Origin: Paracyclopina nana
Taxonomy: Eukaryota; Arthropoda; Copepoda; Cyclopoida; Cyclopettidae
NCBI GenBank assembly: GCA_019096065.1
Contig: JAGUCH010000001.1
Span: forward strand, 9,796,001-9,860,000
Length of the DNA: 64,000 nt
Direction: 5' to 3'
Shown here: piece after piece, positions 1 to 64,000 of the stretch
Layout: each line of letters opens with the position of its first letter
Numbering within the stretch: the stretch's first letter is position 1
Notes under the pieces: generated by a model
The model's input: the letters and a program-made list of their open reading frames with translations, nothing else
What the model was told of the DNA's origin: nothing
Databases searched by the model: none
Translations under genes and position numbers: made by a program

Positions 1-1209
1 GTGATGTGCAGCTATCTTCCAGGCTGGACATGTGAACTTTCCAGTCGGTTCTGCAATTCGCAACATCAGTGTGGTCGACTTCGATCCGGCAAACAGGTAG
101 AGAAGACTTTGACCTTCGTCGAGGGGCATTTGTTGGTTGTGAGATGCACGCTTTCAGCCATGAAGTCACTTGTTTGGTCGTTCGACCATTTGTCGGCCGT
201 TTGAGAGCCAGTGCTGCTCACTAGCTGGCTGCAAAGTCTGAAAAAAGGCTTGATAATGGTGTCATACTAGCTGCTTAGCAGTAGCTTGCAAAGGACAACA
301 AATGTGCGATGACGATTCAGAGGAAGACTCGTTTCCAGGTGCCTCGAGAATAACATGAGCATAGCATGCAAGACACCTGCATGCCAAGAGGTCAAACACC
401 CGAAAACCGTGATCTAGGTAGTGCTGCTGCTCCTTCTTCTCAGGGCGGTGAATCCAATTTTTTGCTGCGAAACTTTCTTCGGGGTTTTTTCTCACCAAAA
501 AAAAGGTATGGTTAATAGCCATGCCAGTTTGTCAGCTTGGAATTTGGTGTAATTTTCGTTGTTCCCACACACTCGGCTTTCGAGGAGAATTGAGAGGAGA
601 ATTGTCTACTAAGATGCGTATCAGTGATGCACAGCCTAGCTTCCATTTCAGCGAAGGCTCACATTATCCCAAAATCGAGATCGGAGAGACAGTTTGAATC
701 TGCACGCTCTGCGAGCAAATCGGTGACAGCTCGAGCGACAAAAGATGTGCTCGTGACAAAAGAAAAGTCAGTGCATAGCAAGAGTTTGTCAACTTTGAAG
801 CTTTTTCGCGTCGCTTTTCATCCCAGCTTTTGACAAGGTTTTTTTCATGACGAAATTAAAATATGGGAGCACTCTCCAGAGACTCACTGCGAACAAATGA
901 GCTTTTCTCAACTCAAGTTTGAGCTGTGGTGAATTTTTAAAACTCCAATTTTCACGAGAAGAAGCTGCCGCGAAGGACTCGTCGAGAAGAAGATCAATTG
1001 GGAAGGTTAATGAGCATTCAAATTTCCAACATCGGTCTTATGGTCAGGAGTGATCATTACGAGCGTTCCAGACAAATGACACCAATCCCATTTATTTATG
1101 GCCACTTTTTTGCCCCTTTAATGACTTGTGTCATGCCACGATTGGAAACGTTTTAACAAAGACCGAATCGCAATTACTTTTGTCTCTGCTCTTCGTAGCG
1201 AAGCGTGCC
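1..1209. other. Unassigned 5' flank
   Basis: No convincing coding region, RNA gene or repeat boundary is visible in this stretch. The reading frames present are short (under 90 codons), lack splice-flanked structure and resemble no family I know. The stretch ends at the target-site duplication of the retrotransposon that follows. Confidence 0.5.
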
Positions 1210-1646
1210 TGAACGATCCTGCGATCTACCTCAGACTTGGATCCTTGGTCACGGTTCGAAACGTATCGGCGAATGGATTCGAATGGATATAGCAATGCTA
1301 ACCTAACCTAACTCCTGTCCTTCCAGATGATGAACAAGGGGCCCTGGATGCAATGCCTGGATGGAAAGACAAGTGGAAGACCAAAAGCAATGCTTATGAT
1401 CTGAAGGATGCAGCCTCTAATTCCTTTGGAATCAGGCTACAGATGAGCTATGCTCAAGATGAAGACAAATGGACATAAAATAATTAGAGTTTCAATAAAT
1501 ACAAAGTATGAAAAATTGGAGACACAAGTTCTATTCTTGAATTCGTTTGCAACAGTGAACAAAAAAACAGTGAGTTGGCATCAGCTGCCGCCGTTGGCGT
1601 GGCCGCGCGCCCAAGGTGCGCCGTCAAGGTGAGGCAAACTCGCACA
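1210..1646 (-). repeat. 3' LTR of the BEL/Pao element
   Basis: A 437-bp copy of the terminal repeat, matching 13954-14390 throughout by eye. On the minus strand it starts TGTGCGAG and ends ATCGTTCA, giving TG...CA ends. It contains a telomere-like stretch at 1299-1312 (CCTAA repeated on the plus strand) directly beside one of the GCAATGC palindromes (1290-1300), and a second palindrome at 1385-1395. Short open frames inside it are duplicated in the other LTR and are not genes. Confidence 0.95.
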
Positions 1647-1649
1647 GAG

Positions 1650-1658
1650 TCCCCCCTT
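1650..1658 (-). other. Polypurine tract of the BEL/Pao element
   Basis: On the minus strand a purine run (AAGGGGGGA) ends three bases before the 3' LTR. This is the position expected for plus-strand priming in LTR retrotransposons. Confidence 0.7.
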
Positions 1659-1675
1659 GGAGCCCGTTGGCCTCT

Positions 1676-2311
1676 CTAAGGCCATTTGGCCGTGAAGGCC
1701 ACAAAACGGGTCTCCAACACATGCCTGGCAACACCGTCGACCTTGATGATCCGGTTGTAGGGGATAAGGCTGACGCGGTCTTCTTCTCTTGCCAGTTTCA
1801 AGCGAAAGCCTTCGTGAAGCCTGAAGCCCTTGATGCTCAGCAGACTGCATAAGGACGCCTCCTCGACCAACTGCATCCACGGCTTGCCGAACTTCAGCTC
1901 GTGGTGCCAGGGCTCATGGCCCAGCTCCTGACAGAGCTCGCACCTCTTCAGCAGCATCTCGCACACCATCACTGTGTGGTCGGTGGAGCCGCATTGCGGG
2001 TAAATGCACTTCACTGGTCCTGCATTGCAGGACCTCTTCTCGTGATCGAAGGAGCCGCATCGCGTGCAAAAGTGGGGCGCATTGCGCCCCCCGGCAAACA
2101 CCACCTCTACGACGTCATTCCAGGTTAGACGTCCTGGCGCCTTGCGTACCACGGCCAAAAAGTCCCTGGCCAGGCTCTTGTCCACCAAGTGGAGGTCGAG
2201 CGCGTAACGCCTGGGGCCTTTACGCAAGTGAGTGCGGGTGGCGAGGACGCTGTGGACTGAGGTGGCCTGATTGTCACGGAGGAACATCCATTCAGCGAGG
2301 CTGTCTCGCAA
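1676..2311 (-). CDS. Extra zinc-knuckle ORF downstream of integrase
   Basis: A 211-codon open frame at the 3' end of the element, where BEL/Pao elements usually have nothing or an env-like gene. Residues 82-137 hold three consecutive zinc-knuckle-like motifs: C82-C85-H90-C95 (CX2CX4HX4C), C102-C107-H112-C117 (CX4CX4HX4C) and C124-C127-H132-H137. The Gag of the same element has its own knuckle cluster at 9712-12204, so this is a second nucleic-acid-binding module and not the main Gag. I see no signal peptide or membrane segment, so it is not an envelope. The start codon is uncertain, because open sequence continues upstream in another frame (2125-2616) and the protein may begin further upstream. 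The role is unknown; a captured host or LINE-type Gag-like protein is one possibility. Confidence 0.6.
   Translation of the reverse strand: MRDSLAEWMFLRDNQATSVHSVLATRTHLRKGPRRYALDLHLVDKSLARDFLAVVRKAPGRLTWNDVVEVVFAGGRNAPHFCTRCGSFDHEKRSCNAGPVKCIYPQCGSTDHTVMVCEMLLKRCELCQELGHEPWHHELKFGKPWMQLVEEASLCSLLSIKGFRLHEGFRLKLAREEDRVSLIPYNRIIKVDGVARHVLETRFVAFTAKWP
2016..2034. repeat. 19-nt GCATTGC palindrome
   Basis: The perfect palindrome GGTCCTGCATTGCAGGACC, one of the two longest members of the family, lies between the second and third zinc-knuckle codons of the accessory ORF. As single-stranded RNA or DNA it would form an 8-bp stem with a 3-nt loop. Confidence 0.9.
2074..2090. repeat. 17-nt GCATTGC palindrome
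   Basis: The perfect palindrome GGGGCGCATTGCGCCCC is the most GC-rich family member, only 40 bp from the preceding 19-nt copy. Confidence 0.9.
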
Positions 2312-4780
2312 TGCGAGGACGTGGTTGGAGGCTCGGTTTTGTTGAAAGGCCTCATCTCGGTGTCGGTCTTGCCCAACTTGCCAGTGTTGTGGTTGTCACG
2401 GATGCGGTCCAAGAAAATGGACGTGACGCACACGCCAGTTTTGAGCCCGAAACCATGTCGTTGGAGGCCGCGCACAACCAGAGCCAGGATGGAGGCCATG
2501 GTGACTGCATGATTCATCCAGACATACATTTGCATCTTCGCTGTCCACTTCTTGTACGTCACGCTGAAGTCGCCATTGTCTCGATCGTACTCGAACGCAA
2601 TGCGTGGAGGCTGCAAGGTCGGCTTGCTCCTCTTCTGGTGGTCACCATAACGGGCACGAGGTCGCCTCCCAGGCGATCTGCGAGGTAGGTCAAATTGCTC
2701 CTCATGTTGGCTGGCTTCTCTTCAGGCTGCGGGAACAGGGCAATGCCCACGAGGTTCGTGGTCGACTTGGTGCGAATGTCGATACCAATGTCCTTGTACC
2801 TCTTTCCTCACTGATGTTGAAGCTCCTCCGACTCCGCACCGCTGGGAGACTCCAACAGCTCCACGATCTTCTGTGGCACCTTGGCTCCCTTGAACGAGTG
2901 CTGATTTCACCATAGTTGCACTGGATGACAGGAAGAGTGCCGGTGAGCGTGCCAACTCCCAGCAGGGTGAAGCAGCTCGTTCGCTTGCCGCCGGCGTTGG
3001 CCATTCCAGCCTTGTCCAAAGCCTTGACGGTCCAGCTGTACATGTGGCTGGTCATCGCGCCCAGGCTGCCACACGCCAGAGAAGAAGGCATACTTGTCCT
3101 CCAAGTCCTGCTCCAACTGAGGCCACTGATCATCATTCTCGAGGACGACGACATTGCGTTGCCCCCGCAGGCCGGGCCAGTCCAGAGGCCCAGACCTCAT
3201 CTTGATGGCCTCGATGATGCGCTCTTCCAGGCTGAAGGTGGTGTGGCATTGTTCGCCCATCTCTCCTCGAACCTGGGCATCGTGGGGCCTTCTTGCACTC
3301 GATGGATGGCACAATTTTCATGGGCAATCTGCATTGCAGGGGGATCTTGAAGCATTGCTTCTACCCGTGGGCAATTGGAGGGCGGGGCCTCTCCGTCCCG
3401 AGTCGGTGGAGGTGGCCGCAATGCGGGAGGGCTCATGCCAGAGGACCTCAGGGCGGCGATGAGAAGATCTGGATCTTCAAAGGGGTCAGCCAGAGTGGTG
3501 ATGGTTGGATTTAGACTGAAATGATGCCAAAACCTCTCAAGCCACTCAGGGACAGCCTCCATGTCCGACTGCTTTCCAATGGAAAGCACCTGTCGCAGGC
3601 ACTCGTCCTCGTTGGGTGGAATCGACCCGAACATGCCTCTCGAGATCATGGTGGCGAAGCTCTTCCTCTTCAACCACACTTGGCGGCAAACTTCGAGTAC
3701 CGCTCCTCCCAGAGATCCTCGGCGCAGAGGCTGTACTGGGGGGCTGACGAATAGGCCGTTGAACTCAGATTTCAGATGTGCACGAGCCTTGGGTGACAAA
3801 CAGCCATGACGTCAATCGGGCAATGCTCTCCAGAAGCCCCCGCAATGCGGGTGTGGTCGGCCTTCGAGGCTGAGGCGGGTCGCCGCTTGGCCATCTCAGA
3901 CCGGGTGTCGGTTGGATCCCTCGGTCCCAGAGGACAAGGAGTGACCCAAAATGGCTACTTTTGGGTCGCTATAGTGCTTCAAAATGGCGTCTCCCTCCAT
4001 AGCCTCCATCTCGTCATGAAAATAGACTTGCTCCGCGAAAAGCCAGGCCTTGAGGACTCGAGCGTGGTCAGTGAGCATTGCTCGTCTGTCCTCGAAAGCG
4101 GAGGGCAGGCCGAGTCCTGTAAACAACAAGCTTAAGTTATTGGGTCTGATAATACCAAATTCATCTTTTATAATCTCCGCGCTACGGTCTCTGAATGAAT
4201 AGACATCTCCAAACAAGGTCTCTTCTGGGCGTTCTTTCGGGCCTTCTTTCTTCTTGTCACCGAGGCGTTCGAACACGGAGGTTCTTGAAGACCGACGATC
4301 GTCCTTCCTGGAGGCACCGAGGTATCTTGAAATTTGAGAGATTCGCCCTTTTCAAGGGCTCCCTGGAGGACCGTGTGTCCTCCGACCTCGACCTGGACTC
4401 GGTTGACGACCTCTTCCTGTCGGACTTTGACCTGGCGGACGAGGAGCCCTCGACGATGGCTCGCTCCTGATCTCTGGGCTTTCGAGTCGATGAGACTGGC
4501 ATTTCTCCCGGTTTGTCTTCCTCTTCGCCTCGCCCAGTGGTTGAAGTCGTTGACTTGACTTCACATCCAGGATTCCCGAATCCACGTGAATCTCGATTTG
4601 GTCCTCAGCTGACTCGAATCCAAGATGCTGACGACACACTTTCAACATCCATTTTTCTGGCGGGCGACGAGATCGACAATCCCGGCGCGTATTTCGGTGA
4701 GCTGGCCAGCAGATCCGTGTCCATGGGTTCTTCATTCAGAGGCTTCATAGCAATGCTATTTTCCGAATTACCTGAAGGGT

Positions 4781-4797
4781 TGGTAGCAATGCTACCA
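4781..4797. repeat. 17-nt GCAATGC palindrome
   Basis: The perfect palindrome TGGTAGCAATGCTACCA lies 22 bp after another 13-nt member (4747-4759) with different arms. Confidence 0.9.
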
Positions 4798-4834
4798 CTG
4801 ATTGGCGCGGTGATGGCGTCAAATTCTTGAAGGA

Positions 4835-4853
4835 CCTCCCGCATTGCGGGAGG
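4835..4853. repeat. 19-nt GCATTGC palindrome
   Basis: The perfect palindrome CCTCCCGCATTGCGGGAGG is the third member within 110 bp. The three have unrelated arms but the same core. Confidence 0.9.
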
Positions 4854-5204
4854 CGGACCTTCAAGGTTGGGGGCATCTCCTTGTAGATTTGGGGTCGGGA
4901 GGTGGAGGGCGTGAGCATTTCTCCGCCAAAATTTTCCTCACCTCCAGGTTCGTCGCGGCCGCTTTCCATGATGCACAGTTGAAAATTCTCGCTTCTATGG
5001 TGTAAACAGTGGATACGGAAATGATAACATAGAGTAAATAAACAAACTGGTTTGAAGAGTTCGACCTGTCACAACCTACGCATTGCTGAAGGCGTTGTCT
5101 CAACCTAGACATATTGTGATAATCGACGTGAATTGCCATGATAATTAAGTTAATGCATATTTTGTGAAAAGAAATTGATTTTGGTGCGCAATGCGCTTAA
5201 TTGA

Positions 5205-5717
5205 CTAGACAGGGGTTGATTTGCTGACGATTGATTTTAAATGGATCCCAGCGTGACTGGCCCTGTTAGACAGGATAGGATATTTTCCTTCAGCTGCGTC
5301 GGCCTTGGTCCAGGGTGCGCTCCTGCACGCGCGTTGATTGAGTTGACATACCTTGCCATGCCGCTCGCCGTCAGCCGTCATTCTCCATGTCGATTTGCTC
5401 GCCGGGTTGAGGGTGAATGAGCAGTTCATCTGAGTCGCGAAAAACATCGAGCGTGTATCAGAAACTGGGTTGATTTTTCGTGAGAACACGGGCTCAACGT
5501 TGCCAGGTGGCACCATTTTGACAATTGCTCTGCGGCATTGTCCATCTTGATCTCGGAAAGCAGTGTGAATTATGCCGAGTGGCCAGCAGTAGCGCTTATG
5601 AAATTGTGGTTTTTCCAGTACAGCTACCACGTCCCCACTTTGAGCAGGTCTCATGATGCCTCCAAATTGGCATATTTCGGAGCTGCTCAACGAAGTTCTA
5701 ATGACCAATAGTCCCAA
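5205..5717 (-). CDS. BEL/Pao integrase C-terminal segment
   Basis: An open frame directly downstream of the integrase core. Its first 70 residues contain GDVVAVLEKP and, about ten residues on, WPLGIIHTAF followed by RRAIVKM. This matches the C-terminal domain found at the end of BEL/Pao integrases (the DUF5641 type, usual pattern GDVV...WPLGRV...). It is separated from the core at 5828-6628 by a frame break, so the polyprotein is not continuous here. The later residues resemble nothing known to me. Confidence 0.7.
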   Translation of the reverse strand: MGLLVIRTSLSSSEICQFGGIMRPAQSGDVVAVLEKPQFHKRYCWPLGIIHTAFRDQDGQCRRAIVKMVPPGNVEPVFSRKINPVSDTRSMFFATQMNCSFTLNPASKSTWRMTADGERHGKVCQLNQRACRSAPWTKADAAEGKYPILSNRASHAGIHLKSIVSKSTPV

Positions 5718-5827
5718 AGGTTCTGCAATGCAGTCTCAGAAGTTGAAATCTTGCTTCTAAAGTTTTGAGTTGGTCGGGATCTATCACAGGGAGAATTTCT
5801 CCTGGGGGGCCTCTCGACAAGCAATGG

Positions 5828-6628
5828 TTAGGGTGAGAAAATTATTTTCCAGAAGTCCAATTGGTCGTCATTGACGAAACCTTCGGATTTAATTATTATG
5901 TACCGAAAATCTTCAATATTGGTGGTTTTCTGTGAGAATTCACGGTAGAGTGCCTTTTTGAAGAGTTTTATTGCTGCTTCTCCAAGACCATTGAAGTTTG
6001 GTGATAATGGAGGGGAAAGAGTCCAGTTGGCAATGCCAATTTGTCCTCCATGTTGTCTCAATTTGTCCCAGTCCAAAACCTGCAACTTTCTCAACATTTC
6101 GTCGCATCTTGGGCTGACACGTATGGATTCCCTGCATGCGATGAAGTTTGAGCCGTTATCACTTCTCATTGTGTGGGGGCAGCCTCTTCGAGCGACAAAC
6201 ATTTCAATTGCTCTCATCAACGAGTCTGCCGTCATGTCATAGAGTTCTTCGCAGTGGATGGCTTTGGAGTGGAGGCATATAAAAACTACGACATACATGT
6301 TGTATTCGGATCGGTTGAATTGGGTTGTGAAAGGGCCGCACATGTCAAAGCTCGTGTATTTAAATGGCATGAATTCGGTGAGAGGGACCGCATGTGGTGG
6401 GAGCTGACCCATGTGCGGTGGCAGTGCGTTCAGGCGATGTCTAGCGCACTTTGCGCAGTGTGACAGAATTTCTGTGATGATTCGCTTGCCTCCTGGTAAA
6501 ATGTATTTTAACTGCGCTTCGCTCAGGTACCTGAGTTTTCCGAGGTCATGGCTCAGTTTTTGGTGGATGTCTTCAAGGATCAATCTTCTTCCTTGACCTG
6601 GCACTACAATTGGCGGCGTCCTATCCAT
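5828..6628 (-). CDS. BEL/Pao integrase (zinc-binding and catalytic core)
   Basis: A 266-codon frame encoding the part of Pol that inserts the cDNA into host DNA. The N-terminal HHCC zinc-binding domain is recognisable from His22 and His27 and the C58-x2-C61 pair (HCAKCARHR). The catalytic core follows with Asp95 (SFDMCGPF), Asp157 (RSDNGSNF) and Glu217 in NFNGLGEAAIK, which corresponds to the usual FGGLWE-type block of BEL/Pao. The catalytic triad therefore appears intact. The frame opens in the middle of Pol, so the first Met is not a true start; the protein would be released from a polyprotein. It stops just before the C-terminal domain. A GCAATGC palindrome lies inside the coding sequence at 6027-6039. 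Confidence 0.88.
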   Translation of the reverse strand: MDRTPPIVVPGQGRRLILEDIHQKLSHDLGKLRYLSEAQLKYILPGGKRIITEILSHCAKCARHRLNALPPHMGQLPPHAVPLTEFMPFKYTSFDMCGPFTTQFNRSEYNMYVVVFICLHSKAIHCEELYDMTADSLMRAIEMFVARRGCPHTMRSDNGSNFIACRESIRVSPRCDEMLRKLQVLDWDKLRQHGGQIGIANWTLSPPLSPNFNGLGEAAIKLFKKALYREFSQKTTNIEDFRYIIIKSEGFVNDDQLDFWKIIFSP

Positions 6629-6701
6629 TGCACTGGGGAGTGCTCAAGTCGTCCCTTGGATCTTAACTCTCCCTGTTGGTGGATGACAGGGTCCAAAGTG
6701 G

Positions 6702-6956
6702 CTAATCGGCTGCCTTTGGGCCAATGGCCTTTATCATAGAAAAGTCCAATTCGTGGCCGTACTCGTTTTGTTGAAGCCATACAGCAATGCTGTTTTCAGC
6801 TCTGCTGTACTCTTGAGGCGTGATGTCTCCATAAGGCATTGCGTCAGAGCCGTGTTTTATGTACAGGAAGAATCTTGCACAGTAAGCGAGTGTTCGCACC
6901 ATTCTGCCCCAGCGGTTGAATCGGTCAAATTCGATGTGGCAAGGAGAATTTCTCAT
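6702..6956 (-). CDS. Pol linker between RNase H and integrase
   Basis: An 84-codon open frame. Its pattern DRFNRWGRMVRTLAYCARF followed by ITPQEYSRAE matches the conserved linker of BEL/Pao Pol (usual form RFSS..RLLRVTAYVLRF...LT..E...AE). It sits in the expected place between the RNase H part and integrase and is separated from both by frame breaks. Two GCAWTGC cores (6784-6790 and 6836-6842) lie inside it, and a 13-nt palindrome (6964-6976) lies just upstream. Confidence 0.65.
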   Translation of the reverse strand: MRNSPCHIEFDRFNRWGRMVRTLAYCARFFLYIKHGSDAMPYGDITPQEYSRAENSIAVWLQQNEYGHELDFSMIKAIGPKAAD

Positions 6957-7374
6957 ATAATTCCACGCAATGCGTGTATCAACGTCTGGGCCTTAAATGC
7001 TTGGGTACAAAATAGCCGCCTAGTCTTTCGAAGTACGAGATGAGATTGACCTTTTTTATTAGCTTTTTGACCTTTCTGGTATTGAGATTGTTCCTTTCAT
7101 ACAGTTGTAGTGCCGCTCTTCATCGTCACTGATGTTCGAGTCCATTTTGGGAACTTGTCATCGGGCCTCTGAGGAATCTAGGGCCATGTATCCAGAGGTC
7201 TGAGTCAGCAGCTCAGCAATGCTGCAGCCTCTACTGACTAAATCTGCTGGATTCATCCTACCAGGTACATGATGCCATTGGAAGTTCATCGTTCTTCAAG
7301 ATCTGCGTTACCCGCCTGGCAATAAATTTTTGTACCTTCGAGCTGGCTTCAAATCCAAGAAGGCGCATTGCGAA

Positions 7375-8640
7375 TCAGTCCACAGGTGCACCGGAATGAC
7401 TTTCTCCAGTGCACGGAGCACATCGTCGCAAATTTCGCACCGATGACGCAACCTTCGAGTTCCATTTCTGGCATAGATCTAGTTTCGACAGAGAAGCGAT
7501 TTTCATTCTTGTTGCCAATAGTGTGCAGTCATAAGTGCCTTCCTCGTACTCCATCCTGAGGTAGACTGCAGCTCCCTTGGCAGACTCGCTTGCATCAGTA
7601 AATATGTGCATGGATATGGTTTTGGCTGGTCGGGAGCGCATTGCGCGGCAGTCTAAAGCTTCAACTCGGGCTACTCAGCGAGGTAGTCCCCCCATTCCTT
7701 GGTGATAAGCTCTATTTCTTCCGAAGTCAATCATGTCAAAGACTGTGTCCCAATCGACGTTGTAGACGTGTTTCAGGGCCATGACTCTTTGTATCAAAAG
7801 TCTTCCTTTGAGGATGAGCGGATTTATTAACCCCAGAGGGTCGAACAAGCGCTGCACAAACTGAACCATAAGACGTGGGTGAGTGGTGCATCTTTGACAG
7901 AATCAGTTGAGGGTGGCTGAAAAGAATTTGATCACCCTTCGCAGTCCACGCACATGCCCAGAGCTGGTGACCTCGGCAGCCTCGGAGGTGACGGAGAACC
8001 CAGGGAGTTTGTGCGCATCGGGAATATCTTGTAGGACTGAGGAGCATTGCTCCCCCACTTTCTGAATGGCATCCCGCCCAAATCTCCTATCTCCAGAATT
8101 TGCTTTACCGTTTCCCGACCAACAATGTTGTCCTCCACTGAGGCAAAAACATCGTCTACATAGAGGCTGGAATCCAGCACCTTGTATGCTAAGGGATGGC
8201 TTTCTTGATATTGGGAGATGTGATGTTTAACTGCGAAGCTCGCCATGCATGGCGCACCACGGTGCCAAATACCACAGAGTTAGCTTCAGAGTGCACGCCT
8301 GCTCATAAGGAAACGAAGGATATTTTCTAGAGGACTCACGAGAGAGAATCTCAAAAACATTTTTGAAATGTCTGTAAACAGTATTACTGGTTTTTCTGGC
8401 TGCGATTAGAATTTCAAAAACATCACGCTGCAATTTGGGGGCCGGGAGTAAGGCATCATTTAAGCTTTTACCGTTGTGTTGTCTGGACCCGAAAACCACT
8501 CTTATACCGGCATTGAGGGCTTGTCTCTTCTTTCGACTAGGAGCCAATCCAAATAGTAACCATCATCGAGGTTGTCGAACCTGGGATCGAGGATGCGGAT
8601 AAAGCCGGCCTCTAGCCATTCCTTAAGCTCTTGACAGGCT
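7375..8640 (-). pseudogene. BEL/Pao reverse transcriptase and RNase H, frame-broken
   Basis: Several overlapping frames together cover RT and RNase H. RT pieces are IRVVFGSRQHNGKSLNDALL with PKLQRDVFEIL (8227-8547) and the catalytic YVDD box at residues 29-32 of the 7932-8246 frame, followed by GGMPFRKWGSN. The downstream FDPLGLINPLILKGRLL block (7675-7869) is the Pao-specific region after RT, and HIFTDASESAKGAAVYLR (7375-7641) is the RNase H-like DASE motif. At least three changes of frame separate these pieces, for example just after the GSNAP codons near 8041 and within the palm near 8400. As written it cannot make a functional enzyme. The breaks sit oddly with the apparently identical LTRs and could be assembly indels. 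Confidence 0.85.
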
Positions 8641-8643
8641 TTT

Positions 8644-9063
8644 TCATAGGTTGGCAGATCGAACAGCTTTAGTCTTCTCCACAGCGGAAGTGGCCTTCAT
8701 GACTGCCAGCCGATTGCAGATGAAGCTTGGCTCATTGTCTCTCCACATTGGTCGCATTTGATACCTTCGATTGTCCAATTGGGTGATGGTGGAGGTCAAA
8801 ATGTCAAGGGCCTTTTTGTCGTTCACGCTTAGCATTGCTAACGGTGGCGGGCCTAGGGGGTCATCGTATTCCCACAGGGCGTTAAGAAGTTCAGACGGGG
8901 AGGAAATGTCTTTGCCTTCGCATAACTGACACGGCAATGCCGGTGGTCCCGCTTCCTCCACAGGTAGAGTGATGGTGCCGAGCATCACCCCATAGTGGGA
9001 TGCTCCCTTGACCTGCTCGGGGTATAATACGAATAACCCGGCCCAATGGGCAGTCATATACAT
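8644..9063 (-). CDS. Pol segment between protease and RT
   Basis: An open frame overlapping the end of the protease frame by 10 bp. Its second half (NDKKALDILTSTI, then RRYQMRPMWRDN, then NRLAVMKA) matches the conserved segment before the RT palm in BEL/Pao Pol. This normally reads ALEIL...GRYEV.LPW..., where the LPW box is here MRPMW. The downstream frame with LDDGYYLDWLL continues towards RT but is interrupted. Confidence 0.7.
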   Translation of the reverse strand: MYMTAHWAGLFVLYPEQVKGASHYGVMLGTITLPVEEAGPPALPCQLCEGKDISSPSELLNALWEYDDPLGPPPLAMLSVNDKKALDILTSTITQLDNRRYQMRPMWRDNEPSFICNRLAVMKATSAVEKTKAVRSANL

Positions 9064-9791
9064 AAGGTCTCGCCCTCTTTCTTGTGTACTACGCGATCGG
9101 GCATAATTAGATTGAAGTAATCGATTCCAATGAGCAGGTCTGGACAGGGCGGGGCCGCATAGGTGGGCAATTCCAAGTCCTTCAGGAAAGCGAACTTCTT
9201 TTTAAGCTTACTTATTGGTGGTACGTTGACTGACGATGGAAGATCAGCTATGGTGTGAGCTGCGATGTCGTGGATTGGGCCTCCTGATACGGCCTTTATT
9301 TGTAAGGTCACTGCTTCGCTGGCCACTGTCACCGTGGTGGCGATCATCTTGAGGATTTGATCGTCAGAGACCCCTTCCAATTTGAGTTTTTCTGACAAGT
9401 TCTTGGAGACCAGTGATAGTTGAGCTCCCGTGTCGAGGAACGCATTGACCTTGATGAAATGATCCGGATCCTTGGGATTTGCCACCATCACCGGCACGAC
9501 GCAAAAACTTAGAAGTTCTCGACCTCTGGTTGGCTTCGGCATTGCCGCAACAACTTCCGCTGGGGGCATGGAGGTGGATGATAGAGGGCCTTTTAACTCG
9601 GTCATGATCGCAATGCGACTCGCAGAAGTTTCATCAATCAAATCAATTTTATTAATAAATACTTCATCCTTTTCGCTCGCCGGAACAAAGTCATCCAGCT
9701 CCAAGTGGTCATCACCTAGCTCGCTGGCTGACACCGAAGTGAAGTGCCACAGTGAACTGGTGTTCTTTAGCTCGGCCTTCAGCGGATCCAC
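9054..9791 (-). CDS. BEL/Pao aspartic protease
   Basis: A 245-codon frame with the retropepsin active-site motif FLDTGAQLSLV at residues 118-128, where Asp120 is the catalytic aspartate of DTGA. A hydrophobic beta-rich domain follows, with PDLLIGIDYF near the end, the typical DLLIG flap-to-dimer motif of this family. The enzyme would cleave the Gag-Pol polyprotein. The frame overlaps the Gag frame by 80 bp and is shifted one base downstream, so translation would need a +1 frameshift (or the equivalent) in the overlap, unless one base is wrong. Three palindromes lie near or inside it (9537-9547, 9608-9618, 8932-8942). Confidence 0.85.
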   Translation of the reverse strand: MDPLKAELKNTSSLWHFTSVSASELGDDHLELDDFVPASEKDEVFINKIDLIDETSASRIAIMTELKGPLSSTSMPPAEVVAAMPKPTRGRELLSFCVVPVMVANPKDPDHFIKVNAFLDTGAQLSLVSKNLSEKLKLEGVSDDQILKMIATTVTVASEAVTLQIKAVSGGPIHDIAAHTIADLPSSVNVPPISKLKKKFAFLKDLELPTYAAPPCPDLLIGIDYFNLIMPDRVVHKKEGETLCI

Positions 9792-12204
9792 ATCGTCTTG
9801 AGGTGTTGTTCGTGATATTCTTCAGCACTTCGGCCAGGTGGGCGACAGCCTTTGTCATCTCCTGATCTGTGGGACTTTTTGCTTCAGTTTCTTGTGCCAG
9901 GGTTGTCTTGTTCTTGTCGACGTGGTCCCACGCTCCGTGGAGGCGAGTGTGATGACTGTTGGATTGGCATTTTTCGCACTTCCAGTCCCTAATGCAGTCT
10001 CTAGTCGTATGTGCGCCTGCCAAACATCTTAGGCAAGCCTTGTACTTGAAGCATTTCAGTGCCTGTCCCCTGGGTGGCAATGCCAGCACATTCGGGCAGT
10101 TGTAGAACCTGTGATCAGACGAATTACATTCAGGGCATTTGGCATAATACCTTTGGTTGTTTTTGGTGACTGTCATGATGATGAGTGATTGGTCCTCTTC
10201 ACTTTCCACGATGAGTTGCTCAGTGTCCATTTGAGCCGGTCTCTCAGAAGCGACGCCATAATGAAAGAGATTTTGACAGGGTGGTTCGTTGTGTGAAGAT
10301 GTGTTTGAGCAAGGCTCTTCAAACTCCGGATTGGCGACGTGATTTACCGCCACTGCGGCCTTTATTTGTCTAGCGGGTTTGGCAATGCCAATCGCCGCTC
10401 CAGAACCATGGTTGACGGACAGAGACCTAAGGCGTTGCAGTTTGCGATTGCACCATTTCTCAAAGAGGGGTCCATTCAGGTAGGAGTTGGCATCGTCAGT
10501 TCTTCCATTCAAAAACTGATCTATATCTTGCCTAGTTGACGGGGTCATGGGAAGTGAGCGAAAAATATACGAGTCGTGCATATCCATGGAGGCGGCAATG
10601 CCTGGAAACCCCCAGTGAGTAGTGACGTGGCGATAGATGTCACCCACAGCCAATTTGGCGGTCATCACGCTGCTGGCATTGTCAGCATCGAGAGGAGCCA
10701 TGTTCATGAGCTTGCTGATGAGGCAGTCCATCTGAAGTTTGGGACAACCATAATCTGCCTCAAGGGCCTCCAAGCAGTGGAGGTAGCCAGCCTCCGTCTG
10801 AGGTTGGCGGCTCACAAAATCTCCTGCCGGCCCTCCCTGTGTGAGCTCCAAAAGACGCGAGTACTTTTCCGGCCACGGCATGGTGGTGTCCTCATGTACA
10901 AAGGACCTGAATTGATCGCGAAAAGCATAAAACTCGGATATATCGTTACCGGAGAACTTCGTCATGTTCACTGGTGCCAGCTTGGCTTTATAGCGGCTTC
11001 CAAAACTTCCTTGCGAGGGTGGTAGAAGGTGAGGAGCTTGATAGTTGCCGAAACCACCATTGTTTTGCCAGTTGCCGGCCTGATTGTACAGCGGTTGCTC
11101 AGGGTGGCTTTGAGGTCTTGGATACCTGATTGGAGGTCGGGTTGAGGCTCCATATCCTGGTTGTGGGAGCGGATTGTAAGGAAAGGATCCAGCGTATGCC
11201 GTGGTTTGTGGGTAACCATATCGATTGAGAATAGGCGGCCTCACGGGAGGGGGCTGCACGTGTGCGAGCCCATAACTAGCCGGGTTTTGAATTGGTGGTC
11301 CCTGAATAAGGCCTGGATTTGTCGAGTGACCCGTGGGCGCTGCAGGCCATTGGCCTGACTGCTGGCATGGCCAGTCTGGCAGGCCGGGGTGGCCGGCAAT
11401 TTGAGGAGGGGCTCCACCGTAGCCCATGGCATTGCCAGCGAAGGAGACCACATTGTGGTGAGGGACATGATGAGCTTGGGTCGTGACTGTGACGTTGCCT
11501 GTGGCTTGACTGTAGACCGGTGGGGGAAAGGATGCACCTGCTGCGAGTCCCTGATTTTCAGGGTAGGATGCCTGACCCTGTGGGTGGGTGGGCCATTGTT
11601 GTTGAGGCCCCGAGTAAGCGGACTGAAGGATAGGTGGCCGCACACGAGGAACGAAGGAATCCATGGGAGCTCCCCCGGGTAGACCTGAGGGTGCTCGGGT
11701 GGCCATCGGCGGCTGAGGTCCAAAATTGGGATTGCTTCTTAGAGGGGGCGGCGGCACGGACAGGTCTGGTGGGTTGAGTGCTGGGACGCGAGGGACATAC
11801 ACGTTGTTCAAAACATGTCCTCGTTCATCCGGTCGGGATGTCCTCGCGTGAGGAAAGTTGGCCTCATATACTGAAAAAGGATCGCTGAGGTCGCGCGCCG
11901 GAGCATTGCTCATTACCTCAGGTGGGACGTCTCGCAGCATGTTCCTCAAGGTTTGAACCATGTCCTCCCCTTGTTGGATGAGTTTGAGGTCTCGATCCTC
12001 TGGTTTCCCTCCTTGCGCTTCAAAATTCTGAGCGGCTTCCCGTAATGTACCAAGAGCGCGGGCGTAACTTCTGTAATTTCCTGCTATCTCGCTGGGAGGC
12101 GTGCCGGTGGAAATTTCTTGAGCCATGGCTCCGTGCACACCGCGAAAAATGCAAGCCGCAGCGCCGTAGGCCATTGCCGTCCTCGCTAAGGCTGCGGTGT
12201 CCAC
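9712..12204 (-). CDS. BEL/Pao Gag with zinc-knuckle cluster
   Basis: An 830-codon intact frame, the longest in the element. The N-terminal half is Pro-, Gln- and Gly-rich and probably disordered. The middle (GNDISEFYAFRDQFRSFV, then YSRLLELTQGGPAGDF) matches the DUF1759 capsid region of BEL/Pao Gag. Near the C-terminus is a cluster CPECNSSDHRFYNC, CLRCLAGAHTTRDC and CEKCQSNSHHTRLH. These are two classical CX2CX4HX4C knuckles and one CX2CX4HX4H, the usual Pao arrangement for binding RNA. The frame overlaps the protease frame. Upstream, further Gag sequence is split over several frames, so the first Met may not be the real start. Five GCAWTGC palindromes sit within this intact frame, using different reading-frame phases. 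Confidence 0.88.
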   Translation of the reverse strand: MDTAALARTAMAYGAAACIFRGVHGAMAQEISTGTPPSEIAGNYRSYARALGTLREAAQNFEAQGGKPEDRDLKLIQQGEDMVQTLRNMLRDVPPEVMSNAPARDLSDPFSVYEANFPHARTSRPDERGHVLNNVYVPRVPALNPPDLSVPPPPLRSNPNFGPQPPMATRAPSGLPGGAPMDSFVPRVRPPILQSAYSGPQQQWPTHPQGQASYPENQGLAAGASFPPPVYSQATGNVTVTTQAHHVPHHNVVSFAGNAMGYGGAPPQIAGHPGLPDWPCQQSGQWPAAPTGHSTNPGLIQGPPIQNPASYGLAHVQPPPVRPPILNRYGYPQTTAYAGSFPYNPLPQPGYGASTRPPIRYPRPQSHPEQPLYNQAGNWQNNGGFGNYQAPHLLPPSQGSFGSRYKAKLAPVNMTKFSGNDISEFYAFRDQFRSFVHEDTTMPWPEKYSRLLELTQGGPAGDFVSRQPQTEAGYLHCLEALEADYGCPKLQMDCLISKLMNMAPLDADNASSVMTAKLAVGDIYRHVTTHWGFPGIAASMDMHDSYIFRSLPMTPSTRQDIDQFLNGRTDDANSYLNGPLFEKWCNRKLQRLRSLSVNHGSGAAIGIAKPARQIKAAVAVNHVANPEFEEPCSNTSSHNEPPCQNLFHYGVASERPAQMDTEQLIVESEEDQSLIIMTVTKNNQRYYAKCPECNSSDHRFYNCPNVLALPPRGQALKCFKYKACLRCLAGAHTTRDCIRDWKCEKCQSNSHHTRLHGAWDHVDKNKTTLAQETEAKSPTDQEMTKAVAHLAEVLKNITNNTSRRCGSAEGRAKEHQFTVALHFGVSQRAR

Positions 12205-12209
12205 TGCAG

Positions 12210-13890
12210 GTCCGCTGACAGCCGAGTTTCTCGCGCTCGAAGTTCCGATGCGCAGATCGCGCTGCGACCTCCCGTCAACATCTGGAGGAGGATTCCCCGC
12301 GTGCGGCGGAGCTCCCTCGCCGGCACATTACCGGCTAAGTCTTGCTGCGTGGAGGCGTCGTGATGGGACGGTTTGTCCCGGTAAGCGTGCCGGGCCTCAC
12401 CTGAAGCTGCTGGTTGAGCCAATCAGCTGTTTCTCTTCCCGAGACTTGTTGAGCGGTGAGGTAATAATAATCTCCGTCTTGCATCACGACATGGCAACCT
12501 CCGCTCGCCTCGTCCATTTCGACCTGGCCAACTGGGAGTCCTTTCTTCCTGCCTGGGCTGAGCTGTTGGACTTGGATTACATTGAAGCAGGCTGGACTGA
12601 GGAGCATTGCTCGAGGTTCCAGCGTGCGAGTTGGGGAAAGTCTTCATAATTTGATTAGCCGATGCCAGTAGCATCTGACATGCCTGATAATTCTTCACAT
12701 AGCTATCTCTCAAGGTTTTGGACGGCTGTATGTTGGCTTGAGCGACGGACTGCTCAGAAGGCTGTAAATTCTTTCATACTCCTTTATGTAATACCTGAGA
12801 TGCTGCAGCACTTCATGGGCTGTGGACTTGGTAACTCCACCCTTGTCGAATTCAGCCTTATGACGGTTGGTGAAAGGTTGAGTGATCTGGAACAAGTTTT
12901 GCAGAGACTCGTGTGTGCAAAGGCTTCCGTTTCTGCTTTTTTCATCTCCTGCAACTGCTTGGCCGACTTCTTTCCAGCGTTGGGACGGCGCTTGGTGCCT
13001 CCTGGCACGTATTCCCTTCAGTGCGGTTACCAGAACCTCTCTTGCTCATGCGTTTTCTTTCTTTGAACCTGATGGAATTCCTTCACCTCTTGGCTTGATG
13101 CCGTGGAAGGACCTCGAGCCGTATGAAGCTTTGAGAGGTCGCATCATCTTGTGAGGACGGAGGTGGGCCTGTCCGAGGAGGTTGCATAGCCGGGACGAAC
13201 CTTCCAGAATTGTCCCTCGGTTGTTGCTCCTGTCGACCACAGTGGTGGAGGTGGCATCCATCGAAATTCCGCCGCGGCATTGCCGAGTGCGGCAGCTCCT
13301 CCAGCCTGTGGGCCGATGGGAGTAGACGTGTCCAGGTTGAAAGGAGGAGGAGCACGATTTGGGCATTGCCCGATGTCCCTGCCGACGTCGTGGCGAGGTG
13401 CCAAGACACCTGGGATGGTATGTCGTCGGTGGGGATCTGGCATTGGAGTAGGTGGGAAGGATGACACGTTCGGGTCAAATGGGCCAGAATTCCCCACTGG
13501 AGTCCTAGTTGTCATATTATTTTTATCAGGTCGAATAAGGGTACCTGTTGACGAGGAGACCACGACGGCCTCTGAGGTTGAGTCGAGGGCTCTATAGGTG
13601 AGTGAATGAGCCTCGACGATGTTTCTAGCTAGTTCAGGTTCCGGAATGGCGTCAGTGACTTCATGAAGAAGAGCGAAGCGCCTCGCCGCTTGTTTTTTTA
13701 TGGATTTGCGCGCGAATTTGCTCGCTTGGTTTAAGTCACGAAGAGCTTGGTGGTAAGGAGAGATTTCCAGGTTTACCCTTCCCGTGCCACCATATGGGCT
13801 TTGCCCTTGGACTCGTCTGCTTCTTCTCGTGCCCGCGTCTTCGGGTTGATCGATTTTGGCCTTGATTTTGCCCCACTTATTTCTTGGCAT
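12210..13890 (-). pseudogene. N-terminal Gag region, interrupted
   Basis: Minus-strand frames just after the primer binding site. The first (13144-13890) begins with a basic stretch MPRNKWGKIKAKI and has a Pro-rich second half. Later pieces include KKSAKQLQEMKKAETEAF and then FTNRHKAEFDKGGVTKSTAH with a helical segment (HEVLQHLRYYIKEYERIYSLL), in different frames. Read together they look like one Gag leader/matrix region broken by frame changes around 13100, 12900 and 12700. Palindromes lie at 12602-12612, 13275-13285 and 13361-13371. It is assigned to Gag by position and composition rather than by a diagnostic motif. Confidence 0.55.
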
Positions 13891-13933
13891 GTAGGTGGTG
13901 TTGAGACTCTTGGGGATCTAGGACGGGTCGGGA

Positions 13934-13951
13934 GCCCCACGTTGGGCGCCA
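13934..13951 (-). other. Primer binding site, tRNA-Lys1,2 type
   Basis: On the minus strand the 18 bases TGGCGCCCAACGTGGGGC lie two bases downstream of the 5' LTR end. This is exactly the sequence complementary to the 3' end of tRNA-Lys1,2 used by many retroelements, and it fixes both the orientation and the 5' LTR boundary. Confidence 0.9.
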
Positions 13952-13953
13952 AC

Positions 13954-14390
13954 TGAACGATCCTGCGATCTACCTCAGACTTGGATCCTTGGTCACGGTT
14001 CGAAACGTATCGGCGAATGGATTCGAATGGATATAGCAATGCTAACCTAACCTAACTCCTGTCCTTCCAGATGATGAACAAGGGGCCCTGGATGCAATGC
14101 CTGGATGGAAAGACAAGTGGAAGACCAAAAGCAATGCTTATGATCTGAAGGATGCAGCCTCTAATTCCTTTGGAATCAGGCTACAGATGAGCTATGCTCA
14201 AGATGAAGACAAATGGACATAAAATAATTAGAGTTTCAATAAATACAAAGTATGAAAAATTGGAGACACAAGTTCTATTCTTGAATTCGTTTGCAACAGT
14301 GAACAAAAAAACAGTGAGTTGGCATCAGCTGCCGCCGTTGGCGTGGCCGCGCGCCCAAGGTGCGCCGTCAAGGTGAGGCAAACTCGCACA
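13954..14390 (-). repeat. 5' LTR of the BEL/Pao element
   Basis: A 437-bp repeat equal to 1210-1646; no mismatch was found by eye. It would contain the promoter of the element. It carries the same TTAGG-like stretch and the same embedded GCAATGC cores (14034-14044 and two more) as the other LTR. Confidence 0.95.
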
Positions 14391-14394
14391 TGCC
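14391..14394. repeat. Target-site duplication TGCC of the BEL/Pao element
   Basis: TGCC directly follows the right LTR and also directly precedes the left LTR at 1206-1209. A 4-bp duplication is within the range known for BEL/Pao integration. Confidence 0.8.
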
Positions 14395-14771
14395 AAGTCG
14401 GCCAACGCGATGCAAACTTGATATCGTACTAGAAAAGTTTGAGCGTGCGTGATCGTTAATTTATCTCCAGCGCGGTCAGACATTAATTGCCTCCGCCCGA
14501 AGAGGACTTGATGATGACTTAATAACCCTTCACGAAAATAGCTCAAGAAACCACCTCATTTCCCGTCATTATGCTACGCGAGGACGTGCCCCATTTTCGA
14601 GTTCACAAACGAAAACTTTTATGATGCTCGATGATAAATGGGCCGAGTTCGAGCTCCCAATTGACTCTTTCTTTCTCATCATTTCTCGCATTGCGCATCG
14701 TCTAAAATGCTTCGTTAATCTCGACGCAGCTATAAGCAGCTAGCTCGAACAAAAAAACGCTTCATAACAAA

Positions 14772-14876
14772 AGCCCGGCTCCAACAAGGAAAATCAGTCC
14801 GGTTGACGTCACTTGACTTTTTCGCATAGTCAGGTCTTCTCCACCTGACTTTGGTGTTCCTCGTTGGAGCCGGACT
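14772..14876. mobile_element. MITE, family with AGCCCGGTTCCAAC ends (short copy)
   Basis: A 105-bp element with inverted ends AGCCCGGCTCCAACAAGG and its complement at the right. It is a diverged, internally shortened relative of the copies at 38571, 53765, 55657 and 62088. Confidence 0.7.
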
Positions 14877-15411
14877 GTAAACTGAATATGCATCATGTTT
14901 AAAATAAATGATCAACTCCCGCAGCTGATGCACCTCGCGCGATAATCTCGTTAACTTTGAGTCGGGCTTTTCTATTGAATTAAGCCAAGTTTCAATGATT
15001 TGTGGAGTCATTAAGTTTTGGCTGGAGCAGCCATCTGGCGAAGTAAATTTTGCTCGTCTAGAAGGGGGGAACATAACGAAGAAACATGACTTGATTAGGG
15101 CTCGAACCGCTTCTCCATAATTGCTCGGAATCCCGCAACAACCAGATGAAATTCAAATGAGAGTCTGGGGGATTTTTTTAATAACCGCGAGGCCTCCTCC
15201 TCGACTGGAGCGTGACAGTTTTTGTTCATATTCATCGGGGCGTGACACTTCGAAGGGCGTGGCGCAACCCTTTTCGGGAATCACGGTGCGCCAGCAGCAT
15301 GCAGTCAATTTATGCCGTAATCATCGGTCAGCCAAGTCCACAGAGGCAATTTTTCCACGCATACTATCGAGGACCCGAACATACCTAAACGGTTGGACAT
15401 CCGCGTGAAAG

Positions 15412-15449
15412 CTCTCCCTCAATCCAAAGTGCGTGCGTTGAGGGAGAGG
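15412..15449. other. Strong isolated hairpin
   Basis: CTCTCCCTCAA (15412-15422) is perfectly complementary to TTGAGGGAGAG (15439-15449), giving an 11-bp stem with a 16-nt loop. It is not at the end of a recognised gene and no longer precursor-like fold was evident, so its role is unknown. Confidence 0.5.
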
Positions 15450-18400
15450 GTTGTTTTGCCGTTAAAGTGGTCCTGTCGGAAGCAATTTGGTTATTGACTA
15501 CAGAAAAAAAGAATTGGAGTCACGACATCATTGCATGCGCGTACGTTCGTATACCTTTTATAGCATAGCATGAGCGTACGTGATGAGCGAGGCTGGAAAG
15601 CGAATCTCGGCGATCGACTCGCGATGTTCACGAAAGCATGAAGAACGGATGCACCGTCCTCGGGGCAAATTTTTCCTCCGGAGCACTACTAGCTTTTGAC
15701 TCGTCCGTACACACACACATTTTTGATGGATCAGACACCGTGGCTTCTGAGTGTCCGAACGTGTCCCGCGAATGCCGGGATGGGCGGTCTGCGGCGCCAC
15801 TCGGGAGCCCCGAAAGCGCGGGACACACGCCGGATTTCTGATATAGTTCATCAAGAAAAATCCGAGCCTGGGAAGGGAGACAATGGCAGGTTCTTCTTCA
15901 ACGAAGTGAACTCGGCCTAAGGGCAAAAGCAGACTTCCTGGGCAATTGCCCTCAAATTGGACAGATCAGCAGCGGATGGGAAACGGTAAACAACAGCCTT
16001 CGGATTGTACGAAATGTCAGATTTTTATCCAGCACCAATTTGACATTCGGCCACTGCCGCCCTTTTGATGAATCTCTCCTAGCGCGGAACCCACGTCGAT
16101 CTAGGCAAATGCATGGACGATGATGCCGAATTTTACCAGCTCAATATAGCAATATAGCGTCCAGCTAGCCCAGATATTATTCATAGCCATAGCGCTCGGT
16201 GGACTGTGACTGCTGCCATCCATTTCCTGCCTCACACCCACCAACAAAAGGGCATGTGGACTTTTAAAATGCCACCTTTTTTCGACAATGTTGCAGCATA
16301 GCGTGCCGAGCATTGATTTTCCTCCCCTGCCTCTCTCCCGGCTTGACATTCAATCTCGTAAGAAATGTAACAAATCGATTCCACAAGGTGAAATTTTTCG
16401 AACTGGTTCACTTGAAAGAGAGACATATGGCTGATGATGATGAGCTCGGGCAAAAAACCGCACAACAATTTTCGGAATGGCGTATGCGCGACAACCAAGT
16501 TAATGGATGCTGACATGAACGGATTTTGCTGGCAAGAAGAAGAAATTCGGGCTTGATTAGAATTTGCTTCGCGCAGGAAACAATGCTCGCGCCTCCGGCT
16601 AATCAGCGCCGAATTAATTGGCTGCCGACTGCTGCGATCGCAATAAAAGCGAGGGAAATTTCCCTATGCATTAAGAGAGTCGTTTTGTCGTAATAACACT
16701 CATTTCCGCGCCCGTGGCCATCTGGAATCAATGGGCCCAGTCGAGATTGAATTGTGGCACCACCAGATGCTCTCCCGAGTCGGCTTTGATTTCCCACTCT
16801 CTGACCATATGCATCGGCCATATGCTAAATTGAAACATCAATAACCCTTGTAGTTCTCGAACCGCGCGGGCTTTTCCGCATAAAAAGGTGCCATGTAGCG
16901 CGCCAGCTGACGCGCGCTGAAACAAGACGCCACCCCATTTGCATAATTAGGGCGACTTTTTTCCCTCGTTAATGGCCGGCGCATGACAGGTGGTAACGAT
17001 GGGCTCTGGAAATTTGGGCCAATTTCACGGCAGATGCGATGATTGAAGCCATCGCCGAGATTCACAGATATTGCATGGCATTCCTGCGTGGACTAGCTTT
17101 TAGCTCATGTTCGACCAAACTTTTGGCGCGGACCACTCTGGCCCCGATGAAGATGCCATTAAATAATCCATGTTGGCCAAATTGAAAATGGACCCGAATT
17201 CATCTGTCCGAAAAACAAATGGGTTGGAGGGAATTTCACGGTGGCAGCCGAAATCTCTTGTGAAACTGATGAGATTATCCATTCTGAGGTTGGAAGCATA
17301 TCCAATGCCCTGTCATGCTTTTGCCACAGCCATGTGCCACCGACATCATACGGGGGTCACATTAATGGCCAGTTAGGAGCTTTCAAACTTTTTTGATCGT
17401 AAAAGCCACCTAGCTCTCGATCCTTCCCCTCAAGCGACAGCTTTCCAGAGAAATTATGTCAACAGTCAGGAAGCGGAAACAATGCAGTCTGTCAATAACA
17501 ATATGGGAACACGGGCGCAGGTACGGCTGCCGGGAGAGAAAGTCACCCCGTTTCATCTGAAGGATGAAGAAGACACCATTTAATGGGCGCAATTTGCATG
17601 TCCTAATCCGTTATTGCTGGATGGACTGCGATAACGCGGCTGTCCTTTATCACCTTTCATGGGGATTAAAATTCCCCCCCTAGCTCCGCCGCGTTGCGCT
17701 CGTCATAATGATTCGGCGCGGGTAAACTTTGACCATTATGGTCCTAAAATAAGAAAGCAACTCCTCGCCATATTTTGTCTCTCCCGAAAAAGGCCATTTT
17801 CGTGTGGAAATTGTCATGCAAGGTAAAAGACCCCTTTGCTACTTTGGCCTCTGTTGTACCTTCGTATACCTCCTAATAACAGCGAGAAACAAGAAAAAGC
17901 TTGCAACTTTCGGAAGTCGTGGTCAATTAGTGCCCTATTTCGTGAGGAAGGGAAGAAAAGTTGTGCTTGGTTTGCCGACCTACAGCGCAATCATGTTTAT
18001 TTAGATGAGCGATCGCAGTGGAGTGGCGAGACGCACTGCAGTAAAAAGGCGATTGAATATTGGACGGCACAGGCAAAGTTCACATTTGGTGGATCACCCC
18101 GTCGCGTGATGATGATTCACGACCGCCAATATCAATCGTCAACCCTACTTCCCCGGGGAGCGAGCATATATTCCACCTTCGGCCAAAGCTTTTCGCCGCG
18201 GCTGAAAAAGTAAGCTTCGCTCGTTGCGACACTTGCTAATGCAACAATGACACGAGGTTCTGGCCTCAGCCAAAGTTCAGGCGACCTCAAACACTTTCGG
18301 GGGCAAAAAGCTTTTTGTCACGCCGCGACGTCTACGTTTTGAGGCCGCCGCAACAATTTTGGCAAGCCTCCGAAGAAAACTCGGCATTTCGATGATATCG

Positions 18401-19026
18401 TGCATAACGAGCACTTTTATGCTCCGAGCTGAGATTCGTGCTCTGATCATCGAGCCAACTCTTCGTGTTTCAATGTGCCAAGAGAGTCGAGCGGGGCCAA
18501 AGGTCAGAGAAAATAAGGCCTCCAAACTCGCCCTACTTACTACGATCAAGGAGTCGTCTTGAATTTTTTCACGTTCCGGACGAGCTAGCCAACTAAGCCA
18601 AGCTCGCTTTGTTTTGTTTACCATTGGAACGGGGCAACTAAATTTGGGGCCTCCAGCTTGGCTGCGAAAATCAAACGCCGACAAAAATGATAGTTTTAGG
18701 AGCGGATTGAGCTGTATTCGACCCGTCATGTCAGCTGAATTGTGAAATTGGACCTCGATGTTTGAGGCCGCCAGTAAGCTAGTGAGCGAGTGAGTGGGCG
18801 CGCGGGATCGCGCGCGCGTGTGTGCGACCTTAGGTCGGTGCCAGTGGCGAAGACGTGCAGCTTCGGCTCCTGAAGATTCCGCCGTCTGCGCCGATCACCG
18901 TTCGGAGAACCTATGCATTCGGGCCGAGACCGCGCCACCGTGAAGATGCCAACAGATTGTTTGACACTCTGAACCAACTCACCCCCACCCGTCAAAATTC
19001 TACATTACCCGCCTGCAGCGGCTGCC

Positions 19027-20589
19027 ATGGCTTTGGTGGCGAACCCCTCGTCGGTGTGGAGGGACCCGAACGTGATGTCAGCCTCGGCAGTGACCTCGCT
19101 CACGCCCGCTCAGCATCACTCGCACACCATGCACGGCATGGCCATGGCCTCCTCCCACCACCCTCACCACTTCTACGGATCCAGCGGCCCCACCTCGCCA
19201 GGGGTTGACCCCACCGAGCTCAACTCCTCCACGCCAGTGCCCACCCAGTCCAGCTCCGACGGCGACATCAAGACGGAGGACGGGCAGGAGATCAACTGCG
19301 TGGTCTGCGGCGACAAGTCGAGCGGAAAGCACTACGGACAGTTCACGTGCGAAGGTAGGCTCGGCCCAAGCTCGGATCCCCAGCAACTTGCACAATTCAC
19401 TCTCATTTCAGGCTGCAAGAGCTTCTTCAAGCGCTCCGTCAGACGCAACCTGACCTACCAATGCAGGGGCAGCCGGAACTGCCCCGTGGACCAACACCAC
19501 CGTAACCAGTGCCAACATTGCAGGCTGAAAAAGTGCCTGAAAATGGGCATGCGGCGAGAAGGTAGGTGGCAACCCCCCCAGTTCGGCCTCAGATCAAATT
19601 CTCAACGCGCCGAGGGTTTGATCTGGGGCTGGACTCATCCTCCGTATATTTACAGCTGTGCAAAAAGGCCGCGTGCCCCCCACACCACAGGGCATGTTCA
19701 TCGGGTTCGGCGGGGATCCACTCAGCGGCACCACCTACTTGTCCTCCTACATATCCATGCTACTCAGAGCGGAGCCCTATACCACCTCACGCTACGGCCA
19801 AATGCAAATGGCCACCAACAACATGGTCGGCATTGACAACATTTGCGAGTTTGCCGCCCGACTCCTCTTCAGCGCTGTGGAGTGGACTAAGAACATCCCT
19901 GGGTTTCCAGAGCTCCAAGTCACAGATCAAGTGGCCCTGCTGCGCCTTGTCTGGTCAGAACTGTTTGTGCTCAATGCGGCCCAGTGCAATATGCCTTTGA
20001 ATGTGGCCCCACTCCTGGTCGCTGCCGGCCTCCATGGAGCCCCGATGGCAGCGGACAGAGTGGTTTCTTTCATGGATCACATCCGGATCTTCCAGGAGCA
20101 AGTTGAGAAGTTGAAGGCTCTTCATGTGGACAATGCTGAATATTCCTGCATGAAAGCCATCGTGCTCTTCACCTCGGGTAAGCGTGTGAATAGCATATAT
20201 GACCGGTGGTCCCTTCAACCTTTTCTTCAATTGCAGACGCTCCTGGCTTGACCGACGTCCAGGTGATTGAGCAAATGCAGGAAAAATCCCAGTGTGCTCT
20301 CGAGGAATATTGCCGCACGCAATACCCAAATCAGCCCACACGGTTTGGCAGGCTTCTTTTACGGCTGCCATCATTGAGGACAGTTTCATCGCAAGTGATT
20401 GAGCAGCTGTTTTTCGTTCGACTAGTTGGCAAGACCCCGATTGAGACCCTGATTCGAGACATGATCATGTCCGGGCCCTCGTTTCAGTGGCCCTCCACTT
20501 CGTCCCCCACAACGGGGTCGACTTCAGTGACGTCGTCCGCCTCGTGCCCCCCGCCCCCGCACCCACCCCCCGTCTACGCGCCCATGTAA
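19027..20589 (+). CDS. svp: Seven-up/COUP-TF nuclear receptor, paralog A (4 exons)
   Basis: An orphan nuclear receptor of the NR2F group and DNA-binding transcription factor. Exons are 19027-19354, 19412-19561, 19656-20177 and 20237-20589 (450 aa plus stop), with all three introns in phase 1. The start ATG has a good context (GCCATGG), and the MALVA...WRDP N-terminus is shared with paralog B. The DNA-binding domain spans residues 91-156 with both four-Cys zinc fingers and the P-box CEGCKS. The ligand-binding domain runs from about 185 to 419 and keeps the [17 protein letters not shown] and PIETLIRDM helices. The N-terminus is His-rich; the C-terminal 31 residues are a Ser/Thr/Pro tail ending VYAPM. 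Introns are only 57, 94 and 59 bp, far shorter than in paralog B. DAPGLTD replaces the DACGL usual in the family, hinting at faster evolution. Confidence 0.95.
19355..19411 (+). other. 57-bp intron of svp-A, readable in frame
   Basis: GTAGGC...TTTCAG lies between the codons of the P-box (CEG|CKS). Its length is a multiple of three and it has no stop codon, so retention would insert 19 residues (starting GRLGPSS) immediately before the C of CKSFF inside the first zinc finger. The equivalent intron in paralog B is 354 bp. Splicing is clearly the normal outcome, because removal restores the conserved [11 protein letters not shown]. Confidence 0.85.
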
Positions 20590-21631
20590 ACTCGTAGCAC
20601 CAGTATTCAAAATCTATCCAGATTCATCCAGACGATCGCAAGTTACATGTATAGGTCTTCGCTAATAATTTACAACTCATGTCTTCCGATATTGTGGCAA
20701 CGAGGAGAGAGCTGCGGCAGTCTACTAGCCAAAGACAACGACTCTCTCGCATCGATGTACATTTTTTATGAGCAAAATAAACGAGAAACCGAGCCTGGCG
20801 CGCTCCTTTAATGTCACATCAGAACAAATGAGTCCATTAAACTTGATGACACCAGGTGAAAAATTTGTATTTGCATCTTAATAGCCACATTTTGGGGTCT
20901 CCCTCCTCTGCCTGGGCGCTAGCTGCCGAAAAAAGCTGGGGGAATAGAAATGGAGCGCAAAGTAATGAGATTGGTCTGAGGCGGCCACTTTGGACTCTTT
21001 AATGATGATATTAATTATCCAGCCATGAATAGTAATGCCCTGATCTCCATATTTCACATGAGCAGTCACGACACCGCTTTGGGATGCTCATACCAAGATG
21101 ACAGGGATTAGCTGCACCTAAATCCATGATTATGGTGATGAGAATGACTGCGTAGAATTTCCCAGGGGTCACTCGAGCGAGTTCTCCTTCGATTGCCGAC
21201 TTTTTGGCTGCTGCGTACTGCTATTTTACTAATCCTTCCTTCCATGCATGCATAGCATTCAAAATGTTGAAGCTGCAGCGCACAAAGGAGTGGGTATCGT
21301 CGTCGCGCCTTGGCCTAGAAAACTTTTGTTCCTCCTCAAGAGCTCTATGGAGATTTTCTTGCCGAGCTGATAAAAGCTACGAAGCCATTATGATGCGAGA
21401 AGAGCAGCATCTCATCTACTGATCCCAAATGGTCTCAATGGGTCTACGGTGACCTTTGGGCGTGACCTTTGAGGCCATCATTACTTTAGCTAGGATTCTC
21501 TTTTCTCTTTTAAGACATGACGTTTATTGCCAAGCCAGCACTAAACTTAAGCCTGCCTGGCTGGCTAAGAATTGTAAATGCACACTTAACTGATCATTAG
21601 GCGACACAAAACCACAAGAGATTAGATCAAG
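20590..21631. other. svp-A 3' region and spacer
   Basis: Contains the likely 3' untranslated region of svp-A, with a polyadenylation hexamer AATAAA at 20776-20781 about 190 bp after the stop codon. The rest up to the next exon shows no coding signal. Confidence 0.5.
20776..20781 (+). terminator. Candidate poly(A) signal of svp-A
   Basis: The canonical AATAAA hexamer about 190 bp downstream of the svp-A stop, the first such signal after the coding region. Confidence 0.55.
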
Positions 21632-21710
21632 ATGGAGGAGCTCAATGGCATGCAGCAGTATGCAGAGAAGAAGCCCTTTTATGGAAGACCATCGCGGGCC
21701 ACGCTCGGAA
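21632..21710 (+). CDS. Candidate alternative first exon 1a of the PDZ gene
   Basis: ATG at 21632 opens 26 codons, MEELNGMQQYAEKKPF then YGRPSRATLG, and the frame reaches a strong donor (GGAA|GTGAGT) in phase 1. The exon at 62405 needs exactly one preceding base to stay in frame, so the join would read ...RATLG-S-LSTWGRRVG.... A similar exon, with DLDGMQ in place of ELNGMQ and the same phase, lies at 40755-40866. No good acceptor is seen upstream, so it is read as a first exon with 5' leader. The 40-kb intron to 62405 is large. The coding look and phase are seen directly; membership of the PDZ gene is inferred. Confidence 0.5.
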
Positions 21711-22269
21711 GTGAGTATTTATCATTTGGTGTGGCCTTTGAAAATTGCTTCACATCTAATCGATCAGCATTGATTAGACTCTCAATGTATAGTATGTGTG
21801 ACCTCGTCGGTCGTATGAGTAATCGATTATGACACCTATTTCCAATTGGTCCTGCTTCTTCTTCAGTTTTTCAATCTCCTCCACTAGCTCACTCAATGCG
21901 TGAAATAATTCAAAATGCCAGGAAAATTACTCAGACACCATGTCAGAACAATTTGATAAATCGATAGCGACCTCACATGCAGCTAGAAACTCCACATTGA
22001 AAGGTTTGCATGGGTGAACTTTTTATGTTAGAAAGTCAAGTCGTTTTAAGTTAGACACGCCAAGTTACTTTAGGTTAGACAACGTCTATGCTTTAGTGTA
22101 GACACCTTTTGGCATAGTTGGATTTTGTTAGAAAGTCAAGATATTTTTATTTAGACACCTTTTGGCATAGCACTTTTAGCGTAGACAGATTTCATGGACT
22201 AGTATACTTTATGATAGACACCTTTTGGCACAGTACTTTTTGAGTAGACACAAATTAGTGACTAGTATG

Positions 22270-22500
22270 TTTTAGGTTAGACACCTTTTGGTACAGTACT
22301 TTTAGCTTAGACACACCAAGACGTTTTAGGTTAGACACCTTTTGGTACAGTACTTTTAGCTTAGACACACCAAGACGTTTTAGGTTAGACACCTTTTGGT
22401 ACAGTACTGTTAGCCTAGACACACCAAGATGTTTTAGGTTAGACACCTTTTGGTATAGTACTTTTAGCTTAGACACACCAAGACGTTTTAGGTTAGACAC
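22270..22500. repeat. 54-bp tandem repeat array
   Basis: Four-plus copies of a 54-bp unit begin at 22270, 22324, 22378, 22432 and 22486, nearly identical. Each unit has two half-units around GGTTAGACACC and GCTTAGACACACC. Because 54 is a multiple of 3, the array reads as an 18-residue periodic frame on the minus strand, which is not a real gene. Confidence 0.9.
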
Positions 22501-22879
22501 TGGTTTATCAAGCTTTGCATTTTTTGGGTTTCAAGCTTTTTCAAGTTTTTCATAATTTGGTTCAAGCTGGGTTTTAGCTTCAGGCTTTGCAGTTTTAGGG
22601 TTTCATTGTTTTCAAATTTTCAAAATTTGGTTCGTCAGTAATTCGTCAGAGTGACAAGAGCTTATTCAAGAAAGTAGACAAATTGTTGGCGTTTTGCATA
22701 AAACTAGTATTGCTCTTTTACATTACTTCGAATTATGATTAATTAATGCATCATTATGATTTTCATAAAAGAATTATCAGGGACTTTTCAAGTGGGGTGT
22801 GTCTTGACATGTCTTATCTAATAGTGCTATGCCAAAAGGTGTCTAACCTAAAACGTCTTGGTGTGTCTAAGCTAAAAGT

Positions 22880-23490
22880 GCACATTGACTTGAAGAAGGT
22901 CCTAACCCAAACTCTTAACAACACCCAAAAAATATACATTTTCTGAAAGCATATGTTCTTAGGGTTCATTTGGTAGCAATTTAAAAATCCTGGCCTATGG
23001 CTTCCCATAACATAAAATTTTCAAAAACGTCTAGCACCTACAGTTTATTATTTTATGAGATTATTAATAGCAGTGACCCCCTCATAAAAAAGGAGATCTA
23101 ACTTTTCTTATTTCATAAGCAAGTCTGTAAAATGCACCCAAAATGAGATATTTGTTGCCAAACTTATTAAGCAAAATTAATCAAGGTGGCAGTAATCAAC
23201 TTTTAGCATAGCTATATCTCCGTTTCTGTTCATCCTAGCCATTTTACTATGAAGTAACTTAAGTTTTATTTTTGAATTTTAGTGGGGGTCATTGAAGTTA
23301 ACTATCCCCAAAAAATGAGCCGTTTTTGCGCAAAACGTTTTTATGTATATAAACGTGTTATATTATTGGAAGCTAAAGGCCAGGATTTTTATTTTATCAC
23401 CAAATGAACCCTTGGGACATAAGCTTTCAGAAAATATATAATTTTTGGGTGTTGCAAGTAGTTTGGGTTAGGTCCTTTGCCAAGTCAATG
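22880..23490. mobile_element. MITE inserted in the fold-back arm
   Basis: About 610 bp with long inverted ends: the left CACATTGACTTG...CCTAACCCAAAC is mirrored by the right GTTTGGGTTAGGTCC...CAAGTCAATGTG. It interrupts a repeat unit between AAAAGT and ACTGTA, with a possible AGT duplication at both sides. The inner ends also mirror (CCTGGCC...AAATGAACCC). No coding capacity. Confidence 0.65.
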
Positions 23491-23927
23491 TGAGTACTGT
23501 ATCAAAAGGTGTCTAACCTAAAACGTCTTGGTGTGTCTAACCTAAAACGTCTTGGTGTGTCTAAGCTAAAAGTACTGTACCAAAAGGTGTCTAACCTAAA
23601 AGGTCTTGATGTGTCTAAACTAAAAGTACTGTACCAAAAGTTGTCTAACCTAAAATGTTCCTGTCACAAAAATGGTGTCTACTTTAAAAGTGCTATGCCA
23701 AAAGGTGTCTAACTTAAAGCATACCAGTTATTCAGATTTGTCTAACCTAAAAGTACTATGCTAGTGTGTCTTAATTAAAACATCTTGACTTTCTAACAAA
23801 ATCCAACTATGCCAAAAGGTGTCTATGCTAAAACATGACAGTCATGAAAAATGTGTCTAACCAAAAATGACTATGCCAAAAGGTGTCTAACTTATTCCGA
23901 CTGTACAAAATGTGTCTAGCTTAAAGA

Positions 23928-26900
23928 TGGCACCCGTTTGCATTCTGGAAATAAGAGTACGTGGGCATCATTATCATTCCCAAACGGCACCAATTTTTCT
24001 CCCTTCATGCCCCCGGCGGGGCTGGAGTCAATCAATAAAAGTGGCATATGGTGGTGCTCGGCTGCCAAAGCCACACAAGAACATTTTAAAACTTTGCATG
24101 CACTTCATCATTTTACTAGAGCTAAATTGCTTCCGCTCTGTCTTGCGACAATTTACATTCATCAATAGGCTTGTCAGCTGAGTGGAGGAAAGTAATTGGA
24201 AAGGTCCTCCTACAACTATGTGCGTGGGTGGCAGTGAAAGTTCAAGAGGCTAAGAGATTGGCTAACCCCGAGTTCACAAAGGGCAACTTTCTGCCCAATC
24301 CCTCGCTTCCTTGGGCTCACGTGACCGGCCTCGGCCAATAGCCTCCGCTAGGCGAGGGCGGAGGTTACACTAAAAAAACTTCCTTTCCTATCTTGCATGG
24401 GTCCTGAAAGCCTATGAGGAGAGAAAGCAGCACTTTGAAGCCGTTAAAGCTTTCCTCACACAAGCTAGCTAGCATGAAAATAGCGGGAGGTCGAATGCGG
24501 AGGCAATTTTGAACAAGTTTGGGAGGCTTCATTCCGCCAATTTTTTCTCGGCCCAATCAAAAATACAATTGAGTGGCACTCAATTGATCAAGTGGGCCAG
24601 TTTGTGCTAATTGTTTGGAGAAATGTAGCAGAGCAACAAAGATAGGCTATTTGTATAGAGCTACAAAAGTGACGAGCCAATTTTAGGCGCTAGCATATTG
24701 GAAACTAATTGTATCTGGAAAAGAACACAAAAAAAGATAGGTCTATTCAACTTAACATTACAACCATCTCATCATTGAATCAAATTGAGCATCTCCTCAA
24801 ACTGAGTAGGCCGATTTCATATATATACAAGTACAAAAAAGCAAGGTACTTTGGAGGCTTATAGCTCAGCAACTACTGAGTCGATAATATAAAACATAAG
24901 AAGAGTCTAATAAGCTTCCATGCCAAATTTCAACTGAATTTGAGGATTCCATCCATGGGCTGACTTTACCTGCCCTCCCCTAAACGGCCTCAAGTCAAAG
25001 TAGGGTAGCCAGCGCCGTCTTGCGCCAAAATTGAGGGCGTAATTTTCCCACTTGGGCCGTTCGGCCATAGTGCAGTACGCCCTCACGGTGCCGCCATCTC
25101 TGGACAGTTTTCTCAGTCAGGCTTTCATAAGTTATGCACTCTTACAAAAAATTGTCGTTATTCTCAAGGGATGTCCGGACAATAATTGTCTTTATTTAAA
25201 GTCAGCGTAAGATCAGCCGTTAGCGTACGAATCAAATTACTGAAGTAAGCGAGTTGGTCAAGTTAAGCGCTTTCTAGCTAGGGTTGACTAAATCAATTTT
25301 GATTTGCCTACGTTCAAAGGTTAACACGATTAACTTGAGTTGGTTTAGTCAGTCCTAACGTAAAGATGAGTCTTGCAGCAAGTAAAGCAAGCCTGCTAGG
25401 GCCAATATAAACATTCTGCTAAGCCTATCATTTAATGCGATTCTTTCCTATTAAGTAGCATTAGCTTAGTCAATCCTAGACGCATCGCTAACATAACGCT
25501 AGTTTTAACAAGTTACGGCAACTAATAGGAATTCGTGGAGCAACGACAACTTTTTTCGTAAGGTAAGACAAGAAAGTTACGAAAAATTAGAGTAGATGAA
25601 TAGGGTATGTTGAGCGTTTGCTATGCTTTTTTGCGGCAATATGATCTAGGTTACGATTTAGCTGCGAATAAAATATGAAGAAAGAAAATGACGATAGAAT
25701 GTACGATCGATCGGATGATCAGTCTCGAGAGAGTGCAATTAACATTATGGGATCATCTGTTAAGACTCTGTGGGGCCTCTCAATTTCATTTGGCTGGCCA
25801 AAGATCAATTTCCCGTCTTGTTTGGTACCATTTGAAGCGCTGATGCGGAGAGTGATGGATTGGTTGACAGGTGAGCAACATGCAGTGCCTCATAGCAAAT
25901 TGGACGCGAAAAGATTGTGCCAATTCAGTCTACGATCAAATTGTAAAAGTCCGATTCCGGTATCGGCATGCGGATCTCAGGGGCTGCATTGAAATCGCAG
26001 GATAACTCTTTGAACTGTTGTCCTCTGAATGGAATTATGCGCGAGTCTGAGGAAAGTGACTCTCTGCTGTGGGCGCAGATCGGCTCGCTTTGAGTCACTT
26101 TGTGTGGTTAGAAGCATACTTTGTGTGGTATCACGGAAAAGCTTTGGAAAATTGGATTTTCCCCAGCTTCAATCTCGGAATACCATGTGACACGAACGAA
26201 AGTGGAGCGCGCGAGCAATTCACTTAACAAAAGCGGTTTCTGTTGCTGCATGCGCGGCGCCTGACCTTTTTTTGGCTAAGCCTCATCAATATTTAGCCAG
26301 TGCAGTGGTGATCATAAGGCCATTTTTTGACATTTGAAGGTCCATTTGTGATATTTGCGTGTTGAGCTTTCCAAATTGCTTTCTAACTTTGACAGAAGTC
26401 AATAGATGACATTTGGTGGTGCATCGCGCAGCTCGAATTGTTATCCAAACAAGGTATAGCTTTGAGAGAAAGGAGGCTGAGGCTGTTTTATTCGCTTTAG
26501 CGAGTCGAGCATTAGTGGAAAGCTGACTAATTATGCAACAAAAGAGAGTCTTTTGACTCCACGGGGTCATTTATCGTGAGTTCTAGCTTATGTGACACCC
26601 TCATGTTTGTCAGTGAGGCCACAAACACAACCATTAGCTGTGGTGCGGAAACATTAGACAAATCATGCTGAGACTGACTCAAGAATGGGAAAACTCCATG
26701 CCTCAGCAATTCCTGACATGGCAAATGAATCTGAAATAGCAGACTGAGACATCACCTGTGAGCTCGAATTGCCGTCGTGTAGCTCCCTTTATTTTTTGGC
26801 CGAAAAGTCTGTGTGTGCAGTGCAGCATAATTCTATCATTTCCAGTCCCCTGAGAAAGAACTGGCTACAAAGTCGAAGTGGCTCGAGGGGGAACCGCTAA

Positions 26901-29900
26901 GAGAGAAAGCCACAGGGATAATCTTAATGTATTCCGCCAGCAGAGAACTTTTTTACCCGTTTTATCAGAAAAAAGCTGATGCCGTTAGCTATCTTCATCC
27001 CCCATCAACATCACGCACATTTCTTTGCACAAGATCATCTTGTTTGCTCATTTTTTCACGCAAGATACGACGACGACTGCTGCTGGTAGCTTCTCTTTTT
27101 TTGTTCGAGGAATCACGTTTTGACACGATCGATCAAGCCTCATGAATAGCGTAAATCAAGTTTGTGTGTTCGCAAATTACCTCTATTCAAACGGATCTGT
27201 TTATCCTTTGCTCTGCGCATCCATCATCCGGTGATTTGAAGAAGGCGAAAAAAGTCCGTCTTTCTCAGCAGGAAGCAAGCCGCAAAACTGACCAACTGCT
27301 GCCGTCAAGAGCTTGACAGAATCTTGGTCAAGCTTCCCACGGAGAGTCCTAATGGAAAGCCAAACTTTGTGGACATTTTTATGGCAGCCGCAGTACGCAC
27401 CATGGCAGTACTACACAGTGCTGGAATTCCTCGCGGGATACTTTGAAATTTGCTCTGCATATTCTCTCACGTTATTTGATTTGAACAAGCTTACTATTCC
27501 CCCCCCAGCCAACGCTCATTACTCGAAATTACTTCGCACATTTGTCCACCCTTTTAACTATGTACACAACAAGCTAGCAAATGCTGCTCGAGGTAACCCG
27601 AACCCATCAATTTGACCACCACGTTGGATGATGATTCCCAAGTCAGCTGAAGAAGCTAACTGCTAATCTTGACCCTAGAAACAGAGAGCAATTTTCACAG
27701 TAGCTAATTCCGAGCATAAATCAAGCTAAATCCCCCCGCTTGCTTGACGCGGGAAAAAATCATTGGGGAACTTGAAATTCTACCCCCTTCATAAACTATT
27801 TTGACAGGTTGCATTGGGAATGGCGCTGAAATAATCGGCTTTGGGGCACAAAAGGGGTTCCAATCCTTCTTCTTGAAAATTGGCCAAGCTGAGAATTAAG
27901 ATGTCATGCTTGAGCTCTTCGCCACATGTGGGTTTTTGAAAGCTTCAAGCATTGTATTGGTTCCCACAGTTGAGAGTTTTTGGCCAAATCCACTGAGAGC
28001 AGTTCATCAATCTCTTCCCCTTCACTATTTTCGCTCAAGCTGCTCGAGAAAAATTGCTCGCTCGCCAAGATGCTCCATAAAATTGGAGCGACTACAAAAT
28101 TGCCAGATCCATCGGCTCAGATTGCCAATTAGTTGGGCTGTCAAAAAACAAACGCGCACGCTATTTTAGATTTTGGCTGAGGCCTTCTCGCGATCAATTA
28201 CTGCCAATAAAGGAGCTGCTGCTGCTGCTGCTTCGGTGGTCAAGCGAGCGAAAACATCTGGCCTTGCGCGTATAATGATTAGAGCGAGATCTTTAGGGGT
28301 CATTTGCACATGTGGGTTATAGCTAACTCGGAGAATCACTCAACGAATTGAAATCTTCCCTCCCCCGGCCGCAAACTGAAAACAGTATACTACTTCGTAG
28401 TATATTGTGGCAATTAAGAGCTCGTCGTCTACCAACTAAAATACGAGGGTGGTCTGGTTTTCATCGAAGGCGCAAGTCATCTATTTCACATGACAAATTA
28501 TGAGAATCAGACCGTGCGGGCCGATTAATGGGAATTCCACCTTGTCTTGATGCCTGCGCCGGTCGGTCGGGTGCAGCCGAATCCGCCACGTACGCGATCA
28601 ATTGAGCAGGGTCTAGCAGCCAGTGTCATTGAGGACTGTAGCTGCGCGCGCTAATTATTTTGGTTAATCATTCTCCAGAGAGGGAGTCGAGAACAAGCTC
28701 AGCCCAAATGAATCTCATCACTCTCTGTCCCTGGCTTCTCTGGAGAAAATGAAAATCAACTCTGCGTCGTTGAATGCGACCCTCTCAGCTTATTCCGCGA
28801 TGACAAAAAGCATACGGCCATTTTCAGGCAAGCAGCTAGCGCACACGTGCTAACAAAGGTGACCTTATCAGTAGCGTCTGATCTCTTGACTCTTTGAAAT
28901 TAATGGGACAACGAGTCGTGTTTTATGCCCCTTGGCCCAAAAATTATTTGACACGTACCCAATCAGGGAGCGATAAAATGTATTGGACGACAACAATGCG
29001 AGGCACAGCAAATGTTTAGTGCCTCGTAAAGACCGATTTCTGAAATGCTTTCTCCCCACTTGAATTTGTCGCTTTTAGCATTGGTGAACCGTATGAGATT
29101 GCTGAGCTGAACCATTGTGCGCAAGTAGCTAAATGTAAATTCATTTGGGTTCATCGTGGAGGGTAATTACTGGTGGTGCAATGGGTAGCTGGAATTGCTT
29201 TCGTCCTCCCACAGATTTAGTCGAGTCTGAATTTCTAATGAGCAGAAATGAGCCAGTTTCAAAACAAATCACGTCCTAGAAAGCCCCGATGGCAAACCAT
29301 ATCCGGATCAAACAAAACAAAAGCTGTGACATGGCACGTTGCAACTCGAGGCTTGCGACAAACTTATCTGCATGTGCGATGATGCAGTGCGCTTAACAAT
29401 GGGGGGTGATGCTAAAATCGGGGCTAGCTTGAATGTAAAATGTACCACTAGCTGCGTGAGAAATTAAACATCGCCCACCACAGGGCAACAGAGCGGACAG
29501 GGCCAGGGTGGGGAAGATCAGCGACCCTTTCATTGATGGCTGATTTGGGAAACGAGAGTAGCAAGCACTTGAACCCGGGATCATAAGATCGGGACATCCA
29601 TGCGCCAAGGTGAAGTCAAAGGCTACTCAGGTAGACATGACCTTTTCAAGCTCCAAATTGCCCGTTTATGTTGCGTTGCGCGCATCAAATGCTGCACAAA
29701 TTGCAGCACTTCTTTACTTTTCGCCTACTGCAAGGAATGCAAAGAATTCTCTTGGACCTAGAAAGGAAGCAATTTTAATATTTTCTCATGACCCTTCCAT
29801 GTTGACCATTGAACTCGGCGCTTCCGGTTCTAACGTCTATTCCCTGTGCATTTTTCACAGTTGCCAATGCAACATCGCGAGCTTTCTTGCCACTTTTTCT

Positions 29901-32211
29901 GTAGTTGATAGTCAATCTCCGGACGTTCTTCTTGCATCGGCAGCGCTGGAGAAAGCTCTGTGGCCTTCACGGAAAATTGTCGGGACCGAGGGCGACCAGA
30001 TTAGAGCGAGAGGACAATGTAAAATTGAATGCTTTCATTGGCAGTAATAGGATCATGAGAACCGCTTTTAATGATATGAGTTTATTAAGTAAGCCAGAGA
30101 TGTGGTGTGGTAAAATGTTGGTGGGGAGAGCAAGGATTGACTGGAAGCTTCTTTTATGCTTGGCAGCCTCCGCGGCGGCTTCTGAGCGGATGGGATCTCT
30201 TTGGAAAGCGAGCATCGTCTGGCATGGCCTCATTTCTGGTCCTAGCTGAAGCTGCTGCGGTGCGGAGCAAAGACCAGCCCATTATACAACAATGAGCCAC
30301 CGACCTCAATAGAGGAAACTGCATCAATGTGCGCTCCCTTCCAAGAAGCTTTCCAACAAGGACACATCGTACCTTTTTCACCATCGCATCGTGCGCTCTA
30401 GAAACAAACGTGAACGCAACTTTCCGTTCTCGTTTTCATGCATGTTTTTCCATTTTAGAAGGAAAAGTGCGAAAATGGCATAAACCAGCCGTAGTGATGC
30501 AAGCAGGCATCACGTGCTTTCCTTTTTACGAGAAAGCCCCCGTTGAGCCAAGGCCACGCAGGCTAGGCCAACATTTGGCAGCCGAGGGCGCGAACCTAGG
30601 TCCTCGCTGAACCGTAGACTCCCGGCGAAAGGCCAAGAGGGCCAACCAAGTGCACGACAACGTACGCCTGCGAGTACCCGCCAACGTCGAGAGCGCCAAC
30701 TGCGCGGGGCGTATGAACGGGCAACGGCTCGCTGAAACGCCGTCGACGACCAAAGCTATACCATCAAGGAGGTCAATCACTCATTATGACTAACGATTTC
30801 CACTTCCTTCGAAATCTGAGCCGAATTTAACGAGATATATCCATGGCCATTTCCACAGGAGTCTACCGAAGCGCTCTTGAATGCCTGACAAACCTTGACG
30901 ATTGGTGCGTGCAAAATGAGCCTCTTGCGCGCATTGTTTTCCTTGTCACAGATAAGGCTCAACATCGTTGAGCATTGATGGGGAGAAGAAAGGCTGTTTA
31001 TTTGTTCAATCGCATTTCCATTATGATATGTTTGCAGCAGCTCTTTTGATCATCGGATCACTGACTGACAGCCGCTTATGATAGGGTCAAAGTATCCAGC
31101 TAACAGTGCCAGCCGCGTAGAAAAAACGTGTCAAAAGCGTAAACAGATGTCACCGCGTGCGTGATATGCATGCATTGACTGACTCAGACTGCGGACCACC
31201 CAAACTTGGCCGGAAAAAAATCACTGCGTTCAAGCAAGCTTTCACGAGACCTTACGTACTGCTCAAGCGACATGGTTTTTGGTCCAACGCAATCGGTTAT
31301 TTGCCATATGCCTGATTTGCCGTCATTTTTTCGCATGCATCCGGGCATCATTACTCTGGGCTAATAAGCGCTTGCTCGTCGGCCATTTCGACGTAAATAA
31401 AGTATTTTAAAAGCGTCTCGACGGGCCTTATGGATGGTAACAGCAGTTCGTTCGCAACAACGCAATTTCATCAGCAAGAAGGCTCTCACGCGGTTCAAAC
31501 TATGAAGTAGCCCACGGCGATCTGAACCGACAATGCGAGGTTGCTGTTATGCCGAGGCCCAATGGGCAACTAGAACGCATGGAGCCGGTCGCCGAACCAA
31601 TTTGGTACGTGCAGTAAGTGAGCCAAGAAGCCATGCCACCCCCAAAAATAGCGGGAGGAGAAACCCGCCAAAGGCTTGGTGGGAATTTTCTCATGGCCCC
31701 CAGCTCCCGAGCGCGTCGCAGAGCCCCCAAACGTAGAGCTAATTTTCAAATGATAGATCGTGGGGAAATTGGGAGGCTCTCTGTCAGCAGGGCATTATTT
31801 GGCTGTTTCTTCGGTTTTTGACTCGGTCCCACTCGATCGTTGTTGGAAATGAGCCACCGCGCACCATTAGCATGACAAAAAGGAAGAGAGCATGATCATT
31901 AGCATAAAAGAGTAAATGGAGTGTGCGCAACAACAACAGCGCCAGCGTTAGTAAATCTCGACTGGTTTGATGAGCCAATTTTAGGCCGTAAAAACAGACA
32001 GACGGTCGTCATTAGCGAGCGTAATGAAGGAAGGCACGATCTTGGGCACGATATGTCAACCAAACCTGCGTTTCGCCAAGATTCTCGCCAACGAACGATT
32101 TCGAGTTCGAACCAACGGTAAAATGCGAAAAACGAGTCCGCAAATAGCAAAAATTAATGCTCATCGGAAAATTGGGTGACTAGCACTGCCGAAGAGGGAA
32201 GTATGAGCATA
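23928..32211. other. Long non-coding interval between the svp paralogs
   Basis: About 8.3 kb with no supported gene or RNA. Open frames are short (up to 145 codons, 29610-30047) and without recognisable motifs. It includes a diverged MITE fragment (24830-24960), a short GCT run near 28218 and a GC-rich block at 30530-30770 that differs from its surroundings but shows no clear identity. Regulatory elements for the flanking nuclear receptors would be expected here. Confidence 0.4.
24830..24960. mobile_element. Half copy of the TTGTT..TCATAAA MITE family
   Basis: The sequence AAGCAAGGTACTTTGGAGG followed by CTTATAGCTCAGCAACTACT and then CATGCCAAATTTCA parallels the left half of the element at 59981-60358, which has AAGCAAGGCACTTTG, TTATATCTCAGCATCTACT and CATGCCAATTTTCA. 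The other half is missing. Confidence 0.5.
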
Positions 32212-32887
32212 CAGTCTGTCCCGGAGATTTCTGCACACTTTGAAACCAAAAGTTTGAGTTACAAATCCGGGAAACATTAGACATAATGGATATGATTGGA
32301 AAGCTTGAATGATTGGCCATCTTTTTTTGCTTCAATCGATAAAAGAAATTAAAAGTAAAAAAATGAGATAACTTAGTTTTCCTGAGGCACCCTTAATTTT
32401 TTCCCAAAAAAAAAGGAAATTTGGAAAAACCGGCTATTTTTGATATAATTTTCAGCTACACCAATCCCGGCTATTTTTTGAATATTTTTTATCAAAAAAA
32501 TCTAGCAGCACTGTGCTGCTGGCTCATCAGAAAGGTGGATGATTAGAAAGGATATTTTTCAGTAAAAAGAAAATAGACAATAAGGCAACTGCCTCCTAAA
32601 AAAGTTTCAAAATTAGTTTTTAAAGATCAAACGTTTAACCAATTTTAAGCGAAATTTAATAAATAATTTTTTGTGAAAGTGAATTTTCATCGAATAAAGT
32701 CAAGAAAAATGGGTATGAATTTTTGTGGTCTAAATCAAAATTTCAATGAATTCTTTTTAAAAATCTAAAAAATAAAAAAGATGACTAGTTTCAAGCTTTC
32801 CAACGGTATCCATTGTGTCGAGTATTTCCAAAAGTTTTAACGCAAACTTTTGATTTGAAAGTGTACAGAAATCTCCGGGACAGACTG
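32212..32887. mobile_element. Tc1/mariner-like MITE (676 bp)
   Basis: Inverted ends CAGTCTGTCCCGGAGATTTC / GAAATCTCCGGGACAGACTG are flanked on both sides by TA (32210-32211 and 32888-32889), the target of Tc1/mariner transposases. The interior is AT-rich and non-coding. A second copy at 59948-62069 carries two further insertions. Confidence 0.85.
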
Positions 32888-32889
32888 TA

Positions 32890-39112
<6,223 letters not shown>

Positions 39113-40754
39113 GCCGCCAAAGATGCAGGTGTAATGATTCTGTGATACCATACGACCGACACAGTATACAGCGAAGATTGTTTGTGGATGTTTCTGCTGC
39201 AGCGCCATAAAAAATGACTTTGCATGCAACCATTTTTTTATTTGACCACCTAGTGCATGCTCGAATCTTGGCTGGGATATTTCGTTGGTGTACACGCGAT
39301 TATTATTCATATGTAACCCAAGAGGTGACGTGACCTCTCTCGCAGCTTCTGAAGGTAGCATGCAATCGCAGCATTTCTCAAAATCCTTTGTTTTTTCCAC
39401 AATGCGCTCGAAATGACACTGGCGTTGGAGGGTTTACATTGAGCCGATGAACGGCATGCATAGAGACAATGGCAACCAGATGAGTATCTCTTATCCGTGT
39501 GGTCATCTATGTAACTTCATGTCATCGTGTGACGCTATCATCACGAAACAAGTGCTCCATTACCACGTGCTAAGCCTCAACGAGATTTTTTCTCGCCATC
39601 TGTCGTCAATTAACGATTTCAATTTCATGTTCTGTTATATTGGTTGCTCGCTTTTTTTTCCATTTGATGCGATTTTTCAACATCCCATCATATGGAGTTC
39701 CGCTTTGGAAATTCAGCCGCTGAATTGCCAGTCCATTTATTTTGTGGCTTCCAACCATAAAAATGAGTTCATTCAACCTAATTGGTCTGAAATTCGTTTT
39801 GAATTGAAATGTCGCCCCATTTGCGCGCATGCAGGCGCATATCGCATTGAGGCGAACAATGGTGAGGTTTTTGGTCATTATCGATCGTCATTTTGTGCCG
39901 TACTGGAAGCAAGGTGCATCAAGAGAGACAATCAAAATCCCATCAAACGCTCACTTTTTGACGGCCACGCTCTGATTTGCACCATTCAATGCGATTGGAG
40001 CGAAAGTCGCACGATCGGACCGCAAAACAGGCCATGAGAACTTGGCCTCTTCCAACGCGAGTTTCTCACACAGTACTCGCCTCCAAACAAAATTAGGCAT
40101 GCATTGCCAAAGAAAATTGAAGCATCGTCGTGCCTTATCTTCATGACTTCATTTCGCCGCGAACAACGCACGTGAGGAATAAATAACAACGCCACTTCGT
40201 TAGATAAAGGTGAAAATCTTCTCGGGGCCCATGATTAGGCGCCGAGTCGTAGATCATGGCGGACAGGTCACAGGACACGCCCATCGAAATACATAAGATG
40301 ATGCTCTTCATTTCTTTTTACAAACGGAACGCATCTTCCTTCGAATTGGATCACGTTCCCACCGCCGCGCGATTTCTTTTTGGCACTTACTGCGAAAACC
40401 GCCGTGGCCACAAAAGCAGTAAAGCAAAAATAATCTTGGAAGATGCAAAAGCCTGAGAACTTTTTTGCCGCTTCAATTATTCGAGGCGGCTCAATCTCAA
40501 GTTTTGCAGGTGGTAAGGCAACGCTATGGAGCGAGCTCGTGATTTTCATGAGACCGAGCTGAATCACGAACTGCATGCGGATTCTTCTGCTCGAAGTTTT
40601 ATTGCTTCGTATACGCTTGTGCAGGTACGTATAACTAGGTAGATGCCAAAAATGGCCGGTTCTCGACGTCTTCATGCCAGGATCGAAGCTACTTTGTTCT
40701 CGGCGGAGGAGAGTGCATTATTGCGCTGTTTAAATTGGTCTTGTCTGTTTTCAG
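39113..40754. other. svp-B 3' region and spacer
   Basis: About 1.6 kb after the svp-B stop. A 196-codon plus-strand frame (39447-40037) is present but shows no known motif and lacks splice support. No clear poly(A) signal was found close to the stop codon. The last 14 bases form a good splice acceptor (CTGTTTTCAG) for the next exon. Confidence 0.4.
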
Positions 40755-40866
40755 CCCAGGCAAGAGCAGCGCATGGAAAACATGAGCAACGACCTGGATG
40801 GCATGCAGCGGGTCCCACCAACCATGGCCAACTTCCACGGGACACCCAATTGTCTTTGGCGAACAG
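40755..40866 (+). CDS. Candidate alternative 5' exon 1b of the PDZ gene
   Basis: A 112-bp exon between a strong acceptor (CTGTTTTCAG|CCC) and a strong donor (AACAG|GTAAAG). Read in phase 0 it gives PRQEQRMENMSNDLDGMQ then RVPPTMANFHGTPNCLWRT, ending with one extra base, the phase needed for the exon at 62405. It resembles exon 1a (ELNGMQ against DLDGMQ, similar length after that point), and both lie 1-1.7 kb downstream of an svp copy. Translation could start at the Met at 40773 with a spliced 5' leader. Why the sequence after GMQ has diverged is unclear. Association with the PDZ gene is inferred from phase, strand and order. Confidence 0.55.
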
Positions 40867-41345
40867 GTAAAGACGCTGCAGTGCTTCTGGCTTTTGTTAA
40901 TGCTCCGAGCAATTCACCACTTCCGCTCAAACTTTTTCAAAAGACAAAGTTATGGGAGCAAAATCACGACATGCCCCGCAGGCTGAGATTGGCCGACACC
41001 AACTAGAGCCCACTTTTGCCTCATTACCCCATCTCAGGCAATTGGAACTCGCAAATTGAACTGTGCCGGTCATGGCGACCTCAGAAGCTGATGATGATTT
41101 GCGGTTGCCAAGCCGAGCAGCAACGTGAGAAAGTTGCCCGAGGGCAGCCTCATCAACGTACGTTCCCACCGCCGGCCTCTACTAAAGCGATGCGCGCGGG
41201 CTCGTGTCAGATCAAGGGTTGCTGGCCTTTACTTCGACGGGGGCAAAGTTGGCGGGCCACACCCGCCGACAAGGTCGGGTCAAGTGCAAAAGAGGTCAAT
41301 CGCGGTAGCTTAATTTTGGCAAGTAAAGTCCGCGGCTGCATTACA

Positions 41346-41970
41346 GGTGGATCCCACAACATTAGGCAGTTGAGCTTTTGCGCATTCAGGGAACTTCTCA
41401 ACTGATTAGAACCAAAATTGGTGGGATTCCTCACAGTTGCCATGCATAAAACAGACCAAATCCGAGGTCACAGTCAAAAGATTGGTTAAGCATAAGGAAA
41501 TTGGGTACCACTTAGCAGCCTCAGATTATCTATGAAATAATTAATGGCTTATTATCTTCGGTGTCTTTGATCGTGGCTTGGTCGCGGTTGTTATCGGTTC
41601 TTATTTACTGACGAGGTTGTGATGTCAGTAAATAAGAGCCAATGAACATGCTTACGGTTGTTATCGCTTCTTATTTACTGACGAGGTTGCGATGTCAGTA
41701 AATAAGAAGCGATAACAACCGTAAGCAGGCCACGATCAAAGACGCGGAAGATAATGAGCCAATGAACATGCATACGGTTGTTATCGCTTCTTATTTACTG
41801 ACATCGCAACCTCGTTAGTAAATAAGAACCGATAGCAACCGCAACTATGCTACGATCAAAAACACAGAAGGATAATGTAACTCACCAATTTTGGTTCCAA
41901 TCAGTTGCTGAGAATTGTGCGCTCAAAGTTACCTACCTAAAATTAGCTGCCTAATGATGTGGGATCCACC
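41346..41970. mobile_element. MITE with GGTGGATCCCACAACAT ends, carrying a nested insertion
   Basis: Inverted ends GGTGGATCCCACAACATTAG and complement, with mirrored inner sequence (CCAAAATTGGTGGGATT against CTCACCAATTTTGG). Flanks TTACA and TTATG suggest a worn 5-bp TTAAA-type duplication. The centre (41565-41880) is a second, hairpin-rich element. A related full copy is at 60470-61482. Confidence 0.75.
41565..41880. mobile_element. Hairpin-rich insert of repeated palindromes
   Basis: Three successive copies of a segment with CGGTTGTTATCGCTTCTTAT, TTTACTGACGAGGTTGCGAT and GTCAGTAAATAAGAAGCGAT. Each can fold on itself, and the copies also pair with each other. A single diverged copy lies at 54765-54880 with the same TACTGACATCGCAACCTCGT block. 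Non-coding; probably a multimerised MITE. Confidence 0.75.
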
Positions 41971-44900
41971 TTATGGTTTGTTTTAAAATCGGTTGCTTTC
42001 AATGCAAAGCGGCGATTGAATTCACAAAAAATGGCTTTGATATCTTTACAATTGGCTGGTCCCGCTCTTCTTTCATGATGAAGACGGTATAATGTGATTT
42101 TCCTCCCCTTCTCGAGCCCTTTTTTCTCGCTCTCACCTCGCCTCATCAGGACTATTGGCGCACCAAATGATCTTTCTTCTGTCTTTTCTTGGCATCTCTC
42201 CTTTTTCCATTCGCCTACCCACCCGACTGGGGCGGCCGTTGGCTGGCCAAAAGCTTTCGGTCCGAAGTCATCAAGGTGGTGGATGTCGTTCGAGGGCAGA
42301 GGTCGAGCCTCATTTGGCGAGGTCCGCATTAGAGGTCTGTGCCAATTTTCCCCCGGCTTCAGCCAATGGCCGTGATTGATTCTCGGATAAAACATGTGCT
42401 ACATTTTCGTGGCATACAGTGAAAGGAAACCGCACCACGAAAGCCATAAACGCGCGAGCCGGCTCTGGCTGCGCGCGCACTTGTCATTAGCCCTAATATT
42501 CTTTATTGCTCAAAATAAGAATAATAATGGTTTCCTGTGGAAGGATAATTGCTCGCAGTTTTGGGAGAAGCTCCAGAAAATAAGGTTCAAGAAAAAGTTC
42601 GTGACCAACAAAAGCTCAAACATCTGGCTTGGAAATTGCTTTGTTACACGAGAGAGTTTTCCATGCAAATATGCATGCATTGGAAAAGCCCAAAATTCCC
42701 ACGTTGAATTTTAGCCGCGCGATCCTAATAAAATGGAGGGAACATCTGTCCCGCAACCGCGAGTATCGATCTTCATCCCGTCCATCCATCTTATTGCCCC
42801 ATAAAAGTGGCAAATGAATTCCGAATCAATGATCAGATGGACTTTTCCGGATTGCTGCGAGCATTAATCAGCTGACGATGCCAAATGATGAACACTCGCA
42901 ATTGTTTGCTCAATTTCAACCAATGCACTCATGCCTTCGTCATTTTTCAGACGCGCAGGTTGTAATTGATTGCTAAATGTATCTGATTACCCGTATTTGG
43001 TGTCACGTGCTGCTCACCATGATAAATCTTGCATTCAGGTCCCTCGTGGCATGATTGTCATTTATTTCACCTGACCCCCAGCTAGCAAGCCAGCTAACTT
43101 TTTTTGCAGACCACTGAGACTGAAAAATGGAATTTCACCCCGAACACCTACCTGGCAGCTCCCACTTCGTTTTGTATTCAATAATTCCGTTTGAGTCTTG
43201 TTAATTTTCTCTCGCAAGGGGAGCAGAGGGGCATAAATATGTAGGATTGCGGTGAGCAACATCTTCATTTTGTGTCTTCTATTGTCACGATGCTTCCGGC
43301 GAGAAGGGGAGAGGAAAAAGTTGTCGCATTTCCCGCAACATTCATCCCCTTTCGACAGAAACAATCTTAAATACTTTTTTCGTCGTGTCCCCCACCACTA
43401 GAGTAAACCACGTGACATGGGACCTGACAACAGCACGGAAATTCGAGAAAATAGAAAGGAGCATCGTTATAATTGGCCGCAATTTATGAGGTGTGTCGAA
43501 ATTGCTCCAGATTCAAAAGCTAACAAGATGGGCATGCGAAAATTCTTAGTGCAGCAGCAGCGGGGGACTGACATGTGACCCCTTATTTATTCGGACGTGT
43601 CATGCGCGGCATTTTTATTGTGACATCATCAAAACTAACTGCATATACTGTAAATAGTTTGTGGGGGCGCCACTCATCTAGCTCAACAACGATCGAATTT
43701 TGCCGCCTTACGACCATCGATCCACTGACCAGTCAAGCCAATTGCAGTCGGCGGTCAGCCTTTGGGCGAAGGTTGGCACATGATTTTGGCCGTCGCTGCC
43801 TCTCCGCTATGCGAAAACGAGGTGTCTGTCCGCAGGAATGTCAAGAGTGCGAAAAATTACGGAGCAGCTCAGATTTTATGCGAGGTGATATCCAGGCCAA
43901 CAGCAGGTCTTATCTGGCCTCCGATAAATCTAAACGGCGGAGAAAGCACTTTTTTGAAAGCAGGGTTAATCATCTGCCGATAAGTACTTAGGCGTGGCGA
44001 GCATTTGGTCCAAATGGTTTCCCCTGCCGAGCAGTAATGATGAATCTCGGCGCAGCAATACAGCACATCTTGCATGGTGAAAAATGATATGCAAGCAAAA
44101 CATGTGACTTTCGAACCTGAGCGGCTTCAGCAGTCCGTGCAGAGTCTCAACTTTGGTGGCCATTTTCAATGAGCCTTGACCTCTTCTTTTCATGAACGGA
44201 TGAAACGGAAACGATGAATGATTGAAATTGCCGGGTTCCAACAAGGAAAATCAGCATTGCTTTTGTACATGAGCAGATCCTTGGCTCTGTAACGATTGCT
44301 TTTCTCTGCATTGCAATGAAAAGAGCTTGAGAAACCAGCCTCAAAGTCACGTACACCATTTTCAAACTTTCCAAGAAAATTCTAAAATATTCAATATAGT
44401 TATGTTTTCAAGTAATCCCAGTAGTTGCTAGCGGGTCGCTAAGTACGATTTCTTTCTTTTCTATTGATGTGATATGAGGTATCGCAAGTCTTGCACAGTT
44501 GGGCTGTGCAAGAAAAGAGTTATTGATAATTCAAGATGAGTGTGTCTCTTGAAAAATGACAAGATTAATGAAGAGTCTGCTGCTGATGTGCGTGCCCAGA
44601 TAGGCACACTCAGTTTGACGGTTTTTTCCCGCTCGTCCAAAAGTCATCCAGTGAGATCTAAAATAGTTTTGAAGCTGATTTGCTCGTCAATCCTTGATCT
44701 GGGGGGGTCTCAGCTTTGACAAAGACCTCATATATATATGGCAGAAGATGGAGACGGCTAAAAAACGAGAATATTCATTAGTCCTGCGCAACCATGGCAA
44801 TCTTCAAAAAGAAGAAACATTTCCCATGAGGATCTTATTCTGCTTTGCATCTGTCAGAACTCGACAAAAGTGCTCACGAGAGATGCTGCTAAAGGAATTT

Positions 44901-46936
44901 TCACCTTCAAAGCAAGATTTTCCCCTATTGCACGTTCCGTGGTTGCAAACCTGATGAGTCATCTAGCTACTTGCCTTTTTGCCTTGCACATGCCTTTATG
45001 CCGTGGTTACGCTTGGGCGCATGCATCGAGAATGGTGGCTCCCAACAGTTTGGGTGAAATTGACAATAGTTCTCTGGTAGTCGTCGTCATGAGTTCAAAT
45101 TGTGGTTTATAGCACTCAGGGGTGGCTGGTGAGATCTCCTTTGCATAAAAGTTCTTCACTTCCACTTTTGATCCCCTAAACCACGAGGAACATGCACAAT
45201 TACGTCTGGATCCCTCGAGTTGAATCTAAAATCTGCGCGCAAATCCCTGGGCATTTACCAAGTTGCATCGGGCCGCGCATCTATCCTACCACAAAAAGTC
45301 TCGATAACAAACTACGCTGCAATGATGTTGAACATATACTTGGGAGCACAGTGGCAGTTAAAAGGCTATTTGAAATTCCCCCTCCCAGTCGTCTAAGTCT
45401 TGGCGGTGGAATGTGACCATGGTTTTAGAGTTATATGGACATGAGGATTTGTGGCGAACGCTTTCCACCCATAAAGCTACAGATGAACGAGTGCATGGCA
45501 CGCTGAGACTCCGGGACATCCCATCTTAATTAGGAGCCCGCGAGGGATGCATGACGGCATTGGCAATGCGAAAAAACCTCGATTCCTGCGCCATCTGCTG
45601 AGACAACCAACTTTGGCGTTTCCACTGACCCAAACTCGAGCGGCTTTCTACCCATAAAAACTACTTGCCCGAATTTGATACGCTGGATGGCTGCTGCTGG
45701 CTCTCAACTATTACCAATTTTATGAAGATTTTTTAGGGGAAAAGAAAGGCAAGAGGGCTTTCGTTTTGGCAGCGACTATAAATCAAAGGGGTTGCGCATG
45801 GTCAACTGTGACCAAACGGGAGATTTTCAACAGTCCAACTTCCTTCCATAGCAAAGTAAACATATTATTCCACTATGCCCTCGCTCGATGGCACCGCAAG
45901 AGCGAATCGACTCGCGGCTTGTGCCCTGTCCAAACACTGCGTACATTGCGCCCCAAATGAGTAAAAATCACGTCAAAACTGGTCTTCTTGCAGTGCCCTG
46001 TTCCGTCATCTTCATCAGGAATTGCGGGTACTTACAATGTATATAGCGCTTCACCGCGCTTATTGAGTTCCAACTGGCATGATCGGCCATGATCAATGAA
46101 AAGTTAAACCTTTCTCGCATTATAGTATATCACGAGGAACGGATCGCAACTAGGCCTTAGGTCGACTGGATTTAATGGAGAGCGGAAGAAGGTTTGGCAA
46201 GCTGAGACCTGAGAAAATTGCCAAGATCAAACTTATGTACTTTGCGACGAAGAGTATTTGTTAAATTTGCGTTTGCTCGGTAGCGAGCGCTGGAAACCTT
46301 CCGCTCTCTCCATGATGTCCAGCCGAACGAGTTAGGCTGCTCCGGAACGAACAACAACAATCTGGATGGCGTTACGTAGCGGTTGGTGAGCCACCGAGAA
46401 TCGAAAATAGATGGCGCCGTTAGCTCAAAACAAAACTCAGCTGATGCACCGAGAGCGCTCCCTAGCGGTAGCACTCCACATTTTCGCCAAAACTTCTTGA
46501 TCGTTTGAAAAGCCTTTTTTGCGCAAAAGGAGATGAAAAAACAAGAAGTTAATCCACGAAGAAAACGAAACGCCTCAGTGACGAGTCACAGAGTGGGGTG
46601 TGCTCATCTGGATCAACTAGATTCAAATTCATTTTTTATCCGCCATTTCCCTCAGCTCATGCGCCTGCCGACTCCTCTGACTGCATATTTAGCGCCATCA
46701 CGAGGCCTTTCTACGCATAATGGATCGCGCGCCTCTCTCTCTTGGCCTCGAGGGCCCGCTTTCGTCCTTTCGGCCTTGAAAAGGCTTTGGCAGCAGTCAA
46801 AGCATCGCAAAGGAGCGATGATGATCGTTCTCGTGGTGAGGCTCCGCATGGAGTTGGCCACGTCGACGTCCATCACGGAGGTGATGGCGCAATACTTGCT
46901 CGAGCTGCAATGGAACTGATTTATTCGCCAACTTTG
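41971..46936. other. Non-coding interval, 41.97-46.94 kb
   Basis: About 5 kb without a supported gene. Contents noted: a half MITE at 44230-44257 (AGCCCGG family), and CTCF-like motifs at 45587-45600 and 46406-46418 with another GC-rich candidate at 46451-46470. The open frames seen (for example 43575-43991) have no known motif or splice context. Confidence 0.4.
44230..44257. mobile_element. Terminal fragment of the AGCCCGG MITE family
   Basis: The sequence GCCGGGTTCCAACAAGGAAA followed by ATCAGCAT equals one end of the family members at 53765 and 55657. The other end is absent. Confidence 0.55.
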
Positions 46937-47209
46937 CTACTCCATCCAGGCCGTGCTTGGCCGCCTTCGCGTGATGGCGGCTGAGGATGGTGGCGGGATG
47001 TCGCTGGCGACCTCGTTGGCGTCCTCGCGTCGTTCCTCCAGCGAGTACTCGAGCACGCTCTCCTGCAGCCGCTCATGATGTACTGCGTCGGATCCGCCGC
47101 TGTCCCTCGAGGCCCGACGCCGCGAGTCCTGCAACGAAAGCCGCTAAAACGCCTTCAATCGGGCTGCTATGGGGGGTACCTTCGAAAACTTCCGCTGCGC
47201 CTGGCCCAT
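46937..47209 (-). CDS. Possible small two-exon gene on the minus strand
   Basis: Exon 47209-47180 starts with ATG in a strong context (GCCATGG) and reads MGQAQRKFSK up to a donor (CGAAG|GTACCC). A 51-bp intron ends TTTCGTTGCAG, and the next exon (47128-46937) continues in frame for 63 codons (DSRRRASRDSGGSD..., then VLEYSLEERREDANEVASDI..., ending STAWME) to a stop. The product would be a 73-residue, charged, Ser/Arg/Glu-rich, probably disordered protein. Composition is gene-like and unlike the opposite strand, and the intron size matches those of svp-A. I recognise no family, and only one possible splice arrangement was tested. It lies within the inferred PDZ gene intron on the other strand. 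Confidence 0.38.
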
Positions 47210-48117
47210 GGCATTGACCAAACGTCCTCTTCAGCGCAACCAGCCGCGACCACGCGCGCAACCTCCTCGCCAAGCCGCGGACTCACCTAGCTCCTAGATA
47301 AAAAGCGGGTAATTCAAAGTTTTCTTAGCGCTCGACTGGAAGGAGCCTGTTGATCAGCTTGACCTGGCTCGGATATTTCGCTTCAAATGACCGAGGCCAT
47401 GAGACTCATCTCATAGCATGTCGTTGTCAACGTAGCGAGGGAAACAGGGAAGCGACTCGAGAGCGATCATGATTTTAATATAGCTCTAGATTTTGATGAG
47501 TAGATCGTTCTCAAAACTCAGTTTCAAAAAACAGCCTTAATAAGGTGGTCCTCCGGCCTACAGTAGCATGACATCTGCCCATTTTTGTTCCACCATTTAT
47601 TATATTATGTTATACAATTGTCTTAGACCTCGCCGGATGCCCGGTGATCCTCAGGATGAAGATCCGGAAAGGCCAGACCTCAGAATAGCCTGGCTATGAA
47701 AACCAAGCTCAACTGGTCCAGAAGGCCGTGCCACCGACTGGAATCCCTCGTACAAGGAGGGTCTACAAGAAGATCAACAGCCTGGCTGCCAATCAACCTC
47801 CAGAGGACATCAAGATCAATAAATATGACCTCTAAAATGTCTGATCAGAGCAATAAACTCCAAAAAGACAACCCTAATAGTATTGTATGACAATAACTAA
47901 GACAAGCTAAAACATATCATATAGGAGCATTGCTCAACTAACTAAAATAATACACATAAGACTACACAAAATGAAATAAAAGAGTCCAAGCAATGCTTAG
48001 GACAAGTAGTTGTACAATTGCATCTTAAACTAAATAATAAGACTGGATGGCAGTCAATAATCACTCAATAAATTCAAATCATGTTTCTTATTCAATTCTT
48101 TTTCTTCAACTGACAAT
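47210..48117. other. Non-coding, partly transposon-like sequence
   Basis: From about 47600 to 48050 the composition changes. Two GCAWTGC palindromes of the BEL/Pao type occur at 47925-47935 (GAGCATTGCTC) and 47988-47998 (AAGCAATGCTT), the only 11-nt members found outside that element. This may be the remnant of a related LTR or other repeat, but no boundaries were found. The last eight bases belong to the hAT target duplication. Confidence 0.4.
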
Positions 48118-48667
48118 CAGTGTTATCAACGGATTTTTAGGCTTCCGACCACCTTTTTGGCCAAAAACGACCACTTTTGCGACCACAATTTTTCAGACCA
48201 TTTCAAAAACGACCACTTTACCCCAAAAACGGCCGAAACTCACACAATTTACGCTTAAAATGTCCTTTTTCAACTACAAAGCCTTTTTAGCAATGTCTGT
48301 TGTAAAAATATGTTACTTAGGAAAATTTCTATAAGATAACTTTTATCTTGATGTCGCTTCTTTGAGCAAAAAGTAGCCTAAAAAGTAAGAAGCTGTTTCT
48401 AATCAAAATGAGCTTTCATTTCATATTTATATTGAGATTAATCTTATTTGCTACGTTTCTAAGTATAAGATTGTTTCCCAAAGGATAAATGGGCAAGTTT
48501 GAATTGGAATTTTGCTCCTTTTTTGACTAAAAGTGCCTATTTTTAGCTTGTTTTGGTCATTTTCAAAAACGACCACTTTTCCGACCACCGACCACCAATT
48601 TTCTTTCCGACCAAAGTAAGTCAAAAACGACCACTTTGGTCGTTTCCGACCACCGTTGATAACTCTG
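48118..48667. mobile_element. Non-autonomous hAT element (550 bp)
   Basis: Ends CAGTGTTATCAACGG and CCGTTGATAACTCTG are inverted repeats with one mismatch. The element is flanked by a perfect 8-bp duplication CTGACAAT (48110-48117 and 48668-48675), the hallmark of hAT transposons. Sub-terminal regions are filled with AAACGACCAC repeats in mirrored order, probable transposase binding sites. No transposase is encoded. Confidence 0.93.
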
Positions 48668-48675
48668 CTGACAAT

Positions 48676-49178
48676 TGACAATTCTCACAAAAAAGGGATA
48701 ATGGCTGCCGCTCAGGCGCGTCGCTGAGGGGAGAGCGAGCGCGGGGAAGAGCACGCCCACAACACAATTTTTAATTCGGTATTTGGCAATTGTACCGCGT
48801 ACCGAGAAGAAACCATGAACACCTCAAAATTTCGTTCCGATCGGAGCTGTAGTTTGAGCTGTACCTTAGTAAATTTTTTTCCAAAAAAAGGTCAGCTGTC
48901 GTTGAGAGCGAGATTCACCTCGATCCAATAACATTTGAAGGATTGGCCCCATGGAGGATGACTAGGAAGAAAGCATTCACTGCATAGCCTTTGAAAAAGC
49001 TACCCGTGGCCGTGGACAAGGAGAGCGAGCAGCTCGCACTCCCAGTTTGCCGGCTACTTTTCTGCAACGCTGCTTTAGCATAAGCATGGTTCAAGACAGT
49101 GCAAAAGTCAGCAAGCTGATAAGTGCCATAAGAAGCCATGCACCAAGTGAAACAACTGGCTGCGTAATCGGGTGAGCA
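48676..49178. other. Spacer between hAT and fold-back elements
   Basis: About 500 bp. No gene, RNA or repeat boundary recognised. Confidence 0.4.
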
Positions 49179-49690
49179 CAATAACGTCGAATTTAGAGTT
49201 GTTTTTACGTCGAATGAGTGAGTTGCATTAACGTCGACATCGGGCATTCACTTAAGACGACACTTTTGTCATAGTTGTTTTAATGTCGACATCCAGGCAT
49301 GCAATAAAGTCGACAGGTTTGATCATATTTTTTTAATGTCGACACCGGACGTTTTAGCGTCGACAAAAGATATATTAATGTCGACACAAGATGTTTTTAT
49401 GTCAACACACATCAGAACTATAGTAGGTTACTGTATAATTGACTGTTATAGCATTTTTGTTCAAAGGGGAATCAAAAACTAAGGCTGTAGGTTTACTTGT
49501 AGGCAGCCTGAGTCGTCAAATACTTTGCACTTTCAATCCAGAAGTTTTTGTAACATTTAAAGTATTCGACTTTTTTAAGTTTAGCAAAATAGCTCCAAAT
49601 TCTGTCGACGCTAAAGCATGGTTTGTCGACATAAAATCAGGAGGTGTCGACATTAATGCATGATGTGTCTACGCTAATATTGGGTACCAG

Positions 49691-49958
49691 TACTTTGATC
49701 TAAAAAGGGGTCCGTTTTAATATCTACATGTTAATGTCTACTGGCGTCTGTTTTACGATCTACTGGCGTTGTTTTAAGGTCTAAGTTGTTTTTTTGGTAA
49801 CATTTTTACCTGTGTACTTTGATCTACATACCTGTGTATTACGATCTACGAAACTATGTTTTTTGGTCTACCTCAGCCCCATCTCGTACGGCTATTCTTG
49901 ACGGAACAAAGAGACATAAAATCAGATTTTTTTACTTCTAATAAGCTCTCTATTTTGG
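49691..49958. repeat. Direct repeat, left copy
   Basis: A 268-bp block from TACTTTGATCTAAAAAGGGG to GCTCTCTATTTTGG, almost identical to 52451-52717 and in the same orientation. With its partner it brackets the Gypsy fragment. Confidence 0.9.
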
Positions 49959-50049
49959 TTACATACTTACTACATACTTTTTGTTTTGTGGGGTGCTCTT
50001 GATATGGCCTGCCGTGGTCGGCAGCCCCTCCATGGACTTCAACCTCTCG

Positions 50050-52250
50050 AGACCCTTCTTGAGCCACCACCTCATTGATCAGTTCCACTCGCAAGGTACC
50101 CTATGTGTCCACTGGAAACCCGGCCACTACAGACACAGGGCTCGTCCAACTTCTACAGCCTCCACCACAAGAAATATTGGATGCGGCCTCAGCTCGAGGC
50201 CTAACCCTCCTGGATCAATTCGACAGCATTGGCATGGATCAGCAGGGCCCAACTTGCTTTAAGGGCCCGATGGTAAATCCTCCCTGCTCATTGTCCCTTG
50301 CAAGTGGCAGGAGGCCAGCCTACGCCATGTGCCATGGAACATTAAGAGCGCGACTCCTTGGCACATCAGGCAGCCCAGCATTTCTACTTACCAGGAATGG
50401 GCAAGATTGCCGACAAGGTTGTCAATTCATGTTTGCCGTGCCAAAAGGCTAAGCCAGCCCTGAAGGCCCAGAAGCACACCCTAGTGTCCTACCATGCAGG
50501 ATTTCCATTCCCAATTCTGAGCTTGGACTACATGGAGCCCTTCAAGCCCACTTTGAACCAACTATGCTACCTCTTCATGGCCAAGTGCATCTTCACCAAA
50601 TGGATTGAGGCCTTCCCCTGCGTATCCAATAATGCTGACACCGTGGTTAAGTTCCTGACTACCGAGATCATCCCTCAGTTCGACCTTCCAGAGTGGCTGC
50701 ACTCAGACCAGGGGACTCACTTCACAGCCCATCTGATGTGCAAGGTGTGAGCGGCCTTGGGCATTCAGGCCACCACCACGCCATCTTACAATCCACGCAG
50801 CAATGCGGTGGAGAGAGCCCACCGGGATCTGAACGAGCCCACCGGAATCTGAACGAGCTCCTCCAAAAGATGATTAAGGGTCACTACTCCAAGTGGGCAG
50901 AGGTGGTTCCCTTCGTTCTCTTCATCCTGTGCACTACCAAGAACCGCTCCACAGGCCTCGCCGCAAATGAAATGGTCTTTGGCTGACAGCTGTCAACCAA
51001 CTTCGATCTGATCTTTGGTGACCCTCAACTGGCCATGTTCAAGGACGTTTTGTATGGCAGCTGAGAGAAAGGATCCAACTTGCGCATGAGTGGGCGTGCA
51101 AAAACATCACGGCTTCCATTGAGCGGCAAACCGCAGGCATACCACATGGCAGGCATTAACTGTCGGCCAGCGAGTATGGCTGTTCACACTGAAAGTGGTA
51201 AGGCTGGTCTCAAAGAAGCTGTAAACCTTCTGGAGGGGACAGTGGACCATCTCAAATAGGGTAAATGACCTCACATATGAAATCTATCCTGACCCCTCGT
51301 GGCCCGCCATAAAAAAGCAAGTTGTTTCAGTCAACCCACTGAAGCTGTACATCGCACCATGCGATACTGACTCGGATGGCAAATCTGCTCCTCCACCCAA
51401 GGATCTTGACTTTTCCATGGTCGGAGACTAGTCCGCCAAGAACCTCCAACCCGCTGATGATCCGGGCAAACCTTGAACCGCCCGTACATTCATTTGAATA
51501 CGCCGTAGCACCCAGCAATTGGGAGCATGGGTTTCTACACGCTCAGAATAACCCAATTCCGCATTTCAACGATGACCCGACCATCCCTGAGTATGATTGC
51601 ACAAGATTTGAACCGCAAAGTGACGAGCCTCAGGAGCTGGATCACACACGAATCCTTGCTGAACCTCCCAGTCCCAAGCATGTTGCCCCAGCCTCAGGAC
51701 CAGGCCAGCAAGCCATGCGACCTCTCCAGAGCCAGCACTTCTCTTAGAAGGAAGCATCGATCCCAAGCTGAGATGCTGCAGGAGTATCCACAACAAATCT
51801 TGGGAGGAATGCATCAACTGACCAAGAGATCACAGTCCTGCACCTGCAGTGGGGACAGAGGCGATCAGCCTGCCAGCAAAGACGATGTAATTCTGCTGGA
51901 CCACCTTCAGCCTCAGCCTCCTCAGAGCAGCCAGCCTCTCAAGGCCAGCCACCAATGATCCAAAACCTTGATCTCTACACCCCTGAGGCTAAGATCACCT
52001 GGTTCATGACATATGACAGCGCCCACCCCTATGCAATGCAAGAGCCCATCGCCCTAAGCCAACAAGAACTCTGCTAGGACATCCGCAGCTCCTACCAGGC
52101 CCCAGTCAATATCACCATCCAGGTGCTACAGACTGCCTCAACACTGTCCGCAGGGTCCACATCTTGAAGCAGGTCATCCGACGCGGTTATGATAGCATCA
52201 GCAACAGTTGCCAAATGACGGATGTCAACGGACCCTACCTGGTAGCCCCG
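50050..52250 (+). pseudogene. Degenerate Ty3/Gypsy-type integrase fragment
   Basis: Remains of an LTR-retrotransposon integrase. The frame 50358-50750 keeps CLPCQK (the CxxC of the zinc domain), the catalytic Asp in PILSLDYMEPF and the second Asp in WLHSDQGTHF. The following frame carries YNPRSNAVERAHRDL with the catalytic Glu, then WAEVVPFVLF. Around 51270 the reading TYEIYPDPSWPAI resembles the GPY/F-like C-terminal region. An in-frame TGA at 50748, a 20-bp tandem duplication around 50815-50860 that shifts the frame, and later stops show it is dead. No RT or LTRs were found, so it is a fragment. Sequence after about 51400 is Pro/Gln/Ser-rich and unassigned. Confidence 0.85.
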
Positions 52251-52450
52251 CTTCTAGTTTGTCATTTTGTCGCCATTTCGAATATTTTAAAATTGAATAA
52301 TTTAAAGACTAATTATGATAGAGTGAAAAAAATAACATGCGAGTAATCTATGGACATAGATGAATTGATGTATATCAAAATTAATCAATTTGGACACTAT
52401 TGATTTTCCAACTGGCTTTAATACAGATTTACTATAGACTTTTTGTTTTG

Positions 52451-52717
52451 TACTTTGATTAAAAAGGGGTCCGTTTTAATATCTACATGTTAATGTCTAC
52501 TGGCGTCTGTTTTACGATCTACTGGCATTGTTTTAAGGTCTAAGTTGTTTTTTTGGTAACATTTTTACCTGTGTACTTTGATCTACATACCTGTGTATTA
52601 CGATCTACGAAACTATGTTTTTTGGTCTACCTCAGCCCCATCTCGTACGGCTATTCTTGACGGAACAAAGAGACATAAAATCAGATTTTTTTACTTCTAA
52701 TAAGCTCTCTATTTTGG
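52451..52717. repeat. Direct repeat, right copy
   Basis: A 267-bp copy of 49691-49958 with only a few differences (one missing base after TTTGATT, CATTG for CGTTG). A 12-bp motif CTTTTTGTTTTG occurs just after the left copy and just before this one. Confidence 0.9.
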
Positions 52718-53560
52718 CGTTTTCTGTGAAATTCTGGCAAAAAATGAAATTGATAATATTGATAAAATTCACAGTGTTCAATTTTTTTTTGTCAGACGGG
52801 GTACCACAGTATAGTCCAACAGCTCATAGAAGTGAAGCTCAGCTGGTATGTCACCTTATATTATAGATCATCTTGAGGTGAACAAAAAGTATCTTATTGA
52901 GAATGAGATTCAGCACTGAGTCAGGAAATATCAAGGTTGCAAAGACAAAAACCAATAATTTCCGAGCTGTAGATACTAAAACGAAACGAATCCTAAAACT
53001 AGTATTTTGCTCTAAAAGTCATTTAGACCTTAAAACAGACGCCAATAGATATTAAAACAGACGCCAATAGATCTTAAAACTCAGGTATAAAATGGTCTCT
53101 AGCCACTCCGCGCTAGATCTTAAAAAGGACGCCGTAGATCGTAAAACGTAAACAACATGTAGTCCTTAAAACGTAGATCAAAGTACGGTTTCCCCTAATA
53201 TTACATTGGTATGTCGACAAAAAAAGCAACTCTCACAAAAGTGTCGGTGTAAAAACATCATCGAATAAAAAAAAAGTCGACATTAAAACATCTCTCGCAA
53301 AAGTGTCGACACAAGTGAAACTCTCGCAAATCATTTGTTTTTGCTTCAAGCCGGAAAACCAACTCGAGCTTTCAAAGCTTGGGCGCTGACAAGAGGGCCA
53401 TGTATTTTGGGAGTAGATTTTAACCGCGTACGATGAAGAAAATGGAAGAGCTAGCGTCCAGTTCCGGAGAGTCGATGGGGTGCGCTCCGTCGTCCATCAA
53501 TTTCCGCGCCAGCTGCATGGCGGCGGCCAAGACGCTCGCGCCGCTTTAGTTGTCGCTCCG

Positions 53561-53582
53561 ATGTCCACTCCATCGCACCAAG
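53561..53582 (+). CDS. Possible alternative first exon 1c of the PDZ gene
   Basis: ATG at 53561 gives MSTPSHQ and one extra base before a consensus donor (CCAAG|GTAAGA), again phase 1 and compatible with the exon at 62405. The 130 bp upstream are CpG-rich, as in a promoter or leader. The coding part is only seven residues, so the call rests on donor strength, phase and position. An opposite-strand reading (LAAAMQLARKLMDDGAH...) of the upstream block also looks protein-like and is an alternative. Confidence 0.28.
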
Positions 53583-53764
53583 GTAAGACCGCAAAATTCC
53601 ACACTACCGTTGTTGCATTGCTTCATGCTGCTCGCTAACCACCCAACCGTGTCTCCCTCACTCTGATGAGAACGATGGGAATTTTCTGTCATATTGGGCC
53701 CGTGCATTTTTCACGATTTCGCCTAGACTTTATTCAGCCCTGCTGCTTTCATGACTTGAACAAT

Positions 53765-53948
53765 AGCCCGGTTCCAACACGGGATATCAGCATTGTATAG
53801 TACGGTAAACCAGTTAAGTCAGGTTGAGCTGAGCGCGCGAGCTAGCTGTGACCTGACTATGCTAAAAAGTCAAGTTACGTCTCCTGACTATGCTGATTTT
53901 CCTTGTTGGAACCGGGCTTATGCTGATATCCCGTGTTGGAACCGGGCT
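53765..53948. mobile_element. MITE, AGCCCGG family, with a duplicated right end
   Basis: A 154-bp family member (53765-53918) followed at once by a second 30-bp terminal piece (TGCTGATATCCCGTGTTGGA then ACCGGGCT). The unit including the extra end is flanked by AAT on both sides (53762-53764 and 53949-53951), suggesting that the doubled end was present at insertion. Confidence 0.85.
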
Positions 53949-53962
53949 AATACTACAAACTC

Positions 53963-54530
53963 AAGCCAATTGGGCTTTGCTCACGGTGTAGTTACATTTT
54001 TCCGAATATAGTAAAAAAGATGGCATTAGGAGTAACCTCCGATTCTTTTTCAAAGTCGCTTCAACTAGTTTGTCACATAATCGTTATCATTTGGCTTTTT
54101 GACTTTTAAAAATTCAATATTTGGCGTTCTTGTCAAGACCTGAGAGATATTCTGCCTTTTCCAGCAAGCTACACAGTGTATCAAGCATGATCTTCTTGGG
54201 CAAATTGTCCTACAAAGCATGCAATTATTACTCAATATGCCCATAAAATGACTACAAAAGTAGATTAAAACTTGCTTTTCAAAAATTAGAAGACTAAAAT
54301 ATTAGAGAAGTAGTTGAAATAAATCATATCTGGTTTGTTTAAAAATTGATCGGAGGTTCCATATTTTTAGATCGGGGCTAGTAGTGGGGCGGGTGCAAGC
54401 AGAAACAGATCGAAATTCAATTTTCAGCCTGCTTAGCTTACGCTGCTATCAGTTGGGGTATCATCAGCTCCTCCTGGCGGCAAAAATCATTACTACCAGA
54501 GCCTCCGTAAGCAAAGCCCAATTTCATGAT
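53963..54530. mobile_element. Candidate MITE with AATTGGGCTTTGCTCAC ends
   Basis: CCAATTGGGCTTTGCTCACGG near the left is mirrored by CCGTAAGCAAAGCCCAATT on the right. An inner pair (GAGTAACCTCCGAT and ATCGGAGGTTCC) also mirrors. Non-coding; exact ends not determined. Confidence 0.5.
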
Positions 54531-54764
54531 CACACGGACTACGGCGCATCCCGCACATTGTCTTTTTAAAAAGTTAATAATAATTCCGCCTAGCTGAGGC
54601 AATTTTGTTCAAATTCAATCAGTGTTCCCGTGGGCTACTTTTAAAGTCGATTATCCACCCCCAAAAAATATATTTTTTGTGAAAGCCCTTAATCCCTGGA
54701 TTCCAACTATGCACTACGTACAAGCTTTAAAAACTTCCGGCCCTCTTCCCTTTGGATTTTTTAA

Positions 54765-54880
54765 CGTCATAATAGGCTCATTATCTTCTGCCTCTTTGAT
54801 CGTGGCAATGCTTACGATTGATTTCGCTTTTACTGACATCGCAACCTCGTCAGAAAATAAGAACCGATAGCAGCCGTGAT
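54765..54880. mobile_element. Single copy of the TACTGACATCGCAACC hairpin repeat
   Basis: Contains ATCGTGGCAATGCTTACG, then TTTTACTGACATCGCAACC and AAATAAGAACCGATAGCA. It matches one unit of the array at 41565-41880. Confidence 0.65.
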
Positions 54881-57800
54881 ATTCGATAGCCCCCTTTAAT
54901 ATTGCAAGATTCAAATTTTATAATTTCATGAGCAAGTCGCAAAAACGACCAGGAACCGATGAGATTTAAGGAAGCTTGTAAGACTTGAAAATCATAAGCA
55001 TCACATATCAAGATGTTATAGCTCTTTTCTTGGTGATCCTGGCGATTTTGCTATGAAATTGAGAAAGCTAGCTATGGCAGTTTTAGAGGGGGCCAGTCAG
55101 CATAATACAATGAAAATGTTCATGAATAAGAGCGCAATAGGTTTTTTAAACTCTTATGAAGTGGGTGGTAACGACATTTGATCGTATCCTCCTTGGGTCA
55201 AGGGCTTTCCGAAAATATTTATATTCGGGGTGGCAAATTAACTTTGGGTTAAGCAGCCCCCACAGTGCAACAAGTGTTTTTGAATAAGCTCAAGACTTCA
55301 GCCACAGGCCAAGCAGTATTCGCTGAGTTTCAGGCTTCCGAGGAGCTTTGTTTTACGCCTGCCTCACTAAGTTTTATGAAAACAAGAATAAGTGCATAGC
55401 TGCTATTCGGAAAGGAAAAAGGCGTTAGGGGGGGGCACATGAACGGAATAATGTCCTGTTCATGTACGCCCCAAACTCCTTATGAAAGTGCTCGAAAACA
55501 CCTCAAGGAAAGGAGAAAAATTGTCTTATGACAAGCGCCAGCTGATGCTAAAAAAATCAGAACGACTTTAAGCAACTTGACAGTAAACAAATCTAATTTT
55601 GGCTATTAAGCACTCCCCATTTTAGCCATTTTGAGAGAAATCAATAGTTAAATTTCAGCCCGGTTCCAACACGGGATATCAGCATAGTGCAGTGCGGTAA
55701 ACCAGTTAAGTCAGGTCGAGCTGAGCGCGCGAGCTAGCTGTGACCTGACTATGCTAAAAAGTCAAGTTACGTCTCCTGACTATGCTGATTTACCATGTTG
55801 GAACCGGGCTTTCAACTCTTATCAAAGAAACGTTAAGAAAGCTAGTTTGTTTTGAAAAAAGCTGAAAACCTTGAGACAAAATAGCAAAAATGGCCATTCA
55901 AAACGCTGCTCGGCCCCAAGCTGAACTCGTTGAGTAGCAGTCAGCAACAGATTCACTTTTCCTTAAGACAATATTTTCCATACCTTAAGGCATTCTTAAT
56001 ACATGAACAGGGCATAAGATGCCTTGCTCATGTATAAAGAAAGCCTTTAAAGGATTAGAAAAGAAATTGTCATAAGGAAACAATGACCATGCTAACAAGT
56101 TCACCATAGGTCCGAGTCGCGTTTTTTTGGGCGAAACTAGCTATTTTGTCATAATCTTCATCAACATGTTTGAAATCAAATCAGATTTCTTCATGGCCAT
56201 GTTCACCCGTGATGTGATTGACAAAATATCGCTCGAAATCACTCTGATATTTGCAAATATCAAGTGTTTGTAAGCTAACTTTTCAGTTTTTGACCATCCT
56301 GCACCAATACCTAAATTCTCAGTTTTTGTTGTAAGCAAAAATGATGCAGATCGATAGTGGCTGAGTATAAGGGTTCAAAAATTCGATGTCACTTGGGTTT
56401 CCCTCCCAAAGCTCCCTAAAGCTAGGTTCGTTTGGCCATGCGGAATTAGCTAAACAAATGATGCAATTCTGGAGATTTCGTGTTCCCTCACAAATTGTTT
56501 TGAGCCAGCATGTCTTTGGGGCTCAAAAGCAAATTTCACGGAGTCAAAAGGTGAAACTTTGTGTGGCCCACCCAGCGAGCGCGTCAACGTAGTAGATACA
56601 TACGCAAGCACGCCGCGAGTGCAGCGAGGGGGCATCTTTTTCTTGACAAGCCAAGTTTTCAATAATAATCAGGCAAAAATGTCCTTCCCCGCCCATGCCA
56701 AATCGCAGTGATCGCGGACGCGCGTGTGGTCATTAGGAAACGATTTTAATTGATGCAGGCATCATCCTGGTTCAGTCTATCTTGTCGCGGGTGTCGTTTT
56801 CAAGGCCATATCAGTCGAGACGTGTTCAATTTTGAGTGAAACTCTCATGATTGCTTGATAAGCATCTTCCAATTTTCAATTTGAGCTAGCTTACTTTCTC
56901 TGGAGGCAAAAATGACGACTCATATTATTAATGAATGAGCGATCGATCGGTTTCCATAACTCGAGAAAGTCCACATACTGCGAGCCCCTCCTGCTGTTTG
57001 GTTGTGTTTATTGCCAAAAGTCAAATCGATCAGTTCATGCACAGATTGAGGGTTGCATAAAAACGCCCGACGGGAAAGTTGGCTGAATTAATGATGCCCC
57101 AAAATGGACCTGCCGTCATTCATGGGTCACAAACTGCCGCGTTTTAGCGTACTGTAGCGCGCCTGCGACTGCGTGGTGAAAGTAGCGAATTTTTATTTGC
57201 CAGTTGCGTTGTCGTCATGATGCGCGTTGGCTGTCGCAACGGGTGGCCACCATAATTTCTCCTTGCTCAACACAAATTTTGGGTGGCTCACCAATGTCGT
57301 CAAGGGAGAAAGTTTGCCTTTTTTGCATCGTTGTTGGGAGGAAAGTTTTTATCGCCCCTTGCCCGTCTTGAGCGGTCGCAGCGAAAACATTTTGCTGGCT
57401 CATGTAAATGAGGGTAGTTCATCATTTGCACTTCTTGCGTACGAACTTGGCCGTTCGTCATGTCACTACTTGCGTACGCGCAGCTATCGGGGTGAAAGTT
57501 TCCAATCGACGACTGGCCAATATGCATGATAAACGAACCGGTTTACACTTTTTGAGACCCAGGTTGACCTTCAAGTTGGGTCGTGAAAGTTTGGACAAGT
57601 TTCACTTCCTCGCTACATGGCTGGATGTCATCATGACCATGTTCCCTCATTTCCCTCTTGAGCTGGCGGATTTCTCAACCGAAAATGCCGGGTCAACACA
57701 CGAGGCAAAAAAATATGTTTAGAAAGTGAGATAAGCGCGATCCGACGACTTTCCTGGACATCCAAAGGTACCTCGTTTCTCGAAGGGGAAAAAACCACAC

Positions 57801-58325
57801 GCCTGCGCTATCCGTGGAATGCAATGAGCATACGTGATCTCTCGTGCTGCGAGACCCATAGCTGTGTGCCATGGTGAAAGTAGCTTGAAATTTGCATTCG
57901 AACCTGGACCGTCCGTAACAATAATCCTTTTCAGGCGAGAACACCTCATTAGGCGCGCTGCAATGCAAAAAGAAACTTTACTGCTCAAATCACTTCAGTA
58001 AAGTTTCTATTTATCACATTTTGATCATTTCCCAACCGCCATCTTCGAAGGTGAAGGTAAGGTGAAGTTTTAGGACATCCGCTAATTTGTCCTCGCAGCC
58101 TTGCACCTTTTGATGATAGTGATTGGCAAATTAGGTTTTTATCCACTGACGACAACGGGGTTCGTTTCAGAGAAACGACAGTTCGACTGGAATTGCAGAA
58201 TTTGGGCAATTCGTGAAAAACAATATGCAGTAATTACAACCTTGAACTTTAAAGTCATCCTGTTTCTCCTGCAAGAGATGGGCGTAATTTACAACTTTGA
58301 TGAGAAAATGAACTGATCTTTGCAG
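54881..58325. other. Non-coding interval with MITEs
   Basis: No gene is supported. It contains one full MITE (55657-55810) and a fragment near 55360-55392 resembling the right end of the element at 59981-60358 (CGCCTGCCTCACTAAGTTTT). Between 57180 and 57880 GTGAAAGTTT-like blocks recur about every 100-250 bp; their meaning is unknown. The interval ends in a splice acceptor (GATCTTTGCAG). Confidence 0.4.
55657..55810. mobile_element. MITE, AGCCCGGTTCCAAC family (154 bp)
   Basis: A complete copy with perfect inverted ends and a TTC duplication on both sides (55654-55656 and 55811-55813). It is the best reference copy of the family in the window. Confidence 0.9.
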
Positions 58326-58348
58326 ATTGACATGGCGAAAACTCCACG

Positions 58349-58463
58349 ATGAGACTGTTCCGGCGCAGAGCTGTTTTTGCTGACGATCCCCGGCTAACAG
58401 GGTTCGATGACGTACATGCCAATCTGGCACCCTCGCCGAACGAGCCCAACAGAGTACCTTCAG
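58349..58463 (+). CDS. Candidate alternative 5' exon 1d of the PDZ gene
   Basis: The exon region 58326-58463 follows a good acceptor (GATCTTTGCAG) and ends at a consensus donor (CTTCAG|GTACGT). From ATG 58349 it encodes 38 residues (MRLFRRRAVFADDPRLTG, then FDDVHANLAPSPNEPNRVPS) plus one base, so it joins in frame to 62405. An in-frame TGA lies just upstream of the Met, so a non-coding 5' exon would have to precede it. The composition is strongly protein-like for such AT-rich surroundings, making this one of the best-supported of the candidate first exons. The basic N-terminus could target a membrane or nucleus, but that is speculation. Confidence 0.55.
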
Positions 58464-59947
58464 GTACGTAGTAGCGCACTTTTCTATATCCGATAACGAA
58501 CAAAATAACCGAGGGAATTTCATTCAATTGACACGCCAAGTTCAAAGTCAAGGTATGGAAGCCAATTACCGTAATGAGAGTTTGCTCTTCAGAAATTTGT
58601 ATTGCTCTGCTAGTGCGTTGCACAACCTAATTGTTACACACAAGGCGTTGAAATCTCTTTCCATCTCGTTGGTAAATATTTTTTTACCTGGAGACGAGCA
58701 ACGCTTGATGCTGTCTGTCTGGTGTGGCATATTCCCCGCAGGAAGTTTCCTACCCTTTTGCCTTGATCTGATTTTGCAGGCAAAATTTTCAAGGTCTACT
58801 ACTTTGACATGACTGCTTGATAATGAGCGTGCATTGTTTATTGTGCATTCACCTCTTCCTCAGCATCTTGAAAAGAGATAAAGTAGTAAATAATGCTGAG
58901 CGAAAACTGTTTGGAATCGCGGCGGTCGAGTATTTTACGTTCACGCGTGGCAGTGGCAAGACCACCGTCGTAGCATTAAAAGCTGCTTTTAGGCATCAGT
59001 TATTTTCTCGTGCCAATCGCAAGAAGGCTGTGCCTCGAGTAAAACTGAATATTCCGTTTATCTTCTTGGCAAGAAGCTCTAGATTTGTTTGCTCAAGACA
59101 AGGTTTCTTATGCGATTTTTCAAGCTGGAGGAGAAAATACCACCATATCCCCAACCCATTTAAAGATGTTCTCAGAAAGGATGTTCGCGTACGGCTATTT
59201 TGAAAACCCGTCATAAGTTCTAGTTTCATGGAGCCAACCGCTTCATAGGAAATTAATCCAGGCTTGGGATTGCGCTGAACGATGTCACCCGAGCGCTCAA
59301 TTATAACGGGCTGAGGATCCTCCAACCGCAGTGTCCTTGTGCTCCCCTCGCTCGTTAGCTATACCTATTGATGGATGCTTCTCCAATTTCGTCAAGACCT
59401 ATTTGTTGGGAAGGGGTGCAAAGGCCAGAGTTTTGCACTCTTCCACAATTGTCGCACACAGCTAGCTGGAATCATGCCACTGGCATGGACTTGTAAGCCA
59501 AGCCAATTTCCAAAGTCGATTTCGCTGGACAAAGTTAGCGGGCAAAATCTGCATGCTGAGTATAGCGCTCGCGTCAATCAAATGATTTTGACATGGCTTC
59601 ATTCAATGCTTACATGTAAGGTATTCGTATCGCGCGGCGCGGCTGTGCGCTAGAGCGATCGACGCATCTCTTGCGCGTCCCTAACTAATAACGCGTCAAT
59701 TTTTGTGGAGCAAAAAGTGCAGAATCAAGCTCAGTCAGGTCGCGATCACCGTCGTTCAACCATCATGGTGACTTCTTCGACGCGTCGTTACGTCCAATAC
59801 CATACGTCATGCGAGAAGAGGACCAATTGACAATGTTCTCGTTATTCAAGGGTAGGAAAAAAGTGCAGTAAATTGCCGGTAGCTAGTCTCTCAATAGTGT
59901 ACTATACCCGCTCGAATTAAAGTCGGACTTAAATACATATACGTATA
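58464..59947. other. Non-coding interval, probable intron
   Basis: About 1.5 kb between exon 1d and the nested MITE cluster. No gene or repeat recognised. Frames present (for example 58817-59203) have no known motif. Confidence 0.4.
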
Positions 59948-59980
59948 CAGTCTGTCCCGTAGATTTCTGTACACTTTAGC

Positions 59981-60358
59981 TTGTTGTCATAAACATTTCT
60001 ATAAGGTAAGCAAGGCACTTTGCGCGCTTATATCTCAGCATCTACTCGTCCGACTGGAACCAAATTTGGAGGAATTCATGAGGACGTATTGAAGAATCTT
60101 CATGCCAATTTTCATCCGGATTGGAGGACGCTAAGGTTGCCTTACTGAAAGTGAGGCAAATCAGTTAAGCAAAGGAGAAAAATCAGCCACCTCCTTAGAG
60201 ACCTCCGATCCCGATGAAAATTGGCATGAAGATTCTTCTATACGCTCTTACGAATCTCTTCAAATTTGGTTCCAATCGGCTCAATACTTACTGAGTTATG
60301 AGCTTCCAAAGTGCCTTGCTTTGCTTACCGCCTGCCTAACTGAGTTTTATGAGAACAA
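59981..60358. mobile_element. MITE with TTGTT..TCATAAA ends, nested
   Basis: Inverted ends TTGTTGTCATAAA and complement of TTGTTCTCATAAAA, with mirrored GTAAGCAAGGCACTTTG and CATGCCAATTTTCATC blocks in the interior. Absent from the corresponding place of the element at 32212-32887. Confidence 0.7.
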
Positions 60359-60469
60359 TTTCAAAAGCTTGTGTTACAAATTCGGGAAATAATTAGATAC
60401 AATGGATATCGTTGGAAAGCTTGAATCTTTTGCCATCTTTTTTTGCTTCAATGGATAAATGAAATTAAA

Positions 60470-61482
60470 GGTGGATCCCACAACATAGCCAGCTAAGCTT
60501 AAGCTAAAGCAAGGTAACTTTGATTGCATATTTCTCAGCAACTTCTCAGCTGATTCGAACCAAAATTGGTAGGATTCATCAGAGTTGCCTTATAATTGTT
60601 GTAGTCAAATTTAGTGCAAATCCGAGGCTGCTAAGTGGTACCCAATTTCCCTTTGCTTAACCCAGCTTTGCTTTGCTTAAAACCAATCTTATGAATGCAC
60701 ACTGGGCCAAAAAAACTTCATTTTGTACGTTTCGGCCAAGTCAAAATTCGTCATTTTTCGCTTTTTTGGCTGAATACCAGCAGTTTATGCTCCAACAGAC
60801 CCAAATTAATACTTCATTTGCGGTAGCGGCATCATGCCGTAGAAACAAGCGGGTCGAGAAGTGACCCGGTCAAGTTTGCTAAAAAACCTCAAAAAAAATC
60901 AAAAGCAAAAAAATGCCTCAAAAGTCCACTTTTAGGCATAAAAGATAAATGTTTTTTTTAAATAACTCATTTTTGAAGTTAATTCTTCCCGTTTATGCTT
61001 TTGAGCTTACATTTTAGTTCTTTAGGGGGACCACAATTGGGCCCAAAATGAACATCTCATTTTCCTAAAAAATAGAATAACAAAAATAAGCCTGAGTTGT
61101 AGGGTCATGGGTGGTTATCAATAAAATCAAGTCCAAAGTGGAGCAAAAGTCTCATGACCAAGGATTGAAGTGGAACTGATTGCATTTTTTGGCGACTTTA
61201 TCTGTTTGAAGAAGTCAAAAAGTCGAAATTTGCCATGCTTAGAAAGCTCCGCCATAGAAGCTACGATTTGACGGAAAAATTCATAACGTACAAAAAAAAG
61301 TCTGATTGGCCCTGTGTGGAATGTGACCTCGGATTTGGACTGAATTAGGCATGAACAATTATAAGGAAACTGATGAATCCTACCAATTTTGGTTCGAATC
61401 AGTTGAGAAGTTGCTGAGATATTTGCAATCAAAGTTACTTTGCTTTTGCTTAAGCTTAGCTGCCTAATGTTGTGGGATCCAC
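60470..61482. mobile_element. MITE with GGTGGATCCCACAACAT ends (1013 bp), nested
   Basis: Inverted ends GGTGGATCCCACAACAT / ATGTTGTGGGATCCACC are flanked by TTAAA on both sides (60465-60469 and 61483-61487). Comparison with the empty site at about 32350 (GAAATTAAAAGTAAAA) confirms a TTAAA duplication. The interior is AT-rich and non-coding. A shorter relative is at 41346-41970. Confidence 0.88.
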
Positions 61483-62087
61483 CTTAAAAGTAAAAAAATG
61501 AGGAAACTTTATTTTCCTGAGGTACCCTTAATTTTTCTCCCAAAAAAGCAAATTTGCCAAAACCGGCTATTATTGACCAAATTATCAGCTAAGCTAATCC
61601 TGACTATTTTTTTGACATTTTTTCATGAAAAAAAATCTTGCAGCACTGTACTGGCTCATCAGAAAGGTGGATGATTGGAAAGGATATTTTTCAGTAAAAA
61701 GAAAAAAGACAATAAGGCCACTGCCTACTAAAAAAGTTTCAAAATTAGTGTTTTAAACATCACATCTTTGGGATTTTTTGTTTATGAAGATCAAATGTTT
61801 AACCAATTTTATGTGAAATTGAATAAATATATTTTTTGTGAAAGTGACTTTTCATCAAATAAATCAGTGAAAATGGGCGTGAATTTGGAGTAACTATCAA
61901 TTTTGTGGTCTAAATCAAAATTTGAATTAATACTTTTTAAAAATATCAAAACTAAAAATGATGGCTTAAGTTTCAAGCTTTCCAACAGTATTCATTGTGT
62001 CGAGTATTTCCAGAAGTTTTAACACAAACTTTTGATTTCAAAGTGTACAGAAATCTACGGGTCAGACTGTATATGTCGAGCTGGGGA

Positions 62088-62190
62088 AGCCCGGTTCCAA
62101 CATGGAATATCAGCATAGTTTGGTAAACCAGTTAAATCAGGTCGAGCTGAACGCGCAAGCTAGCCGTGACCTAACTATGCTGATTTTCCT
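62088..62190. mobile_element. Truncated MITE, AGCCCGG family
   Basis: The left end and most of the interior of the 154-bp family are present (AGCCCGGTTCCAACATGGAA onward), but the right terminal repeat is missing after GATTTTCCTT. Confidence 0.7.
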
Positions 62191-62404
62191 TCTATTCCAC
62201 CCTTTACACAGGTGAACGCTGGCCTTACCAGCAGTTCTGACCATTCACACTAATATTGATCGGACTTAATATTAAAAGCAAAAAATTGGAGACTTTAATT
62301 TGGAGCGTACTTATTCTCGAATGGACCTAAATTAGCGCGGATACGGTGAATGCGCCGGCTCAATGCTAATTAAAATGGGTGACATTGTGTTCCCTTAATT
62401 GTAG

Positions 62405-63728
62405 GCCTGTCCACGTGGGGTCGCAGGGTGGGTCGAAAGTTTGACATGCAGGTCAAAGTAAGCGATCCTGAGCGGCTTGAGTACGTCGTCACCCCGCACA
62501 GTCCTGCTGACTCGCTCCGATCCCCGATTTGCTCAAGCGTTGATGCAGCAGTGACCCGATGCGATGATGCGTGGTCCTCGTCCTCCCGCGATCCCCCGAC
62601 CAACTTGAAGCGACGCGTGAGCCGGGTGGAATCCCTCAGGAATTTGTTCTTCAACAGAGGCCACGGGGAGGCCAGACGGTTTCTGCTGAAGCAGCGAACG
62701 CGTTCGGAGGAGAAGCAGAAGGTGGACAAAGCCACGGGGACCGATATGGGCGATTTTCACGCCGACTTCGCCGACTTCCTTGCCATCAGCGCCTCCCGTC
62801 TCGACGACATCTACGACCTCGACTCCGTCAGCCAAATCAGCGCGATGGACTCGGCCTCCCAGATCGGCTCCTCCGTCATCGCCGAGTCGGCCACGCAGAC
62901 ACGGCCTCGGCCCATCTTTAGCTCGGATTCCAACATTCATCGGTCGGTGGCCGAGACGAGGCCGCATCCGCCACCGAGAGGCCAATTCCCATACGCGTAC
63001 ATCCGATCGAGGCTGGCCGTGTTGCCGGAGGAAGGCCAGGTATCGCGTCGCGAGAGCATGAACGCCCACGATGGCTACGCGATGCACCAGCAGCCTCCGT
63101 CGACGGCCAAGTCGGAATGCGGTTATTTTGAGGCCGAGGCCGTGCCGCAATCGGGCAGCGTCTACACCAGCCTCCGCGCGCGAAAAAATGCCCTGCGGCG
63201 CAAGCGCTCCTTGTCAGTGGCCGATTTGCCCGTCCGGGGCCAGTCGAAGCCGACTAATTCGCTGAAGGCCGAGGAATCGGGTTACGACTCGGACGCCAAG
63301 AGTTCGCCCAGGGGATCAGTGAAGAACTGTGACAGCAGCAAAGACTCCTCGAGCAAAGACACGGAAGACTCGTTATCCTCGGGCTCCGAGGACTCGGGAG
63401 CCCAACTCAAACAACAAGCATGCGCGCAACCTCAGCCAGCAACGACCATCAAGAAGCCTCCGCGAAAGAGCAAGTTGCCCGAGCCCGTGGCAAATTTGCT
63501 CGCCGCCCCGCACCCTGCCAACCGGAGGTTCATCAAAAACGGCGATGCGTCTGAGGCCGAGCCCAACCACTTATTGCCTAGCTTGTCGAGCAAACGCTTC
63601 AAAATGTTCAGGTTGACCAAAGACCTGAGCGGGGAGCTCGGCATCATCATCAGCAAGAAGAGGCACCCCCGCAAAGGCACCACTGGCTACGTTATCGCTC
63701 ACATCGAGCCGGGCGGACTTGTAGAAAG
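62405..63728 (+). CDS. Large exon of a PDZ-domain scaffold protein (partial gene)
   Basis: An open exon of 1324 bp from an acceptor (CCTTAATTGTAG|GCC) to a donor (GAAAG|GTATGG); incoming phase is 1 and outgoing phase 2. It begins LSTWGRRVGRKFDMQV when joined to a preceding phase-1 exon. About 390 residues of Ser/Arg-rich, low-complexity sequence follow, including SRVESLRNLFF, an acidic-Ser stretch near 63310-63400 and an ESATQT motif resembling a dynein light-chain site. The end enters a PDZ domain: FRLTKDLSGELGIIIS has the ELGI carboxylate-binding loop, then GYVIAHIEPGGLVER, and the domain breaks at the intron as PDZ domains often do. PDZ domains bind C-terminal peptides at membranes and junctions. 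The rest of the gene lies beyond the window. I cannot name the ortholog. Confidence 0.8.
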
Positions 63729-64000
63729 GTATGGCTCGTTTAAATACAGATAACTCCTGCAAGCCATGAAGTCGCTTTTGGCCAGGCCTATTGAAGTGAT
63801 GAAAAAAAACCCGCTATGCCTTTATCAACTTTTTAGTTTCATGGATAGTTGCAAAGTTGTATATAGGAAAGCTCAAAATCACAGTTTCCAATTATATTCC
63901 GCTTTCAAAACTTGTATAACAGTTCGAATCCCATGCAGTATGCCTTAACTTTTTTCTGATTTCATCATCTGGCTTTAATAATGTAATGTAATATAATAAA
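63729..64000 (+). other. Start of the next intron of the PDZ gene
   Basis: Begins GTATGG after an exon end within the PDZ domain. The conserved reading ends here and the following in-frame sequence (YGSFKYR, stop) does not continue a PDZ fold. AT-rich to the window end. Confidence 0.7.

Follow-up and report, generated by a model that had tools for sequence, protein, structure and literature searches.

Complementarity that is kept while the letters change is a property of several known structures, among them retroviral dimer-initiation palindromes, integron attC sites and REP/REPIN hairpins. These occur as one or a few sites per genome or belong to bacterial DNA elements and, unlike the units described here, are not known to be arrayed along a whole element around a shared core. 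Dispersed RNA packaging signals, which occur in single-stranded RNA viruses such as STNV, provide a second comparison. In human parechovirus 1 (HPeV1), 71 of 73 peaks have GxU in their loop (PMC5431903), and dispersed packaging signals are also described for MS2 and HBV and reviewed (PMC4751978, PMC7612645, PMC6281560). The viral signals are, like our units, tens of short stem-loops spread along the genome with a common loop motif; theirs are short and degenerate, whereas the BEL/Pao units have a strict 7-nt core, two free pairs and a putative protein partner. Our literature searches brought up no precedent for an LTR retrotransposon with such dispersed signals.

HIP1 of cyanobacteria (GCGATCGC), to which the earlier note on this DNA had likened the motif, is likewise a short palindrome iterated far above chance. 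The section consulted presents it as genome-wide, discusses it with DNA methyltransferases and reports fixed-letter extensions in 12 genomes (PMC4390886), whereas the palindromes studied here are limited to BEL/Pao clades and have flanks that are free but paired. The repeated motif (RM) boxes of Sireviruses are also high-copy palindromes in an LTR retrotransposon lineage and differ between elements; the part of the account consulted places them in LTRs and upstream of env, where they form CpG islands and mostly have a CGG-CCG core (PMC2829016). Free paired arms, which BEL/Pao units have, are not described in that part.

The element and its array

The window, the whole 64,000-nucleotide stretch of Paracyclopina nana DNA analysed here, contains the retrotransposon that we call copy A (Table 1). 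Its terminal repeats, 1209-1646 and 13953-14390, are 100% identical, the first base lying outside the TG...CA ends, and the primer-binding site is presumably of the tRNA-Lys type. Placement in BEL/Pao is supported by a DUF1759 gag, a DUF1758 protease, an rve integrase, and LTRs with a target duplication; a further mark of the group, the Peptidase_A17 region (PF05380), is listed for sister copy B (C1:7179591) but, of the 150 scored, not for copy A. ORF2 is uninterrupted in a sister copy, as an open frame of 1130 aa in L076, and searches of Pfam, PDB and the protein collection with the ORF2 of copy F gave no match. A protein search for relatives of the integrase gave one weak match (29%). No relatives outside this genome were found in the viral contigs or genome contigs collections. 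For the genome contigs search and one of the two viral contigs searches the query was an alignment built from just three loci, another two having failed to match the search pattern.

Table 1. Structural features of copy A and its GCAWTGC sites, in window positions
Feature	Position	Strand	Remark
Whole BEL/Pao LTR retrotransposon, copy A (13,181 bp)	1210..14390	-	identical LTRs, 4-bp target duplication, Pfam DUF1759/DUF1758/rve
3' LTR	1210..1646	-	438-base repeat 1209-1646
5' LTR	13954..14390	-	
Target-site duplication TGCC, left	1206..1209	.	
Target-site duplication TGCC, right	14391..14394	.	
Primer-binding site	13934..13951	-	sequence adjoining 5' LTR
gag region ORF with DUF1759	9712..12327	-	zinc-knuckle array recognised by eye
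Protease region (DUF1758)	9054..9821	-	
Integrase region	5828..6643	-	rve above cut-off; H2C2 just under cut-off
ORF2 region, frames broken in copy A	1676..4937	-	C-terminal zinc knuckles recognised by eye
Motif unit	1290..1300	.	paired flanks 2; 3' LTR
Core only	1348..1358	.	flanks unpaired; 3' LTR
Motif unit	1385..1395	.	paired flanks 2; 3' LTR
Motif unit	1989..1999	.	paired flanks 2
Motif unit	2020..2030	.	paired flanks 6
Motif unit	2077..2087	.	paired flanks 5
Motif unit	2306..2316	.	paired flanks 3
Motif unit	2595..2605	.	paired flanks 2
Motif unit	2738..2748	.	paired flanks 2
Motif unit	3329..3339	.	paired flanks 2
Motif unit	3350..3360	.	paired flanks 3
Motif unit	3416..3426	.	paired flanks 2
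Core only	3818..3828	.	flanks unpaired
Motif unit	3840..3850	.	paired flanks 3
Motif unit	4073..4083	.	paired flanks 2
Motif unit	4748..4758	.	paired flanks 3
Motif unit	4784..4794	.	paired flanks 5
Motif unit	4839..4849	.	paired flanks 6
Core only	5078..5088	.	flanks unpaired
Motif unit	5186..5196	.	paired flanks 2
Motif unit	5723..5733	.	paired flanks 2
Motif unit	6028..6038	.	paired flanks 3
Motif unit	6782..6792	.	paired flanks 3
Core only	6834..6844	.	flanks unpaired
Motif unit	6965..6975	.	paired flanks 3
Motif unit	7214..7224	.	paired flanks 2
Core	7363..7373	.	one paired flank
Motif unit	7636..7646	.	paired flanks 2
Motif unit	8042..8052	.	paired flanks 3
Motif unit	8830..8840	.	paired flanks 3
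Motif unit	8932..8942	.	paired flanks 2
Motif unit	9537..9547	.	paired flanks 2
Motif unit	9608..9618	.	paired flanks 2
Motif unit	10075..10085	.	paired flanks 2
Motif unit	10380..10390	.	paired flanks 3
Core	10593..10603	.	one paired flank
Motif unit	11427..11437	.	paired flanks 2
Motif unit	11901..11911	.	paired flanks 2
Motif unit	12602..12612	.	paired flanks 2
Motif unit	13275..13285	.	paired flanks 2
Motif unit	13361..13371	.	paired flanks 2
Motif unit	14034..14044	.	paired flanks 2; 5' LTR
Core only	14092..14102	.	flanks unpaired; 5' LTR
Motif unit	14129..14139	.	paired flanks 2; 5' LTR

The GCAWTGC palindrome array is real, and the phenomenon extends further than first described. Inside 1209-14390 we recount 44 cores (25 GCAATGC and 19 GCATTGC on the plus strand), with at least two complementary bases per side in 37, one in two and zero in five, and the longest palindromes span 19 nt (two sites) and 17 nt (two sites); counts, pairing and length all agree with the earlier note. 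Its chance expectation of about 1.6 sites was too low, since 300 dinucleotide shuffles of the element give a mean of 3.00 (maximum 8), or 0.18 (maximum 2) with paired flanks. The enrichment survives both this control and the codon-preserving one that had been suggested: for 12 open frames taken from sister copies, 500 synonymous-codon shuffles each never yielded as many sites as observed (13 sites against a shuffle mean of 2.2 and a maximum of 7 in the L010 frame, 13 against 2.2 and 8 in L012, 14 against 2.7 and 7 in L076). The core is all-or-none, with 19 one-letter variants at 0 to 4 copies each in the element against 44 for GCAWTGC. Sites are present in LTRs, gag-pol and ORF2 and fall in all three codon phases, with one phase used rarely; their spacing is not regular (gaps 21 to 834, CV 0.85). 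The 49,610 bases of the window outside the element hold 12 GCAWTGC, two of them with paired flanks, and the array is not seen there.

Architecture and evolution of the hairpin unit

Pairing was assessed on 86 homology-collapsed sites, drawn from 218, of group I, the closest BEL/Pao loci of the genome. Watson-Crick pairs are found at flank 1 in 79 and at flank 2 in 76 of these sites (expected about 22-23), at flank 3 in 39 and at flank 4 in 30 (expected 20.8 each), and further out pairing is near chance. Of the 16 possible flank dinucleotides 14 are represented, always with their match on the opposite side. Both the proposed minimum unit, NNGC-AWT-GCNN, and the claim that complementarity is kept as letters change are borne out by these data. 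Such a pattern is what a short hairpin leaves when the upper two pairs and the 3-nt loop are read by letter and the lower two need only pair.

An 11-bp dyad symmetry, strand symmetry and presence in both LTRs and body would also be expected if a homodimeric protein, from host or element, bound the unit as palindromic duplex DNA in the chromosomal copy. If a dimer read the two half-sites, however, freely varying letters would not become coupled; unread positions should vary independently, yet the matched dinucleotides and the proportions above show coupled flanks, and the two sides of flank 2 change together. We consider such a site improbable. The units are self-complementary, and dispersed sites could pair between two identical element RNAs to form a multi-site dimer, variable-letter palindromes being a hallmark of retroviral dimer-initiation loops. 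This leaves the fixed 7-nt core and the fixed number of flanks unexplained, and we regard it as very improbable.

We further note that G-U pairs are absent from flanks 1 and 2 of the collapsed group I sites (0/86 each) and number 0 and 2, respectively, of 146 before collapsing. In group III, both non-Watson-Crick flank-2 pairs at flank-1-paired sites are sense G-U pairs, at two sites only. The loop centre is strand-symmetric, with 40 A and 46 T in sense among collapsed sites, and weak arms are not clearly rescued by flank-3 pairing (7/13, 20/39 and 8/21 for 0, 1 and 2 G/C in the arm). Folded in context, motif hairpins have a mean pair probability of 0.68 (n=92) against 0.45 (n=66) for other NNGC-xyz-GCNN (p 7e-4), controls that come partly from outside group I elements and are slightly weaker alone (-2.26 vs -2.54 kcal/mol). 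A sense-strand folding bias, first seen at p 0.004 and p 1e-4, did not prove robust, losing its support once homologues were collapsed and controls matched (p 0.27 to 0.44 for the difference of differences).

The near-absence of G-U leads us to retain a reading in single-stranded DNA, in which the cDNA folds during reverse transcription and a protein of the element or the host binds it for condensation, nuclear import or strand transfer. Near-strict Watson-Crick pairing and the A/T-symmetric loop centre are consistent with it, as are seven 11-mers that fold as DNA into the same 4-bp, 3-nt-loop hairpin; these lone DNA hairpins are weak, though (-0.7 to -2.8 kcal/mol), and the sense G-U pairs of group III also count against it. 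We judge the cDNA reading unlikely.

The 4-bp, 3-nt-loop hairpin is under selection, as indicated by compensatory changes in its outer pair, by conserved synonymous positions of the unit between copies B and C, and by pairing that is mostly limited to two flanks. Compensatory arm changes between copies, which the earlier note had proposed to look for, are present: at flank 2, 23 of 109 shared-site comparisons differ (15 double changes pairing in both copies, seven pairing in one, one in neither), against 41 at flank 3 (two, 22 and 17), where families were compared both ways (538 rows), so that comparisons are not independent and by eye involve at least four different sites. Synonymous third positions of B and C are identical at 20/23 in the core and 19/19 in the flanks but at only 565/1116 (51%) elsewhere, summed over rows L010-L018 and L044-L045 (L010-L016 was omitted because it overlaps L010-L018; L044-L076 and L076-L045 were dropped because unlike ORFs, of 82 and 40 aa, were aligned). 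Between more distant group I families sites turn over, and raw core identity is therefore about background (37/56 vs 2125/3269 for L010-L027; 13/30 vs 1283/2043 for L010-L017); the conservation result thus rests on B versus C.

Template switching or palindrome correction could in principle yield such units without benefit, as mutational processes of this kind make complementarity without fixed letters, and the earlier note had left room for them. As the main cause they are largely refuted by the synonymous conservation of core and flanks, and the all-or-none core and the sharp boundary of pairing at two flanks also oppose them; we hold this origin to be extremely unlikely. Insertion of a mini-element was likewise rejected, given that lost sites that align differ by substitutions, in gap-free codon alignments that would miss insertions.

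Distribution among elements of the genome

The earlier note had made its claim depend on enrichment in other copies of the element, and the claim survives, with the array present in 13 of 13 group I loci in the stretches read. Copies A, B, C and F (the last a 12.5-kb stretch) carry 44, 43, 38 and 43 sites, of which 37, 38, 33 and 39 have paired flanks; site positions turn over between group I copies and the total stays near 40. Group II, the sister group, and the more distant group III were read at three of 20 and three of 10 loci, each in part. In group III the 11-nt architecture recurs with its own cores in all three loci examined: GCGWCGC in L078 (paired flanks in 8/8) and L080 (3/4), and TCGWCGA in L079 (4/5). 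Hairpins of this kind are missing from the three group II loci, one of which, the one read at the start of ORF2, does have an ORF2; the hairpins thus seem dispensable both for ORF2 and for the life of a BEL/Pao element. Neither these three nor five BEL/Pao loci at greater distance (2 kb each, which is short) showed an enriched core, and 30 RVT_1 loci show no array and at most one shared paired site. A hairpin scan with a threshold of four sites recovered the two main cores and nothing in group II, the RVT_1 loci or L079; in 25.6 kb of the window's remainder it gave one unrelated 4-of-6 pattern.

BEL/Pao clades of this genome keep by selection an 11-nt unit, N2 N1 - core7 - N1' N2', of which a group I element has about 40. 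Within a clade the 7-nt core does not vary: group I has GCAWTGC, and group III has either GCGWCGC or TCGWCGA. The outer two pairs may be nearly any Watson-Crick pair. The earlier note had mentioned neither the clade-specific core change nor the abrupt end of pairing beyond the second flank nor the near-absence of G-U.

The genome as a whole holds 17,027 GCAWTGC in 92 Mb, and their flank complementarity is barely above independence (flank classes MK 3757, KM 5389); judged by these flanks and by the DNA around the element, rather than by the core count, the genome-wide over-representation typical of HIP1 was not found. A genome-wide motif system, HIP1-like or other, was rejected on these flanks, the few sites in the 49.6 kb outside the element and the array-free RVT_1 loci. 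The same loci speak against a host protein or silencing pathway that reads the hairpins in element RNA (for stability, localisation or small-RNA processing) to the benefit of the element, which keeps them. Hairpin-reading host RNA-binding proteins are common, and conservation within the element between B and C is consistent with one; however, a single reader would favour one core, and different clades of one host have different cores. We consider a host reader unlikely.

A possible address on element RNA

We tentatively favour a dispersed, clade-specific recognition hairpin to which a protein of the element itself would bind, so that the element's RNA is packaged or condensed. The hairpins would function while the element is single-stranded, most likely as RNA, and the array would offer dispersed putative binding sites for an element-encoded nucleic-acid-binding protein; candidate readers are the zinc knuckles of gag and the zinc-knuckle protein of ORF2. 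Many weak sites may jointly identify RNA of the element as the cargo to be packaged and condensed in the particle, and the clade-specific core may keep each clade's proteins on their own RNA. Site number would matter more than site place, because individual sites come and go and yet about 40 are always present. Like known packaging signals, the array combines numerous stem-loops that share a loop motif; it is conserved between B and C and turns over against more distant families. Several observations run against RNA packaging: G-U is nearly absent, whereas RNA stems usually tolerate some; loop centres are strand-symmetric, and the sense folding excess lost support; and three group II loci lack the hairpins.

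How LTR retrotransposons distinguish their own RNA from that of others, including close relatives in the same cell, is poorly known. It is possible, at slightly less than even odds, that several BEL/Pao clades each write their own address along the whole of the element's genome, in about 40 hairpins with a clade-specific loop core, free stems and a co-evolving reader protein. The switch of cores between clades of the same nucleus would then reflect lock-and-key self-recognition for retroelement RNA or cDNA. The structural code in the sequence is dense, conserved, particular to each clade and legible by eye. If neither the gag nor the ORF2 protein binds it, something else selects some forty one-loop hairpins, many of them inside coding sequence; if one of them does, dispersed packaging signals would extend to retroelements, with far cleaner statistics.

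The window element and its motif array

The genome analysed comprises 92 Mb in 10 contigs, with the window on contig C1 (JAGUCH010000001.1). The array lies in a BEL/Pao LTR retrotransposon (see table), in which DUF1759, DUF1758 and rve score over the Pfam cut-offs and H2C2 slightly under its cut-off. A second gene, ORF2, follows downstream of pol and carries at its C-terminus a zinc-knuckle array, judged by eye in the sister copy L076; searches of ORF2 against Pfam, PDB and a protein collection found no relatives. Over the ~10.8 kb compared, the window copy departs from its 97% identical sister (C1:7175200-7185944) by 170 substitutions and by ~100 indels, each 1-4 bases long (72 missing and 29 extra in the window copy), and the indels break its frames. 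Its LTRs are 100% identical despite this indel load, a combination reflecting either assembly error or an unusual history. Short TTAGG-like repeats (GTTAGGTTAGG, element strand) adjoin a motif unit in each LTR (window 1292-1320 and 14036-14064). The host is presumably an animal, since the window also contains nuclear-receptor exons (19027-35384); of the solved structures, COUP-TF most resembles the ligand-binding exon, whose nearest proteins, at 91% identity, are encoded on short contigs.

Coordinates of the window element, its second gene and the group III loci
Feature	Location	Strand	Details
BEL/Pao LTR retrotransposon	window 1210-14390	minus	identical LTRs, TGCC target duplication, Pfam domains
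ORF2, open in sister copy	L076 1442-4831	minus	1130 aa
Group III locus L078	C6:2072500-2077500		core GCGWCGC
Group III locus L080	C1:4922500-4925000		core GCGWCGC
Group III locus L079	C5:1763700-1766200		core TCGWCGA

The earlier note described 44 GCAWTGC sites in this element, 37 of them with at least two paired flanks, and both counts stand far over those of 300 dinucleotide shuffles of the element, which contain a mean of 3.0 GCAWTGC sites (never more than 8) and 0.18 paired-flank sites (never more than 2). None of 19 one-letter variants of the core is enriched in the element (0 to 4 each), and the core is therefore all-or-none; CCAWTGG, with paired flanks at four of five sites, is a possible minor variant. 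A palindrome scan of the element (arms 4 to 7, loops 0 to 8) reveals an excess at odd loops. Of the 56 palindromes in which 5-base arms enclose one central base, 37 have the GCAWTGC core, and the remaining 19 compare with ~15 expected. Outside the element, two paired motif units lie 63 bases apart in AT-rich DNA (window 47925-47998).

Related elements and genome-wide distribution

A DNA search of the genome recovered copy B (97% identity, C1:7173390-7186631), copy C (74-82% identity, C8:4125191-4136448) and further families. We grouped BEL/Pao elements according to how closely their integrases match that of the window copy; among the best candidates scored, this gives group I (74-100%, 13 matches including the window copy), group II (59-64%, 20 matches) and group III (45-49%, 10 matches). 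The enrichment extends to other copies: the paired-flank motif occurs in all 13 group I loci in the stretches read, and paired sites number 37 of 44 in the window copy, 38 of 43 in B, 33 of 38 in C and 39 of 43 in a 12.5-kb stretch with family F. By comparison, 30 reverse-transcriptase (RVT_1) loci, probably gypsy, hold 0 to 2 GCAWTGC sites per 3.5 kb, and the paired site or sites in 22 of them represent one same site common to family copies. Genome-wide, GCAWTGC occurs 17,027 times, with flank classes MK (3757) and KM (5389) against ~3480 and ~5113 under independence; by our arithmetic this is an excess of ~550, which could come from group I and from multi-copy repeats. A tandem array at C1:2449406-2454616 carries AGCAATGCT every ~243 bases. 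We further note that, among the best candidates scored, 14 of 20 group II integrase matches fall on C2, and group I has eight of 13 on C1 and none on C2, a possible chromosome preference.

The three group III loci read carry other cores. L078 has a single GCAWTGC, with unpaired flanks, and 22 palindromes whose 5-base arms surround one central base, against ~5 expected; eight of these have the GCGWCGC core, all with at least two paired flanks. Similarly, flanks are paired at three of four GCGWCGC sites in L080 and, in small numbers, at four of five TCGWCGA sites in L079. There the TCGWCGA 7-mer reaches p ~1e-4 before correction over up to ~270 patterns, and its centre CGWCG p 1e-7 (6/6). Across 12.8 kb from three of the 20 group II matches, no hairpin core is enriched, whether GCAWTGC, GCGWCGC, TCGWCGA or another. 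Because group III is farther than group II from the window copy by identity, these sequences suggest that the 11-nt architecture either is ancestral and was lost in group II, or arose more than once.

Pairing, folding and selection of the unit

Collapsing homologous group I sites reduced 218 to 86. Watson-Crick pairs occupy flank 1, adjoining the core, in 79 of these and flank 2 in 76, falling outward to 39 at flank 3 and 30 at flank 4 (20.8 expected at each) and 22 at flank 5 (21.3 expected). Fully paired sites use 14 of the 16 possible flank dinucleotides. Sense-strand G-U pairs are absent from flanks 1 and 2 of the collapsed sites, where A-C pairs number one and two, respectively; before collapsing (n=146), G-U pairs number none at flank 1 and two at flank 2. 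At flank 2 of the 22 listed group III sites, 19 pairs are Watson-Crick and three G-U, one of the latter at a site with unpaired flank 1. The scarcity of G-U pairs is the main point in favour of the hairpin acting in single-stranded cDNA, a reading that we rank second, after RNA packaging or condensation, and give a low probability.

In folding models, the isolated unit adopts the 4-bp stem and 3-nt loop in seven of seven DNA strings and four of five RNA strings, the fifth RNA string not being a site observed in the elements. Within 60 bases of context, modelled formation is 0.68 for motif hairpins versus 0.45 for non-motif hairpins that share the upper stem (p 7e-4), a difference due in part to more frequent pairing at flank 3 (47% versus 29%). 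A sense-strand folding preference seen initially was lost after homologues were collapsed and controls matched.

Copies B and C agree at 20 of 23 synonymous third positions within cores and at 19 of 19 within flanks, against 565 of 1116 codons outside units. Synonymous-codon shuffles fell short of the observed motif count in every one of the 12 sister frames. Between distant group I families, whole-core conservation is not above that of the surroundings (for example, 37/56 versus 2125/3269 for L010-L027), because only half of the sites that can be aligned occur in both families: B and F have 16 of 32 in common, yet B and the F stretch hold 43 sites each. The proposal that complementarity is kept while letters change was upheld at flank 2, where 15 both-side changes retain pairing versus seven cases paired in one copy only; at flank 3 the numbers are two and 22. 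These counts cover 109 shared-site comparisons across families, in which a single event recurs in several family pairs; at least four distinct sites, judged by eye, have both letters changed.

A probable recognition hairpin and its possible reader

The free but coupled letters of the outer pairs, beside fixed loop and upper-stem letters, argue strongly for a selected, repeated and recognised hairpin, as do synonymous conservation between near copies and turnover at near-constant site number; we hold this reading with high confidence. A literature search on iterated palindromes in retrotransposons found no matching array, and searches on Sirevirus palindromes and LTR-retrotransposon hairpins, and on BEL/Pao palindromes, stem-loops, packaging, gag zinc knuckles and second ORFs, found no such array in the titles and abstract openings of the matches listed.

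Both the folding molecule and its reader are matters on which we infer. Our first choice, held tentatively, is that the hairpins would act in packaging or condensation of element RNA. The start of ORF2 is also present in a group II locus without hairpins. Clade-specific cores inside one host point to a reader that the element itself would encode, for which the zinc knuckles of gag and ORF2 are, by analogy, candidates.
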